Positions 1 through 64,000 of a stretch of 64,000 bases of DNA are shown one piece after another. The first letter of the stretch is position 1. Every line of letters begins with the position of its first letter. The position numbers and the translations under genes were made by a program. The notes beneath the pieces were generated by a model that searched no databases, had not been told where the DNA came from, and saw only the letters and a list, made by a program, of their open reading frames with translations. Origin of the DNA: Brevundimonas subvibrioides ATCC 15264 (GTDB lineage Bacteria; Pseudomonadota; Alphaproteobacteria; Caulobacterales; Caulobacteraceae); the NCBI RefSeq assembly GCF_000144605.1, contig NC_014375.1:1984001-2048000 (forward strand), given 5' to 3'.

Positions 1-1
1 A

Positions 2-2497
2 CCCTGCCCGTTGCCGCCGCGTCTCGGACAACTCAGCGTCTGGATTCGCAACATCGCCCATCAACCCGGCACTCTGGCTTGGGCCGCACGCCAGGGACGC
101 CTGCATCCCGACATTGAAGACGGCATCGACTGGAGGCTGCGGACACAGACCGCAAATTTCACCCCTGCGTTGCGCGAGGGCTGGCGAGCGCTGTTCCGGA
201 CATCGCGGCGGGGTCGGAACGATGTTGACCGCGCCGAATATGAGTTGCGGGCTCTGGTCGCCGCCGACGGCTGGTCTCAAACCCTCGTCCGAGCCTGGGT
301 TCATCTGTTTTGTCCACGGCTCACCGCAGATCCCGCCGTCGAGGTAGGTCGCGCGCCGCTCGAAATTGAGCGAGTGGGCGACGTTCTCAGGCTCGATGTC
401 GACTATCCACGACCTCATGAGACGCATGCCCCACCGGACGAGTTCGTTCCCTATGCGGCTGAGTGTTTCCGGACCAACCTTGACCTGGCCGTGGCGCTGG
501 AGCGTGAGGTGCGGGGCCGAGAAGGCCTGTACCTGACCACCAGTCGAACGGATGACGGCGGCCTGGTGGACGATGACGCGTTCGGCGTCACGGGGGTGCT
601 GGTCACCTTCCAGCGGCTATTCCAGAGGCTGGTTCATATCGATCGCGATCGCGCGCGGACGCAGGCCGGCAGCTGGCCGATTGACGACCATCTGTTCGGT
701 CGCCTGCGGATATGGGCGGCGGGCCTGCCCGGCCTTCTAGCCGGCGATGAGGCGGCGGATGCGTTCCTGGGTCTGGGCGAGCGAATATTCTGGAGTTCCG
801 AGCATCAACGCGACCTTCTGTTCGCCTTGCGTGACCGATGGCCGGACATACCACCAGAGCGCCGCACCCGACTGGAGCAGCGAATTCTGACGGGGGCCTT
901 CCCCTATGGAGGCGAGATGGAGGCCGATCGCCAAGATGAATACGCCGCCTATGACCAGCTGAACCGGATCGCCTGGTTGTCAGCGGCTGGAGTCGCGTTC
1001 AGCTTTGATGCTGACGCGGAGATCGCACAGCGCCGCCTCATCGATACCGACTGGCGGCCGGAAGCGGCGGCGGAGGCTGCGGCATCAAATGCACCCGAGG
1101 TCTACAGCATTGCTACAGACACCGATCCCTCCCCCTTGGCGGCTCTTCCGCTCAAGGATTTGTTCAATGCCGCTGAGGAGGCGGCCCGCCCGCAAATACG
1201 CGACCGTGTCCGCCGCCAACCCTTTGCGGGTCTGTCCGCTTCCGATCCTGGCCGAGCTCTGGCGGCGCTCACGTTGGCGGGCAGGCTGGGCGGAGCGCCG
1301 GATTGGGCTTGGAGCGATTTTCTGCGCAGCGACACACGCGCGAATGACCGAGACCGGTTGTTTGAGACCATCGCGCGTCGTTTGGTCCGCCTGCCGGAGG
1401 CTCGCCTTCTCGCCATCGCCTACCCGGTGTCGGAGTGGATGTCCGAGAATGCAGCGCGGCTCAATGCGGCGCCGGCGTTAGACGATGATCTTTGGCGGGC
1501 GTTGACGTCGGCGTTGCGCAACAATCCCGCCGATGCCGACGCTCGGCGCGTCGGGCGTTCATGGGCGGACGAGGCGCTGAACGCCCCGGCCGGGCGCCTC
1601 TTCCAGTTTCTAATGGCCGATCCGTCGAAGGACCAGTTGACCGCTGGCGACGGCCTTCCCGAACGTTGGGCTAGTCGGCTCGAAACCCTGTTGAACCTGC
1701 CGGGCGCGCTGGCGAGCCAGACCATGGTGATGGCGGCCTTCCAACTGACGTGGCTATTCCATGTTGATCCGGACTGGGCATCCACCCGGATACTACCGGC
1801 CATGGCGGCCGACAGCGCACTAGCGACGCCTTTCTGGGAAGGATTCCTGTGGGCGGAGCGGTCTCCCAGTGACGCTCTTCTGGTTCATATTAAAGAGCCG
1901 CTGCTTGCTCGAGCAAGGCTTACCGACCCGTCACGGCGAGACCGGATACTCGGCGGCATGTTGCTCGATGCCTGGGGGCGCGCACTGCATCCCGACCACA
2001 CAGGCCCCGCCGTCACAGCGGTCGAGTTGCGCGAAGTCCTGATCCATACCGACGACGATATGCGCCGCGATCTGCTCTGGACCTTGTCACGATGGGCCTC
2101 GGCGGAGGACGCGATCTGGGCGGACCGCATCGGGCCGTTCCTACGGGACGTCTGGCCACGCCAACGCGCCGTCAGAACGCCGGGCATGGCCGCCCGGCTA
2201 GTCGACCTCGTCCTCTCGGTCCCAACCCATTTCGCGAGCCTCGTGCCTCTTGTACTGCCCCGCCTCGTTCCACTCCGGCGGTATGAGAGCCAACTGGACG
2301 GGCTCGATGAGGGAGACCCCGGTGACCTGGTTGAGCGGCACGCCCTTGAGGTGCTGGATCTGCTCTGGGTAGTGCTCGGAGAAGACTCTGAGGGTTGGCC
2401 CTACGGTATTGGCCTGGTTCTCGAGCGCCTTGCGGTTCAATCAGCGGTGGCTGGCGACACTCGCCTTTCGGAACTACGGCGCCGATTGCAGGGGTGA
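2..2497 (+). CDS. C-terminal part of a SIR2-family/DUF4020 defence-type protein (cut by left edge)
   Basis: The frame is open to the left edge, so the true start and N-terminal domain lie outside the window; 828 or more codons are visible. No transmembrane segment or signal is seen. The visible part is a long helical-repeat-like protein. It has the segments FWSSEHQRDLLFALRDRW (about residues 257-274), DPFAGLSA-like QPFAGLSASDPGRA and ALNAPAGRLFQFLMADPSKD. I recognise these from memory as the C-terminal DUF4020 region of large SIR2-domain proteins, which deplete NAD+ on phage infection. If that is right, the catalytic SIR2 domain is upstream and not visible, so function is inferred from family recall only. 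The alternative is an unrelated HEAT-like or STAND-type defence protein. The downstream neighbour is not in an operon with it. Confidence 0.55.
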   Translation, partial: PCPLPPRLGQLSVWIRNIAHQPGTLAWAARQGRLHPDIEDGIDWRLRTQTANFTPALREGWRALFRTSRRGRNDVDRAEYELRALVAADGWSQTLVRAWVHLFCPRLTADPAVEVGRAPLEIERVGDVLRLDVDYPRPHETHAPPDEFVPYAAECFRTNLDLAVALEREVRGREGLYLTTSRTDDGGLVDDDAFGVTGVLVTFQRLFQRLVHIDRDRARTQAGSWPIDDHLFGRLRIWAAGLPGLLAGDEAADAFLGLGERIFWSSEHQRDLLFALRDRWPDIPPERRTRLEQRILTGAFPYGGEMEADRQDEYAAYDQLNRIAWLSAAGVAFSFDADAEIAQRRLIDTDWRPEAAAEAAASNAPEVYSIATDTDPSPLAALPLKDLFNAAEEAARPQIRDRVRRQPFAGLSASDPGRALAALTLAGRLGGAPDWAWSDFLRSDTRANDRDRLFETIARRLVRLPEARLLAIAYPVSEWMSENAARLNAAPALDDDLWRALTSALRNNPADADARRVGRSWADEALNAPAGRLFQFLMADPSKDQLTAGDGLPERWASRLETLLNLPGALASQTMVMAAFQLTWLFHVDPDWASTRILPAMAADSALATPFWEGFLWAERSPSDALLVHIKEPLLARARLTDPSRRDRILGGMLLDAWGRALHPDHTGPAVTAVELREVLIHTDDDMRRDLLWTLSRWASAEDAIWADRIGPFLRDVWPRQRAVRTPGMAARLVDLVLSVPTHFASLVPLVLPRLVPLRRYESQLDGLDEGDPGDLVERHALEVLDLLWVVLGEDSEGWPYGIGLVLERLAVQSAVAGDTRLSELRRRLQG

Positions 2498-2529
2498 GAG
2501 TTTGCGGCACCACGGAGGCTAGTCGATCT

Positions 2530-2638
2530 CCGAAAGCGGACGTCGTCAAAGACCGCAATGAGTCAAAAGCGGCGGTTGCCCCAATGTCTCAGAAGCGCCA
2601 TGACCGGACATCGACATCAGTCCCGAAAGCAGACGTTC
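2530..2638. repeat. Dispersed GTCCGCTTTC-type repeat, copies 1a/1b
   Basis: Two reverse-oriented copies of the element are seen: CCGAAAGCGGACGT at 2530-2543 and CCCGAAAGCAGACGTTC at about 2622-2638. A degenerate middle containing GACCGCAATGAGTC and CAATGTCTC lies between them. The stretch from 2498 to 2787 contains no convincing gene, only this repeat region. Confidence 0.55.
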
Positions 2639-2787
2639 AGCGTGTCGATCGTTAAAGGTTCGCTGCCGACCCTCACCGGAACTTACGGCCGACCCGGTAA
2701 GTGCAACCGATTGCACCACTCGTGGCTTTAAGCTGGCTGGCCAAAAGCCAACATTGACCCTCCATCTACAGCCATCGTGGTAGCCGC

Positions 2788-3564
2788 ATGACCCTGCACT
2801 GTGAGCGCATAGGCAGGGGGCCGCCTCTCCTTTTGGTCCATGGCCTTGGTGGAAGTTTGCGGTCATGGGATACAATTTCGAAGCCGCTCAGCCGCTCACG
2901 GGAACTGATCCTGATCGACATGCCCGGACATGGCAGGTCGCCGCCGGTTCCGGGACGCCAGACCATCTCCGCCTATGCGGACGCTCTCACGAAATTCATC
3001 GAAGCTGAGCAGCTGGGAGCGGTTGACTTGGTTGGCAGCTCCGTGGGCGCCCGCTTGGTGTTGGAGCTTTCCCGTCGCGGCGTTGGTCGCCACTGCGTAG
3101 CCCTGGATCCGGGTGGCTTTTGGCGAGGCTGGGAGACGAAGTTCTTCCAGATCACAATCGCGGCGTCCATCGGGCTTGTCCGAGGTCTCCAGCCGGTGAT
3201 GCCATTCCTGTCGCGCCATGCCGCCACACGGACGCTGCTGCTGGCGCAGTTGTCCGCCAGACCCTGGGCGCTAGCGCCTGATATCGTGCTGACAGAGATG
3301 CGAACCTTCGCCGCCACGACGGTTTTCGACGACATGGTGCAGGAACTGGCGACCGGCCCCTTGCAAGCTGGAACCGCGCTTACGCCCGGCCGTGTGACAA
3401 TCGGCTGGGGCCGGAAGGATCGCCTTCTGCTGCCGCGCCAAGCCTATCGGGCCCAGACCGCCTTCCCGAACGCTGAGCTACGCTGGTTCGACAGGTCCGG
3501 CCACTTCCCCCATTGGGACCAACCCGAAGAGACGGTGCAGGTCATACTTCAGACGACAAGCTGA
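2788..3564 (+). CDS. Alpha/beta-hydrolase fold protein
   Basis: A 258-aa serine hydrolase of the alpha/beta fold. The oxyanion segment LLLVHGLGG lies at about residues 15-23. A strand-turn ILIDMPGHGRS is followed by the nucleophile elbow GSSVG (Ser near residue 76), a likely acid Asp in WGRKDRLLL, and the catalytic His in SGHFPHWD near the C-terminus. There is no signal peptide, so it is cytosolic. The length is normal for the family (about 250-280 aa). Substrate cannot be deduced; esterase, C-C hydrolase or haloperoxidase-like members look alike. It stands alone between two repeat-bearing intergenic regions. Confidence 0.8.
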   Translation: MTLHCERIGRGPPLLLVHGLGGSLRSWDTISKPLSRSRELILIDMPGHGRSPPVPGRQTISAYADALTKFIEAEQLGAVDLVGSSVGARLVLELSRRGVGRHCVALDPGGFWRGWETKFFQITIAASIGLVRGLQPVMPFLSRHAATRTLLLAQLSARPWALAPDIVLTEMRTFAATTVFDDMVQELATGPLQAGTALTPGRVTIGWGRKDRLLLPRQAYRAQTAFPNAELRWFDRSGHFPHWDQPEETVQVILQTTS

Positions 3565-3578
3565 CGATGCCCGGCTGG

Positions 3579-3777
3579 TCCCGACCCATTGCGGACCTTC
3601 TACCCGCCGGGCACCATCGGCCAATGGACGACGTATCGCCGATAGTCCGCTTCCTACGTTCAACTGGCGCTGGCCAGCGGCTGCTCCGCGCCACTTTCGG
3701 GCTCGGGAGCTGCGGGCTCGGAATGTCTGCTTTGGGTCGAGAGCTGACCAAGGCTTAGGGGTGGAAAGCAGACGTTC
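3579..3777. repeat. Dispersed repeat cluster, copies 2a-2c
   Basis: Several pieces of the same repeat family are packed here: CCGACCCATTGCGGACCTT near 3590, GATAGTCCGCTTCCTACG near 3644, GGAATGTCTGCTTTGGGTC near 3720 and GGTGGAAAGCAGACGTTC near 3760 in reverse orientation. No gene is evident between 3565 and 3926. Confidence 0.55.
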
Positions 3778-3823
3778 ACCTACGCAAGCGACACAGTGCG
3801 TTTGCCTTCAACCTCTCACGCCT

Positions 3824-3874
3824 CCTTGCACCAGCGCGGCGTTTTTCTTTGCCGGCGCGTAGAAAGGTGCAAGG
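3824..3874. promoter_or_regulatory. Inverted repeat in the leader of the GAF-Fis regulator gene
   Basis: Nine-base arms CCTTGCACC (3824-3832) and GGTGCAAGG (3866-3874) are perfectly complementary. They enclose a GC-rich inner stem (GCGCGGC with GCCGGCGC) and a T-rich loop, about 53 bp upstream of the regulator start. It could be a transcript leader structure, an operator or a terminator reading in from the left. Nothing in the sequence decides between these. Confidence 0.4.
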
Positions 3875-3926
3875 CTAACGCGGCACTGATCGCAACATCT
3901 GCTCCACCCAGCCGGAAGGAGAGACG

Positions 3927-4901
3927 ATGGCCAAGGATCCAGAACCCGACCACCCCGACCGCGTCCGCCGCACGCTCGACGATGCCGCCGGACCCGCCCG
4001 CTCGGCGCTAGCGGCGTCGTGGCGGCGATCGTTGACCGTCCATGGGCTGGCACCGGAGGACAGAGGACGCGCCCGAACTGTCACGGACCGGCAACTACAA
4101 GAGGCGCGCCAGGCAATGGAGCCCCTGATGCTTGCGGCCCAGCCCGTCCTGGATCGCCTGTTCCTGGCGGTCGGTGACACCGGCTGCTGCGTTCTTCTAA
4201 CGGACGCGCAGGGGATTGCCGTCGACCGGCGGGGTGCCGCGGTCGATGACGAGATCTTTCATCTGTGGGGTCTTTGGCCGGGGTCCGATTGGTCCGAGGC
4301 GGCCGAAGGCACCAACGGGATCGGCACGGCGCTGGTCGAGCACCGCGCGGTGACCATCCACCGCGACCAGCATTTCCACACCCGCAATACGGCGCTCAGT
4401 TGCACCACTCATCCAATCCACGATCACCTCGGGCGACTGGCAGGAGCGCTGGACGTATCGTCCGCGCGCGCGGACGCCACCGCAATCATGCTGGGTTTGA
4501 TCTCCAACGCGGTCGGCGACGCAGCGCGCGCCATCGAGACCCAGGCCTTCCGACAGGCCTTCGCCGATGCTCGCATCGTCTTGGCCGGAGGCGGGGTCGC
4601 CGACGGGGCCGACCGATCGGCCGCCCTGCTGGCTGTGGATCGCGACGATCTGGTAATCGGGGCCACCCGCGCCGCTCGCGTGGCACTCAAGATCACCGAC
4701 GCCCGGATCGCGGCCCAATTGCCGGCCTCGGACCTTCTAGGGAGCGCCGCCGAGACCGATTTTTCAGACTCAGAACGCGGAGCGGTCCGCCGGGCCCTGG
4801 CCCGATCAGGCGGCAACGTCTCCGCTGCGGCTCGCGCCCTTGGCGTCAGTCGCGCCACCCTGCACAGGAAGCTGAACCGTCTGGGCCTGAGTGGTCACTA
4901 G
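3927..4901 (+). CDS. GAF-domain, Fis-type HTH transcriptional regulator (AcoR-like, no AAA+ domain)
   Basis: A 324-aa regulator. The N-terminal half (about residues 55-200) reads as a GAF sensor domain, including the segment [20 protein letters not shown] that is typical of AcoR-like activators. The C-terminal 35 residues carry a Fis-type helix-turn-helix ([20 protein letters not shown]). The central sigma-54-interacting AAA+ domain of full AcoR proteins, with its GAFTGA motif, is absent. It should therefore act with the housekeeping sigma factor. GGAAGGAGAGACG precedes the ATG as a strong ribosome-binding site. The aldehyde dehydrogenase gene 138 bp downstream is the likely target, and an acetoin, alcohol or aldehyde-derived inducer is the likely signal, by family analogy. 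Confidence 0.85.
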
Positions 4902-4906
4902 CCGAC

Positions 4907-4924
4907 TGTCTCACACCTGCGACA
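4907..4924. promoter_or_regulatory. Candidate activator site upstream of the aldehyde dehydrogenase gene
   Basis: TGTCTCACACCTGCGACA is an 18-bp imperfect palindrome with TGTC/GACA ends. A second small repeat, TGCGAC-N8-GTCGCA, overlaps it at 4918-4937. TGTCGC-type palindromes are the usual kind of site for AcoR-like regulators, and this one lies between the regulator gene and its likely target. No sigma-54 promoter (TGGCAC-N5-TTGC) was seen before the dehydrogenase start. Confidence 0.35.
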
Positions 4925-5038
4925 GGTTTGCGTCGCACCATCACGCCTTCATCTAGCGCAACCGGAGGCCGAAGCGCTCTGTGTGTCCAACGACGACGCC
5001 AACAAACCGGCGCGACCTGGAAACAACGGAGACCTCAG

Positions 5039-6556
5039 ATGACCAAGCCCGAATTCGTCCGCGCTGTGACGCCCAAGTTCAAACCCCGCTACGAAAATTT
5101 CATCGGCGGTGAATGGGTCGCGCCCGTGGCAGGCCGCTATTTCGAGAATACCTCCCCGGTGAATGGTCGCGTCCTCTGCGAGGTCGCCCGGTCGGACGCC
5201 GCCGATGTCGAACTGGCCCTGGACGCTGCGCACAAGGCGAAGGTGGCGTGGGGCAAGTCCTCAGTCACGGAACGGGCGATCATGCTGAACCGTATCGCCG
5301 ACCGGATGGAGGAGAACCTTCAGGCCATCGCCGAGGCCGAGACGTGGGAAAACGGCAAGCCCGTGCGCGAGACCATGGCCGCCGACATCCCGCTGGCCAT
5401 CGACCATTTCCGCTATTTCGCCGGCTGTATCCGCGCTCAGGAGGGCGGGATCTCCCAGCTCGACAACGATACCGTCGCCTATCATTTCCATGAGCCGCTC
5501 GGCGTCGTCGGCCAAATCATTCCGTGGAACTTTCCCGTTCTAATGGCGGCTTGGAAGCTGGCTCCGGCGCTCGCCGCCGGCAACTGCATCGTGATGAAGC
5601 CGGCCGAACAGACCCCCGCCTCGATCCTGCTAGTCATGGAACTGATACAGGATCTGGTCCCCGCGGGCGTTCTCAACATTGTTTCAGGCACCGGCAAGGA
5701 GGTCGGCGAGCCGCTGGCGACCAACCCGCGCATCGCCAAGATCGCTTTCACCGGCTCCACCGCCGTTGGGCAGAAGATCATGGAGTACGCCACCCAGAAC
5801 ATCATACCGGTCACGCTGGAGTTGGGTGGCAAGTCGCCGAACATCTTCTTCAAGGACGTGATGGATCACGACGACGCCTTCCTCGACAAGGCGTTGGAGG
5901 GCTTTGCGATGTTCGCCCTCAACCAGGGCGAGGTCTGCACCTGCCCCAGCCGTGCGCTGATCCACGAGGACATCTATGACGCCTTCATGGAGAAGGCGAT
6001 CGCGCGGGTCGAGGCCATCGTCGCCGGCGATCCCTTGGACCCCGACACCATGGTGGGTGCCCAGGCATCCGACGTGCAGTTGAAGAAGATCCTCGGCTAT
6101 CTCGAGATCGGTCGGGCCGAAGGTGCCGAGGTCCTGACGGGCGGTGATCAGCCCGAACTCTCCGGCGACCTGGCCGGCGGCTATTACGTCAAGCCGACCA
6201 TTTTCAAGGGCACGAACGATATGCGCGTGTTCCAGGAAGAGATCTTCGGTCCCGTGCTTTCGGTCACCACCTTCAAGACCTTCGAGGAAGCCATCGAGAT
6301 CGCCAACGACACCATCTATGGCCTTGGCGCAGGGGTCTGGTCGCGCGACATGAACACCGCGTACCGCGCCGGTCGTGGCATCGAGGCCGGCCGCGTCTGG
6401 ACCAACTGCTACCACCAGTACCCCGCCCACGCGGCCTTCGGCGGCTACAAGAAATCTGGGATTGGTCGCGAGAACCACCGCATGATGCTGGATCACTATC
6501 AGCAGACCAAGAACCTGCTGGTCAGCTACAGCCCTGACAAGCTCGGCTTCTTCTGA
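5039..6556 (+). CDS. NAD-dependent aldehyde dehydrogenase (AcoD/ExaC type)
   Basis: A 505-aa ALDH-superfamily enzyme that oxidises an aldehyde, probably acetaldehyde or a related short aldehyde, to the acid. Seen: [15 protein letters not shown] near the start, [20 protein letters not shown] in the cofactor domain, [11 protein letters not shown] (general-base Glu near residue 261) and the catalytic Cys near residue 300 in NQGEVCTCP. The reading frame is open further upstream, but the ATG at 5039 follows a GGAGACCTC ribosome-binding site and gives the standard family N-terminus. Length matches the AcoD/ExaC group (about 506 aa). Regulation by the preceding GAF-Fis protein is inferred from adjacency. 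Confidence 0.9.
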
Positions 6557-6564
6557 TCCAGCCT

Positions 6565-6609
6565 ACCTGACCGCTGTGGATCCCCCATAGCGATAGACAG
6601 CGGTCAGGT
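6565..6609 (+). terminator. Hairpin downstream of the aldehyde dehydrogenase gene
   Basis: Perfect 13-bp arms ACCTGACCGCTGT (6565-6577) and ACAGCGGTCAGGT (6597-6609) have a 19-nt loop and begin eight bases after the stop codon. No clean T-run follows (CCTTTGGTGG), so it may be a terminator of low efficiency or a 3'-end stabiliser. Confidence 0.5.
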
Positions 6610-6660
6610 CCTTTGGTGGTGATATCGGTGGCTTTTGATGACGAACCAAAAAAGGTGCGC

Positions 6661-6720
6661 CTGAACGTCCGGTTGGGTCGAAAAGCAAACCTAAGGGCCT
6701 CCGCCGAAAACGGACATTGG
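6661..6720. repeat. Dispersed repeat, degenerate copy 3
   Basis: GGGTCGAAAAGCAAACC followed by CCGCCGAAAACGGACATTGG resembles the dispersed element in reverse orientation. The rest of the 6610-7020 stretch shows no supportable gene. Confidence 0.35.
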
Positions 6721-7025
6721 CACGCAGCGTGAAATGTCGCCGTCGGGCTCTGGTCGGCTATCGCTCGGGAGTCCAGCGATCCCTGCCCTGTCCGCTCTCA
6801 GTGCGATTTTCGCAATGTGCACTGAGCGTCGTCTTCCCGCCAAAGGAAGACCTTCGAGCTTCGACGGCAAATCTCCTTAGGCATCGGCAGTTTCAGCCCT
6901 AAGCCTCGGCTGTGGCCCTCCCCCTGAGCTTAGCATCCTACTGCGAGTCTAGTCGGCGGAGCTTCAGCACGATCACCGTCGCAAGCGATCGTCAGCCCCG
7001 ATGGTGGGGACCCGCCCAGGTCTTG

Positions 7026-7050
7026 GGAACGTCGCGGTCGGGTCCCCGTT
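7026..7050 (+). promoter_or_regulatory. EcfG/SigT-type general stress promoter
   Basis: GGAAC at 7026-7030 and CGTT at 7047-7050 are separated by exactly 16 bases. This is the consensus of alphaproteobacterial general-stress-response EcfG (SigT) promoters. It sits 27 bp upstream of the DUF2171 gene start, a sensible transcription-start distance. The match is direct; the regulation is inferred. Confidence 0.65.
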
Positions 7051-7076
7051 TGCTATGGTATCCCAAGGAGACCGCC

Positions 7077-7340
7077 ATGACCGACCTTTCGCAGATCAAA
7101 GAGCACATGGAAGTCATTGGTGCCGACGGCGTCCACCTAGGCACAGTCGACAAAATCGAAGGCGATCGGATCAAGCTCACCAAAGCGGACAGCGGGTCGC
7201 ACAGCGACCACCACCACTACCTCTCAGGGGGTATGGTCGCCGAGGTCGAAGGCAACCAAGTCCGCCTGTCCGCCAACGCCGATAACGCCGCCCTCCTCGA
7301 CGAAGAAGAGGCCGGCGGAGCGATCGCCGACCTGAAATAG
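7077..7340 (+). CDS. DUF2171-family small stress-associated protein
   Basis: An 87-aa acidic protein starting MTDLSQIKEHMEVIGADG, with the beta-rich GVHLGTVDKIEGDRIKL and a histidine-rich SDHHHYL segment. This is the usual shape of DUF2171 proteins, which have a PRC-barrel-like fold. There is no signal peptide. The ATG at 7077 follows CAAGGAGACCGCC and an EcfG-type promoter, so a role in the general stress response is likely, though the biochemical function of the family is unknown. It leads a three-gene set with the next two small genes. Confidence 0.75.
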   Translation: MTDLSQIKEHMEVIGADGVHLGTVDKIEGDRIKLTKADSGSHSDHHHYLSGGMVAEVEGNQVRLSANADNAALLDEEEAGGAIADLK

Positions 7341-7346
7341 CGTAAC

Positions 7347-7556
7347 ATGACCACTGATAACGCAGCGGTCGCCGCCCGGCTTCTGGCGATCCGCCAGGAG
7401 CTAGAAGCGCAGGTTTGGCCGACGGCCGTCGAGGCGGCGCTGTCCGACGACCACGAACGCATCCGCGACTTGGTCAAGCTGAAGGTCGACATCGACGCCA
7501 TCGATTTCGCACTTGGACATCGCCCAGCCGGGATCCGCGAGGGAAGCCAGATATGA
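7347..7556 (+). CDS. Small hypothetical protein (69 aa)
   Basis: A 69-aa, mostly helical protein (LLAIRQELEAQVWPTAVEAA, HERIRDLVKLKVDIDAIDFAL) with no recognised domain and no membrane segment. It begins six bases after the stop of the DUF2171 gene and its stop overlaps the next start (ATGA at 7553-7556). The three genes are therefore probably one operon under the EcfG promoter. Function unknown. Confidence 0.6.
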   Translation: MTTDNAAVAARLLAIRQELEAQVWPTAVEAALSDDHERIRDLVKLKVDIDAIDFALGHRPAGIREGSQI

Positions 7557-7744
7557 TCGACCTCAACACCCCGACGGCTGAGGAGTTCGATGCCATTCAA
7601 GGTTTGCGTGGCCATGGCTTCGAGATCGTTCGCTATCGCGAGGAGCGGGGCTACTTCACCAGTCTTCGTCAACGAGACGAGGTACCTGGTCTGGCCGGCA
7701 AGACCGACGGCATCGGCGCGCACGCTTCTGTCGAGGCTGGCTGA
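7553..7744 (+). CDS. ComEA-like helix-hairpin-helix small protein
   Basis: A 63-aa protein beginning MIDLNTPTAEEFDAI, with LRGHGFEIVRYREERGYF and VPGLAGKTDGI. This is the pattern of a single helix-hairpin-helix DNA-binding unit as in ComEA and related proteins (LNTA..E....GIG...A..I..YRE..G.F....L..V.G). It has no signal peptide or membrane anchor, so it is not a secreted competence protein. The start is set by the 4-bp overlap with the preceding gene. It is the last gene of the stress-promoter operon; the hairpin at 7757-7780 follows. Confidence 0.65.
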   Translation: MIDLNTPTAEEFDAIQGLRGHGFEIVRYREERGYFTSLRQRDEVPGLAGKTDGIGAHASVEAG

Positions 7745-7756
7745 CACAGCTTAAGT

Positions 7757-7780
7757 CGCCGCGATTATCTCAACGCGGCG
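7757..7780 (+). terminator. Hairpin after the small stress operon
   Basis: CGCCGCG (7757-7763) pairs with CGCGGCG (7774-7780) around a 10-nt loop, 13 bases after the stop of the last gene. There is no T-run, so termination is only probable. The rest of 7781-7930 shows nothing recognisable. Confidence 0.4.
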
Positions 7781-7930
7781 AATATCAGCGTTCAGCTTTG
7801 GACGGGGAAAAGCGACAGCAATCCACCCGCCTGTGCCGTCACTAGCGTCAGCTTTAAGGTCAGCTCTGCGCCAGAGTGGTCATTCACTGGGCACCAGAGC
7901 GACGACATTCAGCCATGCCGTCTGAGCCTG

Positions 7931-7984
7931 GGAACGTCCGCTTTTCAGTCCGGTGCCCTGCTCCCGACCATTTGCGGACATTGG
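7931..7984. repeat. Dispersed repeat, copy 4
   Basis: AACGTCCGCTTTTCAGTCC near 7933 is followed by CCGACCATTTGCGGACATTGG near 7964. These are the two halves of the dispersed element in forward order, just beyond the 3' end of the metalloprotease gene on the other strand. Confidence 0.55.
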
Positions 7985-7990
7985 CGTCCC

Positions 7991-8728
7991 TCAAAGTGGC
8001 TGGTTGATTTGCACCAAGTCGCAGAAGGGATACGCTTCTGGCTCTTCCAACGCGGTTGTGAGCAGCCTCGCCTGAAACCAGCTGTAGGTTACCGGGTTCA
8101 GCGGGCCATCCTCGCCCCGCATAAACGCGTCGTAGTGGGTCTCGAAGAATGCCTTCGGGTCTTCTTCGGCCGGAACGGGATCAGGCACGTCGTCCATCAA
8201 AGGCGTGATGTTGCCGACGCGCTCAACAACGCGGCCATCCGCGCCCGGCTGCATGGCCCAGAAGGCCACCGCGATGCGGTTGGCTTCCAACTCGCCATCC
8301 CACATACCCAGGCTCGCAGAACGGCCCGATATGTCCTGCAGGAAGTGACCCAGTTCATGGGGAGCCATGATGCTATTGAACGTCTCCGAAAACATCTGCT
8401 CGGGACTCAGCCCCATCGTGCCCTTGCTCGCCCAGGCCTCGATGACGCCCCGGCTGTCGGTGTCCAGGTCCGCCCAACGGCCCAAATGGATCGATCGATC
8501 ATCGGGACTGTAGTGAATGTCGATGCTCGATGAGGTATCAACCACTACCCCGGGGGTCGAGGACAAAGCGGTTCCGCAGGCTTCCACAGCGGCAACGAAA
8601 CGGTCCCGGATCGAGTCGCCGACATCCTGCGCCGGCCCCGTCGTTTGCGCGGAAACGGGGTTTGTAACGCCCGCCAGAGCGATGACGAGAGCAAGGGGCC
8701 GCCAGCCTACGTGTCTTAGGATCAGCAT
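7991..8728 (-). CDS. Exported HELGH zinc-metallopeptidase-like protein
   Basis: A 245-aa protein. Residues 1-28 form a signal peptide (LALVIALAGVTNPVSAQ), so it is probably periplasmic. It has the zinc motif HELGH at about residues 123-127 and, 18 residues later, ELEAN, which supplies a glutamate in the position typical of gluzincin-type metallopeptidases. Length and layout (small conserved core, proline-rich C-terminal half) suit a predicted protease or a structural relative. Substrate is unknown. GGAGGACCGTC precedes the ATG. It is monocistronic, flanked by repeats on both sides. Confidence 0.7.
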   Translation of the reverse strand: MLILRHVGWRPLALVIALAGVTNPVSAQTTGPAQDVGDSIRDRFVAAVEACGTALSSTPGVVVDTSSSIDIHYSPDDRSIHLGRWADLDTDSRGVIEAWASKGTMGLSPEQMFSETFNSIMAPHELGHFLQDISGRSASLGMWDGELEANRIAVAFWAMQPGADGRVVERVGNITPLMDDVPDPVPAEEDPKAFFETHYDAFMRGEDGPLNPVTYSWFQARLLTTALEEPEAYPFCDLVQINQPL

Positions 8729-8826
8729 GACGGTCCTCCGAGGCTGAACATCGTTTTGGCAAACCCTAGCACGCGGCGTGGTGGATCATAGGTTTCGTCC
8801 GCTCCCCACCCCGAACCGTCACCGGG

Positions 8827-8880
8827 GACGTCCGCTTTCGGGCAAGATGGGGATAGCCGCTATCGACCCATAGCGGACCT
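8827..8880. repeat. Dispersed repeat, copy 5
   Basis: GACGTCCGCTTTCGGGC is followed by the near-palindromic CCGCTATCGACCCATAGCGG. This is one of the clearest copies. The intergenic stretch 8729-8990 holds this element and the promoters of the two flanking exported-protein genes, nothing else. Confidence 0.6.
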
Positions 8881-8990
8881 CTGGGGGCCGCAGGATCGCC
8901 ACTCAACAGCCGCTGGAACCCGCCTTGCAGTAGTCCATTGGGATGAGATGTCAGCTGCGCTAGCGTAGCGGACACTGACCGGAGCTTGGC

Positions 8991-9449
8991 ATGAGAACGC
9001 GGCTGATCGTTTGCTTGCTCGTGGCATTGACGGGGGTGACCTCCCACTCTGCAGCCCAGAGTTCGCCTTCTGCCGATGAAGTGCGGATATCCGGATCACA
9101 GCTTCGAGGACTAGCTCCAGAAGAAGCGCAATCTCTCATTGCCAAATTAGTCGAGGCACAGCAAAATCTTCGCCAAGGTCGCCTTGCTTACTTTGATCTG
9201 CTCTCCGGCGCACCCGCATCCTATGAGACGAACGCCACAGCTCCGATGGAAACGTTCCTTGCAGCTGACTTTACAGAGCCATTTTCCGTGCAGCGCTTTC
9301 CCGAAGAGAACGCGAGCTGGAAGCCCTATCGATTGATACTGACCCCTAACGGATTGGGTCAGGCAGTTTGGCAGGTCGAGGTCGTTCTCGGCTTTTACGA
9401 GCAGATCGAACGGGTTGAAATGTTTTACCGCCCGCCCCCTCCTCATTGA
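8991..9449 (+). CDS. Hypothetical exported protein
   Basis: A 152-aa protein with a clear signal peptide (RLIVCLLVALTGVTSHSAAQ, cleavage near residue 22) and therefore periplasmic or secreted. The mature part (LRGLAPEEAQSLIAKLVEAQ, then a beta-rich half ending in PPPPH) contains no recognised domain. CCGGAGCTTGGC precedes the ATG as a ribosome-binding site. Function unknown. Confidence 0.6.
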   Translation: MRTRLIVCLLVALTGVTSHSAAQSSPSADEVRISGSQLRGLAPEEAQSLIAKLVEAQQNLRQGRLAYFDLLSGAPASYETNATAPMETFLAADFTEPFSVQRFPEENASWKPYRLILTPNGLGQAVWQVEVVLGFYEQIERVEMFYRPPPPH

Positions 9450-9485
9450 GCCAGACGATACCAAGCGACCCGCCAGCGTTGCGCT

Positions 9486-9566
9486 ACGTCCGCTTTCCAC
9501 CCCTAGGCCACCGTCCGCTATCGACCCATATCGGACATCCAGGGCGTCCGCTTTTGGAACTCGACC
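9486..9566. repeat. Dispersed repeat, copies 6a/6b
   Basis: TACGTCCGCTTTCCACCCC, CCGTCCGCTATCGACCCATA, TCGGACATCC and GGCGTCCGCTTTTGGAACTC occur in a row, so at least one and a half copies of the element lie in this intergenic stretch. Confidence 0.6.
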
Positions 9567-9662
9567 GATCAGGGGGCGTGGGGGTTCAGCATCAGTTCGC
9601 CACGAACCACGACCTCCACCGATTTCCGGGCAACCATATCCGGCGCTTGGCCTTGCGAAGGT

Positions 9663-9836
9663 ATGCGTACCTCCGAAGAGTGCCTCGACAAGGCCCACGA
9701 TCTCGACTGCCGGGCGGCGGAATGCCCCGCGGGCGACATGCGTGACGCCTTCGGCATCATGGCTGTCGACTGGCGCAGGCTGGCCGTGACGGCGGCCAAG
9801 CAGGAAGCCTTCATTGCGACGATGATAAAGCTCTAG
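9663..9836 (+). CDS. Small hypothetical protein (57 aa)
   Basis: A 57-aa open frame from ATG 9663 (MRTSEECLDKAHDLDCRAAE) to TAG at 9834-9836. The composition is protein-like: helical, with the Cys-rich CLDKAHDLDCRAAECP and a conserved-looking DWRRLAVTAAKQEAF end. It resembles a group of short alphaproteobacterial proteins with the pattern RTAEE.L.KA..LE......A..W..LA. I recognise the pattern, not a function. The start is uncertain because AAGG lies very close to the ATG. Confidence 0.5.
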   Translation: MRTSEECLDKAHDLDCRAAECPAGDMRDAFGIMAVDWRRLAVTAAKQEAFIATMIKL

Positions 9837-9862
9837 CGGCCTCGCCGCCCGGCGCGTGCTGC

Positions 9863-10018
9863 CTAGGCTTTGACGCACACCAGGTTGGCGGTCTTCGCTA
9901 CGTGGTCCGCCAGGATCTTTCGCGCGATCTCCGGCGCACCCAGCATCGGCAGGGGTTGGCCGAACACCTTCCGCCACATGGCATCCAGTTCGGCGTCGAC
10001 GGATGAAAGCTCGGCCAT
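9863..10018 (-). CDS. Small hypothetical protein (51 aa)
   Basis: A 51-aa frame starting MAELSSVDAELDAMWRKVFG and ending AKTANLVCVKA. The frame is open further upstream, but protein-like composition begins at this ATG. No domain was recognised. It is convergent with the 57-aa gene at 9663-9836. Confidence 0.4.
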   Translation of the reverse strand: MAELSSVDAELDAMWRKVFGQPLPMLGAPEIARKILADHVAKTANLVCVKA

Positions 10019-10255
10019 CGGGAAGTTACGTTTCCCTCGAAGCGCGCATGAAGCGTGAAGCACGTCTGAGCGGGTGCTCAGCCGCCCGCTACGCGGCGGC
10101 CCAAACCTTCGACGAACTGGCTCGGAGAGGTCTGTGTACACATCCCAACCCGTAATCGGCCGTCTTGGCGAGGACCGCTTTCTGTGCGCGCGATGGGACC
10201 AAGCGCCACAATAAGCTGCCGGTCAAACCTATTCGCGGATGCTGACGACTGGTTA

Positions 10256-10423
10256 CTAATCCAAAGTTCCGGAATCGGCATCACGCTCGAGCCGATCCGC
10301 CCCGGCCTCACATTCCAGGGCATAGTCCGATAGCTGTCTGCGCGTCATGAGATCCGATGCGGTGGCCAAGAGGCGACGGGCCTTTGCCGCTTGAGCGCGG
10401 AGCCGTCCAACCTCGTTGTCCAT
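10256..10423 (-). CDS. Small helical hypothetical protein (55 aa)
   Basis: A 55-aa frame starting MDNEVGRLRAQAAKARRLLA and ending DRLERDADSGTLD. It is strongly helical and charged, of the type of short proteins with the pattern R.RAQAA+AR+LA..T.D......L..YA.ECE that are common in alphaproteobacteria; function unknown. Upstream on the same strand, GGAAC-N16-CCTT is a one-mismatch match to an EcfG promoter, which would suit a stress-induced small protein. Confidence 0.55.
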   Translation of the reverse strand: MDNEVGRLRAQAAKARRLLATASDLMTRRQLSDYALECEAGADRLERDADSGTLD

Positions 10424-10512
10424 GCTTAGCTAAGGCGAGCGCCAGAGCGTTGTTCCCAATAAAGAAAACTAAGGTTGCTCCACCACTCACGAGCAAGGGC
10501 ACGGGCGGCCGC

Positions 10513-11034
10513 TTAAGTGCTGCGGACCACATTGGAACGTCCGCGATGTCGGAGGCTTATGCACTGTGCTGACGCCGCCGACGCCGGCTTTTGTTGCGCC
10601 TTTTGAGCGGTGGAGTTCCAGTCCTGAAAAGACCCCCATCCGCGCCGCATGGTGACGCTCCAAGGCTGTTGCACGCGCCAGTCCCGAAGAAGCTCGAAGC
10701 CGACAGCCTTTTTCACCCTGCCAATGGCCATCTGCTTGAGCATGTATCGGCCACGTGGGGTGGCTTTGTTGAGAACGCCGGTCAATCTGTTGACCCCGAC
10801 CGGGTTGCGGCTCAGCATTTCGGAGTGAACGAGGCGCACCTTTCGGCCTGGGTTGTTGCCGGCGGCAAACTCACGTGCGCAGCGATCACGCTCAAGGGCC
10901 ATGTCTGCCGAGGCGCGCAGCTCTCAACCGTTATCGCAGACCCGCGGGCGTGGAGCGATCATCCCCTAGTTTACTGCCCAACGCACCAGAGCTTGGACCC
11001 AACACGTGGTGTGGCAGTCCCTCTAAAAGAATGA
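10513..11034. other. Ambiguous stretch with overlapping ORFs on both strands
   Basis: Two long frames overlap. The plus frame 10591-11034 (147 codons) ends in a Cys/His-containing stretch, VCRGAQLSTVIADPRAW then VYCPTHQ. The minus frame 10513-10902 (129 codons) contains VKKAVGFELLRDWRVQQPW. Neither has a convincing ribosome-binding site or a domain I recognise. This may be a decayed gene. I do not call either one as real. Confidence 0.25.
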
Positions 11035-11150
11035 CGTTTGATCGATTACCCGAAGGCGACGGTTTTCAGCCTATCGGACGTCGTGGGTAAGTGTCAGATG
11101 AGTGGTCTGATAGCGGACGGTTTGGTCTCGGATAATCGGTCAGGAAAACA

Positions 11151-11543
11151 ATGGCCCGCAGTCAAGCCGCCGAGGAGCGGCAACAACTAGACGTGCATGT
11201 TGGTCGCCAACTCATCGCCGCTCGGACCCTTATGGGTTTGAGCCAGTCCGATGTCGGTCGGTTGGTAGGCGTGACGTTTCAGCAGGTTCAGAAGTATGAG
11301 AGAGGCACGAACCGGATTTCAGCGTCGGTTCTGTGGACGCTGGCCGAAAAGCTGAACCTCCCGGTCACTTACTTTTTTGAAGGGCTCGATGAGGGGACGG
11401 TAAGGACCCCTGACTTCGTGTTCGCGAGCCTGGGCAAGGTCGGTGTCGAAATGGCGGACGCGTTCGCGAAGTTGAGCCCCAAACGCCAGCGCCTTCTGCT
11501 GGATTTGGCAAGGTCATTCGCCAGTTCCGACGACAGCCGATGA
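11151..11543 (+). CDS. XRE-family helix-turn-helix transcriptional regulator
   Basis: A 130-aa Cro/C1-type DNA-binding protein. The HTH covers about residues 17-72 (LMGLSQSDVGRLVGVTFQQV then KYERGTNRISASVLWTLAEK). The C-terminal helical region (MADAFAKLSPKRQRLLLDLA) probably dimerises. CAGGAAAACA precedes the ATG. Such small XRE proteins are common in alphaproteobacterial accessory regions and prophages. The target genes are unknown, and no adjacent operon depends on it. Confidence 0.85.
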   Translation: MARSQAAEERQQLDVHVGRQLIAARTLMGLSQSDVGRLVGVTFQQVQKYERGTNRISASVLWTLAEKLNLPVTYFFEGLDEGTVRTPDFVFASLGKVGVEMADAFAKLSPKRQRLLLDLARSFASSDDSR

Positions 11544-11577
11544 AGCCAATGACGCCGAAGCGTTGCCTGGGGGCTTT

Positions 11578-11676
11578 CTAGAGCGCAGCCATGCTCGCAG
11601 GGCCGAACCCCTCGTCTATGGCACCGGCATAGCAGCCAAGTGCCTGCAACCGGCGCTGGAGGTCGCGCACGTCCAT
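11578..11676 (-). pseudogene. Remnant of a peptidoglycan-binding (lysin-type) gene
   Basis: A 32-codon frame reads MDVRDLQRRLQALGCYAGAI and continues DEGFGPASMAAL before a TAG stop. This is one PG_binding_1 repeat (DV..LQ..L...G.Y.G.IDG.FGP.S..AL), as found at the start of phage-type endolysins. A good ribosome-binding site (CAGGAGACGACCC) precedes the ATG. Codons after the stop do not continue a lysin, so it looks like a truncated remnant of a prophage lysis gene. Confidence 0.5.
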
Positions 11677-11738
11677 GGGTCGTCTCCTGTGATGTGTGGG
11701 GGTTGGCGAACGGCGTACGCTGGGCGCCTTCTCAGGCG

Positions 11739-11858
11739 ATGAAGCGCCGCGACCGAGGGGAAGGGGTGTGGATCGGCCTCATGGTCGTAGCCACGCTCAT
11801 CATGATCGGTTTGACCGTCGGATCATGGGTCTGCAGCCGCACTGGCCGAGGCTGCTAA
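11739..11858 (+). CDS. Putative small single-pass membrane protein (39 aa)
   Basis: A frame starting MKRRDRGEGVWIGLMVVATL, with one hydrophobic helix (about residues 11-29: WIGLMVVATLIMIGLTVGS) after a basic N-terminus and ending in CSRTGRGC. The shape suits a small inner-membrane protein, possibly another prophage remnant given the lysin fragment next to it. There is no homology that I can name. Confidence 0.35.
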   Translation: MKRRDRGEGVWIGLMVVATLIMIGLTVGSWVCSRTGRGC

Positions 11859-11969
11859 TTTTCTCGCCTTTCAGATAGGGCCAGCCCTGATACCACAGCT
11901 AGAAAAGCGACGCTTTGCCCCGCTAGGCATCCGCTCGATTCAGAGGGTCAATGTCGAATAACCAAACAC

Positions 11970-12200
11970 ATGATGCGAGGGGTCTTCTATGTGTCCAAGA
12001 AGGGCCCCAACTGGAATGTACGGCACCTCGGTGCTGACCTTGATTACAGGACTAAGGTCTCAGCTCTGAATGACGCTATCCACGCCGCAAATGTGACGGG
12101 CGCGATGGGCTATGCCGCTGAAGTCGTGGTTCGGGACGCAGACGGGCAGTGGCAGACCGACTGGACTTACGGCCGCGACCGCTATCCGCGAAATGGCTAG
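11970..12200 (+). CDS. DUF2188-like small hypothetical protein
   Basis: A 76-aa protein, MMRGVFYVSKKGPNWNVRHL then KVSALNDAIHAANVTG and EVVVRDADGQWQTDWTYGRD. The order (beta strand with a Trp, a helix with A..A...A, then a hydrophobic strand and a DG turn) is that of DUF2188-type domains. ATG 11970 and ATG 11973 are both possible starts. Function is unknown. Confidence 0.5.
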   Translation: MMRGVFYVSKKGPNWNVRHLGADLDYRTKVSALNDAIHAANVTGAMGYAAEVVVRDADGQWQTDWTYGRDRYPRNG

Positions 12201-12364
12201 GCCGTGGCCTGCGACAGATTGCTAGATTGGTAATCGCCAAACACAGCTGTTCAACCGCGCTCGCCAGCGTTCACCCCGGGCGTCGGTATGCGGTCCGGCC
12301 CTTCGGGTCCCCACCTACAAGGAGGCCGGACCGCTCATCCCCTCGGATGGATCCGAGGCGTGGA

Positions 12365-12440
12365 GGGTCTGCTTTCGGTGCCTGGACAGATGTCCGCTAC
12401 CGACCCCTACGAGACATTGGGGCAGTCCGCTTTCGGGCGG
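12365..12440. repeat. Dispersed repeat, copies 7a/7b
   Basis: GGGTCTGCTTTCGGTGCC, ATGTCCGCTACCGACCCCTA, GAGACATTGGGG and CAGTCCGCTTTCGGGCGGG follow one another. They lie just before the 3' end of the minus-strand recombinase gene. The rest of 12201-12456 has no gene. Confidence 0.6.
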
Positions 12441-12456
12441 GCTGCCCCAAGCCGGC

Positions 12457-13083
12457 TCAAAGGTCGATCTGCTCAGAAATCTGCAGCGCGTCGTCCACTT
12501 CGATGCCGAGATATCGGACGGTGCTCTCTAGTTTTCCGTGGCCGAGCAGGAGTTGGCAGGCGCGTAGGTTTCCGGTCTTCTTGTAGATCAAGGCCACCTT
12601 CGTGCGTCGAAGGCTGTGGGTGCCATAGGCGCTTGGGTTGAGGTCGATCATCCTCACCCAGGCATCTACCAGCCGAGCGTACTGCCTCGTGCCTATGTGC
12701 TGTCCATCTCGGCTGCGACTAGGAAACAGCCAGTCGTCGCGCCGTCGCCCTTGGCGCTCCAGCCAGTGAGCCAAAGCTTCCCTCGCGGCTTCCGTGATCT
12801 CGAACGGCACCGGCCTACCGGTCTTTTGCTGCACGATCGTCGATCGTTGCCGAATGACGCCGCCCTGAGCGATGTCGCCGAGCCGGAGCTTGACCAAGTC
12901 ACAGCCCCGCAGTTTGGCGTCCAATGCGATGTTGAACATCGCCAGATCTCGGATCGATCCGACGGATTTGAGATGCTGTCGGATTGCCCAGATGTGCTTT
13001 GGCTTAAGCGGGGCTTTGGCTCCGGTCATTCGGCCAGCGTTCCAAGGCTTGCGGGGTAAACGAAAGAGATCGGGCTGGCTCAT
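12457..13083 (-). CDS. Tyrosine recombinase/integrase, catalytic domain only
   Basis: A 208-aa site-specific recombinase. The catalytic residues are visible: the first Arg in DAKLRGCDLVKLRLGDI, the H-x-x-R in THSLRRTKVAL, the second His in LLLGHGKLE and the nucleophile Tyr in STVRYLGIE. The N-terminal core-binding domain of full integrases (about 100-150 aa) is missing; only about 30 residues precede the catalytic domain. The ATG of MSQPDLFRLPRKPWN is chosen because upstream residues are not protein-like. It resembles the short orphan integrases found in many alphaproteobacteria. No tRNA or attachment-site duplication was seen next to it, so mobility is unproven. Confidence 0.8.
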   Translation of the reverse strand: MSQPDLFRLPRKPWNAGRMTGAKAPLKPKHIWAIRQHLKSVGSIRDLAMFNIALDAKLRGCDLVKLRLGDIAQGGVIRQRSTIVQQKTGRPVPFEITEAAREALAHWLERQGRRRDDWLFPSRSRDGQHIGTRQYARLVDAWVRMIDLNPSAYGTHSLRRTKVALIYKKTGNLRACQLLLGHGKLESTVRYLGIEVDDALQISEQIDL

Positions 13084-13206
13084 GGCCACCTCCCACGATC
13101 GACGCCCCCTCGTCAGGATACGCTCCAAACGGCTCAGATGCGCCACGAGCGGACATTCGTCCGATCGTCAAAAGGAGAAGTTCAAGGTGTCACCTAGTTG
13201 TGACGG

Positions 13207-14709
13207 CTACCCCATAGTGGGAATTACGAAGCTGGAGTCCGCGTGCTCGAGTTCGCTGTCCGGCCAGCGGGCGGTGACGGTCTTGGTCTTGGTCCAGAAG
13301 CGGACGCCCTCCATGCCGTGCTGGTTGGTATCGCCGAAGGCCGAGCGCTTCCAGCCGCCGAAGGTGTGATAGGCGACCGGCACGGGGATCGGCACATTGA
13401 TCCCGACCATGCCGACATTGACCCGGGCGGCGAAGTCGCGCGCCGCGCGGCCGTTCTGGGTGAAGATGGCGACCCCGTTGCCGTACTGGTGCTTCGAGGG
13501 CAGTGACAGGGCCTCCTCGAAACTGGCGGCGCGGACGATCTGCAGCACCGGGCCGAAGATCTCCTCCTTGTAGGATTCCATCTCGGGCGTGACGTGGTCG
13601 AACAGCGACGGGCCGATGAAATAGCCGCGCTCGTGGCCCTGGAGGCTGAAGCCGCGGCCGTCGACCACCAGTTCGGCGCCGTCCTTGACGCCCTGGTCGA
13701 TCCAGCCCTCGACCCGCGCCTTGTGCTGGGCGGTGACGACCGGGCCGTAGTGGGCGCCGGCGTCGGTGGAGACGCCGACCCGCATGGTCGGGATCTCGGC
13801 CACCATCCGCTCGCGCAGTTCGTCGGCGGTCTTCTTGCCGACCGGGACCACGACCGGCAGGGCCATGCAGCGTTCGCCGGCCGAGCCATAGGCGGCGCCC
13901 GACAGGTCCTTGATGACCTGGTCCATGTCGGCGTCGGGCAGGACGATGCCGTGGTTCTTGGCCCCGCCCATGGCCTGGACCCGCTTATGGTTGGCCGCGC
14001 CCGTCTGATAGACATAGTGGGCGATGTCGGACGAGCCGACGAAGCTGACGGCGTGGACCAGCGGGTGGGTCAGGATGGCGTCGACGGCCTGTTTGTTGCC
14101 GTGGACGACGTTCAGCACGCCGGCGGGAGCGCCAGCCTCCATCATCAGCTCGGCCAGACGCACCGGCACCGACGGATCACGCTCCGAGGGCTTGAGGATG
14201 AAGGTGTTGCCGACCGCGATGGCCACGCCGAACATCCACATCGGGATCATGGCCGGGAAGTTGAACGGGGTGATGCCGGAGACCACGCCCAGCGGCTGGC
14301 GCATCGAATAGACATCGATGCCGGGACCGGCGCCCCAAGTGTATTCCCCCTTCAGCGCATGGGGGATGCCGCAGGCGAACTCGATGACCTCAAGCCCGCG
14401 CTGGATGTCGCCCTTCGAGTCCGCGACGACCTTGCCGTGCTCGGACGACAGCAGTTCGGCCAGCTCGGTCATGTTGGCTTCGACCAGCCGCTTGAACTCG
14501 AACATCACCCGCGCGCGGCGCTGGGGATTGGTCGAGGACCAGCCTTCGAAGGCGTTCTGCGCCGCCTGCACCGCGCGATCCATCTCGGCCACCGAGGCCA
14601 GTTGCACCCGCGCCTGGACCTCGCCGGTGTTCGGGTTGAACACATCGGCGAACCGGCCCGACGACCCGGTGAAGGACACGCCGTCGATGAAATGGTGGAT
14701 GTCGCGCAT
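13207..14709 (-). CDS. mmsA: CoA-acylating methylmalonate-semialdehyde dehydrogenase
   Basis: A 500-aa enzyme that converts methylmalonate semialdehyde (or malonate semialdehyde) plus CoA and NAD+ to propionyl-CoA (or acetyl-CoA) and CO2, at the end of valine, inositol or beta-alanine breakdown. The N-terminus HHFIDGVSFTGSSGRF, the segment ITPFNFPAMIPMWMFGVAI and the catalytic Cys in SAGERCMALPVVVPVG (near residue 285) are typical of MmsA rather than generic ALDH. Full length, with no defect. It is divergent from the flavoprotein gene, with the 16-bp palindrome at 14792-14807 between them, so it may share control. In this context it could serve propionyl- or malonyl-type end products of the pathway. 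Confidence 0.92.
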   Translation of the reverse strand: MRDIHHFIDGVSFTGSSGRFADVFNPNTGEVQARVQLASVAEMDRAVQAAQNAFEGWSSTNPQRRARVMFEFKRLVEANMTELAELLSSEHGKVVADSKGDIQRGLEVIEFACGIPHALKGEYTWGAGPGIDVYSMRQPLGVVSGITPFNFPAMIPMWMFGVAIAVGNTFILKPSERDPSVPVRLAELMMEAGAPAGVLNVVHGNKQAVDAILTHPLVHAVSFVGSSDIAHYVYQTGAANHKRVQAMGGAKNHGIVLPDADMDQVIKDLSGAAYGSAGERCMALPVVVPVGKKTADELRERMVAEIPTMRVGVSTDAGAHYGPVVTAQHKARVEGWIDQGVKDGAELVVDGRGFSLQGHERGYFIGPSLFDHVTPEMESYKEEIFGPVLQIVRAASFEEALSLPSKHQYGNGVAIFTQNGRAARDFAARVNVGMVGINVPIPVPVAYHTFGGWKRSAFGDTNQHGMEGVRFWTKTKTVTARWPDSELEHADSSFVIPTMG

Positions 14710-14791
14710 GCTGAGCCTCGGATGCCAGGGCTGGGCACGGGCGATCGCGCCAGCGGGTTCCTGCCTGTCCTAGCCACGCGCTCGCCGCTTA

Positions 14792-14807
14792 TCAACACCA
14801 TCGTTGA
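14792..14807. promoter_or_regulatory. Candidate TetR operator in the mmsA/flavoprotein divergent region
   Basis: TCAACACCATCGTTGA has arms TCAAC and GTTGA. It shares its length and both arms with TCAACGCGCTCGTTGA at 20891-20906 in the other divergent promoter of the same cluster. The overlapping TTGACG at 14804-14809 could be a -35 element for the plus strand. The assignment to the TetR protein of this cluster is inferred. Confidence 0.5.
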
Positions 14808-14850
14808 CGCATGCGCCCGGCCGTGGCAGCTTTTCGGCAGGGAGACCCGC

Positions 14851-16476
14851 ATGGTTGAAGACGTCCGCATCGACATCCTCGTGATCGGGGCAGGCCTGGC
14901 CGGACTGCGGGCGCTCCACACCTTCCGGGCGCAGGGCTTCGGCGTTCAGGTGCTCGAGGCATCTGACGAAATCGGCGGCGTCTGGAACTTCAACCGCTAT
15001 CCCGGCGCCCGCTGCGACGTCGAAAGCTTCGACTACTCCTACCGCTTCTCCGAAGAGCTGGAACAGGAGTGGCGCTGGAGCGAGCGATACGCGAAGCAGC
15101 CGGAGATCCTGCGTTACATCAACCATGTCGCCGACCGGTTCGATCTGCGGCGCGACGTCAGCCTGAACACGCGCGTGCGCAGCGCCGTGCTCGATCCGGC
15201 GACCAGCCGCTGGCGGATCGAGGCGGAGGACGGCCGCGCATGGTCCGCCCAACGCTTCGTCATGGCCGTCGGGCAGTTGTCGATGCCGAAGGCCACGACC
15301 TATCCGGGACAGGACACCTTCGCGGGCCAGGTACTGTACAGCGCGCGCTGGCCGCGCGAGCCCGTGGCGCTGGAGGGCAAGCGCGTCGCGATCATCGGCA
15401 CGGGATCGTCCGGCGTGCAGATGACACCGATCATCGCAGCCCAGGCCGAGCATCTGACGGTGTTCCAGAGGACGGCAAACTATTCGATCCCCGCCGCCAA
15501 CGCCCCCGTCTCGGACGCGGAGGATGCGGCGGTGAAGGCGAACTACCGGGCCCGTCGCGAGGCGGCGCGAAACTCGCCCAGCGGCCTGGGGTTTGCGCCC
15601 GATCCCCGGTCCGCCGCCGAGGTCGATCCGGACGAGCGTGAACGCGCGTTCGAGGCCGCCTGGAACCGCCTGGGGTTCGGCTTCGCCTTGACCTTCAAGG
15701 ACATCCTGCTGAACCAGGCCGCCAACGACATCGCCTCGGCCTTCGTGCAGAGAAAGATCGGCGAGCAGATCGAGGACCCCGTCCTGAGGGAAAAATTGGT
15801 GCCCCAGGGCTTCCCGTTCGGAACGCGTCGCCCTTCGGTCGACGGGGGTTATTTCGCCACCTTCAACCGACCCAATGTGTCGCTGGTCGACATCAGCGAG
15901 ACGCCGATCGAGCGCTTCACCCCGACCGGTCTTCGCACCACGGCCGGAGACCTGCCGTTCGACGTGGTCATCTACGCCACCGGCTTCGATGTCTTCACCG
16001 GGTCGATCCTGAAGATCGACATCGTGGGCCGCGACGGCCAGACCCTGGGGGACGCCTGGGCCGGCGGTCCGGCCAGCTATCTGGGCATCGGCGTCCACGG
16101 CTTTCCCAACCTGTTCTTCGTCGGGGGACCCGGCAGCCCATCGCTGCTCAGCAATGTCATTCTGTCGAGCGAGGAACAGATCGACTGGCTGGCGGCCCTG
16201 TTCGACAGCGCGCGACAGCAAGGCGTCGAAGAAATCGAGGCGACAGAGGCCGCCCAGTCCGACTGGGTGGATCACGTCAATGCCCGCGCTCATGAGACCC
16301 TCTACATGAAGACGCCGTCCTACTACGTCGGGGCCGAGATGCCGGGTAAGCCCCGCGTCTTCATGCCCTATTCCGGTGGCGTCCGTGGCTATCGCCGCAT
16401 CCTCGAGAAGGCTGCGGCCCAAGGCTACGACGGGTTCGACCTGCGGGGCGGAGAGGCGATACGTGCCGCCTCCTGA
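14851..16476 (+). CDS. FAD-dependent Baeyer-Villiger-type monooxygenase
   Basis: A 541-aa flavoprotein monooxygenase expected to insert oxygen next to a ketone, giving an ester or lactone, with FAD and NADPH in the cytosol. FAD-binding GAGLAG lies at residues 13-18, followed by GGVWNFNRYPGARCDVES, the typical BVMO substrate-side signature, and NADPH-binding GTGSSG at about 183-188. The fingerprint FxGxxxHxxxWP is present as FAGQVLYSARWP (157-168) with Tyr in place of His. Start: ATG 14851 after AGGGAGACCCGC; the longer open frame is antisense to mmsA and is ignored. The next gene, an esterase, overlaps it, which suits oxygenation followed by lactone or ester opening. Confidence 0.85.
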   Translation: MVEDVRIDILVIGAGLAGLRALHTFRAQGFGVQVLEASDEIGGVWNFNRYPGARCDVESFDYSYRFSEELEQEWRWSERYAKQPEILRYINHVADRFDLRRDVSLNTRVRSAVLDPATSRWRIEAEDGRAWSAQRFVMAVGQLSMPKATTYPGQDTFAGQVLYSARWPREPVALEGKRVAIIGTGSSGVQMTPIIAAQAEHLTVFQRTANYSIPAANAPVSDAEDAAVKANYRARREAARNSPSGLGFAPDPRSAAEVDPDERERAFEAAWNRLGFGFALTFKDILLNQAANDIASAFVQRKIGEQIEDPVLREKLVPQGFPFGTRRPSVDGGYFATFNRPNVSLVDISETPIERFTPTGLRTTAGDLPFDVVIYATGFDVFTGSILKIDIVGRDGQTLGDAWAGGPASYLGIGVHGFPNLFFVGGPGSPSLLSNVILSSEEQIDWLAALFDSARQQGVEEIEATEAAQSDWVDHVNARAHETLYMKTPSYYVGAEMPGKPRVFMPYSGGVRGYRRILEKAAAQGYDGFDLRGGEAIRAAS

Positions 16477-17356
16477 CGGGTCGCTGGATCCGGCTCTCGC
16501 GAGGTGGCTCGAGGATCCACGGGTGGCGCTCCGGGTGCCGGCGGATCTCGCGGCCTTCCGGAGCGGCGCGAACGGCTATCTCGCCCGGGCACCGAAACCG
16601 GAGATCCTGACGGTCGAAAACCTGGAGATCGCCGGACCCGGCGGGCCCCTGCCCCTGAAACTCTATCGGTCGACCGGCGACGCGGACACCGCGATCGTGG
16701 TCTTCCTGCATGGTGGAGCCTTCGTCTTCGGCGACCTGGACACCCACGACGCCCTGTGCCGACGCCTGGCCCTGAGCACCGGGCTGACCGTCGTCTCGGT
16801 CGATTACCGCCTGGCCCCCGAGCACCCCTACCCCGCCGGTCTCGACGACGCGCTCGCGGCCGTCCGGTGGGTCCGGTCCAACTTTCCCGGTACGCCCCTG
16901 GGGCTAGCCGGCGACAGCGCCGGGGCCTGGCTGGCCATCGCGACGGCCCTGCGGTGCGCGGGCGAGCACCCGCCCATCGCGGGGCTCGGCCTCCTCTATC
17001 CTGCGATCGACGCGCGGTGCGACAGCGCCTCCCAGATGGCTTTCGGTCGCGACCATATGCTGACGCGCGACTTCATGGCCTGGGCCTGGAGCGTGTTCGC
17101 GAGCGAAAGCATGCCCGATCTGACCAAGGTCGACCTGTCCGGCCTGCCGCCGAGCGTGGTGATCACTGCGGGGTTCGATCCTCTTCGGGATGAGGGCCAG
17201 GGCCTGATTGACCGGGCACGAGCGGCGGGGGTTCAGGTCGTCGGCCACCACTATCCAGATATGATCCATGGGTTTGCCGGATTGCCTCAAGGCAGCAAAC
17301 GCGGCGACGAGGCTCTTGATCGACTGTCGGAGGGGCTGGTCTCAGCCCTGACCTGA
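16463..17356 (+). CDS. HSL-type (hydrolase fold-3) esterase/lactonase
   Basis: A 297-aa alpha/beta hydrolase of the hormone-sensitive-lipase family. The oxyanion-hole HGGAFVFG is at about residues 83-90, the nucleophile GDSAG has its Ser near 152, the acid is in FDPLRDEG and the His in MIHGFAGL. The GTG at 16463 is chosen as start because GGAGAGGCG precedes it and residues further upstream (inside the monooxygenase gene) are not protein-like. It overlaps the monooxygenase stop by 14 bases, so the two are co-translated. Most likely it opens the ester or lactone made by the monooxygenase. Confidence 0.85.
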   Translation: MPPPDGSLDPALARWLEDPRVALRVPADLAAFRSGANGYLARAPKPEILTVENLEIAGPGGPLPLKLYRSTGDADTAIVVFLHGGAFVFGDLDTHDALCRRLALSTGLTVVSVDYRLAPEHPYPAGLDDALAAVRWVRSNFPGTPLGLAGDSAGAWLAIATALRCAGEHPPIAGLGLLYPAIDARCDSASQMAFGRDHMLTRDFMAWAWSVFASESMPDLTKVDLSGLPPSVVITAGFDPLRDEGQGLIDRARAAGVQVVGHHYPDMIHGFAGLPQGSKRGDEALDRLSEGLVSALT

Positions 17357-17363
17357 TTGGCGC

Positions 17364-18149
17364 TCAGAGGCCGCTGAAGTCCGCCGGACGTCGGGCGACG
17401 AAGGCCGCGATGCCCTCCTGTCCCTCTGGCCCGGCGATGGCTTCGGCGATGCCTCGGGCCTCGCGTTCCAGCTGTGTCTCGAGCCCGTTCGACAGGGACT
17501 GATGGAGCAGAGCCCGCGTGCGCGCAAAGGCGAGTCGCGGCCCCTGGGCGAGTGTCGTGGCGACAGCGAGCGCCTCGGCCTGCAAGGCATCGTCGTCGAT
17601 CACCCGGGTGATCAGGCCGATTCGTTCTGCCTCGGTCGCATCGATCCGTTCGCCGGTCAACGCGAGCCGCTGGGCCTGGCGAAATCCGACCAGGCGCGGC
17701 AGGAGCCATGTCGCGCCGCCATCCGGTGTCAGGCCGATCGCCCCATAGGCCATAGCAAACTTCGCCGACCTGGCCGCGAGGGCGACATCGCCCAGGATAG
17801 CCAATCCGAACCCGGCACCGGCTGCTGCGCCATTGATCGCCGTGACCAGCGGCTTGTCCATGCGGGCAAGCCGCGCGACCGCCACGTGCAAGGACGCCGT
17901 GAGGCCATCGACGAGGGCGGACGCACCGGTCCCGGTCGCGGCGAATGCTTTCACGTCGCCCCCAACGCAGAAGGCCCGCCCCTGCCCCGTCAGCAGAACC
18001 GCCCGCACCGCATCGTCGCTGGCAATGTGAAGGGTCGCTTTCAGAAGACTGTCCGCCATCTCCTGATCGATGGCGTTGCCGCTGTCGGGGCGCGACAGGG
18101 TCAGTACCGCGACGCGATCGCGAACTTCGACCTGAACGGCTTCGGTCAT
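17364..18149 (-). CDS. Enoyl-CoA hydratase/isomerase family protein
   Basis: A 261-aa crotonase-fold protein. The CoA-binding and oxyanion segments are seen: GRAFCVGGDVKAFAATG (about residues 54-70), INGAAAGAGFGLAILGDVAL (about 100-119) and GLTPDGGATWLLPRLVG (about 133-149). Glu residues at the classical hydratase positions are not obvious (TPDGG replaces the usual pattern with a second Glu), so it may be an isomerase or another crotonase activity. The start ATG overlaps the thiolase stop by four bases (ATGA). It is the last gene of the five-gene minus-strand operon. Confidence 0.85.
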   Translation of the reverse strand: MTEAVQVEVRDRVAVLTLSRPDSGNAIDQEMADSLLKATLHIASDDAVRAVLLTGQGRAFCVGGDVKAFAATGTGASALVDGLTASLHVAVARLARMDKPLVTAINGAAAGAGFGLAILGDVALAARSAKFAMAYGAIGLTPDGGATWLLPRLVGFRQAQRLALTGERIDATEAERIGLITRVIDDDALQAEALAVATTLAQGPRLAFARTRALLHQSLSNGLETQLEREARGIAEAIAGPEGQEGIAAFVARRPADFSGL

Positions 18150-19336
18150 CGCTTCAGCACGATGGAGCCGCCATTGGCTCCAAGGCCCAGGACGGCCGAC
18201 ATCGCGATGCGGGCACCCTCGACCTGGCGCTCGCCGGCCCGGTCCTGCAGCTGCCACGCCAGTTCGCAGACCTGCATCAGCGCCTGGGCCGTCGTGGCCT
18301 CACCGAACGACAGGAAGCCCCCGCTGGGATTCACCGGCAAATGGCCGCCGAGGGTCAGCTCCCCGGACAGCAGCATTCCATCGGCCTGCCCCGGCTCGAA
18401 GAAGCCGAACAGCTCGGGCCAGGCCAGGATGTGCCAAGCGGTGTTGTCGGCGATCTCGACCAAGTCGATGTCGTCGGCCCCGATACCGGCCAGGGCCCAC
18501 GCCCTGTGGACCGCCGAGACGACCTCGCTGGTGTGCGAAACATCGGGGCGCGGCGTCGCGCCGACGGTGGGGATGCGCGCGGCAGGGTCGCCGAAGCGGC
18601 CGGTGGCGATGGCGCTGGCGGCGACCTCGATCATCGGTCCTCCCGCGCGGCGCGCCTGCGCCTCGGATCCGAGGATAACGGCGGCGGCCCCGTCGCTGAC
18701 CGCGCAGATCTCGAGCAGGTGCAAGGGGTCGCTGACCATGGGAGAGGCCATAACCTCGTCCACGGTCGAGGGTGTCCGGAACCGGGCGTAGGGGTTGAGC
18801 GCCCCGTGGCGGCGCATCATGACCGAGGCGGCGGCGTAGGTTTCAGCGGTGGTACCGTGATCGTGCATCCGGCGCCGGGCTTCCATCGCCCAATAGGCCG
18901 GATTGGTGGCCCCCATGGTCTTCCAGCGCAGGAAGTCATGATCGGCCGGATCGTCCGCAGAGCCGGGCGGGCGCGGGATGAACCCCTTGGGCATCCGTTC
19001 CGCTCCCATGGCCGCCACGGTCTCGTACTGGCCGCTGGCGATCAGCATATGGGCGGTGTGGAAGGCGACGGCCCCGGCCGCACAGGCTCCGCCGACATTG
19101 ATGCAGGCCAGTCCGTGTTCCGAGACGGCCTGCGTCAGTTCGTTGGCGTGCAGGCCCCATCCCATCCCGCCCTCGAAGCGCGAACTGGCGGCGACCAGCC
19201 CCTGCAGGTCGCGCCACTCCAGCGACGCCTCGCCCAGCGCGGCCTTCACGGCATGGATGGCCAGTTCGACCTGGGTCGTTTCCGGCCATTTGCCCCAAGG
19301 GTGCGCCCCGACACCCAGCACATAGACCGGCCTCAT
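18146..19336 (-). CDS. SCP-x/lipid-transfer-type thiolase
   Basis: A 396-aa thiolase-fold protein of the SCP-2 thiolase/acetyl-CoA acetyltransferase type, expected to cleave a beta-ketoacyl-CoA. The nucleophilic Cys is present in NVGGACAAGAVAF (near residue 88), unlike the paralogue at 49.9-51.1 kb. Other family segments are MVSDPLHLLEICAVSDGAAA, the His-containing AWHILAWPELFGF region and HLPVNPSGGFLSFGE. The end GLGANGGSIVLKR lacks the usual C-terminal CxG cysteine. It is translationally coupled to both neighbours (4-bp overlaps). The DUF35 protein encoded just upstream is the usual partner of such thiolases. Confidence 0.85.
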   Translation of the reverse strand: MRPVYVLGVGAHPWGKWPETTQVELAIHAVKAALGEASLEWRDLQGLVAASSRFEGGMGWGLHANELTQAVSEHGLACINVGGACAAGAVAFHTAHMLIASGQYETVAAMGAERMPKGFIPRPPGSADDPADHDFLRWKTMGATNPAYWAMEARRRMHDHGTTAETYAAASVMMRRHGALNPYARFRTPSTVDEVMASPMVSDPLHLLEICAVSDGAAAVILGSEAQARRAGGPMIEVAASAIATGRFGDPAARIPTVGATPRPDVSHTSEVVSAVHRAWALAGIGADDIDLVEIADNTAWHILAWPELFGFFEPGQADGMLLSGELTLGGHLPVNPSGGFLSFGEATTAQALMQVCELAWQLQDRAGERQVEGARIAMSAVLGLGANGGSIVLKR

Positions 19337-19764
19337 GCGTCCGCTCTATCGTCGGGAACGAAGCTATGGGTCACGACGGCTGTCCCGGCATCGTCGTTCA
19401 CAACCAGCGTGGAAAGGCGGAGCGGCATGCCGATCCGGAGATCGTCCGGCGGCGCATCCACGATGCCCATCACCCGCAGACCGTCCTCGACGTCCACGAG
19501 CCCCAGGGCATAGGGCTGCCATGGCTCGAGCGCGAACAGGGCCGGCGGTCGGTAACGCTGGATCGTGAAACTGTAGAGCCTCCCGCGTCCGGCGATACGC
19601 GCGGGTACCACACGCTTGTCCTGGCACTCCGGATTCCGGCAGCTGACGACCCGGGGATAGTAGAGCGACCCGCAATCCCCGCAGCGGGTGCCCAGCAAGG
19701 CCGGCGCCGCCTCGTCCAGTGCGAGCGACTCGCCAACGACGGCTGTGATGGCTTGGTCGGTCAT
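19333..19764 (-). CDS. DUF35 OB-fold zinc-ribbon protein (thiolase partner)
   Basis: A 143-aa protein with an N-terminal rubredoxin-like zinc ribbon (RCGDCGSLYYPRVVSCRNPE, cysteines at about 28, 31, 42 and 47) and a C-terminal OB fold (GRGRLYSFTIQRY, YALGLVDVEDGLRVMGIVD). Members of this family form complexes with SCP-x thiolases or aldolases and present the acyl-CoA substrate. Its stop overlaps the thiolase start by four bases, which supports a complex. All four zinc cysteines are intact here, in contrast to the second cluster. Confidence 0.88.
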   Translation of the reverse strand: MTDQAITAVVGESLALDEAAPALLGTRCGDCGSLYYPRVVSCRNPECQDKRVVPARIAGRGRLYSFTIQRYRPPALFALEPWQPYALGLVDVEDGLRVMGIVDAPPDDLRIGMPLRLSTLVVNDDAGTAVVTHSFVPDDRADA

Positions 19765-19774
19765 GCGCAGCCCC

Positions 19775-20323
19775 TCAGAGCGAGAGGATGTCGCGGGTTT
19801 CGCGGAAGTAGAGGAGACCGCTGTTCACGTCGGTGACCTCGACCGCATGGCGCACGTATCGCCGGCCGCGCTTCTCGAACTTCTCGGTCGCCCGGGTCGT
19901 GATCCGCACGGTCGCCCCGACGGGGATTGGCTCCACGATCTCGGAGTCATGATAGGTATGGATCGAGCCGATCGAGAACGGTCGCGTGGCGTCGAACTGC
20001 ACCGACAGGACGAAATGCGAGACCAGCAAGGGCGGCACGATCGCCCCGCCGAACGGTGACTCACCCTCGATGTGCCAGCTGTTCATCCGCCAGCCTTCGT
20101 ACCAGGGATTGAAGTCCTCGACCCCGTCCGAATACAGGATCACCAGCTCCGCGGAGAGGTGGAGGTCGCGCGACAGCTCGTCTCCGATCTCGACCATGTC
20201 CCAGTAGGGTCGCGCTTCCGAGGCGAGACCGTCGATGAAGGTGCGCGTCTGTCGGGCCTGAAGGGGGCTCATGGGCTTGAGCGCGTCGGTAGCCGGGCGG
20301 TGGGATTGGGTCTGCGGTGTCAT
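19775..20323 (-). CDS. MaoC-like (hot-dog) dehydratase-type protein, larger subunit
   Basis: A 182-aa hot-dog-fold protein of the FAS1/MaoC N-terminal-like type. Seen: PYWDMVEIGDELSRDL (about residues 38-53), a YSDGVEDFNPWYEGWRMNS stretch, then PFGGAIVPPLLVSHFVLSVQ and a strand-rich C-terminal half. The classical MaoC hydratase motif (D-x4-H within N..H.D) is not complete in this subunit. Together with the next protein upstream it may form a heteromeric enoyl-CoA hydratase, as in steroid side-chain pathways. The pairing is inferred from adjacency. Confidence 0.7.
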   Translation of the reverse strand: MTPQTQSHRPATDALKPMSPLQARQTRTFIDGLASEARPYWDMVEIGDELSRDLHLSAELVILYSDGVEDFNPWYEGWRMNSWHIEGESPFGGAIVPPLLVSHFVLSVQFDATRPFSIGSIHTYHDSEIVEPIPVGATVRITTRATEKFEKRGRRYVRHAVEVTDVNSGLLYFRETRDILSL

Positions 20324-20350
20324 GGCATCAGTTCCTTGCAGGGCGCGCGA

Positions 20351-20797
20351 TCAGACGCCGACATCGACTTCGACCCAGCCGGCCGTCTTCTTCTCGCCGG
20401 CCTCGTTCTCGGCCCAGACATCGACGATGAAGCGATGACCGCTGCCCTTCGGCTGCTTCTCGCGCACCACGCCCTGGGTCGAGATGATCTCGTCGGCGAA
20501 GGTCGACGCGACGTATTTGAGAACCACGCGTGAGCCCTTGAAGAAGGCGGCCCCGAAATGATTGACGCACATCTCGGCGATGTAGGCCGATGACATCTCG
20601 CCGGTCTGGATCGGAGCCTTGAGACCGGTCTCAGCGGCATAAACCGGATCCCAGTGGTTCGGATTGAACCGGCCCCACAGACGCGAACCCATCAACTGGA
20701 TCGCGGCCTTCTTGCGCAGACTCTGCAGTCGGTAGCCGACCGGTGTCGCCGGCGTGATCGCCAGGTCCAGCGGTAGCGATGCCCCAGTGCCATCCAT
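20351..20797 (-). CDS. MaoC-like (hot-dog) hydratase-type protein, smaller subunit
   Basis: A 148-aa hot-dog protein: RLWGRFNPNHWDPVYAAETG near residue 38, then IQTGEMSSAYIAEMCVNHFG and YVASTFADEIISTQGVV. The segment FNPNHWDPVYA aligns with the catalytic region of MaoC hydratases (D-x4-H), where here N-x-x-H-W-D is seen. Start: ATG 20797 after GTAGGAGTGGGCC. It is the first gene of the minus-strand operon running to 17364, transcribed from the promoter region at about 20.9 kb, and is probably the partner of the larger MaoC-like protein. Confidence 0.7.
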   Translation of the reverse strand: MDGTGASLPLDLAITPATPVGYRLQSLRKKAAIQLMGSRLWGRFNPNHWDPVYAAETGLKAPIQTGEMSSAYIAEMCVNHFGAAFFKGSRVVLKYVASTFADEIISTQGVVREKQPKGSGHRFIVDVWAENEAGEKKTAGWVEVDVGV

Positions 20798-20890
20798 GGC
20801 CCACTCCTACTCCCATCTGCGCGACTCTGACGGCCGCTGCCGGGGCGATGATCGCGATGCACGACCGTCTGGAGCCCCTCCAGCACACTA

Positions 20891-20932
20891 TCAACGCGCT
20901 CGTTGATTTCTGTCAACACCGGTATTGACAGA
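20891..20932. promoter_or_regulatory. Divergent promoter region with two palindromic operators
   Basis: The first site, TCAACGCGCTCGTTGA (20891-20906), has the same arms as the site at 14792-14807. The second has perfect 8-bp arms TCTGTCAA (20909-20916) and TTGACAGA (20925-20932), which place a TTGACA -35 hexamer on each strand. On the minus strand TTGACA plus 17 bases leads to TGATAG as a -10, and the first palindrome lies inside that spacer, a classic repressor position. A -10 for the plus-strand receptor gene is not clear. Confidence 0.6.
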
Positions 20933-21021
20933 TCGTACGGCACCGGTCTTCCTGAGCTGGTCGCAAGGACTCGCACAAGACGAGCGGATGGCGACAGGGA
21001 TTGGAAAGTCAGGGGAGAGCC

Positions 21022-23502
21022 ATGGCTGTATCTACGAAATCGCTGCTGATGGCGGGTAGCGCCGCAGCCTTGCTGCTGGTCGCTTCGGGACCTGCGTTCG
21101 CGCAGTCGGCCGACAGCCAGAGCGCGACACCCCCGCAAGATGCCTCGTCGGTCGACGACATCGTGGTCACCGCCCGGCGGCGATCGGAGACGCTGATCAG
21201 CGTTCCCGTCGTCGTGAATGTGGTGACGGCCGAGACCCTGGAGCGGAACCGGGCCGACGACCTGTCACGCATCGGAGAGCTCACCCCGACGGTCGTCGTC
21301 GGGGCGTACAAGTCGAACGGCGGGGGATCGATCGCCATTCGTGGCATCAGTTCCCCGGCCAATCAGACCGGCTTTGAACAGGCGGTGTCGGTCGCTATCG
21401 ATGGCGTCCAGACCAGCGACGGCCGGATCACCCAGATGGGCTTCTTCGACCTGCAACAGGTCGAGGTCCTGAAAGGCCCGCAGGCGCTGTTCTTTGGCAA
21501 GAACAGCCCCGCGGGCGTCATTTCGATCAAGTCCGCAGATCCCACCGACGAGTTCGAGGCGGGCTTCCGCGCCGGTTACGAGTTCGAGGGCGACGAGGCC
21601 ACGATCGACGGCTACGTCTCCGGTCCCCTGGCGGAGGGCCTGAATGCCCGTCTGGCCCTGCGCTATCGCAACCTGGACGGCTGGCTCACCAATACCGCCC
21701 AGCCCATCGCCAACCCGTTCTATACGGTGGCGTCCGGGGCCCCGATCGGTGCCGCGACGCTACCGGGCGTCTCCGACAGCCGCCCCGGCGACGAGGAAAT
21801 CCTCGGCCGCCTTACCCTCACGGCCGAGATCGCCCCGACCATCACCGGGCGACTGAAACTGTTCATGGGCCACAACGAGGACGCGGGCCCCGGTGTCGCC
21901 ACCCAGAACATCGGATCCTGCTCCGGCGGCTCCAATCCGAGGGTCTATGGCATCGCCGACCCCTTTGCGGATTGCGTCGCCGACAACCGCACGACAAGCG
22001 GCGACCTGCCCGACGCGATCGCGCGCACGATGCGCGGGTATCGCGGCAACAACAGAGCGTATGGCGAGCTGGACGTCTTCACAGGCGTGCTCGACTTCGA
22101 CTGGGCCCTGACCGACGCGCTGAACCTGTCGTCCACCACCGGCTACAACTCGACGCAGTACGAGTTCCTGTCGGGCCTGGATCAGACGACCTATTCGCAG
22201 CTGGCCTTCTACAATCGGCAGACCAACCAGGAGATCAGCCAGGAATTCCGGCTGACCAGCGATTACGCCGGACCTTTGAACTTCATGCTGGGGGCCTTCT
22301 ATCAGGTCACCGATCTGTTCACGACGAACGACACCAAGCTGCGGGACAGCAACTACCAGGCCGCGTCCGGCAGGTTCTCTACCTATGAGGACTACGCCAA
22401 GCAGAGCGGCGAGACCCAGTCGGTCTTCGGCCAGCTGGTCTATGACCTGACCGACACGATCGAGATCGCGGGCGGTGTGCGGTGGACGCGTGAACAGAAG
22501 GACTTCGCCAAGCGCAACCTCTACGGCATCGGCACCTTCGCCACCCAGAACACGACGTATGCCGGCTCGTCGAACGTCGGCGAGATCCAGGGCCGCTTCG
22601 AGGATGAAAACATCTCTCCCGAAGCGACGATCACCTGGCGTCCGGACAGCAACCACACCGTCTTCCTGGCCTACAAGACGGGCTACAAGTCCGGAGGGTT
22701 TGGACTGACCAGCCCGTTCCAGACGACGACCGTGATCGGTGACATCGACTTCAGTCCGGAGTCGGCCAGCGGCTTCGAGGCCGGAGCCAAGGGAATCTTC
22801 GCCGATGGTCGGATCCGGGCCAACGTCGCAGCCTTCGCCTACCGGTTCGAGGATCTGCAGGTGAACACCTACGATCCGTCGCGCATCGCCTACACGATCA
22901 ACAATGCCGGCGAGGTCCAGCAGCGCGGGGTCGAGGCCGACGGGACATGGCAGGCGACGGACGCCCTGCAACTGCGGGGTGCGATCGCCTACGTCGATGC
23001 GCAGTTCAAGGACTTCGTGGGCCAGTGCTATTCCTACGCCTTCCCGACCGGGACGGTGCGGGCAACAGCCGTGGCGCCGGCCAACTGTTCGTTCGTCAAT
23101 GCGACGGCGCTGACGCTGCAGCAAGACTTCGAGGGGCGCGCGCCCGCTCGCGCACCCCAGTGGTCGGGCAGCGCCGGCTTCACCTATGAGACCCAGATCG
23201 CAGGGTTCGGCGTGGCCCTGACCGGCGACGGCTTCTACAGCGACAGCTACTATGCCTCGGAAACCATGGCCCCGGCGACGCTGCAGGAGGCCTTCTGGCG
23301 ATACAATGCCGGCGTCACCGTTACATCGCCGGATGGCCGCTACTCGGCCCAGTTGATCGGTCGCAACCTGTCGGACGAGAACTACATCCTCTATGCGGCC
23401 GACCGGACGGGCGGGGCCAGTGTGCCCGGCGCGATCGGGGAGCAGCGCGGCGTGATCGCGCGGGGCCGTGAAGTGGCCCTGCAGTTCTCGGCAAAGTTCT
23501 GA
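21022..23502 (+). CDS. TonB-dependent outer-membrane receptor
   Basis: An 826-aa outer-membrane receptor. The signal peptide (residues 1-28, LLMAGSAAALLLVASGPAFA) is followed by a TonB-box-like VDDIVVTARRR, a plug domain (GGSIAIRGISSPANQTGFEQ, then QVEVLKGPQALFFGKNSPAG) and a 22-strand-type barrel ending in a terminal Phe (REVALQFSAKF), as expected for outer-membrane assembly. It should import a substrate too large or hydrophobic for porins, most likely the compound degraded by this cluster. The ATG at 21022 follows GGGGAGAGCC. Its stop overlaps the MFS gene, and a strong hairpin follows at once. Confidence 0.92.
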   Translation: MAVSTKSLLMAGSAAALLLVASGPAFAQSADSQSATPPQDASSVDDIVVTARRRSETLISVPVVVNVVTAETLERNRADDLSRIGELTPTVVVGAYKSNGGGSIAIRGISSPANQTGFEQAVSVAIDGVQTSDGRITQMGFFDLQQVEVLKGPQALFFGKNSPAGVISIKSADPTDEFEAGFRAGYEFEGDEATIDGYVSGPLAEGLNARLALRYRNLDGWLTNTAQPIANPFYTVASGAPIGAATLPGVSDSRPGDEEILGRLTLTAEIAPTITGRLKLFMGHNEDAGPGVATQNIGSCSGGSNPRVYGIADPFADCVADNRTTSGDLPDAIARTMRGYRGNNRAYGELDVFTGVLDFDWALTDALNLSSTTGYNSTQYEFLSGLDQTTYSQLAFYNRQTNQEISQEFRLTSDYAGPLNFMLGAFYQVTDLFTTNDTKLRDSNYQAASGRFSTYEDYAKQSGETQSVFGQLVYDLTDTIEIAGGVRWTREQKDFAKRNLYGIGTFATQNTTYAGSSNVGEIQGRFEDENISPEATITWRPDSNHTVFLAYKTGYKSGGFGLTSPFQTTTVIGDIDFSPESASGFEAGAKGIFADGRIRANVAAFAYRFEDLQVNTYDPSRIAYTINNAGEVQQRGVEADGTWQATDALQLRGAIAYVDAQFKDFVGQCYSYAFPTGTVRATAVAPANCSFVNATALTLQQDFEGRAPARAPQWSGSAGFTYETQIAGFGVALTGDGFYSDSYYASETMAPATLQEAFWRYNAGVTVTSPDGRYSAQLIGRNLSDENYILYAADRTGGASVPGAIGEQRGVIARGREVALQFSAKF

Positions 23503-24875
23503 TGATGGACAGCCCCCAGGCCGCCGGATCGAAAGATCCGGCGGTTTCTTCGTTGAGAGCACCGCCCGCGACCGGCTACGCTTGGTACACGGTCGCCGTC
23601 CTGACGGTCTGCTACACCCTGTCCTTCATCGACCGGCAGATCCTCAGTCTGCTCGTCGGCCCGATCAAGGCCGAGTTCGCGGTGTCGGACACCCAGGTCG
23701 GCTTGCTGGGCGGCCTGGCTTTCTCGCTGTTCTATACCATCGTCAGCCTGCCGGCGGGACGTCTGGTCGACCGGTTCAATCGTCGAAACATCATCGCGGC
23801 CGGCGTCTTCTTCTGGAGCCTGATGACAGCCGCCTGTGCGGTCGCCATGGGGTATCCCGGTCTGTTTCTCGCCCGCATGGGCGTGGGCGTCGGCGAAGCG
23901 ACCCTCGCTCCCGCCGCCGTCTCCATGATCTCCGACACCTTCCCCAACGAGAAGCTGGGGGCCGCCATGAGCCTGTATGGCGTCGGCATCTATCTGGGCT
24001 CCGGCCTGGCGCTGCTGGTCGGCGGGCTGGTGGTCCAGCTGGTCACCCAGACCGCGACCCTGACGCTGCCCTTCTTCGGCGAAGTGGCCTCTTGGCGCGC
24101 GACCTTCCTCGTCACCGGCATTCCCGGCCTCCTGGTCGCCCTCTGGGTCCTGACCCTGCGAGAGCCGGCCCGTCGCAAGACCATCGTGGCCGCTGACGGG
24201 GCGGTCGCCCGTCTGACGGTTCGCGAGACCGTCGCGGAGATCGCCAAGCGACGGGTCGCCGTGGCCTCGATCGCGCTCGGCCTGATGTTCCAGGCGGTGG
24301 CCCTCTACGCCTTCATGCTGTGGTCGCCGGGCGTCCTGCAGCGCTCCTTCGACTGGACACCGCAACAGACCGGGCTGGTCATGGGTCTGGTCGTGCTGAT
24401 CGGCGGCAGCTTCGGGATGCTCATGGGCGGGCGTCTCAGCGACAGCGGCCTCGTGGCCGGTCGTCGGGACGCCGCGCTGCGCATCGCGACCTTCAGCTCC
24501 ATCCTCGGCACCCTCGCCTTCGGTGCGCTGATCTGGGCCCAGGGTGTTTCGGCTCCGGCTACGGTCGCGGTCTTCGCGATCGGGGTGGTCCTTCTGGCGA
24601 TGCCGGCGGGCAGTTGCTACGCGGCCTCGCAGATGGTGTTGCCCAACCAGGTCCGGGGACAGGCCCTGGCCCTGATCCTGTTCGTCGCCAACCTCGGCGG
24701 GTTGACGATGGGGCCCCTGCTGCCCGGACTCCTCAACGACTACGTCTTCCGGTCCGAAACAGCGCTCGGGCTTTCACTCGGCATCACCCTGACGCTCTCC
24801 ACGCTTCTGGCGGCACTGGCATTTGGCTGGGGACGACCGGATTATCGCAAGCATCATGAGATCCTGAACCCCTGA
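23502..24875 (+). CDS. MFS transporter (Spinster-like group)
   Basis: A 457-aa inner-membrane carrier with 12 predicted hydrophobic segments. The family signatures are SFIDRQILSLLVGPIKAEFA near residue 40, RLVDRFNRRNIIAAGVFFWS (loop 2-3 motif) and RMGVGVGEATLAPAAVSMIS. It probably carries the substrate across the inner membrane after the TonB receptor. ATG 23502 overlaps the receptor stop (TGATG); ATG 23505 or TTG 23554 are possible alternative starts. A terminator-like hairpin lies inside the first 16 codons, so the N-terminal start matters. Confidence 0.88.
   Translation: MMDSPQAAGSKDPAVSSLRAPPATGYAWYTVAVLTVCYTLSFIDRQILSLLVGPIKAEFAVSDTQVGLLGGLAFSLFYTIVSLPAGRLVDRFNRRNIIAAGVFFWSLMTAACAVAMGYPGLFLARMGVGVGEATLAPAAVSMISDTFPNEKLGAAMSLYGVGIYLGSGLALLVGGLVVQLVTQTATLTLPFFGEVASWRATFLVTGIPGLLVALWVLTLREPARRKTIVAADGAVARLTVRETVAEIAKRRVAVASIALGLMFQAVALYAFMLWSPGVLQRSFDWTPQQTGLVMGLVVLIGGSFGMLMGGRLSDSGLVAGRRDAALRIATFSSILGTLAFGALIWAQGVSAPATVAVFAIGVVLLAMPAGSCYAASQMVLPNQVRGQALALILFVANLGGLTMGPLLPGLLNDYVFRSETALGLSLGITLTLSTLLAALAFGWGRPDYRKHHEILNP
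23521..23550 (+). terminator. Intrinsic-terminator-like hairpin between TonB receptor and MFS genes
   Basis: A perfect 10-bp stem, CCGCCGGATC / GATCCGGCGG, with a GAAA tetraloop (23521-23544) is followed by TTTCTT. It starts 18 bases after the receptor stop but lies inside the annotated N-terminus of the MFS gene, encoding AAGSKDPAV. It could partly terminate transcription and so give more receptor than carrier mRNA. Confidence 0.7.
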
Positions 24876-24878
24876 ACC

Positions 24879-26612
24879 ATGGCTTTCGAGAGCGTCCACG
24901 ACCCGATCATGCCTGACAGCGCGTCCCTCCCCTCCGTCGCCGAGCGTCAGGCCGCCACGGCTCGGAGCTTCGATCCGTGGAGGCCGCTCACCCTCTATGA
25001 GATGCTCGTCGACACAGCAGAGCGGTACCCGGATCGACCATATCTGATCACCGATGACCGGACCTGGACCTATCGCCAGATGGCAGATTGGGCCGCTTCG
25101 ATCGCTGGAGGCCTCGTCAAGGCCGGGGTCCTGCCGCGCGAACACGTGGCCTTGGTCATGGCCAACTATCCCGCCTTCGCCGCGCTCAAATTTGCCGTCG
25201 CCGCGATCGGCGCCGTCGCCGTTCCGGTCAACATCCTGAACCGCAGGGACGAACTGGCCTATGTGTTGCGCCAGTCGAGGGCCGTCATGCTGGTCACGAT
25301 GGACCGGTTCCGGGACCTCGATTACCTGGAGATGCTGGACGAGATCGCTCCGGAGTGGGAGCGCAATGGAGGCCGCACGGCCCTGCCCGACCTGCGCACG
25401 GTCGCGGTCTTCCCCGCCGAGGGCGACGGGCGGGCCGGGGCGACCTCGTTTGAAGACCTCCACGGCTTCGCGGGCGAGCTGCCGGATGGCGACCCTGCGG
25501 CCGCCGCGGACATCATCTACACCTCGGGCACGACCGGCTCGCCCAAGGGCGTCGTCCTGACCCACGACATGCTGCTGCGCGCAGCCTTCGGCAGCGCCTA
25601 CGCCCGGGCCTTCGAAGACGGCCGGCGCATCCACTTCAGCCTGCCGATGAACCATGTTTACGGCTATGTGGAAGGGCTTCTGGCGGCGCTGTTCGTGGGC
25701 GGCGCGATCGTCCCGCATCTCAAGTTCGATCCGCGTGCGACGCTGCGGGCGGTGGAGCGGCACAGGGTCACCGACCTCCTGCTGATCCCGACGATGACGC
25801 TGGCGGTGCTCGATGCCCTCGTCGACACGCCGGTCGATACGACATCACTGAAGGGCATGCTGTCGTCCGGGGGCCGCACGCCACCCGGACTGTGGGATCG
25901 CATTCTCGCCACCTTCAACGGCATCGAGATCACGACCGGCTACGGCATGAGCGAATGCACGGCCTCTACCACCGTGACCCGGCCGGACGACCCGACCGAC
26001 CGGCTGCAGACAACCAACGGCCGGCTGCGCGACGTCGGGCCGGCGGGCGATCCGGCCATCGGACACCGCATCGTCGATTACCGTGTCGTCGACCCGCAGT
26101 CCGGCGCGGTTCTTCCACCCGGCGAGGTCGGGGAACTGATGGCCAGGGGACCCGGCGTGACCGCTGGCTATTACGACAAGCCCGAAGCCACGGCCGAGGC
26201 GTTCGATGCCGAGGGCTGGCTGCACACCGGCGATCTGGGCCGGATCGATGCCGACGGCTATCTGAGCCTGGTCGGGCGCGTGAAGGAAAGCTATCGCTGC
26301 GGCGGTGAGCAGGTCACGCCCTCTGAAATCGAGGACGTGCTCATGGTCCATCCGTCAGTGCTTCAGGCCCACGTCGCGCCGGTGCCGGATGACCGAATGG
26401 GCGAGGTCGGTGTGGCCTTCGTCGTCGTCCGTGCCGGACAGGCGCTGGATCCACAGGCGCTGATCGACTGGTGCGCTGGGCGGCTGGCGCGCTTCAAGGT
26501 GCCGCGTCACATCCTGCCGATCGGGGCCGAGGACGTGCCGCTCACGCCGTCGGGCAGACCCCGCAAATTCCTGCTGTCGCGCATGGCCATCGAACGTCTG
26601 GACCTGTCATGA
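24879..26612 (+). CDS. Acyl-CoA synthetase (AMP-forming)
   Basis: A 577-aa ANL-superfamily ligase that activates a carboxylic acid to its CoA thioester using ATP. Motifs: P-loop YTSGTTGSPKGVV (about residues 213-225), ITTGYGMSECTA, TGDLGRIDADGYLSLVGR (about 446-463) and a C-terminal region with PLTPSGRPRKFLL. In this last region the usual catalytic Lys context reads RPRK, so the adenylation Lys is probably the K of PRKF. It begins three bases after the MFS stop and is coupled by a 4-bp overlap to the SDR gene. The substrate is probably the acid released by the monooxygenase and esterase pair or the imported acid. Confidence 0.88.
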   Translation: MAFESVHDPIMPDSASLPSVAERQAATARSFDPWRPLTLYEMLVDTAERYPDRPYLITDDRTWTYRQMADWAASIAGGLVKAGVLPREHVALVMANYPAFAALKFAVAAIGAVAVPVNILNRRDELAYVLRQSRAVMLVTMDRFRDLDYLEMLDEIAPEWERNGGRTALPDLRTVAVFPAEGDGRAGATSFEDLHGFAGELPDGDPAAAADIIYTSGTTGSPKGVVLTHDMLLRAAFGSAYARAFEDGRRIHFSLPMNHVYGYVEGLLAALFVGGAIVPHLKFDPRATLRAVERHRVTDLLLIPTMTLAVLDALVDTPVDTTSLKGMLSSGGRTPPGLWDRILATFNGIEITTGYGMSECTASTTVTRPDDPTDRLQTTNGRLRDVGPAGDPAIGHRIVDYRVVDPQSGAVLPPGEVGELMARGPGVTAGYYDKPEATAEAFDAEGWLHTGDLGRIDADGYLSLVGRVKESYRCGGEQVTPSEIEDVLMVHPSVLQAHVAPVPDDRMGEVGVAFVVVRAGQALDPQALIDWCAGRLARFKVPRHILPIGAEDVPLTPSGRPRKFLLSRMAIERLDLS

Positions 26613-27367
26613 CCCAACCCTCGCGCGTCGCGCTCGTGACCGGAGGCGCGCGCGGCATCGGTGCCGCCATCGCCGAACGCCTGGCCGCGGACGGTTGCGA
26701 CATCGCGGTGATGGATCTGGACCCGGCGGCGTGCGCAGACACCGTCGCGCGGATCGAGGCGCTGGGGCGTCGGGCCATCGCCGTGGCCGTCGATGTCGCC
26801 AACGAGGCTTCGGTCCAGTTCGCGGTCGAGGCGGCCGAGGCCGCGCTGGGGCCGCCGGCCGTTCTGGTCAACAACGCCGGCGTGCTGCGCGAGAAGACCC
26901 TGGCCAAGATGACGCTCGACGACTGGCAGGTCGTCCAGGACGTGAACCTGCGCGGCGCCTTCCTGATGTGCCGGGCCGTTCAGCCGGCGATGCGCCGCCT
27001 CGGACATGGCCGGATCATCAACCTGGCCAGCATCGCCGCGCTCGGGGCCTATGGGCAGGCCAACTATGCCGCGGCCAAGGCGGGGCTGATCGGCCTGACC
27101 AAGACCCTGGCCCTGGAGATGGGCAAATCCGGCATCACCGCAAACGTCGTCGCACCGGGCTTCGTCGTGACCCCGATGACGGCCGCCGTGGCCGAACGGC
27201 TCGGCGTGACCTTCGAGGCGATGATCGCGGACGTCGTGCGCGATATGCCCGCAGGCCGACCGGGCCAGCCCGAGGACATCGCCAACGCCGTCGCCTTCTT
27301 CGCCGATCCGCGGTCGGGCTTTGTGTCGGGTCAGGTCCTGTTCGTGGCGGGTGGACCGCGCGGCTGA
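26609..27367 (+). CDS. Short-chain dehydrogenase/reductase (FabG-like)
   Basis: A 252-aa NAD(P)-dependent oxidoreductase. The cofactor motif TGGARGIGAAIAE lies at residues 11-23, followed by NNAGVL, the catalytic Ser in INLASIAALG and the YxxxK motif YAAAKAGLIGLTK (Tyr near residue 152), then the PGFVVTPM segment. It probably oxidises a hydroxyacyl-CoA or an alcohol in this pathway. ATG 26609 overlaps the ligase stop by four bases. The longer open frame upstream is shadow sequence. Confidence 0.9.
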   Translation: MTQPSRVALVTGGARGIGAAIAERLAADGCDIAVMDLDPAACADTVARIEALGRRAIAVAVDVANEASVQFAVEAAEAALGPPAVLVNNAGVLREKTLAKMTLDDWQVVQDVNLRGAFLMCRAVQPAMRRLGHGRIINLASIAALGAYGQANYAAAKAGLIGLTKTLALEMGKSGITANVVAPGFVVTPMTAAVAERLGVTFEAMIADVVRDMPAGRPGQPEDIANAVAFFADPRSGFVSGQVLFVAGGPRG

Positions 27368-27415
27368 ATGGGCCCGCTTGGTCTTTCGCCACTCGCTCGC
27401 TAATCAGGTCGCAGA

Positions 27416-28075
27416 ATGAGCCCGACCAGCGACAAGACCAGCGGCATCGGCAAACGCCGCAAGGCGGCGAAGGAAGAGAGTTCCGACGCCTACAAACGGC
27501 GTCGGCGCGAGATCGCCGAAGCCGCCGTCCGTGTGTTCGACCGTCTGGGCCTGCAGGGTGCCAGCATCAGCGCGGTGGCGGCCGAGCTCGGCATCGATCG
27601 CGCCTCGGTCTACTACTACATCTCGTCCAAGGAAGAGCTGTTCGACGAGGTGCTGCGCGCCGTGGCCGAACGCAACTCGCAGATCGCCATTGACATCGCC
27701 GCCAGCGCCCTGCCCGCGCCCGACAAGCTGTGGAACCTGATCGTCTCGATCATGGAATCGTACGGGGAACACTACCCGCTGCTCTTCATCTACATCCGCG
27801 AGAACCTCGGTCGCGTGTCCGGCACCCGTTCAAAATGGTCATCGGACATGCGGCAGGTAAATCGCATCATCGAGAACGCCTTCATCTCGATCATCGAGGA
27901 AGGCTATGCCGACGGCACATTGCGCGACGTCGGGCCCTCGCGCGTGGTCTCCTATGGCATGCTGGGCGTGGTCGGCTGGACCCATCGCTGGTTCCGCCCC
28001 GAGACCTCGCCCCAAAGCGCGCGCGAAATCGGCGAGACCTACGCCAACATGATGGTTTCCGGCATGCGGGCTTGA
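27416..28075 (+). CDS. TetR-family transcriptional regulator
   Basis: A 219-aa repressor-type regulator. The N-terminal HTH is at about residues 30-75 (IAEAAVRVFDRLGLQGASIS, then DRASVYYYISSKEELFDEVL). The C-terminal ligand domain (LIVSIMESYGEHYPLLFIYI, TSPQSAREIGETYANMMVSG) resembles KstR-like TetR regulators of lipid, steroid and terpenoid catabolism. It ends the catabolic cluster and is probably its local regulator. The candidate sites are the TCAAC-N6-GTTGA palindromes at 14792-14807 and 20891-20906. The ligand is probably an acyl-CoA or ring intermediate, by family analogy. Confidence 0.88.
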   Translation: MSPTSDKTSGIGKRRKAAKEESSDAYKRRRREIAEAAVRVFDRLGLQGASISAVAAELGIDRASVYYYISSKEELFDEVLRAVAERNSQIAIDIAASALPAPDKLWNLIVSIMESYGEHYPLLFIYIRENLGRVSGTRSKWSSDMRQVNRIIENAFISIIEEGYADGTLRDVGPSRVVSYGMLGVVGWTHRWFRPETSPQSAREIGETYANMMVSGMRA

Positions 28076-28182
28076 TTGCTGATGAGCCCGATGCAGTCCT
28101 GACGCACACATCGACAAGCTTTCAAGGCTCGACACCGCAGCCAACCGCGGGGTCCCATCGTCGAGCCGGTCTTAGAGTGGCG

Positions 28183-28243
28183 TCCCGAAAGCGGACGTTC
28201 CGAACGTCTTTGACGAGTCAGAAGCAGCCCTTCGCGGACCGCC
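28183..28243. repeat. Dispersed repeat, copy 8
   Basis: CGTCCCGAAAGCGGACGTTC (28181-28200) followed by GAAGCAGCCCTTCGCGGACC is the reverse-oriented element, at the boundary between the catabolic cluster and the defence island. The 28076-28301 stretch holds no gene. Confidence 0.55.
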
Positions 28244-28301
28244 ACCCAAATTCGCTTTAGTTCTGGGGCGAACTGTTTCCCTTCGTCAGCAGCATACTTC
28301 G

Positions 28302-29399
28302 CTAGACGGCGACCATGGCGGCCGAAGCCGCATTTTCAGCATGCCTAAGCCTCGCGTGGATGAGCCGGTGGCAGTTTGCACATAAGCACTGAAGGTCATC
28401 GAGCTTGGTCTTGTGACCTTGTCCCATGGCGCCGATGGCCGTCTCGCGATGGTGGATCTCTATGCACGCGTCAGCTAACGGATCGCCGTGGTCCTGGATC
28501 GGCTCGCACTGGCAGATCTCGCAGAATAGCCGGCCGTCATTCGCCTCCATGAACACGCTCTTCTTTGCCCTGGACAGGCCGCGCGCACGTTCACGCCGAA
28601 GGTGGTTTCGAAGTTTTGGGGTGCCTTCCAGCCAGCCGTCCTCCTCGGATGCGGGCACAGTCGCAACCGGCTGCTGCCCGGATTTCGAGACAATCGCAAA
28701 ACCGGCCTCCTCGATCGCGACGAAACAGATTGTGCGCAGTCCTCCGGAGAAGTGCCGCGGGAGCACGGGAAATCCCAGCGCCTCCGAGGCTGCGCCGCCA
28801 AAGACGGCCTTGGGCGGGAGCCGGACTCCGTCCTCCAGAAGTACGTCTTAGTCGATTGACGGACTGTAGGGGGACCAGTCGGTCCGGGTCCTTAAGGCTT
28901 CCACGGCCATCCAGACGTGGTGAGGTTTGATGAGGTCGAAATCTGCCTCCGGAATGCGATTGAGACTTCGAACGTTGATCGACGCCGGCGCGAGATGGAG
29001 AGCGGACTTTAGGGCTTGAGCGCCCGCGTCGGTGCAAAGTCTGATGAGCTTGTTGTTATTGCCTCCAGATTGGTCGCTTGTCCGACCGACCCTTCGCATC
29101 CGCTGGCTCAGCCGTATGAGTTGCTCGGTCGGTTCAATCCCCACGTCCTCTACCGAGAGGATGCGGCGGTCGTCGAGCGGCATCGTCTGTACTCGGCCGC
29201 TATCAACATACGCCTCGATTACCTTTACGCTCGCCGCGTTCAACTGTTCGAGCAATGCTCGCAGGCCCGGCGCGTAATCGACGTTCCTCGCGTTCGCAGA
29301 GCCCATCCTGCCGCTCCGGCTGTATAGCCGAATGTCGCTGCCTTGGATCTCGACATGCGCGTCCAAGACCACGCCGTCGCTGATGATCTGGTAAGCCAC
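28302..29399 (-). pseudogene. McrA-like HNH endonuclease gene interrupted by an in-frame TAA
   Basis: Two pieces lie in one reading frame of 366 codons: residues 1-183 (MAYQIISDGVVLDAHVEIQG to YSPSID), then TAA at 28848-28850, then about 182 codons. The second piece contains VRLPPKAVFGGAASEALG, HFSGG and an HNH nuclease core, CEICQCEPIQ ... CIEIHHRETA ... LQCLCANCHRLIHARL. No start codon with a ribosome-binding site follows the stop. The coding pattern continues directly across it (PSID-stop-DVLLEDG), which suggests that a Tyr codon (TAC or TAT) became TAA. The intact protein would be a modification-dependent or ScoMcrA-like endonuclease. The alternative is two separate genes, the second starting at GTG 28766, which would drop a conserved-looking segment. 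Confidence 0.6.
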
Positions 29400-29537
29400 T
29401 CTGCCCCCCTACGTTCCGCGCACAACTATGACGACGACACGCCTCGGAGCAAATGGCGCATAGATCGCGGCTCGGCATCCTAGCCGAGATCAACTCCTGG
29501 ATTGCCGCTCGCTGCTTCGCCCGATACTCATGGTTCC

Positions 29538-30203
29538 ATGAACCGAGTCCATCGCCCCGGCGACGACACGCAAACGTTCGATCCGCTCGCCGTCGAGAAC
29601 ATCGGCGTGATCCTTGGGATCGAACTGGTGCAACAGCCGCTGCACCGGCTTCCGCCGGAGCCGTTCGAGGGGGCGGGCGTGTATGTCCTCTATTACAGCG
29701 GCCCCGAGGTCGCCTATGCGGGCCTGCGGGACTTGGATCAGGCTCGGTGGCAGTACCCGGTCTACATCGGCAAGGCACTGCGTCGAAACGCGAAGCAGGG
29801 GTTCAATCCCAAACCCACGACCGAGAAAGCCATTCATGGGAGGCTGAGCGAGCACGCCGCCTCCATCCGGGCGACATCGAGTCTCGACATCGCAGACTTC
29901 CGCTGCCGCTACCTCGTTCTGAACGACGCTTACATAGGCTTGGCAGAATCTGTGCTGATCACTCTCTTCCGCCCTGCTTGGAATGGCATGGGCTTTGGCA
30001 GCAAGGTGGTGGGAAAGAACCGCACAACGGGCACGGTGTCCCTGTGGGACTCCTTGCACCCCGGCCGGGGTGGTCGCCCAGCCGGCGACGGGCGTCAAGC
30101 GGAGGCGGCGGACCGTATCACCGACAGCGTGCGGCAGCTTGGCGAGGAACCAACCGATCCGAGAACTCGGTGGATGCTCGAGCGGATCAGACGCTTCCTC
30201 TAG
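29538..30203 (+). CDS. Eco29kI-family GIY-YIG type II restriction endonuclease
   Basis: A 221-aa enzyme. The GIY-YIG core reads as GVYVLYYSG (about residues 47-55) and YPVYIGKALR (about 73-82), with the downstream NPKPTTEKAIHGRLSEHAAS and ADFRCRYLVL, the metal-binding Glu in LAESVLITLFRP and the WNGMGFGSKVVGK / LWDSLHPGRGG end. This layout is that of Eco29kI, which cuts CCGCGG. Whether this protein has the same specificity cannot be read from sequence. The gene is convergent with, and overlaps by 17 bp, the cytosine methyltransferase gene, its likely protective partner. The ATG at 29538 gives the usual family N-terminus. Confidence 0.85.
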   Translation: MNRVHRPGDDTQTFDPLAVENIGVILGIELVQQPLHRLPPEPFEGAGVYVLYYSGPEVAYAGLRDLDQARWQYPVYIGKALRRNAKQGFNPKPTTEKAIHGRLSEHAASIRATSSLDIADFRCRYLVLNDAYIGLAESVLITLFRPAWNGMGFGSKVVGKNRTTGTVSLWDSLHPGRGGRPAGDGRQAEAADRITDSVRQLGEEPTDPRTRWMLERIRRFL

Positions 30204-31320
30204 CCTCGACACCGTCGAGTTGCGCGCGCACGGACTGGGCAACGATTTCCGCCAGTCGAACAGGCACGGCGTTTCCGAGCTGGCGCATGGTTTCACCCCA
30301 CGCACCGTGGAACAGGAAATCGTCCGGGAAGGTCTGGAGCCTCGCGCTCTCGCGCACCGAGAAATAGCGTACCGACCCATCCGGCCGACGCAGCATGTTC
30401 TCGCCACCAGGCACGCCGTGGACCCCAGCCTTCAGGGTCTTGGACGGTTGATCCAGGGGGCTTCCGGTATGACCTGGATAACTCCGGGCACCGGGAATGA
30501 AACGGTGATCCGGAAAGGCCTTCGCGGCCTCGGGGCGAGTCTGGGGATCAGGTAGGCCGACCAGCGCGTCGCGGACCGTCAACCATGGCTGGCTTTCGGG
30601 CCTCTCCTTGGGCGGCACCACGAGCAGTGGTCGGTTGTTCCTCGCGACTTTGTGTTGGTCCCAGTAGTCGCCCTCGGGCCCCTGCGCCCAAGCGAGCGCT
30701 CGGGCCGAATGGGTTTCGGCGGGAAAATTCCACTCCGTGCTCAGGTCGGAGCGGAAGCCGACGATGAACACTCGCTCCCGCTTCTGCGGAACGCCATGAT
30801 TGGCGGCGTTCAGCAAGCGCAGCACGACGTTGTAGTGCAGCCCCGCGTGCGACCCGCTGGTTTCGTGGCGCTCGAGACGGGCGAGATGGTCCAGCCAAGG
30901 CTCCCCGGCCCTCGCCTCCATTTCGGGGTGGCGAAGCTGGAGCCGGATGTACTCGAGATAGTTGGCGAACGCCTGACGGGTCAGGCCCTTCACGTTCTCG
31001 AATATGAAGGCCTTGGGTTGCAGCTCACGGACGGCGCGGATCGCCTCGGGGAACATGTCGCGGCGGTCGAGGAAGGCGTTGTGCTTGCCGCCCATCGAGA
31101 AGGGTTGGCAAGGCGGCCCGCCGGAGACCAGCTCGATGTTGGCGAGGTGGTCGTAGCTGAACTCGCGGACATCCCCGCGATGGACGGGCCAAGGCTTGTT
31201 CTCAAGCAAGGTTTCGCAGGCCCACCGGTCCCATTCGACGACGGCGGCGGGTTCGAACCCCGCTCGGGCCACGCCGATCCCAAGGCCCCCCGCGCCCGCG
31301 AACAACTCCACGGATCTCAT
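30187..31320 (-). CDS. C5-cytosine DNA methyltransferase (DruM-like / cognate of Eco29kI-type enzyme)
   Basis: A 377-aa m5C methyltransferase. Motif I, ELFAGAGGLGIGVARAGFEP, opens the protein. Motif IV, GGPPCQPFSMGG, holds the catalytic Cys near residue 70. Motif VI is ENVKGLT, motif VIII is VPQKRERVFIVGF, then the variable target-recognition region, motif IX (RESARLQTFPDDF) and motif X (QLGNAVPVRLAE). All catalytic elements are intact. Its start overlaps the vsr stop (ATGA), placing it last in the minus-strand defence operon, while its 3' end overlaps the convergent restriction endonuclease gene. It may protect the host from that enzyme, act as DruM of Druantia type II, or both. Confidence 0.92.
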   Translation of the reverse strand: MRSVELFAGAGGLGIGVARAGFEPAAVVEWDRWACETLLENKPWPVHRGDVREFSYDHLANIELVSGGPPCQPFSMGGKHNAFLDRRDMFPEAIRAVRELQPKAFIFENVKGLTRQAFANYLEYIRLQLRHPEMEARAGEPWLDHLARLERHETSGSHAGLHYNVVLRLLNAANHGVPQKRERVFIVGFRSDLSTEWNFPAETHSARALAWAQGPEGDYWDQHKVARNNRPLLVVPPKERPESQPWLTVRDALVGLPDPQTRPEAAKAFPDHRFIPGARSYPGHTGSPLDQPSKTLKAGVHGVPGGENMLRRPDGSVRYFSVRESARLQTFPDDFLFHGAWGETMRQLGNAVPVRLAEIVAQSVRAQLDGVEARGSV

Positions 31321-31727
31321 CGAAGCAAGTCCCTTACCTTGGTCGCGACCGCCTCGGGGTCGCGCAATTCACATTCCCACACCGTCAGAACCCGCCAGCC
31401 TGATTCGTTCAACCTTTGTTCGACCGCGAGGTCGCGCTCCCGGTTGGAAGCGAGCTTGGGCTCCCAGAACTCCAGGCGTGATTTCGGCAGCCGGACGAGC
31501 TTGCAGGCAGGGTCAGGGTGTCGGTGCCAAAAGCAGCCGTGAACGAAAATCACGGCGCGGCGCCGGACGAACACCAGGTCAGGCCTACCCGGCAGGTCCT
31601 TGCGGTGGAGCCGGTACCGGTAGCCGAGGCCATGCACGAGCCGGCGGACGGCCAGTTCCGGCTTTGTGTCCCGCCCGCGGATGCGGGACATGCGGGTGGA
31701 GCGCTGTTGGGGGCTCAAGGTGTCCAT
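31317..31727 (-). CDS. vsr: Very-short-patch-repair (Vsr) endonuclease
   Basis: A 136-aa nuclease that nicks next to T:G mismatches formed by deamination of 5-methylcytosine. Family features are intact: STRMSRIRGRDTKPELAVRR at the start, the catalytic Asp in GRPDLVFVRRR, the zinc-site HGCFWHRH and NRERDLAVEQRLNESGW, then VLTVWECELRD. ATG 31727 (MDTLSPQQRSTRM) is preferred to the longer frame because it is the usual family start. Its stop overlaps the methyltransferase start by four bases. Pairing with an m5C methyltransferase is the normal arrangement. The stretch 31728-31889 before it has no gene. Confidence 0.92.
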   Translation of the reverse strand: MDTLSPQQRSTRMSRIRGRDTKPELAVRRLVHGLGYRYRLHRKDLPGRPDLVFVRRRAVIFVHGCFWHRHPDPACKLVRLPKSRLEFWEPKLASNRERDLAVEQRLNESGWRVLTVWECELRDPEAVATKVRDLLR

Positions 31728-31889
31728 CGTGTCCAAGCCATGAGCCGAGTTTGGATTGGGAAGTCCAGGCCGTGCAGCCATCCGATGGCGCGAGTGAAGG
31801 CCGCGAGTCCCGGACGCCCGCCGTGCCCCTCGCGCGCCGGGATGCTGTGCTTCCCGCCCCTCCCTTTCGGGGGGATGGCGGGACCCACA

Positions 31890-34800
31890 TCAGAATGAAA
31901 GGCCCGCGATTTTCTGGAATGGTCGCCGCGCCAGTTCGAAGCTGTCGATCAAGCGAACCGGACCGGGGTGAAGCCTGTGCATCTGATCAATGAGCGGCGA
32001 GATGACACCTTCAACGCGCCAGAGGGGGTGGTGTATCGCGATCACGGCGTCGCCACCCGTGCGCCTCAACCTCAGGGCGGGAAGTGGACCACTGCTGATA
32101 ACCTCTAGGTCGCTCGTTCCCCTCGCCACGCGTTCCAGGGCATCATCCGCCATGCTGCGCCAATCAACGAGTTCGGGCGCGCTGAAATCCCCTTCGGCCC
32201 CGGCTGTGTAACCGGGATCGACCAAGGCCCGGGCGAAGGAGAGGCCCAGGCGCCAGTCTAGAAGGCCGTGATAGCTTCGGTTGCCATATCTCTGGAGGCA
32301 CTCATAGCAAGCCTGATCGCAAGACTGTCGATGCGCCGTGGTCATGAACTCGCCCAGCGGCCAAGACGCGCCATCTCCGACAATGCTTGAGAGTAGGTCG
32401 ATCGCCCACGGCCTTTCCGGTGTTTGGGCAAGACGTCGCGACAAACCGGAGCCATTCACCAGCGTGTCGGCGATCTGAAGCATGGGCCGCTTGACGCCGT
32501 CGGGCTGGTAAAGCCGAGGCGGAAGAATATCGAATTCGCCCGGATCGACGTCCAGCTCCAGGGCGGCCCGATCGACCAGCAAGAAGCACGATGTCAGGGC
32601 CGCCGCCCTGACGGCGACGCGCTCGTCCGCGCCAGCGACCCGCGAGATATCAAGCAGCGGATGCATCACGGCGGGCGTCAGGAACAAGCTGTCCGTGGTT
32701 TTCCTGGACGCAAGCCAGCCGGAGACGGGTTCCGCATCCGGGGTCCAGTCGGGACTGCGCAGCGTTGAGGCATATTCGGTTTCCAACGCCTGGTTCGAGA
32801 AGGTCATCCACGCGCTTGGCTTGGGAGCCGCGCGCTGCCGCCCCTGCTCGAAGGAGAAACCCGCCGATTGCAGGGGATTCGGGTCATAGCCCGGGTTGAG
32901 ACGAACGATCTTGGCCGTTCTCTCAAGACTGACGGCGAGGTTGCTACCCTCCGCGCGGACCGGTCGGACATCCGACGCTTCCGCGCAGACAATGCGCGAC
33001 CGAACGATTCTCAGTTCTTCCTCACCGGTGCGTTTGGGCTTGAAATCGGTCCTATACGCGGCCGGAGATATGCAGTGCTTGAACGCGTCGCGAACGATCG
33101 CGGCGCCACACGCCACGCAGGTCATGTCATCGGGTTGATCGGCGCGAGTCCACCCGCCACAGCCATCGCATCTGGCCATCCACCATTCATCGTCATGCGC
33201 CGACCTCTGGTCTTGGCCAGGCATCACCCACGCACCGCGCTTTTGGGGCTTGGGAAGGGACGAAGTGAGACCAACGGCGGTATGAACGCGCTTGTCGCGA
33301 ACCAACGACGCACCCGGCGAAAACTCGTAAATCGCGAGGTCCGAATCGCGGTCGGTCGTATCCCAGTCGAGATCGTCGGGCCCCGACGAATGGAGCCCCA
33401 GATACAGGGGGCGGACGCGGGTCGGCATGCCATACATCGGTAACAGCCCGCCCTCGGCCAGCGCGTGAGCCACGCCGATATCCCACCGTCCTTCACGCGC
33501 GATAACGTCGGATATCGCGGCCATCAGGACATTGACCTCGAGCGCATCCTCCATTTTCGCGATCAGCGCGGGGGGCAAGTCGCCCGCGACGAGGACAACG
33601 GCGGCGTCTCGGGCCGCGACCGTTGCGCCAAGCGCATCGCGAAGCTCATCGCGCCAGGGCGAGGCGTTATCCTTGTAGTCCGCGACTAGGACGAACTCCC
33701 CGTGAATGTCTGGTGGTTGGACGTCATAGCCGCGATAGCGCCCTTGGTGCTTCAGGCGGAGATACTTGAACGCCGCCTGAAGCCAGGCCTTGCGGACAAC
33801 GCGGAGCGGGATGTCCTCATAGCCGGCGGCCAAGAAGGGCGGGGGTGGCGCGTCTCCGGTGATCCTCTCTGGATGCCGGAAATAGTGCAGGTCATGGCTA
33901 CGGCTACGACAAACGGTGACGACGATCGAGAACGCCTGTCCGCGCCGACCCGCCCGCCCGACTCGTTGCTGGTAGTTGAAGCGCTGTGGCGGCATGTTCG
34001 CTTGGTAGACGGCCTGCAGCGGCCCAATGTCGATCCCCACCTCCATCGTAGTGGTGACGCTCAGGAGGTCGATTTCCTTGCCGAGTTTTGGCAGCCTCGC
34101 CGCCTGTCCAGCCCCTTCCTCGACCAGGATGCCGCGGAAACGACGAAGACGCTCCGCGCCGTTTCGCGTCTGCCCGGTCAGTTCCTCACTACGAAGACGG
34201 AAGGGTTCCTCCGCGCCGGTGCCCGCGCGATCGACACGGTGAGCGAGGAAATTGTGCCGCCACAGATCCTTCGCCACCCCTGCGGCCGTGGCGGGAAGTG
34301 GGTCACCGCATCGAGTGCAGACCTGAGCGCCACGATGAAGATGTGCCCGGTCACAGCGCGTGCATCGCCAGAATGGCGTGTCCGCCCTCGCCAGCCTCAC
34401 GCCCAGTGAGAACAGCCGGACCACACCACCATTGTGCCCCAGGTCCGCTTGCCTCAAGCGGTCAAGCGCGGTGTTGAGATACTGATCACCATTTCCAGGC
34501 GAGGCCGCCTCGCAGAAGCGACGCACCCGATTTCCCACTGGTACGTCGGCCGCTGAAGACCACTGCTTGATTTGGCTGACGTCCACGAAGCGCGATCCAT
34601 CCACCCGGTAGGTGTCCGCCAAGACGCGAAGCAGCGCGTCAAGTTCGTCACGCTCCGCGCTGTATTCCCCGCGCGTGAAGAAGGTGGGATAGCCGAGACC
34701 CGCCTCCTCGAATGAAAAGTAGGTCTTGTTGAAGAGCGTGTCATGCAGCGCCTCGCGCTGCTCTTCCGCGATCTCGCGGCGTTTGCCCTGGATCGCGTTG

Positions 34801-37754
34801 GCGTCCAGCGCTCCCGAGGGCCTCGCCCATTTGAGATTTTCGCCATCCATGGTGAACAGTCGCCACCACTCATCATCGGAGGCGACGCTGGAATCGCTGG
34901 GATGGATGCCGAGACGGACGAGGCGGGAGATCAACTGCGCCATGGGGGGGTCGGCGGCCGGCGTCGTCGCGAGATACGCGGTATCATCCGGATCCTGCGC
35001 GAGGGCCGTGAGCGGCTCGGTCTCGATCGCCAGCGACTCCTTCTGGGTCAAAATCGCCTTCAGCCGCGCAGCCTCGGTGTAGTCCATCTCGGCGGCGGCG
35101 GCACGCATGGCCTCTTCGACGGTCGCCCGGTCCTCCGCCCGATAGTCCGCGTCGATCCTCTCGCGCGTCAAGCGCACGATCACATCCCGGATCAGGGCCC
35201 TGAAGTGATCCGCCTCGAGTTCCACCGCGGCTCTCGCCGCGTCTTGCCGGCTGTCCGAGAAGACGATCGCCTTTGGCGAAACCGCCGGTCTCGGCGCGTG
35301 AAGTACCTCGAAAAGCTCGGTGGCGAGCAGCTGGGATGTCTTCGCGAAACCCGTGCGGAAATTGCGCAGCGGAGAGGATCGCCCCTGCGATCTGAGAACG
35401 TATGAGGTACCGCACGCCGGGCAGGCGGCGGGTGTCGCCGAGCCTCGATCACCAAACGCGCGATCGCGCGCGTCCTTGTGCGAGGCTTGGGTCGACCGAT
35501 TGAAGACGAGCCCTCGGACCACGTCCTCGTTCAGGCGATCGCGCCATATTCGCGCGCCAAACGGATCGAGATAGGCCTCGTCCCACCTGGGCCGGCTGGC
35601 GTCCCGGCCGCTCATAGTCTCTGGAGTCTCCGCGCCCGCCCGGCTTGTCGGCCAGAATATCGCGTACTCTTGGTGGCTGAGATCCTCGAACTCCGTGCCG
35701 GACGCGCCGAACGGAAGCGCCTCAAGGTTGGCCGAGGACGGGAGCAAGTCTATCGCTCCACCCGCCCCGTTGGCCGAACGCATGCCCCCCACGAAGAGCT
35801 CGCCGCAGGCCTCACAGTACAGGGTCTCGATCAGGCGCCGGGGCGGCCCGTCCGTGCCCGTTCGAGCCAGACCCGACCCCCGTTCGATCGACAGGGATGA
35901 ATAGGCGACCTCGCCATCCTCGCCCCGGGAAATCGTCGCGAACAAACCCTCCAGCGCCCGGAAAAAGAAATGCACGCGGAACGAAGGCGTGGTGGCCGAG
36001 ACCCTAGCCTTCCGGCCGGGTTCGGACGCGAGCACATCGCCCAGCGCGCGAGCTATCAACAGCCCGCGAAGCGGGCGTAGATCGGGACCGCCAAATATTC
36101 GAACCGCGAGTTCGCTGGCCGCGCGCGCCCTGAGACCGTCTTCCCTCCGGCAAGCGGATAACAGGACAGCGGCTGCCGCTTCCGCCAGATCGCGTGCGCG
36201 CTGATCAAGTTCAGGCGCGGCGCCGCCCACGGCGGCGAGAGCCCGGGTAATGCCGCTGTCGAGCGCGTCGAGGCTCGGTGCTCGAAGAACCGCCGCCGCC
36301 TCCCCGCACGCGTCCGCCAGCAAACCCGAAAATGGCGCGGGATCGAGGATCGCCGACCGCTCGACACCGGCCTCAGGTTCGCCAGGCACCACGCAGTTGG
36401 ACCAGAAGGCTGGTCCTTCCGCGCCAACGCCGGCGGCCGAGAATGTGCCGTTCTCGCCGAAGAAGTCCCAGAGATACTTGAGCGATGCCTCGCCGCCGAC
36501 GCCATCGATCGGAAGCGAGGCGCTGGAGGCGAGGATCCGCAGCTTGTGGCGGTGGGCGGGATCATCAAGCCCAAGCCTGTTTATGAGCATTCTCAGAAGT
36601 CCGGCGACCTCCGAGCCCGACGAGCCGCGAACGAGATGCAGTTCATCAATGACAAGGTAGAAGTAGGCGTCGTCGTTCGCCCGCAGCCAGGACCTAGTCT
36701 GCTCGAGGATGGGTTCCTCGACCTCCCGTGCCATCATCGCGTTCAGCATCGATGAGTTGGTCACCAGGACGTCGGGGGGCGTCGCTTGGATGTCCCAGCG
36801 GGTGTTGAGTTCCGCTCCATCGATCGCCGGGAAGAGAAAACGCGTTTCCTCCTCCACATCGCGACCCAACTTCGCCGCCTGCTCGCGATCGTAGGTTTCG
36901 GCCAATGCCTGGCCCTCGGCGATCGCCCTAAGATGTTCGCGGTTTCTCTTTAGACGCCGCTGCCGGGCACGCTGCTCCGAGGTGTCACCCGCCCGATACG
37001 GATGGCGATTGAAGCCGGTGCTCGGAGTTTGGCTGTTGTAGCGGCCAAAATAGATGAGGTTTCCATTGAACCGGTCCCGGCAGGTTTGCCGCGCCTCCTT
37101 GGAATCCAGTGTCTTGCGCAGACGGGTAAGCTGGTCCTCGACCAAGGCGTTCATCGGATAGAGAATGAGCGCGCGGACCGCCTTGGGGCGATGCGGGCTC
37201 TCGGCGCGGCGCGCGGGTCGGAAATCCGCGCTGTCGGACTCCCACCAATCCTCGGCCCCAAGGGGAGCGGATGGCGCGGGCCAGCCAACGGCCTCGCTTG
37301 AGATCTGCGCCAGGATGGGGAGGAGAAAGCTCTCGGTCTTGCCCGACCCGGTGCCAGAGGTAACGATGCCTGGCGTTCCGGGCCGAAGGCCACGCTCGAG
37401 CATCCGTGCCTGGTGTTCATAGGGAGCGAAGGCCGGCCGGCGTCGCCAAGGCTTTCCGCTCACATCCTCACCCTCGAAAAGCCCGGATCCGGCCAGCTCC
37501 GTGAAGGCGATGCGTGCCTCGCGGGACAAGGGGTCTAGCGCGCCGGGGGCCTCGATCAGGTCCTCCAGCCGTTGCGGCGACGAGCGATACCGGAGCACGG
37601 GCTCGATCATCGCCTCGGCGCACATGCGTCCGGCGGTCGAAAGGAGCTCGCGGCGCGCGTCAGCGACAGCCGGTGAGCGAATCTTAAATGCCGTATCGAG
37701 GTAGGCGACAAAGAAGTCGCGCATGCGCTCGAACGCCCCGATCGGATCGTACAT
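31890..37754 (-). CDS. druE: Giant DEAD/DEAH helicase with MZB/DUF1998 domain, DruE-like
   Basis: A 1,954-aa superfamily-2 helicase-like protein. Walker A TSGTGSGKTESFLLPIL lies near residue 134, motif II DELH near 369 (LVIDELHLVRGSSGSEVAGL), the second RecA domain has TTTMEVGIDIGPLQAVYQAN and motif VI QQRVGRAGRRGQ lies near 1260. Several zinc-ribbon cysteine pairs occur (CEACGELF, CPACGTSY, CTRCDRAH with CTRCG, CDGCGGWT with CVACG). The C-terminal MZB/DUF1998 cluster CDQACYECLQRYGNRSYHG is near 1810. Size and fusion match DruE of Druantia. ATG 37754 overlaps the preceding stop by one base (TGATG). A longer ORF start at 37859 lies inside the preceding gene and is not protein-like. Confidence 0.85.
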   Translation of the reverse strand: MYDPIGAFERMRDFFVAYLDTAFKIRSPAVADARRELLSTAGRMCAEAMIEPVLRYRSSPQRLEDLIEAPGALDPLSREARIAFTELAGSGLFEGEDVSGKPWRRRPAFAPYEHQARMLERGLRPGTPGIVTSGTGSGKTESFLLPILAQISSEAVGWPAPSAPLGAEDWWESDSADFRPARRAESPHRPKAVRALILYPMNALVEDQLTRLRKTLDSKEARQTCRDRFNGNLIYFGRYNSQTPSTGFNRHPYRAGDTSEQRARQRRLKRNREHLRAIAEGQALAETYDREQAAKLGRDVEEETRFLFPAIDGAELNTRWDIQATPPDVLVTNSSMLNAMMAREVEEPILEQTRSWLRANDDAYFYLVIDELHLVRGSSGSEVAGLLRMLINRLGLDDPAHRHKLRILASSASLPIDGVGGEASLKYLWDFFGENGTFSAAGVGAEGPAFWSNCVVPGEPEAGVERSAILDPAPFSGLLADACGEAAAVLRAPSLDALDSGITRALAAVGGAAPELDQRARDLAEAAAAVLLSACRREDGLRARAASELAVRIFGGPDLRPLRGLLIARALGDVLASEPGRKARVSATTPSFRVHFFFRALEGLFATISRGEDGEVAYSSLSIERGSGLARTGTDGPPRRLIETLYCEACGELFVGGMRSANGAGGAIDLLPSSANLEALPFGASGTEFEDLSHQEYAIFWPTSRAGAETPETMSGRDASRPRWDEAYLDPFGARIWRDRLNEDVVRGLVFNRSTQASHKDARDRAFGDRGSATPAACPACGTSYVLRSQGRSSPLRNFRTGFAKTSQLLATELFEVLHAPRPAVSPKAIVFSDSRQDAARAAVELEADHFRALIRDVIVRLTRERIDADYRAEDRATVEEAMRAAAAEMDYTEAARLKAILTQKESLAIETEPLTALAQDPDDTAYLATTPAADPPMAQLISRLVRLGIHPSDSSVASDDEWWRLFTMDGENLKWARPSGALDANAIQGKRREIAEEQREALHDTLFNKTYFSFEEAGLGYPTFFTRGEYSAERDELDALLRVLADTYRVDGSRFVDVSQIKQWSSAADVPVGNRVRRFCEAASPGNGDQYLNTALDRLRQADLGHNGGVVRLFSLGVRLARADTPFWRCTRCDRAHLHRGAQVCTRCGDPLPATAAGVAKDLWRHNFLAHRVDRAGTGAEEPFRLRSEELTGQTRNGAERLRRFRGILVEEGAGQAARLPKLGKEIDLLSVTTTMEVGIDIGPLQAVYQANMPPQRFNYQQRVGRAGRRGQAFSIVVTVCRSRSHDLHYFRHPERITGDAPPPPFLAAGYEDIPLRVVRKAWLQAAFKYLRLKHQGRYRGYDVQPPDIHGEFVLVADYKDNASPWRDELRDALGATVAARDAAVVLVAGDLPPALIAKMEDALEVNVLMAAISDVIAREGRWDIGVAHALAEGGLLPMYGMPTRVRPLYLGLHSSGPDDLDWDTTDRDSDLAIYEFSPGASLVRDKRVHTAVGLTSSLPKPQKRGAWVMPGQDQRSAHDDEWWMARCDGCGGWTRADQPDDMTCVACGAAIVRDAFKHCISPAAYRTDFKPKRTGEEELRIVRSRIVCAEASDVRPVRAEGSNLAVSLERTAKIVRLNPGYDPNPLQSAGFSFEQGRQRAAPKPSAWMTFSNQALETEYASTLRSPDWTPDAEPVSGWLASRKTTDSLFLTPAVMHPLLDISRVAGADERVAVRAAALTSCFLLVDRAALELDVDPGEFDILPPRLYQPDGVKRPMLQIADTLVNGSGLSRRLAQTPERPWAIDLLSSIVGDGASWPLGEFMTTAHRQSCDQACYECLQRYGNRSYHGLLDWRLGLSFARALVDPGYTAGAEGDFSAPELVDWRSMADDALERVARGTSDLEVISSGPLPALRLRRTGGDAVIAIHHPLWRVEGVISPLIDQMHRLHPGPVRLIDSFELARRPFQKIAGLSF

Positions 37755-39823
37755 CAGCTTTCCCCAGCGCCGCCGTGACGCAAGCGGCTCGCGGATTTCA
37801 GAAGAAGGTTGGCAAGCGATCCATCGGTTGGCGCGAGCGCGCCTCGCCCCTTGCAGCATCGCAGGAAGTCCGAGAGTTCACCGGCGATCGACTTGGCGTC
37901 GTCGGCCTTGAACGTCACGCTCAGGGACGACTCCAGCGCGGAGACTCTCGCGGTCCAGCTCGTCGACGTGGCGGGCCCATTCATGATTTCAGGTATCAGT
38001 GTGAGTGGAGAGGGCGGACGCGACGGGCTCGTGTCGATCACTTCGCAGTCGTCGAAGACCAATGGGAAGAGCTCCCCCGCCCGCAGCTGGGTGAGGTTCA
38101 TTTGGCTGGCGTCCGCCTCGACGACGGCGATGAACAATAGGTTGGGCGGAAAGCCGTACCGCTGCGGCTGTCGCTGGGATCGCGCCAGTTCGGGCAGCCA
38201 GAATCCGGCGGAGGCGGGATCAAGGTCATCGAGAAGCACGACGACCGGATCTGGTCGGGATCGCGCGCGCTCGAACGCCTCCTGAAGCGGCGCCTTGTCT
38301 CCCCGCGCCCCTCGCGGGGTCAGATCGGTGATCGAAAGCAGCGTGGGATCGGTCATGACGGACAACGGCATTTCGCCTCCGGCGACGGCGAGCCAGGCCT
38401 CGGCGAACTCGCGGGCGAACGGCCCGATGAGCACTGGCAGTTCCCGGGCCCTGAGGGCGGCGTCGATTATCAGGAGCCGCGGGTGGCCAGGGTTGATGGC
38501 CGGCCCCGCCGCGAACAGCAACGGGCCAAGGTCGGCGGCGGAGATCGGACGAGCGGCGGGGAGCGCTATCGTGGGTTCCGGCGAACGCTGGTCCACATTG
38601 GACGCAATGGGCGCCTCGGACTCCCTGCTCATTCCTCCCACGACGAAACCCGAGACCCCGATCCAGTCGGCGAGGAGGCGCGCGGGTTCCGACGCGGCCC
38701 TTTGAATGACGGCGTCAACTTGCGCCTCCAGCGCGCCGACATTGTCGGCTCGAGCGGACCTGAGGAGATCCGCTTCAGCTCCCAGCTCCTCGATTTCGGC
38801 TCGGAGTGCCTCGCGTCGAGCCTTGGCCCCTTCAATCTCCTCCTGCAGCGAAGCCTGTTCGACCCGCAGCCGGTCCCGGGCCGCGCCTTCCAATTGCTCG
38901 ACAGCCGCCAAGGCCTCGCTCTCGAGCTCCGTGGTAATCGCTGCTCGCCGTCGGTCGATCTCGGTCCTGAAGGGTTCCTGCTCGACGATCAGTTCGAGGA
39001 TCGTGGCCGCCGCGCCCGTGATCGTTTCGGCGGATTCAGCCAGGTTCGTGGCCCGCGCCATCGCGACCTTGGCGTCGTCGGCGCGAAGCGCGGACACCCC
39101 CGGCATCTCGGGCGCGAGCGCCCGGAGGGCCTGGGCCGCCGCTTGGGCTTTCGGCCGCTGCGGACCGTGCGGGATCCAGCGCTTCAGGTCGGCCGCCAAT
39201 GTTTCCAAGAACAGCGTCGGCGGGAGCCAGTTGCGCGTCTCGCCGCTGGCGGGGTGGATGGGAGGAAGGACAAATTGACCGCCCGGCGCGGGGATGCCGC
39301 AAAGCTCTTCCGGCGTTCCGATCAGTACCTTGAGGTGCTTCAGGTTCAATGAGGGCGCGGGCCTGAAGCGCCCCTCCTCGTCACGCTCCAATTCGTTCAG
39401 CACGACCCACCGGTCGTTGAGCTCGGGAACCGCCGCGCCCGCCTTTCCAGCGGTCGCGCCGACGAACCCCTCTTCCGTCACCAGCTGGCGCAGCTGCTCG
39501 ATCTCCAAGGGTTCCATCCCGACGATCAGCTCGACGGCGGGCTTCGACTGGATGGCGCTGTAGACATCCTTGTCGACCGCCTCGCCGCGAGCGTTTGGCG
39601 CGACGCGGAAAATCCACAGAGAGCCGTTCGCCGCGTATCGCAAGTCCGCTTGGACCGTGAACACGAGACCTTCGTTCGGGAACCATGTCCGATCGACCAC
39701 GCCGTCCCAGCGACGACCCGTCTCCGAATAAAGCAGCGGCTTCAGGCGCGCGAAATTGTGCTGCGCGTAGTCGACCTGGCCGACGAAATGAAACCTGGTG
39801 TACTCCAACTTCGACTTGCTCAA
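37754..39823 (-). CDS. druF: DruF-like coiled-coil/degenerate ATPase protein of the Druantia operon
   Basis: A 689-aa protein. The N-terminal half is beta-rich and unrecognised (FHFVGQVDYAQHNFARLKPL). A long coiled coil follows at about residues 285-375 (EALRAEIEELGAEADLLRSA is one part). The C-terminal part is AAA-like, with a Walker-B-like VVVLLDDLDPASAGFW, but the P-loop position reads PVLIGPFAREFAEAWLAVAG without GxxxxGKT. It probably does not hydrolyse ATP by the usual mechanism. The start is TTG 39823, overlapping the upstream stop, with GGAGCCTCTCG before it. The name rests on gene order and size in Druantia type II; the assignment of F versus G is by position, not by domain. Confidence 0.6.
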   Translation of the reverse strand: MSKSKLEYTRFHFVGQVDYAQHNFARLKPLLYSETGRRWDGVVDRTWFPNEGLVFTVQADLRYAANGSLWIFRVAPNARGEAVDKDVYSAIQSKPAVELIVGMEPLEIEQLRQLVTEEGFVGATAGKAGAAVPELNDRWVVLNELERDEEGRFRPAPSLNLKHLKVLIGTPEELCGIPAPGGQFVLPPIHPASGETRNWLPPTLFLETLAADLKRWIPHGPQRPKAQAAAQALRALAPEMPGVSALRADDAKVAMARATNLAESAETITGAAATILELIVEQEPFRTEIDRRRAAITTELESEALAAVEQLEGAARDRLRVEQASLQEEIEGAKARREALRAEIEELGAEADLLRSARADNVGALEAQVDAVIQRAASEPARLLADWIGVSGFVVGGMSRESEAPIASNVDQRSPEPTIALPAARPISAADLGPLLFAAGPAINPGHPRLLIIDAALRARELPVLIGPFAREFAEAWLAVAGGEMPLSVMTDPTLLSITDLTPRGARGDKAPLQEAFERARSRPDPVVVLLDDLDPASAGFWLPELARSQRQPQRYGFPPNLLFIAVVEADASQMNLTQLRAGELFPLVFDDCEVIDTSPSRPPSPLTLIPEIMNGPATSTSWTARVSALESSLSVTFKADDAKSIAGELSDFLRCCKGRGALAPTDGSLANLLLKSASRLRHGGAGES

Positions 39824-42333
39824 CGAGAGGCTCCACGGTTGACGCGCGCCCAGCGCCAGATTGGCAGGACCTCCACGGATGACCCGCTCGCGAACGCCAT
39901 TCCAGGTCCCCGCCCGCGGCCCGCGGGGCGCGGGCGTTGGAAGCGGCTCGAATCAGGTCGGTCCATCCCCATGAACTCGCGTATCATGGCCTCGACGCAT
40001 GGCGTTGTTTTATAGGCGTATCCGCCATCGAACGGCCCAGGGGGCACGCCCGTGGCGAGCCTGAGCCAGCGCGCCACGGGTAATGGCAAGAATACACCGG
40101 GCACGTTCGCGGTCAGAAGTCCGTCCCGGATATCGAAAGGCGCGACGCCCGCGAGGCCACACGCGTCCAGGAGGGCCAGGTGGCGGTGAGTCCAGTATCG
40201 AGGCTCGCCCTCACTGGCCTGAACAAGCCAGACCGGCGGCGCGTCCTCCGCCTCCCTGCGGCAAAGGCTCAGCTGAATCCCTCGGTCGGCGAGGCGGGTG
40301 TCGGCCATGCGGACGAGTTGGCGCGCTCCGTGTGTCGAGCCGTCGGCGTTCGGCACGGCGTCACGCGGGCGAACGTGTCCGGCCAGGTCGGGTGAGATGT
40401 ATTCGCAGGTGACCCCCACCTCCGCCGCGAGCGCGAGGAGGGCCTCCCGGTCTCCCTCGACCGACAGGAGAGGCAATGACCAATCCCCGACGCCCGGGCC
40501 AATGGACACGCCCAGGCCAAGTCTGTCGGCGATGCCCTGAACGCGAGAAGCCAGAACCTCGTTGATCACACCGTCAAGACGTAGCCGGCAAACGTCCTGT
40601 TGGGGAACGAGGACGGCTCGGGCGGACCGCGCTATCGCGGCACCACCGCGCCAACCCCTCACGCGCAGGGGCTCTATCACGCCGGCTTCGAGAAGCGCGC
40701 GCAGTATGGACCACTTGCCAGCGGCGTCCGCCTTCGGAAGCGTGTCCACCAGTTCCAGCAGGCCAGAGAGCGGCATCACCCAAGGGCGGGCAGCCAAGTA
40801 TTCCACGAGGTCGAGCAGCCCCTGCTGCGGGCAGGCTGTCGCGGCGCTCTCATGGTCCTCGAAGCGGGTAGCAACGGCTTCCGCGCGAGTCGGCGCAAAC
40901 CCCGACGCTTCCTCGTCAATGAGAAATCGGTCCGGAAGCTCTTTGCCCAGCACCGGCGCGAGCGCCGACCGGCGTAGGGAAAGGGATCGCACGATGTCGC
41001 CGCAGGTGGCCTTGACGCTAACTTGGGCGTGTCCTTCGACCGGGACGGTTGGAGTAATCAACCATTCACGCGGCCCGCTCCGCTGGAGTTCCAATTGTTC
41101 CGCGACGGCGCCCGACAGCGTGACGCTCTCGACGGGCCCCGTCGTGAGCAGTCGAATGGGGAATGAGGGGCGTGACAACCGGCCGCCATCGATCCTCGGG
41201 ACGCCGGCGAACCGAACGTCGATCAGATCGTCGTCACTGACCGCATCCCGGACGGCGGTTCCAGCAACGAGATCGACGGCCGTGGTGAAGGCCCACCCCG
41301 GTGCTTCGCTAACCACGGCCCGATCCAGTTGAGCCAACAGGCTCGCGCTGTGTGTTTTCTCGCGGATGAGAGCGGCTTGGGCCTCACGACCGGCGGACCG
41401 GCCCCGGCCTACCCACGTCCATTGGCCCCAATCGATCTCCCGCAGAAGCACGGGAGATCCGTTGGTCAACAGGTGGCGGAGACCCGGCGGGGATGCCGCC
41501 TCAACCCGACTTAGCGTCGTCGGCTCCCCGTCCATGGCGATCAGCTGGTATTTTCCCCATTCGTCGCTGACGACCCGAAAGGCTTCCGGGACGTCGGTCG
41601 GACGCCAAGTCTCCACCACCATTCGCCAACCGCTCCAGAAACGGTGGTCGGTCAGCGCTCGCGCGCCCGACCGCCAAGCGATCTGAAAGTCGGTGAAGGT
41701 CTCCCGAAAGGTCGGTGAGTATCGGTCCACTCGTCCGCCGAGCCATCGCATCACCGCCACCGGGTGGTTGGGATCCGCGAGTCCGCCCTGCTCAAGGTCC
41801 CGCTTCAGGCGCCGACCATCCTGTCGGGATGGGAAGGTCAGCTCGATGGCGTGACCAATTTGCGTTCGGTGCCTAGGATCGGGGAGGACTAGCGGTCGTA
41901 GTCGACGATCCGGCGGCGCGGCCGCGCACGAACTTTCAAGTCTTCGCCACAACGTCGGAAGGGCGGCGCAATCCATGATGATTGCGTCCCAGCCCATCAT
42001 TTCCCGCAGACGTTCCCGGTAGTCGTTGGCCTCGGAACCGGCCGCCTCGCTGGCCGCGATGCAGCAAAGGATGAGGAACGCGGGCAGGCTCGCGCCTGGG
42101 CTGTCGACGCCACTGAACCACCGCACCATCTGCGGGCGAGCCGGAAACGCGGAGGTGAACATCGCGAGAGCGGCATCCTCGGCGACATCGACACCGGCAC
42201 GGGCGAGAGCCCGCGCGAGCAGCGCTCCGCCCGCGTCTATGGTCGAGACAGGCCTGCCCTCACCTTCCCGATCCCGAAAGATTTCCTCGACGAGCGCGTC
42301 GCTCCATCGAGAAAGCGTGATGTCTACGCCCAT
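39820..42333 (-). CDS. druG: DruG-like protein of the Druantia operon
   Basis: An 837-aa protein with no domain I recognise. It contains several hydrophobic but not membrane-like helices early (FLILCCIAASEAAGSEANDY), a beta-rich middle (VTLSGAVAEQLELQRSGPRE, GHAQVSVKATCGDIVRSLSL) and a C-terminal region with RYWTHRHLALLDACGLAG and VPGVFLPLPVARWLRLATGV. ATG 42333 is chosen; a GTG start at 42366 would add 11 residues. It is the first gene of the minus-strand operon and its stop overlaps the next start (TTGA). The name is given from its position beside the DruF- and DruE-like genes and the methyltransferase. Confidence 0.6.
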   Translation of the reverse strand: MGVDITLSRWSDALVEEIFRDREGEGRPVSTIDAGGALLARALARAGVDVAEDAALAMFTSAFPARPQMVRWFSGVDSPGASLPAFLILCCIAASEAAGSEANDYRERLREMMGWDAIIMDCAALPTLWRRLESSCAAAPPDRRLRPLVLPDPRHRTQIGHAIELTFPSRQDGRRLKRDLEQGGLADPNHPVAVMRWLGGRVDRYSPTFRETFTDFQIAWRSGARALTDHRFWSGWRMVVETWRPTDVPEAFRVVSDEWGKYQLIAMDGEPTTLSRVEAASPPGLRHLLTNGSPVLLREIDWGQWTWVGRGRSAGREAQAALIREKTHSASLLAQLDRAVVSEAPGWAFTTAVDLVAGTAVRDAVSDDDLIDVRFAGVPRIDGGRLSRPSFPIRLLTTGPVESVTLSGAVAEQLELQRSGPREWLITPTVPVEGHAQVSVKATCGDIVRSLSLRRSALAPVLGKELPDRFLIDEEASGFAPTRAEAVATRFEDHESAATACPQQGLLDLVEYLAARPWVMPLSGLLELVDTLPKADAAGKWSILRALLEAGVIEPLRVRGWRGGAAIARSARAVLVPQQDVCRLRLDGVINEVLASRVQGIADRLGLGVSIGPGVGDWSLPLLSVEGDREALLALAAEVGVTCEYISPDLAGHVRPRDAVPNADGSTHGARQLVRMADTRLADRGIQLSLCRREAEDAPPVWLVQASEGEPRYWTHRHLALLDACGLAGVAPFDIRDGLLTANVPGVFLPLPVARWLRLATGVPPGPFDGGYAYKTTPCVEAMIREFMGMDRPDSSRFQRPRPAGRGRGPGMAFASGSSVEVLPIWRWARVNRGASR

Positions 42334-42391
42334 ACTGGTCAGACCAACCCTACCGGCGATTGTCACCTCCGCTATCGCTCAGCTTATGATT

Positions 42392-42405
42392 AGTCCTCGA
42401 GGACT
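42392..42405. promoter_or_regulatory. Perfect 14-bp palindrome upstream of the Druantia operon
   Basis: AGTCCTCGAGGACT reads the same on both strands and lies about 60 bp upstream of the first gene, just after a TTGAAA that could serve as a -35 on the minus strand. It is a candidate operator for a regulator not identified here. No promoter -10 is convincing. Confidence 0.4.
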
Positions 42406-42701
42406 TTCAACCCACGTTTTCGTTGGTCCTCGGCAACCATGACACCCCTGGCGCCGCACGGCGCCAAGCCGCTCACGAGCCGCGATCGGGCTGCCCGTCA
42501 AATCGTGCACACGGCGCGGGCCCATCATTTTTCCCGGCCCACAGGGGCCATTCACTGCCGTCGTTGGTGACGAGAGCGTGTCGGACGGGCCGCGAACCGG
42601 ACGCCCAACGGATGGCGCCAGACCGGCTAGCGCGGTCGAGAACCGCGCAGTCGCGCCGAGCGGGGAAGATTTATCCAATTTCGGGAATATATGTTTCCCT
42701 C

Positions 42702-42730
42702 TTGACCGTTACTGGATAGCCGCCTAGTTA
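42702..42730 (+). promoter_or_regulatory. Promoter of the uncharacterised 472-aa gene
   Basis: TTGACC (42702-42707), a 17-base spacer and TAGTTA (42725-42730) form a good sigma-70-type promoter. Transcription would begin near 42737, so the ATG at 42738 would be leaderless, while ATG 42777 has a 40-base leader with GGAG seven bases before it. This favours 42777 as start. The stretch 42406-42701 shows no gene. Confidence 0.5.
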
Positions 42731-42776
42731 TCTCCGCATGGCGGAACGGTTTGTTCCCGGTTTATGGAGTTTGGAT

Positions 42777-44195
42777 ATGCGCGACGACAACGTTTTTGAT
42801 GCCTGGATCGATCTGAACAATGTCAGCGATCACACGCACGAGCTGCTGGAGGCCTTGGCCAGACATTACGAGGCCATGGGAGCATTGCTCCCGGATGAGG
42901 CTGCGGAGGAGGTTCGAGACGTTCTTCGAAAAGTGGATGCGGAGGCTTGGGCCCGTTCTTTCGGTAACGGTGAGGAGCGCCTCGCGGAAACCCGGAACCA
43001 GGTCCCGAGCGTCTTTTTCAAGGACAGCCTCGACCGGGTTGATAACCTGTACTTCGAGCTCGGTGGCTTCGCCCACGCCCTCTATTGCTACGCATCGAGC
43101 GGGATGGTCGAGCCGGGCTATCGCGACACCACTCGTGAAACGATGTCGACATGGATCGAGGGTTGGCTGGAGCGCGCCAACAGGATCGCCGAGACAACCC
43201 CAGCATCGGTGCACTCGCTGGACTTCTTCCGTCTGATTGCCATGGGCGCCAACGCGCGTTGGGCGCTCGACAATGGCCGGCCCATCACGGGCGACCAGCT
43301 CGCCGCGCTGTCGGCGCTGGCCCGGAACGAGGGAGCGACTTCGACCGCGGCCTATGAGCGGGTTCGCAAGACGGTCCAGAATCTGGTCGCGGAAGCCTTG
43401 GGCAAGTCGTCGAACAAAGACCTTGAGGTTCTGCCCAACCGCTCGATCTCCCCAGCCTCCGCGATTAGCTGGCTCCGCGAACAGGCTCCGGACTATTTCC
43501 CCTCGATGTGGGCGCTCCCGGAGCCGATCCAGGCGGCCGAGGCCGAAGACGAGACAGAGGCTTTCGTGTTCGTCCCGGTAGCCAGCGCACACCTGCATGT
43601 CGAACCCAAGCTGTTCACCCCCGACGCCCGCCTTGAAGAAGGCTACGTCGTCGGCGCGAGCTCCAAGGTGATCGGCGACTACTGGGAAGCGCTGGATGCG
43701 TTGAGTCACATGCGCGCCCCTCGCTTCCGGCACCCTCGGGCGCATGCCGCGCTCGGCCCCCTAGCCTGCGAGGATAGCTGGGTCCGCGTTCCCCGCGGCG
43801 AAATCGAAGCCCAGCTGGCTGCCCTCGCGACGCCGGGCGAGGAACATGTCGACGGTCCAACATCGGAGATCGTCGAGGCGATCAAGGCCGATCTTCGCTT
43901 CAGGCCGCTCGCGTTGGGCCACAGCCGCAAGCTCTTTCGTTTCCAAAGCGTGCGAACGGGCAAGGCCATAGCGGTCGAGGCGCGCAAGGGACCGCCTGTC
44001 GTCTACGTCGCGCGTCGGGATGGTGAAAATCTGCCCTCCCTGGCCTCAAGCGCGCGGATCGTGGGCGGCGCTCCGTCCGGGCGGAACAGCAACTTGAACT
44101 CGATTCCGACCTTCAAGAACGAGGAGTTGCTTGCCTTCCGGCCGGCCGCCGCGTCGGACCTGGCTGGCCTGCTGGATCATCTCTCCGCCGCCTGA
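42777..44195 (+). CDS. Uncharacterised defence-island protein (472 aa)
   Basis: I do not recognise this protein. It starts MRDDNVFDAWIDLNNVSDHT and is soluble and acidic. Its N-terminal half is helical (about residues 1-165). The middle segment LTGDQ-like ITGDQLAALSALARNEGATS, with NRSISPASAISWLREQAPDY, looks like a helix-turn-helix or domain-boundary region, and the C-terminal half is mixed. No transmembrane segments, nuclease or NTPase motifs are visible. It is divergent from the Druantia operon, has its own promoter, and is closed by a strong terminator. It is therefore a separate transcription unit between Druantia and the DUF262 enzyme. Confidence 0.7.
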   Translation: MRDDNVFDAWIDLNNVSDHTHELLEALARHYEAMGALLPDEAAEEVRDVLRKVDAEAWARSFGNGEERLAETRNQVPSVFFKDSLDRVDNLYFELGGFAHALYCYASSGMVEPGYRDTTRETMSTWIEGWLERANRIAETTPASVHSLDFFRLIAMGANARWALDNGRPITGDQLAALSALARNEGATSTAAYERVRKTVQNLVAEALGKSSNKDLEVLPNRSISPASAISWLREQAPDYFPSMWALPEPIQAAEAEDETEAFVFVPVASAHLHVEPKLFTPDARLEEGYVVGASSKVIGDYWEALDALSHMRAPRFRHPRAHAALGPLACEDSWVRVPRGEIEAQLAALATPGEEHVDGPTSEIVEAIKADLRFRPLALGHSRKLFRFQSVRTGKAIAVEARKGPPVVYVARRDGENLPSLASSARIVGGAPSGRNSNLNSIPTFKNEELLAFRPAAASDLAGLLDHLSAA

Positions 44196-44252
44196 GCGGA
44201 GCGCCCTCTCTCTACCTGATCGGTTTGATTGACGTTTTCTGATCACATCCTT

Positions 44253-44297
44253 GGACGGGAGGCTGGGCCGCGAGGCTCACTCCCGTCCATCTTTTTT
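44253..44297 (+). terminator. Rho-independent terminator after the 472-aa gene
   Basis: A perfect 9-bp stem GGACGGGAG (44253-44261) / CTCCCGTCC (44280-44288), with additional pairing possible in the loop (GGCC/GGC), is followed by ATCTTTTTTA. This is the clearest intrinsic terminator in the window. Confidence 0.85.
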
Positions 44298-44450
44298 ATC
44301 CTTGGTCCGACGCGACGACCCGTCCCATGATCCGGTAGCCTCGGATGCTTGTCGCGAACCACGATTCACGCCAAGCGAGTGAGGGCTCGTCATGCGGGCT
44401 CAGCGTCCAGTCATCGCGACTGGTTCAGTCAAGACCCAGGCGCCTCCCTC

Positions 44451-46112
44451 ATGCAGCTCTCCCCCCTCCACCTATCCGTCGCCAAACTGCTCGATGGTCG
44501 ACTCTTCCGGATACCGGGCTACCAGCGGGCCTATTCTTGGCAGAGCCGTCAGCGCGCCGATCTGTTCAAGGACATCGAGGAGGCGCACCGCTCGGGCCGG
44601 GAGCACTTCATGGCTACGGTGGTCGCCCTCGCGCGTGAAAAGCGCGTCATCGCCGCCGACGAGCTGCAGGTCGTCGAACTTGTCGATGGCCAGCAACGCG
44701 TCACCTCGCTCGTAATCCTGATCAAGGCGATCGAGAAAGCACTCGGCGAGACGGACGGTGCGGAACGCAAGAGCAAGCGCGACCTTCAGGATCTTCTGGT
44801 CAAGGGAGACGACCATTCGCTGGTGCTTCTGCAGACCAACCACGACAGCAGCGACGTCTTCCTGAACTATCTGCGAAAGGGAGAACTGACCGGATCGGTC
44901 GCCACGGGCTCCGACCAAAACCTCCTGAACGCGATGCGGGAGAGCGAGGAAGTCGTGGCGCGCTGGCAGGCCGCCGGAGAGCTGGTCGCGCTACTTGGGA
45001 CGATCCGGAACAAGCTCTCGTTGATCTACCACGAGCTCTTGGACGAAGCGACGGTCTACCGGGTGTTCGAGGTGCTCAACAGCCGAGGCCTGGATGTGCG
45101 TTGGATCGACAAGACCAAGAGCCAGCTGATGGCGTCGATCTGCGAATACGTGGACGACCCTGCGTCTCGCGCCGAGGGGCTGCGGGAGATGCAGACCATA
45201 TGGCAGGACATCTATCGCATCCTTGGCCTGCGGGAGGGCTTGGGCACCGAGTCCCTGAGGTTGGCCGGCACCTGGTCGGCGCTCAACCAGCCGAACCGCA
45301 TTGTTTCGGATGAGGACGCCTCGCGCGAGCTCGTGCGTCGCGCGGGCGAAAAATTGCCGTCCATCATAGAGGCGGCCCAGTGGCTCCGTCAGGTCGTCCG
45401 AGAGGTCAATGAGCTGAACGGGGATGTGCGGCTGTCCGCCGTCACCAAGATCGCCCATGCCCGGATGCTGGCGATCGCCATCAAGCTGCGCAAGTTCGAC
45501 CCCGCGACCCAAGAGGGCCTGCTCGGAGCCTGGGAGAAGGTCACCTTCCGGATCTTCGGGCTCGCCGGCCGCGACACTCGCCACATGGTTGGAGACTATG
45601 TGCGGCTGGGTTTCGACATCTTGGCGCGCAAGATGACCTCGACGGACATCGCCAAGGCGCTCGCCAACCTCGGCGAAGGGTTCGAGATCGACGAGATCAT
45701 TGACGACGGCGACTGGTCTGAATGCTACGGCGGATGGAGCGAGGAACTACGTTACCTGCTGTTCCGCTACGACGAGCGGCTCGCGAAGGACGCCGGCGAG
45801 CAAATCAACGCCGCCCAGTGGACCAAGATCTGGTCAATGGACGCCTCGAAGTCGATCGAGCACATTGTCCCCCAGAGTTCGGACAAGCGGTACATCCACC
45901 ATCTCGGCAACTTGACGATGCTGCCGCCCGGAGTGAACTCCTCGCTCAAGGACAAGCCGCCCGCCAAGAAGTCGGATCGCTACATCGAATGCGGGATCAA
46001 GGAGACGGTCGCGGTCGGCAGGCTGGTCCAAGAACGGCGGGGATGGACCGAGCAGGATGTGCATCAGCGCGCGCAACGGCTTCTTGAGTTCGTCCGAACC
46101 GAATGGGGCTAG
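44451..46112 (+). CDS. DUF262-DUF1524 protein, GmrSD-like type IV restriction enzyme
   Basis: A 553-aa single-chain protein. The N-terminal DUF262 (GmrS-like) has RIPGYQRAYSW near residues 20-30 and VVELVDGQQRVTSL with the DGQQR NTP-binding and cleavage motif near residue 79. The C-terminal DUF1524 (GmrD-like) His-Me nuclease has KSIEHIVPQSSDKR near 469 and HHLGNLTMLPPGVNSSLKDK. Such proteins use NTP to cut foreign DNA carrying modified bases. The ATG at 44451 gives the family N-terminus; the ORF extends to a TTG at 44349 without support. It lies beyond a terminator and so is expressed separately. Confidence 0.88.
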   Translation: MQLSPLHLSVAKLLDGRLFRIPGYQRAYSWQSRQRADLFKDIEEAHRSGREHFMATVVALAREKRVIAADELQVVELVDGQQRVTSLVILIKAIEKALGETDGAERKSKRDLQDLLVKGDDHSLVLLQTNHDSSDVFLNYLRKGELTGSVATGSDQNLLNAMRESEEVVARWQAAGELVALLGTIRNKLSLIYHELLDEATVYRVFEVLNSRGLDVRWIDKTKSQLMASICEYVDDPASRAEGLREMQTIWQDIYRILGLREGLGTESLRLAGTWSALNQPNRIVSDEDASRELVRRAGEKLPSIIEAAQWLRQVVREVNELNGDVRLSAVTKIAHARMLAIAIKLRKFDPATQEGLLGAWEKVTFRIFGLAGRDTRHMVGDYVRLGFDILARKMTSTDIAKALANLGEGFEIDEIIDDGDWSECYGGWSEELRYLLFRYDERLAKDAGEQINAAQWTKIWSMDASKSIEHIVPQSSDKRYIHHLGNLTMLPPGVNSSLKDKPPAKKSDRYIECGIKETVAVGRLVQERRGWTEQDVHQRAQRLLEFVRTEWG

Positions 46113-46294
46113 AGCATGGGTTCTGGGTCCGCGTAGCTCGATTTACCGAGGCGCGCTCGCCGCCGCCCTCCCCTGCTTAGCGTTCCCGCTTCGTTCGCGA
46201 AATGCGCATAATCGGCATTCCACGAAGGGACTCGACCGCACGCGCCTAACAGATGTTAGCCCTTGATCCCGGCCCTGCGTTTCGCGAGGGCTGT

Positions 46295-46320
46295 CCGCGA
46301 TTTCGCGGCCGACTCTTTTT
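46295..46320 (+). terminator. Weak terminator-like hairpin downstream of the DUF262 gene
   Basis: CCGCG-ATTT-CGCGG (46295-46308) is followed within eight bases by CTTTTTCTC. The stem is short. Another GC-rich inverted repeat precedes it (GCCCT/AGGGC near 46259-46291). The 46113-46357 stretch contains no gene. Confidence 0.4.
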
Positions 46321-46357
46321 CTCAAGAGCGGTCTGCGGTCTGCCGGGAGTGGAATGA

Positions 46358-47659
46358 ATGATCGCTCGCGATGAACTCTACCGGCTCGTCTGGACGAAGC
46401 CGATGACCCAGATCGCCGAACAGTTCGACGTTTCCGGTAGCTATCTGGCCCGGATCTGCACCCTGCTTAATGTCCCGCGCCCGGCGCGGGGATATTGGGC
46501 CAAACTGGCGGTCGGCAAAGCGCCGGCGCAAACACCCCTGCCCGTAGCGCAACCTGGCGACCCCCTGCATTGGAGCAAAGACCGGGAGCATGTCGCACCT
46601 CAGAAACTCAAAGCTCCGCCCCGACGCAGACGCGTGGCCGTTCGGATCGATCGTAGTCGGATTCATGGCCTGATCCGCGGTGCAAGGACCCATTTCGAAA
46701 ACGGCCGGCCGGTCGATGACGGCGACTACCTCAAACCCTATAAGAAGTTGCTGGTGGACGTGACTGCTTCCAAAGCTTGTCTCGACAAGGCGCTCAACCT
46801 CGCCAACGACCTTTTCGGCGGGCTAGAATCCGTCGGACATCGTGTGGTACTGGCGCCGTCCGACGCGAAGCTGAGGCGGTCGCAATTCGACGAGCGCGAG
46901 GTTGTCTCCCAACCTCGCGACTACTGGCAACATAACGGCCCCTGGTCCCCATACCGACCGACAGTGGTCTATGTCGGAACCGTAGCCATTGGTCTTGCGA
47001 TTGTTGAGACCTCGGAGACCGTCACGCTGCGATACCTTGCCGGCAAATATGTCCGCGAGACCGACTATGTCCCTCCCCGCGGTCGCCATGCCGTTGACCA
47101 CAGTTGGACCACGACCCGCGACCTCCCGTCCGGCCGAATGCGCATCATCGCCTATTCTCCCTACGGGCGGGTGAACTGGTCAATGCAGTGGCAGGAATCC
47201 AAATCCGCGGCGCTATCCAGTCAGATCAGGACGATCGTCCAGGCGATCGAGTCGGCAGCGCCCGACCTCGTGGCCAAACTGGAAGAGGCTGACCGCCAGG
47301 CCGAGCTTCGTCACCAGCAATGGTTGGCCGAAGAGGAACGCCGACGGCAGGAGGACGACCGTCGACGGGTTAAGCAGTCGGTTGCGGACAGCCGATCCGA
47401 ACTCGGCCAGGTCATCAAGCAGTGGTCCGATGTCATGAGCGTCGAGCGCTTCCTGGCCGGGGTGGAGCACCGGGCAAGGGATCTCCCCGAGACTGACAGG
47501 CGAGAGCTGCTCGAGCGGCTGGCGCTCGCGCGCAGCTTCTTGGGCGACCAGGATCCGCTGGCGTTCTTTCGAGAGTGGAAGACGCCGGAGGAGCGATACG
47601 CTCCCCAGTATCCGATTGCATCGGGAACCGGTGGGGCGGGCTCACCAGGATCGGAGTAG
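46358..47659 (+). CDS. HTH-start uncharacterised protein (433 aa)
   Basis: The first 50 residues (MIARDELYRLVWTKPMTQIA, then FDVSGSYLARICTLLNVPRP and ARGYWAKLAVGK) form a conserved-looking HTH-type start found on various accessory-region proteins of unknown function. The rest has a beta-rich middle (VVYVGTVAIGLAIVE, RMRIIAYSPYGRVNW) and a long charged coiled coil at about residues 300-350 (DRQAELRHQQWLAEEERRRQ). No catalytic motif is visible. It is the last gene of the defence island; the second catabolic cluster begins 65 bp later on the other strand. Confidence 0.7.
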   Translation: MIARDELYRLVWTKPMTQIAEQFDVSGSYLARICTLLNVPRPARGYWAKLAVGKAPAQTPLPVAQPGDPLHWSKDREHVAPQKLKAPPRRRRVAVRIDRSRIHGLIRGARTHFENGRPVDDGDYLKPYKKLLVDVTASKACLDKALNLANDLFGGLESVGHRVVLAPSDAKLRRSQFDEREVVSQPRDYWQHNGPWSPYRPTVVYVGTVAIGLAIVETSETVTLRYLAGKYVRETDYVPPRGRHAVDHSWTTTRDLPSGRMRIIAYSPYGRVNWSMQWQESKSAALSSQIRTIVQAIESAAPDLVAKLEEADRQAELRHQQWLAEEERRRQEDDRRRVKQSVADSRSELGQVIKQWSDVMSVERFLAGVEHRARDLPETDRRELLERLALARSFLGDQDPLAFFREWKTPEERYAPQYPIASGTGGAGSPGSE

Positions 47660-47724
47660 CGGAGACAAATTATCAAAGGACTGCCCGCACCGCCACGGCT
47701 TTTCGCGCACCGTGCAACGTCCGC

Positions 47725-49551
47725 TCAGATCCTGACCATCAAGGGGTGGTCGTCATTCGAGAAGGCCGTTTCCATCAGTCGAGGGCGGTTTCGCAGGAGC
47801 GCGCGGCCGTTGATGGTCCCCTTTTCTGTGAGTTCGCCCAGGGCCGCCGACGGTGCCGCGTCGACGACGAGTGCGGCGACCACCCGATTGGCACTCCCGG
47901 TTCCCTGTTCGAAAAGGCACCTCAAACGCTCTTCCAAGACCGAACGCACATCGGGCGCGAGTTGCTCATCCGTGACGACTCCCTGTGCGGGGAACAGAAG
48001 CAGGCGCACGTCGGCGTGGCCTGAACCAATCACCACAACGTCCGCTGCGAGATCGCCAAAGATCTCCAGCGATTTGAGCCGAAGAGCCGATGCGCTCACG
48101 CGGGTTCCCGAAGAGAGCTTGAAATCCTCTCCTTCGCGCCCTTCGAAGCGGAACCCGGCCGAAGCATCCGCAGGGTCGACGAAGCTCAGCAGGTCGCCCG
48201 ACCGAAAATAGCCGTCCCGGTCGAACACATCGTCGGTGACCGCCGGGTTTCGCCAGTATCCCGAGGTGACGTTGGGCCCCTTGTACAGGGCATGGAACAG
48301 ACCGCCCTCCTCCCGCACCAGCTTCAGGACCAGTCCGGGAACCGGCACGCCGACCACGCCCGGTCCCGTCGCACGACGGTTTCCGAACAGCGCCAGGGGG
48401 CTGGTTTCCGTCATGCCCAGGCCGGTGACGATCAGGATCTGCTCGCCGACCGAATTCCTGGCCAGCCGCTCCAGATCGGCCCACGTCGTCTTGCGTATGC
48501 CGGCGGCCGAGTACCAGAGAAACCTCAGCGCTCCGAAGAAGGTCCTGCAGAGATTCGCGTCCGCCTCCAGATGCGGCAGCAGCGCCTCGAATCCCAGCGG
48601 GACGTTGAAATACAGCGTCGGCGAGACCCGTTTCAGCAGGTCGACGGTTCGGCCGATCCGTTCGGGCGTCGGCTTGCCCGGGTCGATGTAGAGGGTGCCG
48701 CCGTTGCAAAGGATGATGGTGAAGATGCTGTTGCCGCCCGCCGTATGGTTCCACGGGAGCCAGTCCACCATCACGGGTGGCTCGGCGGCCAGGAACGCCG
48801 AGACCTGCCGCTGGGCCTGCGCGGACGCACAGAGCATGCGATGCGTGTTGACGACCGCTTTCGGGTGTCCCGTGGAGCCCGAGGTGAAGAGAAATTTCGC
48901 GATCGTGTCGCCGTCCACGGCCCGGGCAGCGGCCACGACGGAGGCCAGGCCGAGGCCGTCTCCCGCCAGTGCCTCGAGCGGGATCATATCCGGGGTCGGA
49001 TTGCGATATGCGACGACGGGCACGGCCGGGTCGAGCGCTTCGGACAGCGCAGCCGCATAGAGCGGGCCGTCATCGACAATGATCAGGCCGGGGGTCAGCA
49101 GATCGAGCACGTGGGCCAGTTTCGCCGGGTCATGGCCCGGTCCGGCATAGGCAGGCGCGACCGGGGCAACGGGTATGCCGACGTAATGGGCCGCCATGGC
49201 GATGGTCGCGTGCGCGATGCTGTTCGACATGAAGAGCACAAGGGGGCGCTCCGCATCGAGCCCGCGACCGAGCAGGCCCTGGGCGAGGGCCAGAACACGG
49301 CGGTGCCCCTCGCCGTAGGTCATGACCCGCTCGCCGTCCCCGGTCTGTTCAACCAGCCAGGCGCGATCGGGAGCCTCCGTGGCCCACCGATCGAGCCAAT
49401 CCCCGATCCGGACGTCGAAGGCTTCGAGGTCCGTTGCCGACCTGACCAGAAACCCGTCGGGGGTCGTCTCCAGCAGGACCTCGGGCCGGATCCAGGCGAC
49501 AGCCCGTGTGGATGTCGGTCCACCCTCGTGCGACCCGGGTCCGGAGTTCAC
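47725..49551 (-). CDS. Feruloyl-CoA-synthase-like acyl/aryl-CoA ligase
   Basis: A 608-aa AMP-forming CoA ligase. Motifs: P-loop FLFTSGSTGHPKAVVNTHRM (about residues 218-237), then WLPWNHTAGGN, VTGLGMTETSPLALFGN, YFRSGDLLSFVDP (about 450) and FEGREGEDFKLSSGTRVSA. The DWLPWNHTAGGN and GREGEDFKLSSGTRV segments are typical of the feruloyl-CoA synthase group rather than of general fatty-acid ligases. It would activate an aromatic or terpenoid carboxylic acid. Its start overlaps the stop of the DUF35 gene by four bases. It is the last gene of the operon, next to the defence island. Confidence 0.85.
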   Translation of the reverse strand: MNSGPGSHEGGPTSTRAVAWIRPEVLLETTPDGFLVRSATDLEAFDVRIGDWLDRWATEAPDRAWLVEQTGDGERVMTYGEGHRRVLALAQGLLGRGLDAERPLVLFMSNSIAHATIAMAAHYVGIPVAPVAPAYAGPGHDPAKLAHVLDLLTPGLIIVDDGPLYAAALSEALDPAVPVVAYRNPTPDMIPLEALAGDGLGLASVVAAARAVDGDTIAKFLFTSGSTGHPKAVVNTHRMLCASAQAQRQVSAFLAAEPPVMVDWLPWNHTAGGNSIFTIILCNGGTLYIDPGKPTPERIGRTVDLLKRVSPTLYFNVPLGFEALLPHLEADANLCRTFFGALRFLWYSAAGIRKTTWADLERLARNSVGEQILIVTGLGMTETSPLALFGNRRATGPGVVGVPVPGLVLKLVREEGGLFHALYKGPNVTSGYWRNPAVTDDVFDRDGYFRSGDLLSFVDPADASAGFRFEGREGEDFKLSSGTRVSASALRLKSLEIFGDLAADVVVIGSGHADVRLLLFPAQGVVTDEQLAPDVRSVLEERLRCLFEQGTGSANRVVAALVVDAAPSAALGELTEKGTINGRALLRNRPRLMETAFSNDDHPLMVRI

Positions 49552-49937
49552 GCGCCCTGGCTCCCGGATGCCTGCGGCGTGAAAAAGGGCATCATCTGTC
49601 CGCTGTCGTCCGGACGGAACACGACCCCGACTCGCTGGCCGATGGCGACCGCATCAAGATCGTCGGCATCGATGTTGCTCAGGACGATCGGCCCATCATC
49701 GAGCTTGATGTAAGCGATGCAGTACGGCGGCTTCGCCAGCCGCGCGACGCTGCAGGCGTAGATCTCGCCAAGACCCGTCGCCTCGACCCACTCCGTCGCG
49801 CCCGCCGTAAAGGGGCTGTGCTCGCGGGGATAGTGAAAGACGCGCCCCGTATCCACGCAACGCTTGAGCAGGAGAACGCCGCGCTCGGCCGCCTCCTGGA
49901 ATGGTCGCGACTCAATAGCGTCATTCGGGATCTGCAC
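49548..49937 (-). CDS. DUF35 OB-fold protein with degenerate zinc ribbon
   Basis: A 129-aa protein with the DUF35 layout: an N-terminal ribbon region (LLLKRCVDTGRVFHYPREHS) and an OB fold (GLGEIYACSVARL, YCIAYIKLDDGPIVLSNI). Only one of the four expected zinc cysteines remains in the ribbon, so zinc is probably not bound in the usual way. It sits between the Cys-less thiolase-fold protein and the CoA ligase and is presumably the partner of the former. The paralogue at 19.3-19.8 kb keeps all four cysteines. Confidence 0.82.
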   Translation of the reverse strand: MQIPNDAIESRPFQEAAERGVLLLKRCVDTGRVFHYPREHSPFTAGATEWVEATGLGEIYACSVARLAKPPYCIAYIKLDDGPIVLSNIDADDLDAVAIGQRVGVVFRPDDSGQMMPFFTPQASGSQGA

Positions 49938-49940
49938 CGC

Positions 49941-51122
49941 CTATTCCCTTTCCAGGATCAATGTCGCGCTGCCATGACGGCCACCCAGCTGACCGCCGGT
50001 TCCATGCGCCAGGGCCAGGCGACAGTCGGGCACCTGGACATCGGGATGAGCCTCACCCCGGAGCTGGCGAACAGCCTCGATCACCTTTGTCATCCCGCCA
50101 CGGTTGGCCGGATGATTGTTACAGAGCCCCCCGCCGTCGGTGTTGACCGGAAGCTTGCCGATCCCGGAAATCAGGCCACCGTCGGCCACGAAGCGCCCCC
50201 CCTGCCCCTCGGCGCAGAACCCGAGGTTCTCGAGCTGGACGAGAACCGTGATCGTGAAGCTGTCGTAGAGCGACGCGTACTGGATATCGTGCGGGGTCAC
50301 GCCGGCCTGTTCGAAGGCCTGCCGTCCGGACTGCACGCCGCCGGACTTCAGGATGTCGAAATACCCGCCGTTCAGCTGTCTGATGGCGTAGCCCGCACCG
50401 GTGGGCGTGATAAGTGGCCGTTTCAGCCCCTGCACCACCTCGGGATGCACCACGACCAGGGCCCCTCCGCCGTCCGAAATCACGCAGCAATCCAGACGAT
50501 GCAGGGGATCGGAGACCATGGGCGAGTTCAGCACCTCATCCACCGTCACCACGTTTCTCAGCATCGCGTGGGCATTGTGCTGGGCGTGGTGGGAGGCGGC
50601 GACCTTGATCCACGCCAGCTGGTCTGACGTGGTCCCGTGCTCGTACATGTGGCGCTTCGCGACCATGCCGTAGACGTTCGTCACGACGGGCTTGTAGGGG
50701 GCCTCGAAGGCGAACTCGGGCGTGTCCATCACCTGCCCGTGCATCCGGTCAGGCCTTGCGGCCTCCGCGCGGGGTCGCCCGGCCATGGTGATCAGCGCGA
50801 CACGGCATTTGCCGGCGACGATCGCCTCGACGGCATGTTCGACATGGTTGATGTAGGCCGATCCCCAGCTCTCCGTCGTGTCGAGATGGCGCAATTGCAG
50901 CCCGAGATACTCGACGATCGAAAACGGGCCCGTGCCCGGAGCCGACCATCCCGGGATATCACCGGCGCAGAAGAACCCGTCGACGTCGGACAGGCTGAGG
51001 CCTGCGTCGGCAAGCGCGCCGCGTGCGACGTCCGCAAGGAGTTGGGCCACCGAGCGATCCACGGCCTTCCGCGTCGGGTGCTCGTAGGCGCCGACGATGT
51101 AGGCCTTGCCTTTCAGGGTCAT
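49941..51122 (-). CDS. Thiolase-fold protein lacking the nucleophilic cysteine (possible retro-aldolase)
   Basis: A 393-aa SCP-x/lipid-transfer-type thiolase homologue. At the position of the catalytic cysteine it reads TTESWGSAYINHVEHAVEAI, with no Cys. The family frame is otherwise intact: MVSDPLHRLDCCVISDGGGA, YASLYDSFTITVLVQLENLG, KLPVNTDGGGLCNNHPANRG. Such Cys-less relatives include Ltp2, an aldolase that works with a DUF35 partner in steroid side-chain removal. A retro-aldol or similar C-C cleavage is therefore more likely than thiolysis; this is inference. It is coupled by a 4-bp overlap to the upstream gene, and the DUF35 gene follows three bases after its stop. Confidence 0.8.
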   Translation of the reverse strand: MTLKGKAYIVGAYEHPTRKAVDRSVAQLLADVARGALADAGLSLSDVDGFFCAGDIPGWSAPGTGPFSIVEYLGLQLRHLDTTESWGSAYINHVEHAVEAIVAGKCRVALITMAGRPRAEAARPDRMHGQVMDTPEFAFEAPYKPVVTNVYGMVAKRHMYEHGTTSDQLAWIKVAASHHAQHNAHAMLRNVVTVDEVLNSPMVSDPLHRLDCCVISDGGGALVVVHPEVVQGLKRPLITPTGAGYAIRQLNGGYFDILKSGGVQSGRQAFEQAGVTPHDIQYASLYDSFTITVLVQLENLGFCAEGQGGRFVADGGLISGIGKLPVNTDGGGLCNNHPANRGGMTKVIEAVRQLRGEAHPDVQVPDCRLALAHGTGGQLGGRHGSATLILERE

Positions 51123-52033
51123 CTGGACAGCTGATCCAGCGCCTCGATCGCGACGCTGGGGTCGATGAGGCTGGCCAGATCGTCACGCGAACGGGCCGGT
51201 CGACTGTCCATCATGCCGAGCCACTGTTCTTCCTCGACCATGACATCGAGCAGATCCGGCGCGAGCGCCGCCGGATATCTGTGGTGCCGCCAGGCACGTT
51301 CGATGACGTCCATGGGATGCCCGCCGGATGCGTGTACCAGCGGCCAGGCGATCGACGGATCCGCCCGCATCGCAGCAGACGCCTGCATGATCGCGCGCAC
51401 GAACCCGACGATGCGCTGGCGTCGTTCCGGGTCGGCCAGATTGGCCACGGATGTGTTCAGGTTGAAGATCTCGCGATAAATGCCCTCGCCGCCGAACTCG
51501 ATCGCGTCGTCGCCGATCGCGGCGGCGGCATTCTCCATGTACGGCTCCCAGATCGCCACCGCATCGACCCGGCCGTCCGCGAGCGCGGGGCCCATGTCGC
51601 TGAGCGGCAGGATCTTGACCAGTTCGACATCGTTGCTGCCCAGACCCGCCGAAGCGAGCAGCCGGTGCACGAAATAGCCCGAAGACGTGGGGGCGATCGT
51701 GCCGACACGCTTGCCCTTCAGATCCGCGATGGAGGCGATGCCGGCGGAGCGTTTGCCGACCAGCCGGTAAAGCCCCTCTGCGACCGTCAGGATGATCCGA
51801 AGATCGGGATTGGCCACCGAATAGCGCAGCGCCTGGGTCTCGGCGTGGGTCGCGACATCGGCCTCCCCTGGTTCACCGAAGCCCGGGATCGCCTCGAGCC
51901 CGAACAGGTTCGGAATACCGCCCAGCTTCACGCTGGCCCGGCCGGGATAGAAGCGGTCGGCCGCCAGCAGGACGGGGGCGATCTCGAACGTGAACTTGTT
52001 GCCGTGAATGGCGATCGGAGCCAGCGTGTCCAT
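51119..52033 (-). CDS. NMT1/THI5-like substrate-binding-fold protein without signal peptide
   Basis: A 304-aa periplasmic-binding-protein-fold (type II, SsuA/THI5-like) protein: GKRVGTIAPTSSGYFVHRLL and VDAVAIWEPYMENAAAAIG are typical. It begins MDTLAPIAIHGNKFTFEIAP and has no signal peptide or lipobox. No ABC permease or ATPase gene lies nearby. Cytosolic members of this fold include decarboxylases such as 4,5-dihydroxyphthalate decarboxylase, so an enzyme role inside the pathway is possible. ATG 52033 overlaps the preceding stop by one base (TGATG). An ordinary transport role is the alternative. Confidence 0.75.
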   Translation of the reverse strand: MDTLAPIAIHGNKFTFEIAPVLLAADRFYPGRASVKLGGIPNLFGLEAIPGFGEPGEADVATHAETQALRYSVANPDLRIILTVAEGLYRLVGKRSAGIASIADLKGKRVGTIAPTSSGYFVHRLLASAGLGSNDVELVKILPLSDMGPALADGRVDAVAIWEPYMENAAAAIGDDAIEFGGEGIYREIFNLNTSVANLADPERRQRIVGFVRAIMQASAAMRADPSIAWPLVHASGGHPMDVIERAWRHHRYPAALAPDLLDVMVEEEQWLGMMDSRPARSRDDLASLIDPSVAIEALDQLSR

Positions 52034-52929
52034 CAGGCGATCGTCCATTTCAGAGCGCGCCGGACGGTGCCGCTGAACAGCTGCGCCTTGTCGCTCTGCG
52101 AGATCTCGTCGGTGTAGAGCAGGTAATGGAGGCTGTCGGCGTAGGACTTCCAGTCGCTGCGCGGACGCGGCCCCGGGTTCTGCGGGTGGTCTGGCAGCCC
52201 CCAGCGCATGCGCGTGTAGTCGCTCGCCCACATGCAGCGCTCAGGGCCGAAGGCCTTCAGGATCTTGTGAAAGTGCGGCCAGACGTCGGCGTAGGGATAG
52301 GGCTCGCGCGAGACGAGCGGCGTGCCGCAGCATTTAACGTACACGTTCGGATAACGGGCGATCTCCAGCAGTCCCGGCAGGGCGCGCCAGCGGTCGCCTT
52401 CGATGTCGGTCCGCAGCGACTGGGTGATGCCAAAGTGGTCGATGATGATGGTCAGATCCGGATGGCGCTCGGCCACCGGCGCCACCGCGGATGCGAAATC
52501 GTGCGCCGAGAAGAACATCGGCAGATCGTGCTTTTCCGCCAGCGCCCAGTATCGATCGAAGCCGCCCCCCAGGAAGGTCTCGTTGAGCGTCAGAGCCCTG
52601 GTCGGATCGACCCGGACCGGCCCGTAGTTCGTGGGCAGCGTCCGCAGGCCGAGCATGCCGGGGCTCGCCTTGAACGCGGCCATCCGCTCGTCGAGATCTT
52701 CCGCAGCATGATCCATGACCAGCACGGCACCGAACAGCTCGGGATAACGGGCCACCGCAGCCTCGTTGAACTCGGCGCTGGCGAACACGACGGCCTTGTC
52801 GACACGGACGGAGTCGATCGCCTCGCGCGCCAGCTCGACCCCGATGGCCAGTTTCATGGCATCGCTGACATCCTCGTCGAAAGGCTTCTGGGGCGATGGA
52901 TTGTGAATTTGGGCGTCAATGATTTCCAT
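52033..52929 (-). CDS. Amidohydrolase-2 family metal-dependent hydrolase or decarboxylase
   Basis: A 298-aa TIM-barrel protein of the amidohydrolase-2 family, which includes PDC lactonase and ACMSD-like decarboxylases. Seen: MEIIDAQIHNPSP at the start, where the usual D-x-H-x-H is D-x-Q-x-H; FFSAHDFASAV, TIIIDHFGITQS and the final MWASDYTRMRW (metal- or catalytic-Asp region). ATG 52929 has AGGAGAGTGG before it, so it is preferred to the GTG nine bases upstream. It probably hydrolyses a lactone or decarboxylates a pathway intermediate. The substrate is not deducible. Confidence 0.82.
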   Translation of the reverse strand: MEIIDAQIHNPSPQKPFDEDVSDAMKLAIGVELAREAIDSVRVDKAVVFASAEFNEAAVARYPELFGAVLVMDHAAEDLDERMAAFKASPGMLGLRTLPTNYGPVRVDPTRALTLNETFLGGGFDRYWALAEKHDLPMFFSAHDFASAVAPVAERHPDLTIIIDHFGITQSLRTDIEGDRWRALPGLLEIARYPNVYVKCCGTPLVSREPYPYADVWPHFHKILKAFGPERCMWASDYTRMRWGLPDHPQNPGPRPRSDWKSYADSLHYLLYTDEISQSDKAQLFSGTVRRALKWTIA

Positions 52930-52974
52930 GGCGACCACTCTCCTGTCTGCCGAAAACGGGGTGAAGGCCCTTCA

Positions 52975-54345
52975 TCAGCCGAACTCCGCAATCGCGCGGG
53001 CATAGCTGCGCTTGTAGGCCTTCATGCCTTGCGCGATCACCAGAAGCGCGAGGGGTCCCAGCAGGACGGCGCAGAGCGACAGGGAATACTTCAGGTCCTT
53101 CGGGTCGTTGAACAGAAAGTCCGTGAACAGCGCCACGACCAGCGGTCCGAGCGCGAAACCGACGACGTTCATGGCGAACATGTAGATGGCGCTGACCTGC
53201 GCTCGCATCCGGTTGGGCGTGATCACCTGGAAGGCCGCGGTCCCGGGTCCGATGCCGAGGGACGCCACGAAGATGTTGCAGCCATACAGCGCCAGCATGA
53301 GGTACGGATTGCCCACCAGCGGAAAGGTCGCCGAGAGGCCGATCGATGCCATCAGGGCATAGAAGACGATCTTCATGTCCGCATCGATCATCCCGCGCCG
53401 GTGAAGATACTCGGACAGCTTGCCACCGAGGATCAGACCCAGGGGCCCGACGGCCAGGACGACGCTGCCCTGGGCCAGACCGATGTGGGTTAGGCTCCAG
53501 TCGAACTCGCGACGGAACAGACTGGGCATCCACTGGCTGGTGCCCATGGACATCAGGGTCTTGACGCACATGCCGCCGATGATGGCGAAGTAGGTACGCC
53601 AGTCGGCCGCCAGCCAGCGCGCAACCTCGATCGCGGGAATGGATTTCTGCTTGATTCCAACCACCAGCCCGCGGCGCATCGGCTCTTTGAGGGTCATCAC
53701 CACCAGTGCCCACAGCAGACCGGGCAGACCGACGATGATGAAGGCCCACTGCCAGGGTCGAAGTTGGCCGATGAAGGGCAGTTCCATCATCGGAAAAGCG
53801 GCCACGAGCGCCAGGGCGCTGCCGCCGAGGATCAGGGCCAGACCGTTACCCATATGGCCCCCGATCGCGATTGTCCCGGTGGCAAACGCCACCTTTTCGC
53901 GCGGGAAGCTGTCGGTGACCATCGACCAGGTGGCCGGCGCGTAGCCAGCCTCGCCGATGCCGATGCCCAGCCGGGCGATGAACAGATGGGTGTAATTCTG
54001 CGCGATCCCGCACGCCATGGTCGCGGTGCTCCAGAAGGCGATGCACAGAGCGATCAGGTTGCGCCGGTTCGAGACATCGGCGATCCGGGCAAGCGGCAGG
54101 CCCGCGATGGCGTAGGTCAGGGAGAAGGCGGCCCCGAGGAGCAGGGCGGCCTGGGTGTCGGAGATGTGGTAGTCGGCCTTGATGGGTTCGATCATCAAGG
54201 CCAGGACCTGGCGGTCCAGGATCGTGAACATCACCACCACGCCCAGCACGAACATTGTGTAATAGGCCGACCGCGCACTGGGATACGGATGCACGGGTGC
54301 TGGCCTGGTCTCCACGGTCGGACCGTCCATCCGGGTATCCTTCAT
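52975..54345 (-). CDS. MFS transporter (Spinster-like group), second cluster
   Basis: A 456-aa inner-membrane carrier with 12 predicted membrane segments. MFTILDRQVLALMIEPIKAD and RIADVSNRRNLIALCIAFWS match the same positions in the MFS protein of the first cluster, so they are paralogues. Other family segments are RLGIGIGEAGYAPATWSMVT and FIIVGLPGLLWALVVMTLKE. It follows the TonB receptor gene after a very stable hairpin and probably moves the same substrate across the inner membrane. Confidence 0.88.
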   Translation of the reverse strand: MKDTRMDGPTVETRPAPVHPYPSARSAYYTMFVLGVVVMFTILDRQVLALMIEPIKADYHISDTQAALLLGAAFSLTYAIAGLPLARIADVSNRRNLIALCIAFWSTATMACGIAQNYTHLFIARLGIGIGEAGYAPATWSMVTDSFPREKVAFATGTIAIGGHMGNGLALILGGSALALVAAFPMMELPFIGQLRPWQWAFIIVGLPGLLWALVVMTLKEPMRRGLVVGIKQKSIPAIEVARWLAADWRTYFAIIGGMCVKTLMSMGTSQWMPSLFRREFDWSLTHIGLAQGSVVLAVGPLGLILGGKLSEYLHRRGMIDADMKIVFYALMASIGLSATFPLVGNPYLMLALYGCNIFVASLGIGPGTAAFQVITPNRMRAQVSAIYMFAMNVVGFALGPLVVALFTDFLFNDPKDLKYSLSLCAVLLGPLALLVIAQGMKAYKRSYARAIAEFG

Positions 54346-54365
54346 TCAAAACGACTGGTTGGGTG

Positions 54366-54391
54366 CCCGGGGCCGCGCCGGCGGCCCCGGG
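54366..54391 (-). terminator. Very stable hairpin between TonB receptor and MFS genes, second cluster
   Basis: Perfect 11-bp GC arms CCCGGGGCCGC (54366-54376) and GCGGCCCCGGG (54381-54391) surround a four-base loop, eight bases after the receptor stop on the minus strand. No T-run follows (CACCCAACC). It is therefore better seen as an attenuator or mRNA-stabilising hairpin than as a full terminator. Confidence 0.55.
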
Positions 54392-54398
54392 AAGGAAG

Positions 54399-56993
54399 TC
54401 AGAACCGTCTGCTGATCGTCAGGGACCATTCCCGGGGCGGCGCAGGTTGCGCATTCGTGTGCGGGAAGCCGATGTCCTGATAGACGAAGTAGTTGCGGTA
54501 GTAGAACTTGTCGAAAAGGTTCGTCACACCCAGGGCGAAGTCGACGTCACTGGCCTCGTGATGATACGCGATACGCGCATTCACCAGTGAATAGCCGTCC
54601 TGATTGGTCTCTTTTCGCGTGATGCTGTTGACGATGTCGCCCATGTACAGCCAGTCGATCCGGGGCGTCACGGTACCGCCGAGAATAAGGTTCGGGATCT
54701 CGTATTGAATGCCCGCGCTGGCCGTCCAGTCCGGAATACGCAGCAGCTTCTTGTTTGCCGTATCCGGCCGCGCGTCCAGATCCGCCGAGCTGAAGTTCGA
54801 ATATCCGAGCGATGCGTTGATCGAAAGACCGTCGATCGGATTGGCCTCGACCTCGAATTCGACGCCCTGAACCTTGCCCGGAATGTTGATGTAGAACGTC
54901 CGCGATACGCACTGGAAGCCCGTAGTGCCGGCGGGCGCATTCTGACAGACGGTGACGCCGGGCTGGCCCTGGCTCACCTCGACCTGGGTGCCGGGAATCC
55001 TGTTGCCCGAACCGTCGAGCAGATATTCGGAGCCCGACAGGCTTTGGATCCGCGTCTTGTAGTCCGTGTAGAAGGCCGTGGCGTTGACCCTGAGCCTGCG
55101 ATCGAAGAGGTCCGACTTGACCCCAAGCTCGTAGGTCAGGATTTCCTCGCCCGGGAACTGCTGGACCTGACTGGCCTGGAAGGGGCGCGCGTTGAACCCG
55201 GGAAGCCGGAACCCGGTCGCCGCGGATGCGAAGAGCATGGTGTGTTCGGCCAGTCGGTAGTCGAGGCCCAGTTTCCAGTCGAAGCGCTGTTCGGCCAGGT
55301 CGATCTGGAAGATCGTGCTGCCGGTCGGAGATACCGTGAACTGGGTCGACGCCGCCGTCGTGCCGTCGAGCACGCTGTAGAAGTCGACCGGCTTGGTGTC
55401 GTCGGAGTATCGTCCGCCCACGGTCACGCCGAGGTTTTCCATCGGGCGGAAGGTGGCGTTCACGTACGCCGCCTTGCTCACAGGCGTATACTTGTTGCTC
55501 TGATAGCGGATGGTGTTGTTGTAGCTGGACGTCCCGGCGAACCGCTGCTCGCCGTCGGCTTCATAGTAGAAGAGGCCGGCGACCCAATCGACCCAGGAAT
55601 GGCTGCCCGTCAGGCGGATTTCGCCCGAGAAGTTGCTCTGGGACACATCGTTCCGGTTGTTTTCGAGGGCGACCGGCGTCGCGTCGACGTCGTAGGAATA
55701 GGTCGCCTCGATCTCGCGGTATCCCCCGATAACGGTCAGGTCGATCTCGTCGGTCAGGCCGTAAATCAGCTTGCTGGAAACCCCCCAGCTCCGGAACGGG
55801 CTGTTGGTCGGGTTCTGAACGCCGCCGCGGAAGATCGACCCGTTGTAGATCGTGTTTCCGGGGACGGCCACGCCGGCCGGTACGGGATCGCCGTACGTGG
55901 CGTAGGTCGTATAGGGATTGCCGGTGATGAACCGCTCGTCGAATGCGAACGTGGGACCGCCCGGTGCTGTCCAGCGATTGAAAAGCGCGCGTGTGTTGGC
56001 GTTGTTGTTGGACGTGGTTGAGTTGATCGCCACCAGCGAATCCGCCGGCGCATCGGACTCGTCGTTCAGGTAGTCCGCGGTGATGGTCAGCGACAGGTTG
56101 GACTGCGGCTCCCAGTAAAGCTGCCCCCGCATCGCCCGACTGTCCTCACCGCCCTGGTGACCGATGGTGCAGTCGTCAGGTGCGGCGCTGTTCGAGCCGT
56201 TGATGAGGTCGGGGTTTGAGAAGGGAAACAGCCCGGCCAGAGCCGGCGTGCCGCGGCGAACCATCTCGCAGCGGAAGTCGAGGACGCGCTGGTACCCCGT
56301 GCGTTCTTTCGAAACCGCCGAAACGGAGATGCCGAACGTGTCGGAGATCGGCAGGTTCAGGCTGGCACGGAAGTCGCGGCGGTCGAAGCTGCCGATGGTG
56401 GTTTCGACAAGGGCGGTCGTGGTGTCGAGGTTCGGCTTCTTGCTGACGAGGTTGATCGCCCCCGCCAGGGCATTGCGTCCGAACAGCGTTCCCTGGGGGC
56501 CACGCAGCACTTCCACATGGTCGAGCTCGAGCAGGTCGAACATCGAACCGAAGAGCAGCGGGTAATAGACGTCGTCGACGTAGAAGGCGACGGCGGGCTC
56601 CTGAGCCAGGCTGGTGTCGTGCTGGCCGATCCCGCGAATGAACGCCGAGACGCCTGGCCCATAGACGCCCTGCGAGCGTTCGAAGGCGGCGTTGGGGATG
56701 ATGTCGCCAAGGTCCGCCGCGTTGCTCAGGCCCCTTGCCTGCAAGGCCTCGGACGTCACGGCGGTGATGGTGATCGGGGTCGACTGGAGATTGGTGGACT
56801 GACGGGTGGCAGTGACGACGATATCGGACAAAGCGTCGGGGCGTCCTGGCTCGGGATCCTCCTGTGGATCCGCCGCGGTCGGGGCCGCCGGATCGGCGGG
56901 CGGGACGCGTGTGTCTGCGGACTGAGCGGATGCGTTGTGCGCTGCAGCGAGCGCCATCAACGACACGCCGACCAACGATAATTTCCTGATCAT
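54399..56993 (-). CDS. TonB-dependent outer-membrane receptor, second cluster
   Basis: An 864-aa receptor. The signal peptide is MIRKLSLVGVSLMALAAAHN to about residue 23. It is followed by a TonB-box-like LSDIVVTATRQ, a plug (VSAFIRGIGQHDTSLAQEPA, then VEVLRGPQGTLFGRNALAGA) and a barrel ending in REWSLTISRRF with a terminal Phe. A long flexible Pro/Ala-rich stretch after the signal peptide precedes the TonB box. It should import the substrate of this cluster. It has its own upstream region with an 18-bp palindrome at 57026-57043. CTTGCTCC-type leader sequence precedes the ATG, so it may be transcribed independently of the genes above it. Confidence 0.92.
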   Translation of the reverse strand: MIRKLSLVGVSLMALAAAHNASAQSADTRVPPADPAAPTAADPQEDPEPGRPDALSDIVVTATRQSTNLQSTPITITAVTSEALQARGLSNAADLGDIIPNAAFERSQGVYGPGVSAFIRGIGQHDTSLAQEPAVAFYVDDVYYPLLFGSMFDLLELDHVEVLRGPQGTLFGRNALAGAINLVSKKPNLDTTTALVETTIGSFDRRDFRASLNLPISDTFGISVSAVSKERTGYQRVLDFRCEMVRRGTPALAGLFPFSNPDLINGSNSAAPDDCTIGHQGGEDSRAMRGQLYWEPQSNLSLTITADYLNDESDAPADSLVAINSTTSNNNANTRALFNRWTAPGGPTFAFDERFITGNPYTTYATYGDPVPAGVAVPGNTIYNGSIFRGGVQNPTNSPFRSWGVSSKLIYGLTDEIDLTVIGGYREIEATYSYDVDATPVALENNRNDVSQSNFSGEIRLTGSHSWVDWVAGLFYYEADGEQRFAGTSSYNNTIRYQSNKYTPVSKAAYVNATFRPMENLGVTVGGRYSDDTKPVDFYSVLDGTTAASTQFTVSPTGSTIFQIDLAEQRFDWKLGLDYRLAEHTMLFASAATGFRLPGFNARPFQASQVQQFPGEEILTYELGVKSDLFDRRLRVNATAFYTDYKTRIQSLSGSEYLLDGSGNRIPGTQVEVSQGQPGVTVCQNAPAGTTGFQCVSRTFYINIPGKVQGVEFEVEANPIDGLSINASLGYSNFSSADLDARPDTANKKLLRIPDWTASAGIQYEIPNLILGGTVTPRIDWLYMGDIVNSITRKETNQDGYSLVNARIAYHHEASDVDFALGVTNLFDKFYYRNYFVYQDIGFPHTNAQPAPPREWSLTISRRF

Positions 56994-57025
56994 CTTGCTC
57001 CCCTTTTTTGTTTCGCCCTTAGCTC

Positions 57026-57043
57026 ATTGGACCTCGCCAATGT
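57026..57043. promoter_or_regulatory. Palindrome upstream of the second TonB receptor gene
   Basis: CATTGGACCTCGCCAATG has perfect 6-bp arms around a 6-base spacer, about 35 bp upstream of the receptor start. It is a plausible operator for the AraC protein or an unseen regulator. The 57044-57120 stretch has no gene. Confidence 0.4.
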
Positions 57044-57120
57044 ATGGAGCGGGGGGGATGCGACTTGTCTCAAACGGCAGCCAAAGTTCCCAAGGGCTGC
57101 CACCCCGGTCCCAAACGGCA

Positions 57121-58056
57121 TCAGAAGTTGACCAGATCGGCACCCTTGAGACCGAGCGTCGCACGCGCTTCGGCGGGCGTCGCGATCTCCTTGCCCAGAC
57201 CGGCAAGGATGCCGCGGATGAGCCGCACCTGGTCGGCGCTGCTCTGCGCGAGCTCGCCGCGGGAGATGAACAGACTGTCCTCCAGGCCCACCCGAACGTT
57301 GCCGCCCAGCAGCGCGCTCTGGGTGCAGAACGGAATCTGATGCCGACCGGCCGCGAAGGCCGAAAACACGTAGTCGTCGCCGAACAGGCTGTCGGCGATC
57401 GTCACCATGTGAACGAGGTTGCGGGGATCGGGCCCCATCCCTCCCAGAATCCCGAAGACCCCCTGGATCAGGAAGGGCGGCTTGATCAGACCGAGATCGG
57501 CGAAGTGGGCCAGGGTGTAAAGATGGCCGATGTCATAGCATTCGAATTCGAACCGCGTGCCGAACCCCTGCCCGATCTCGACCATGATGCGTTCGATATA
57601 GGCATTGTCGTTGTACATGATGCGGCCGCGAGAGCCGGCCACGTAGTCCCGTTCCCAGTCATGCTGCCAGTGATCGACCCGGCTCCCCGCACCGGAGAAG
57701 TCGAAGATGAGAGGGCCCATATTCAGTGAGCACAGCTCGGGCCGGGTCGCGCGTGCCCCGTCCAGGCGATCATCCAGCGACATCACCGCGCTGCCGCCGG
57801 TCGAGATGTTGATCACGGCGTCCGTCGCCGCCCGGATCTGCGGCAGGAAGGCCATGAAGTGCTCGGCGGCGGGACTGGGACGGCCATCCACCGGATCGCG
57901 CGCATGCAGATGCAGGATCGATGCGCCGGCCTCTGCGGCCTCGATCGCCGCGCTCGCGATCTGTGCGGGTGTCACGGGCAGATAGGGCGACATCGAGGGC
58001 GTGTGGATGGACCCCGTCGGGGCGCAGGTGATGATAACCTTGTCGCGTCTCAGCAC
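57121..58056 (-). CDS. BKACE-family beta-keto acid cleavage enzyme (DUF849)
   Basis: A 311-aa TIM-barrel enzyme of the beta-keto acid cleavage (Kce, DUF849) family. It transfers the acyl part of a beta-keto acid onto acetyl-CoA, giving acetoacetate and a CoA ester, with zinc. Seen: DKVIITCAPTGSIHTPSMSP near the start, ILHLHARDPVDGRPS (metal His pair, about residues 47-61), INISTGGSAVMS, and the catalytic region FCTQSALLGGNVRVGLEDSL near 260. Length is normal. The substrate is not deducible. It lies ten bases after the aldehyde dehydrogenase stop, in the same transcription direction. Confidence 0.88.
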   Translation of the reverse strand: MLRRDKVIITCAPTGSIHTPSMSPYLPVTPAQIASAAIEAAEAGASILHLHARDPVDGRPSPAAEHFMAFLPQIRAATDAVINISTGGSAVMSLDDRLDGARATRPELCSLNMGPLIFDFSGAGSRVDHWQHDWERDYVAGSRGRIMYNDNAYIERIMVEIGQGFGTRFEFECYDIGHLYTLAHFADLGLIKPPFLIQGVFGILGGMGPDPRNLVHMVTIADSLFGDDYVFSAFAAGRHQIPFCTQSALLGGNVRVGLEDSLFISRGELAQSSADQVRLIRGILAGLGKEIATPAEARATLGLKGADLVNF

Positions 58057-58065
58057 GGGCCCATC

Positions 58066-59544
58066 CTAGAGTTCAGCTTCACAGAGGTATTTCAGATTGA
58101 GGTATTCGTTCAGGCCGTGATGGGAGCCTTCACGGCCCAGGCCCGACATCTTCACCCCGCCGAAGGGCGCGAAGGCGGTCGAGATCAGGCCGGTGTTGAT
58201 GCCGACCATTCCGCTTTCCAGCGCGCGACCGACGCGCGAGATCGTGGCGGGGCTCGACGAGCAGAGATACGCGGCGAGCCCGAAAGGCGTGTCGTTCGCC
58301 AGCTGGATCCCCCGCTCGATGGTGTCGAACCGTATGACCGCCGCGAGCGGGCCAAAGGTCTCTTCCTGCGTGACGAGGGCGTCCGTCGCGACGTCGCACA
58401 TCAGCGTCGGCCGACACATCCGCCCCTCGCCGGACAGCCCGCCGTTCAGGATCCGGGCGCCGCCGTTCGTGGCGTCCAGAATATGTCGATCAACCTTGGC
58501 CACCGCCGCTTCGCTGATCAGCGGGCCGATATCGGTGGCCGGATCAAATCCGTCTCCGCTCGTCAGGGCGGCGACCCGCTCCGAAAAGGCCTCGACGAAG
58601 GCGTCGTGCAGGCCCTGCTGAACGTAGATCCGGTTAGCGGCGATGCAGCTTTGGCCGGTGTTGCGGAACTTGGCGACCATGGCGGTTTCGACCGCGACGG
58701 ACAGGTCCGCATCATCGAAGATCAGAAGCGGAGCGTTCCCGCCGAGCTCGAGCGACAGACGCTTGATCGTGCCGGCCGAGGCGGCCATCAGCTGGGCTCC
58801 GACCCGGGTGGAGCCGGTGAAACTGATCTTGCGGACAATGGACGAGCTGGTCAGCCGTTCGCCCACCATGGCAGGCTGGCCGGTCACGATGTTGATCACG
58901 CCAGCGGGGATTCCGGCCTCCTCGGCGAGCACCGCCAGCGCGAGGGCGCTGAACGGCGTCTCGGCGGCCGGCTTGGCGACGACCGTGCAGCCCGCCGCCA
59001 GAGCGGGGGCCAGCTTTCGAGTCAGCATGGCCACCGGGAAGTTCCACGGTGTGATGACCCCGCACACCCCGACCGGCTCCCGCTCGACCAGCAGGCGGCG
59101 ACCGGATGTCGGCGCAGGAATGATCTCGCCCAGCGCCCGTCCCGCTTCCTCGGCGTAGAGCGCGATGAAGGCCGCGCCATACGCGATCTCGCCGCGCGCC
59201 TCCTTCAGCGGCTTGCCGTTTTCGAGGGTAATCAGGCAGGCCAGATCCTCCGCATGCGACAGCACCAGGTCGTGCCAGCGTCGCAGCAGCCCGCCGCGCT
59301 CGCGAGGATTGCGTCCCGACCACTCCACGAAGGCCCGCTTGGCCGCCAGAATGGCGTCATCGATCTCGCCGGCTGCCAGCGACGGCACGTCGCCGATGCC
59401 CGTTCCGGTGAAGGGATCGCTGACCCCGATCGTTTCGCCGCTGGCTGCCGCCCGCCACGCGCCATCGATGTAGCACTGGTGCCGGATCAGATCGGGCCTG
59501 AGCATCTGGCCACGGGCCTGGCCCGGGCTGGGCATACCGCTCAC
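58066..59544 (-). CDS. Succinate-semialdehyde-dehydrogenase-like aldehyde dehydrogenase
   Basis: A 492-aa NAD(P)-dependent ALDH-superfamily enzyme, closest in pattern to GabD: CYIDGAWRAAASGETIGVSD, VCGVITPWNFPVAMLTRKLA, the general-base Glu in LSLELGGNAPLLIFDDAD and the catalytic Cys in RNTGQSCIAANRIYVQQG (near residue 289), then GREGSHHGLNEYLNLKYLC at the end. The start is GTG 59544, overlapping the stop of the NTF2-like gene (GTGA); ATG 59535 is an alternative. It probably oxidises a semialdehyde made by C-C cleavage in this cluster. Confidence 0.88.
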   Translation of the reverse strand: MSGMPSPGQARGQMLRPDLIRHQCYIDGAWRAAASGETIGVSDPFTGTGIGDVPSLAAGEIDDAILAAKRAFVEWSGRNPRERGGLLRRWHDLVLSHAEDLACLITLENGKPLKEARGEIAYGAAFIALYAEEAGRALGEIIPAPTSGRRLLVEREPVGVCGVITPWNFPVAMLTRKLAPALAAGCTVVAKPAAETPFSALALAVLAEEAGIPAGVINIVTGQPAMVGERLTSSSIVRKISFTGSTRVGAQLMAASAGTIKRLSLELGGNAPLLIFDDADLSVAVETAMVAKFRNTGQSCIAANRIYVQQGLHDAFVEAFSERVAALTSGDGFDPATDIGPLISEAAVAKVDRHILDATNGGARILNGGLSGEGRMCRPTLMCDVATDALVTQEETFGPLAAVIRFDTIERGIQLANDTPFGLAAYLCSSSPATISRVGRALESGMVGINTGLISTAFAPFGGVKMSGLGREGSHHGLNEYLNLKYLCEAEL

Positions 59545-59999
59545 GCCTGATCGTCGAGTTTGGGATTGGTGATCGGGGTGTCGCTCTCGAACCAGTGTTC
59601 GAACCGTCGGTATTCGCAGAGCCAGCGCCCATCGACGCGGCGATACCGGTCGGTCGCCAGCGAGATCGTCACCGGGACGTGGCTGCGCAGCGCCTTCACA
59701 CCGTCGGCGGCGTAGAGCGTCAGAAAGTTCGTCGCCTCGGCACGGTCATCGCCGCTCCGAGCGGCGCGGAAATTGGTGAAGGCGTGGACGGACACCCGGG
59801 GCCCCTGTGCGGCCCGCCAGGCGTAGAACTGTTCGATTTTCGCGCGACCTTCGTAGGACGCGAACTGTCCGTGGAACACCGCATCCTCGGTGTAGAACGC
59901 TCCCGTTCCCCGGCCCTGGTTGGTGTCGACGTCGTGCCAGTAGTCGGCCAGCTGCAACGCCAGTTCGGCCGTCAGACTGAGCCGGTCCTCGTCGATCAT
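59541..59999 (-). CDS. SnoaL/NTF2-like protein
   Basis: A 152-aa cone-fold protein (MIDEDRLSLTAELALQLADY, then TGAFYTEDAVFHGQFASYEG and KIEQFYAWRAAQGPRV; the C-terminal half YRRVDGRWLCEYRRFEHWF is the usual last strand pair). Members act as small dehydratases, isomerases or hydrolase subunits, or as unknown accessory proteins. The ATG at 59999 gives a normal family start. It is coupled to the dehydrogenase by overlap. A second, distinct NTF2-like gene lies at the right edge. Confidence 0.8.
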   Translation of the reverse strand: MIDEDRLSLTAELALQLADYWHDVDTNQGRGTGAFYTEDAVFHGQFASYEGRAKIEQFYAWRAAQGPRVSVHAFTNFRAARSGDDRAEATNFLTLYAADGVKALRSHVPVTISLATDRYRRVDGRWLCEYRRFEHWFESDTPITNPKLDDQA

Positions 60000-60128
60000 G
60001 TCATCCTCTGGATCACTCGCCACCCCCGAACTTGGACGGGCGGTTACGACCTAGAGGCTGCGAGACACGTTGGCTTGCCCACGAAGGCAGGCACAGTTGC
60101 GCCAGACGGTACTCGGGTGACTGTCCGG

Positions 60129-61082
60129 CTAATGGGTCAGACCGCTCCGGCGATACTGGCGAGGCGGCACGCCAAAACGGTCGCGGAAGCTGCGCGCGAA
60201 GTGCGACGAGCTGTTGAATCCCCACGAAAACGCGACTTCCGTCAGCGTATGCCCGGTCCAGCCGGGCTCCTGGATCTGGCGCGCGCACTCCTCGAGCCTG
60301 CGCCGGAGGATATAGCCAGACACGGTCTCGTTTCCCGTGGCGAACACCAGCCTCAGATAGCGCGGCGAGATGCGCAGCGCCGCGGCGATGGAGGCGGGTG
60401 AAAGCCCGGGGTCCCTGAGGTTGGCCTCGATATGCCTGACGATGCAGGCCTGGCGACCCCGCACCACCGACGAGCCCTGGATCTGGTCATCGAAGGCCAG
60501 AGCATAGGACGTGGCCATGACCTCCAGAAGGTTCCTGGCGACGCGCTGGTCATACGGGGACGGGATCCCGAGCTCGGCCTGGCTTGCCAGACTGCGGATC
60601 ATCGCTGCCGCAGTGCCGGTCAGTCCGACATTGCCTTTCAGCAGCTGACCGCAGAACACCTCCGGCGAAGGGACATAGACCCTGAGCGTTTCCGCCGGCA
60701 CGCGTAGCATCAGGACTTCGGAGTTGTCGTTCACGCGAAAGAAATGCGGCGCCGAGCTGTCGCAGAGCGTGAAATCGCCCGCCTCCAACCTGGCCTCATG
60801 CCCGCAGTGGCTCAACTCGCCTTCCCCCCTGGTCTGCAAAACGAAGGTGTAGAGGCGCGGTGATCCGACCGTGATGTGATGTCGTGTTCGCTCGATACTG
60901 CTGGAGTCCGCAGCCATACGAGCCAGTCCAATAGGACCGAGCCTGCTCATCGACAGTTCGGCGTTGAAATGGCTGCGATCGGCCGGAATGAAATCGACGT
61001 GGTTGAGATGTGACGAGTACAGTTTGTTCCAGGCTTCGGATCGCCTGGCGGCGGGCAAGCCCGCCGTACTGAAACTTTCCAT
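60129..61082 (-). CDS. AraC-family transcriptional regulator
   Basis: A 317-aa regulator. The N-terminal AraC_binding_2-type sensor domain (about residues 20-190) includes LYTFVLQTRGEGELSHCGHE and LEAGDFTLCDSSAPHFF. The C-terminal double HTH is at about 215-315 (LSPASIAAALRISPRYLRLV, then TLTEVAFSWGFNSSSHFARS and FRDRFGVPPRQYRR). It is typical of activators of aromatic and terpenoid degradation operons. It lies inside the cluster between the HpcH/HpaI aldolase and the NTF2-like gene, so it is the likely local activator. Its binding sites are not evident; 57026-57043 is one candidate. Confidence 0.9.
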   Translation of the reverse strand: MESFSTAGLPAARRSEAWNKLYSSHLNHVDFIPADRSHFNAELSMSRLGPIGLARMAADSSSIERTRHHITVGSPRLYTFVLQTRGEGELSHCGHEARLEAGDFTLCDSSAPHFFRVNDNSEVLMLRVPAETLRVYVPSPEVFCGQLLKGNVGLTGTAAAMIRSLASQAELGIPSPYDQRVARNLLEVMATSYALAFDDQIQGSSVVRGRQACIVRHIEANLRDPGLSPASIAAALRISPRYLRLVFATGNETVSGYILRRRLEECARQIQEPGWTGHTLTEVAFSWGFNSSSHFARSFRDRFGVPPRQYRRSGLTH

Positions 61083-61140
61083 TGCTTCCTCCGCTATCTC
61101 GCGTCGCCAGTTTTCCGGCTTTCGCCGAAGTCTGATCGTT

Positions 61141-61920
61141 CTAGCGAGCCTTCACGAATCTACTGACTGAGGCAAGGGCCGCTTGCCGCATCAGTCCCTG
61201 GTCGGAGGAAACGATGAAGCTCGAGACGCCCAGACTGTGCAACCATAGCGCATCCGGGGCATCGACGGCCCCGACATGGGCGAGCAGCGGAAGACCGTGC
61301 CGTTTCGAGGCGGCCACGATCCGCTCGACGATGTGCCGGATCTCTGGCGCATCGGGAGCACCCACTCCAAGCTGCGCGCTCAGATCGCCGCGCCCGATGA
61401 AGGCCCCCGTCAGGCCCCCCACCGCGAAGATGGCGTCGAGGTGATCGAGCGCCGCGATGTCCTCGATCATCGCCAGGACGGCCACCGATGCATCCGCCTG
61501 CTCGATGTGATCGCGAAATCCACGCCGCCCGTATCCCCCCGCGCGGGGAGAATTGGAGAACCCTCGCGTGCCCCCGCCGTAGCGCGCCGCCGCGACGATC
61601 GCCTGGGCCGTCCCGGCGTCGGCGATGTGGGGGACAAGGACGCCCGTTGCCCCGCAATCGAGCGCTGACAGGATTTCGACCGGGTCGGCCGACTGCACCC
61701 GGACCAGGACATCGATCTGGGCCGCCCTGCCCGCGAGCGCGATGAGGTCGATGTCACCCCGATCGAAGGGGGCGTGTTCGGCGTCAACCACGACGAAGTC
61801 GAAGCCGACATCGCCGAGGATCTCGGTGGCGTGGGGGCCTGGCGACTTGAGGAACGTCCCCAGCATTCGCTCGCCGCCGCTCAGGCGGTCCCGGAAGCAC
61901 GCGACTGAAGGCACAGGCAT
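61141..61920 (-). CDS. HpcH/HpaI-family aldolase
   Basis: A 259-aa class II (metal-dependent) aldolase that should cleave a 2-oxo-4-hydroxy acid to pyruvate and an aldehyde, or act on a CoA ester. Family motifs: GTFLKSPGPHATEILGDVGF, VVVDAEHAPFDRGDI (metal Glu region, about residues 45-59), VLVRVQSADPVEILSALDCG, TGVLVPHIADAGTA and the GAFIGRGDLSAQLG metal Asp region near 170. Length is normal. It follows the amidohydrolase gene by nine bases, so both are in one transcript from the right. Confidence 0.88.
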   Translation of the reverse strand: MPVPSVACFRDRLSGGERMLGTFLKSPGPHATEILGDVGFDFVVVDAEHAPFDRGDIDLIALAGRAAQIDVLVRVQSADPVEILSALDCGATGVLVPHIADAGTAQAIVAAARYGGGTRGFSNSPRAGGYGRRGFRDHIEQADASVAVLAMIEDIAALDHLDAIFAVGGLTGAFIGRGDLSAQLGVGAPDAPEIRHIVERIVAASKRHGLPLLAHVGAVDAPDALWLHSLGVSSFIVSSDQGLMRQAALASVSRFVKAR

Positions 61921-61929
61921 GTCCCTTCC

Positions 61930-62781
61930 CTAGGAAAAGTAGAGCTTGAGTGCGGTGCGCGATATCTGCTGGCGCTGGTCGCGATCCGGAACCCAGCGTT
62001 CGAAGGCGCGCAGCGCGCTGTCGAAGGCCACGTGGCCTTCGTGACCGACGAAGGGGCAATCGCTTCCCCAGAGCAGCCGGTCCGGACCGATTTCCGCCAG
62101 CATGATCCTGGCCATACGATCCGCCAGGGCTTCGCCGCTGGGCTCCAGCGCATCGCCGTCGTAGTCCAGGTCGTGCAGGCGATAGTCGCCCGACAGCTTC
62201 ACCCATGTCCTGCCTCTGCCCACCGCGCGCAGGGCCGCGGCTATGCCCGGGCAGTCTTCCGCCATGCCCGGATCGGGATGCGCGAAGTGATCCAGCACGA
62301 TCTTCACGCCGGTCTCCTCCAACTGGGACAGGACACCTTCGAGGCGGACGCCCTCGACGGCGACATGAACGTGCCAGTCGAGGTCCGCGACGCGGCGGAA
62401 GAACAGACGATAGCTCTCGTCGCTGAGATCCGGCAGGTCCGCCAACCGCGCCAACTGCAGTCGGACGCCGACGATGCCGTCGGCCTTCATGGCGTCCAGG
62501 ACGTAGCGATCCACAGTCGGCGGAAGGATCGCCGTGCCGCGCAGCCTGCCTTGGTGGCGAAGTTCCGAGATCATGTAGTCGTTGTAGAAGCCCGAGACGC
62601 TCAGCCCCGCCACGACGCCGAAATGCACGCCGTGCGCGTCGAGCAGGTTCAGGTACTCCTGTGCGCTGAAAGCGTAGGCCGGCTTGGTCCAGGCCGTCGC
62701 GCTGAGCGGCAGATTGTCGTCGAAGATGTGGGCATGGCAGTCGACGATCGGGGCGTCGGTCAGGGATGCTGAGGTGTTCAA
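61930..62781 (-). CDS. Amidohydrolase-2 family hydrolase, second copy
   Basis: A 283-aa TIM-barrel metal-dependent hydrolase. The N-terminal HxH reads IVDCHAHIFDDN near residue 16, followed by VGVRLQLARLADLPDLSDES, VKIVLDHFAHPDPGMAEDCP and the final LWGSDCPFVGHEGH with the catalytic Asp. All usual metal residues are present, unlike the other amidohydrolase of this cluster. A TTG at 62781 (GGAGGAAGAGCC before it) is chosen as start; the ORF begins at another TTG six codons earlier, overlapping the upstream stop. Family members act on lactones (PDC lactonase) or as decarboxylases. Confidence 0.83.
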   Translation of the reverse strand: MNTSASLTDAPIVDCHAHIFDDNLPLSATAWTKPAYAFSAQEYLNLLDAHGVHFGVVAGLSVSGFYNDYMISELRHQGRLRGTAILPPTVDRYVLDAMKADGIVGVRLQLARLADLPDLSDESYRLFFRRVADLDWHVHVAVEGVRLEGVLSQLEETGVKIVLDHFAHPDPGMAEDCPGIAAALRAVGRGRTWVKLSGDYRLHDLDYDGDALEPSGEALADRMARIMLAEIGPDRLLWGSDCPFVGHEGHVAFDSALRAFERWVPDRDQRQQISRTALKLYFS

Positions 62782-62795
62782 GGCTCTTCCTCCCT

Positions 62796-63710
62796 TCAAC
62801 CCGGCATCGGATAATCGTCGGCGTTCAGTACCCAGCCCGCCATGGCCGAGAAGTCGGCCCGCGGCGGGCTGAAGATGTCGACGAGGCGATTGTCCTCCGC
62901 GGCCACGGAGGCCGAGGTGTGGATCGATCGCGGCGGAATGATCGCCACGGAAGGCGCGGGGCAGAGCATGTGCTCATCGTCACGCCAGTCGAGCGAGTTC
63001 TCCGTCCACGGCCAGCGGAGATGGTGAATGAACGACCCTCCGAGCGCGAGCGAGCCCTGCTCGAAATCATCGTGGTGATGCGGCGACAGCCTGGTGACAT
63101 CCCGCGGGCCTGCGGGCTCGAACACGTTGACCATGAAGGTCGTGCACCGCCAGATCCGTCCGAACCTGCCCTCCTGTGGCGGCACGGTCAGGTCATAGGC
63201 GCGGATGCGAAAGCCGCCCGCCGGGTCGGGCCAGGGCTCCAGCGGCGGAATGAAGGGCGCAGGGTCCGCATAGACGTCTGCGTTGGCGGCCAGCGCGGCC
63301 AGATCCAGGGACCGGGTCGTGAACAGACGCACGAGCGTGCCCCCGTGCGGAAGCTCGAGATCGCTGTCCCCCGGCGGTATCATGACGATGTGTCCGCCGT
63401 TGACCTGGACGGTTTCTGCGCCGGCGCGAACAGTCGCCGCGCCTTCGATCAGGGCGACATACTCATCTACCTGGTCCCGTCGTTCGAACCGCGCGCCCGG
63501 CTTCGCTTCCGTGTAGGCAACGACGAAGTTCTGGCCGCGGGTCAGCCAGGTGCGTCCGCTCTCGTCGTCGATCTGGGGGGCGAGTTCGCCGAACAGAGCA
63601 TAGGACGACGCCCCGAACCCCCGGTCCGCCGGCGCGCTGCCCCCGACCTTTGCAGTGCTCAGCCCGGCACGCGGATCGCTGCTGGCATACATCAGACTGG
63701 CGCTGGACAT
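62796..63710 (-). CDS. Bicupin-like protein of unknown function
   Basis: A 304-aa protein with two cupin-like halves. One is around YVALIEGAATVRAGAETVQV and GGHIVMIPPGDSDLELPHG. The other carries a histidine-rich metal-site candidate, LSPHHHDDFEQGSLALGGSF and HLRWPWTENSLDW, then SVAIIPPRSIHTSASVAAED. It could be a ring-cleaving or other iron-dependent dioxygenase, an isomerase, or a sugar-binding type. ATG 63710 is chosen; the longer ORF upstream overlaps the next gene and is not protein-like. Confidence 0.7.
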   Translation of the reverse strand: MSSASLMYASSDPRAGLSTAKVGGSAPADRGFGASSYALFGELAPQIDDESGRTWLTRGQNFVVAYTEAKPGARFERRDQVDEYVALIEGAATVRAGAETVQVNGGHIVMIPPGDSDLELPHGGTLVRLFTTRSLDLAALAANADVYADPAPFIPPLEPWPDPAGGFRIRAYDLTVPPQEGRFGRIWRCTTFMVNVFEPAGPRDVTRLSPHHHDDFEQGSLALGGSFIHHLRWPWTENSLDWRDDEHMLCPAPSVAIIPPRSIHTSASVAAEDNRLVDIFSPPRADFSAMAGWVLNADDYPMPG

Positions 63711-63721
63711 CGTCAGGACTC

Positions 63722-64000
63722 CTACTCGAGCAGCAGCGGCGGCTCTCGGCCGCTCACGGGATTGCGGAAATGGAAAGGCAGCGGTTCCGCATCGGGGAAC
63801 GGCGAGAACACGGGTCCGCGCAGCGGACGGTCGGGCGGATAGTCCGCAAGAACGTCCGGACCCGGGGCGAACTGGCGGGCGGCGGCCGGATCGACCCTTC
63901 CCCACCCGTCCCGGTATCCGGAGAACCAGATGTAATCGAGATCCATGCCGGACAGCTTCCAGACGCCGTCTTCCAGGACGGCCTCGTCCTCGTAGACGCC
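63722..64000 (-). CDS. NTF2/SnoaL-like protein, C-terminal part (cut by right edge)
   Basis: The frame is open to the right edge. The visible end contains VYEDEAVLEDGVWKLSGMDL then DYIWFSGYRDGWGRVDP and a Pro-rich tail (GPVFSPFPDAEPLPFHFRNP). The DGVWKLSGMDLDY strand is typical of the last strands of SnoaL-like domains. The gene probably starts beyond the window, and function cannot be judged. It is eleven bases upstream of the bicupin gene and in the same transcript. Confidence 0.55.
   Translation of the reverse strand, partial: GVYEDEAVLEDGVWKLSGMDLDYIWFSGYRDGWGRVDPAAARQFAPGPDVLADYPPDRPLRGPVFSPFPDAEPLPFHFRNPVSGREPPLLLE

Follow-up and report, generated by a model that had tools for sequence, protein, structure and literature searches.

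A five-gene operon of Brevundimonas subvibrioides assigned to Druantia type II, with a vsr gene beside its methylase gene

Which defence system is encoded by a run of five genes built around a very large helicase, and what place do a cytosine methylase and a mismatch endonuclease have in it? We addressed this question for a locus of Brevundimonas subvibrioides ATCC 15264, in a stretch of 64,000 nucleotides (the window, to which all positions below refer). The initial annotation, made from the sequence alone, had proposed Druantia type II, a system that Doron et al. reportedly described in 2018 as DruM-DruF-DruG-DruE.

Layout and identity of the operon

Open reading frame analysis of the window placed all five genes on the minus strand at 30187-42333, reading in one direction as proposed. 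In transcription order they are:

39820-42333, minus strand: druF, 837 aa from the ATG at 42333 (longest ORF to 42366, 848 aa)
37754-39823, minus strand: druG, 689 aa, TTG start
31890-37754, minus strand: druE, 1954 aa from the ATG at 37754 (longest ORF to 37859, 1989 aa, first ATG)
31317-31781, minus strand: vsr, T:G mismatch nicking endonuclease, 154 aa
30187-31320, minus strand: druM, cytosine-5 DNA methyltransferase, 377 aa

Homologue alignments begin at the shorter starts of DruF and DruE, which agree with the lengths first given for these two proteins (837 and 1954 aa). Three of the four junctions overlap (F/G by 4 bases, G/E by 1 base and Vsr/M by 4 bases, ATGA), in keeping with the earlier remark that most do so by 1-4 bases; the sole junction without overlap, DruE to Vsr, is a gap of 108 bases.

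The profile search that the initial annotation had itself named as its test matched all four defining proteins in PADLOC (DruM2, DruF2, DruG2 and DruE2), with the genes in the right order. The helicase matched DruE2 (PDLC00014) at 2143 bits over 1922 of 1928 profile positions, and the 837/848-aa protein matched DruF2 (PDLC00019) at 156.5 bits (E 2e-46, residues 14-791). The match of the 689-aa protein to DruG2 (PDLC00025) is weak but significant (49.8 bits, E 5e-14) and consists of two stretches, the best at 449-569; its gene holds the same place as that of DruG in related loci, with phmmer scores of up to 433 bits (locus L014). The names DruF and DruG had at first been rested on position only, and while the assignments stand, this basis is outdated, as profiles match both proteins and the fold supports DruG. 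The methylase scored 396 bits against DruM2 and 423 bits against the generic MTase_II profile; because the generic profile scores higher, the DruM label leans on context. Pfam and NCBIfam agree on a Vsr, an m5C methylase and a DEAD/MZB helicase.

A different helicase system, be it DISARM, Dpd, ARMADA or Druantia type IV, would be the obvious alternative, and the helicase does match DpdJ (55 bits) and DrmA (28 bits, in the helicase motif region) weakly, which membership in the YprA family would lead one to expect. These are outweighed by the top-scoring DruE2 and DruE4 profiles, with DruE2 at 2143 bits, and the presence of DruG2; the assignment to DISARM DrmA/DrmB or Dpd that the initial annotation had named as speaking against Druantia did not occur. 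Among the operon proteins there was no match to the DruL, DrmB or DrmC profiles of PADLOC and no PLD domain in Pfam, so that the reported absence of a DISARM-type PLD protein holds, and no operon protein had its best PADLOC match in DISARM, Dpd or type IV (DruL). DISARM was rejected on the DrmA score and on the missing matches to DrmB and DrmC (PLD), and Dpd on the DpdJ score. Type IV, given as DruE, DruF and DruL in PMC8565338, shares homologous DruE and DruF with the window, but was rejected, as DruG and DruM are present here and no DruL was found. The profile scores already refute a system of another kind, which we consider vanishingly improbable.

The operon is almost certainly a complete Druantia type II system, for which PMC8565338 lists DruM, DruF, DruG and DruE as the published definition. 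It is also named type IV CoCoNuT, the term under which Bell et al. 2025 place Druantia types I and II (PMC12458937). As such it is another copy of a known anti-phage defence system, and the copy itself is ordinary. Like other type II loci, it has the four defining proteins, the F-G-E order and an m5C methylase adjoining the core; it differs in that DruM lies downstream of DruE, where the usual place is upstream of DruF, in having an additional vsr gene between DruE and DruM, and in its divergent DruF and DruG (~36-39% identity to the nearest relatives). Among 398 genomes of the order, only its own gave a full-length DruG match.

From 14.8 kb onward the window aligns with a genome of the same genus at 77-78% DNA identity, and this synteny ends at 28071, just past a TetR gene, which places the operon in a strain-specific region with 28071 as its left edge. 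An empty-site search against the congener did not find the right edge, and there was no DNA-level match to plasmids. Two divergent genes neighbour the operon on the plus strand. The first (42738-44195, divergent from druF) encodes a 485-aa protein of no known family, whose CARF-HEPN profile match is very weak (E 0.006) and which has a single weak relative, close to a Druantia locus (L041). The second (44349-46112) encodes a protein of 587 aa that has both GmrSD domains, N- and C-terminal, as in type IV restriction, and matches HEC-06/Orf5 profiles; it is likely a second defence gene, and no homologue of it was found in 80 Druantia loci. At the edge of the window, an 828-aa ORF (11-2497, plus strand) matches the C-terminal half of Dsr1 defence proteins at 95 bits and probably belongs to a further defence gene, which is either truncated or interrupted by the window end. 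A phage-type integrase gene (12457-13146, minus strand, 229 aa) has an HTH gene nearby (11151-11543), and nothing in positions 1 to 14.8 kb matched, at the DNA level, the 50 kb of the congener that were compared.

The DruF-DruG-DruE core

To collect relatives, 84,980 genomes were scanned once with an alignment of DruE, yielding 80 loci. Many of these carry F-G-E as in the window, with the F-G-E order conserved in 49, and at most of the 80 a druF homologue is found in the equivalent position. The closest DruE sequences, 60% identical, come from Sphingomonas and Azospirillum, as suits an alphaproteobacterial host. Closer to home such a DruE is rare: at E 1e-100, and with its own genome counted, 3 of the 398 genomes searched in the order have one, as do 5 of 385 in the class. 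At one plasmid locus, of Rhizobium sp. WSM4643 (L127:13911-17188), mcrC and AAA ATPase genes adjoin the DruE gene on the opposite strand.

DruE displays both RecA motif sets and the C-terminal cysteine cluster that had been read from its sequence: GTGSGKT (169-175), DELH (405-408), QRVGRAGR (1298-1305) and C1847/C1851/C1854 are nearly or fully invariant among 79 relatives. The helicase has solved homologues in the PDB (9wae, 1523 bits, and six more entries). Walker A and DELH are 236 residues apart, with a charged, helical-looking insert between them, and a long insert at this place is also described for type II in the work on type IV CoCoNuTs (PMC12458937). The same paper, Bell et al. 2025, reports an inactivated Vsr-type C-terminal domain in type II DruE. 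A comparison of the C-terminus of the window DruE with Vsr was not significant (hhalign, P 0.05), so this dead domain is without significant profile support here; we found no difference from type IV CoCoNuT. No HKD motif was found in DruE, and Pfam scans and motif checks recognised no intact nuclease signature in DruE, DruF or DruG.

Comparing the structures of the two large proteins, as the initial annotation had suggested, gave an AAA+ fold behind a coiled coil for the 689-aa protein and an Ig-like domain only for the 837-aa protein. The AlphaFold2 model of DruG (pLDDT 77) comprises a β-rich N-terminus, a coiled coil at ~248-390 and an AAA+ fold at 424-677, the last superposing on RavA (3nbx) with Z 10.4 and an r.m.s.d. 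of 4.4 across 230 residues, in a set of compared structures that did not contain McrB. The Walker A GKT is absent from DruG in all 40 aligned sequences. In the predicted model, the C-terminus of DruG is thus shown as an inactive AAA+ domain that lacks the Walker A lysine and stands behind a long coiled coil. In its coiled coil and its lack of Walker A, DruG resembles the inactivated, coiled-coil-carrying homologue of CnuB, a McrB-like AAA+ GTPase, in the CoCoNuT family (PMC12458937); what the model shows is an inactive AAA+ domain, not specifically a McrB-like one. The DruG profile matched coiled coils only in the PDB. For DruF, the model (pLDDT 79) contains an Ig-like β-sandwich at 378-468 (best Z 9.5, r.m.s.d. 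3.3, 91 residues), and beyond this domain the fold comparison returned nothing; the DruF profile found no relative in the PDB. CnuC/McrC proteins of CoCoNuTs also have an Ig-like domain (PMC11090510), and the likeness of the modelled DruF domain to theirs is a lead. When 40 homologues each of DruF and DruG were scanned with Pfam for a remote nuclease, coiled-coil noise was all that appeared.

Patristic distances of the three core proteins are strongly correlated (rho = 0.93 for E-F, 0.86 for E-G and 0.87 for F-G), whereas those of DruM and Vsr follow the core less closely (0.34-0.44 and 0.43-0.48, respectively) and DruM and Vsr correlate with each other at 0.10. Deeper divergence and short sequences may partly explain the lower values. 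Because the trees of F, G and E agree with one another and those of DruM and Vsr do not follow them, the core appears to be inherited as a block while the mark is exchanged. By these tree comparisons, DruM and Vsr are shown as exchangeable parts around a fixed F-G-E core, and DruF, DruG and DruE very probably work as one machine.

The methylase and Vsr at related loci

DruM and Vsr both look intact. DruM matches PF00145 at 208 bits and keeps the GPPCQ, ENV and QKRER motifs; it is 61% identical to the methylase of locus L015, 48% to those of L013 and L014, and at most ~31% to any other. Vsr matches TIGR00632 at 152.7 bits and PDB entry 1cw0 with E 9e-30, and keeps E25, D51, H64, H69 and D97, key residues as listed in PMC12907096. 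Its gene is the only vsr in the genome (single contig, 3.45 Mb). As in the E. coli Dcm-Vsr pair, the m5C methylase and Vsr genes lie side by side with intact active sites; the window pair differs in sitting in a five-gene defence operon, with Vsr before the methylase.

Among the 49 F-G-E loci, an m5C methylase is present in 46 and vsr in 33; for the 40 with long flanks, the counts are 39 and 29. In 31 of the 39 well-flanked loci the methylase is upstream of DruF on the same strand, and in the other 8 it is downstream of DruE; the position of Vsr is freer. The one long-flanked locus without a methylase within ~10 kb (L026, Paracoccus) is in a genome that has others elsewhere. A second F-G-E genome (L021), with no m5C methylase at all, is a metagenome-assembled genome (MAG) whose contig ends just upstream of druF. 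In the loci without DruG (L061-L092), 13 of 15 well-flanked ones have an m5C methylase in the fetched stretch, type IV being defined without DruM.

These distributions bear on whether DruM and Vsr belong to the system. They could be an independent pair hitch-hiking in a defence island, with F-G-E reading the structure of DNA and not its methylation. Their poor congruence with F-G-E and their varying place and strand would fit this, as would two DruG-less relatives in genomes without a detected m5C methylase (L057 and L062). The type III DruE is a helicase-nuclease that acts on DNA with exposed single strands, by architecture and not sequence (PMC13192584), which keeps a structure-reading alternative alive for type II. 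Against it, a methylase stands beside F-G-E in 39 of the 40 well-flanked loci when each genome has only one to five m5C methylase matches, and methylases of several unrelated lineages have been taken up at this one position, which points to a need rather than hitch-hiking. We regard an independent pair as rather doubtful, and a self-mark as the somewhat better-supported role for DruM, judging from its family.

Vsr was never found without a methylase at its locus, neither in the 33 vsr-bearing F-G-E loci nor in 11 loci without DruG, and so behaves as a repair partner of m5C would. Across 25 genomes, 22 of 27 vsr genes lie inside the ~26-kb Druantia stretches, which make up 0.4% of the sequence. 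By hand count, vsr is near 4 of 19 other m5C methylases of the same genomes, versus 29 of 40 Druantia loci (Fisher p 0.0003), a comparison whose loci are related to one another, so that they do not count as independent events. Of four plasmid loci that others had annotated, all have both genes. At least ten genomes with F-G-E, several of them isolates and not MAGs, have no vsr anywhere, which makes Vsr an accessory and not an obligate effector. In the open-literature passages on type II that we searched, a set that did not extend to Doron et al. 2018, no mention of a Vsr-Druantia association was found, and the recurrent Vsr companion may be the one point that is new to a specialist.

Could Vsr do more than repair? 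It might be the system's nuclease in trans, replacing the reportedly dead Vsr-type domain of DruE and cutting DNA that DruE has unwound. The lack of a recognised nuclease signature in DruE, DruF and DruG, the inactivated domain of type II DruE reported by Bell et al. (PMC12458937), the 22 of 27 vsr genes at Druantia loci and Vsr tree distances that track DruE (0.46) better than DruM (0.10) all favour such a role. It is nevertheless very unlikely, given that vsr is missing from 11 of the 40 well-flanked F-G-E loci and from the whole of those ten or more genomes, that Vsr never occurs without a methylase at these loci, and that the profile of the DruE C-terminus showed no significant similarity to that of Vsr.

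Alternatively, Vsr might mainly make the loss of DruM costly, through DNA breaks in unmarked cells, and so retain the methylase and the operon. When Caulobacter crescentus loses its solitary m5C methylase ScmA, a DNA-damage response follows that strictly depends on a Vsr-like protein (PMC12907096), and vsr and druM overlap by 4 bases in the window. That effect comes from one organism and an unlinked gene pair, however, and vsr is missing from about a quarter of the loci; as the main role this is unlikely, and it is not mutually exclusive with repair. Taking both possibilities together, it is doubtful that Vsr is a functional fifth component, whether as the nuclease that DruE appears to lack or as a tie to DruM against loss of the operon. 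Its family points instead to repair as its likely main role.

A model for self and non-self

We favour a model, at a probability of roughly 70%, in which a fixed F-G-E machine that processes DNA is combined with an exchangeable m5C self-mark made by DruM and with repair by Vsr. DruF, DruG and DruE would form a single DNA-processing complex, with DruE as its ATP-driven helicase and DruG, its AAA+ module dead, serving as a coiled-coil scaffold or regulator. DruM would methylate the cytosines of one motif in the host chromosome, so that marked host DNA would be spared by the complex and unmarked invading DNA attacked. The 5-methylcytosines made by DruM would deaminate to T:G mismatches, and Vsr would nick these, making the mark affordable for the cell.

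We know of no experimental test of methylation-dependent restriction by type II, and no description of a Druantia type II mechanism was found in the searchable literature. Profiles and a solved helicase homologue (PDB ID: 9wae) thus exist for a system whose mechanism that literature leaves unexplained. For annotation, a vsr beside druM belongs with Druantia type II in most loci. The split into a co-inherited F-G-E machine on one side, and an exchangeable m5C mark with its repair partner on the other, makes the question of self and non-self in this family directly testable.
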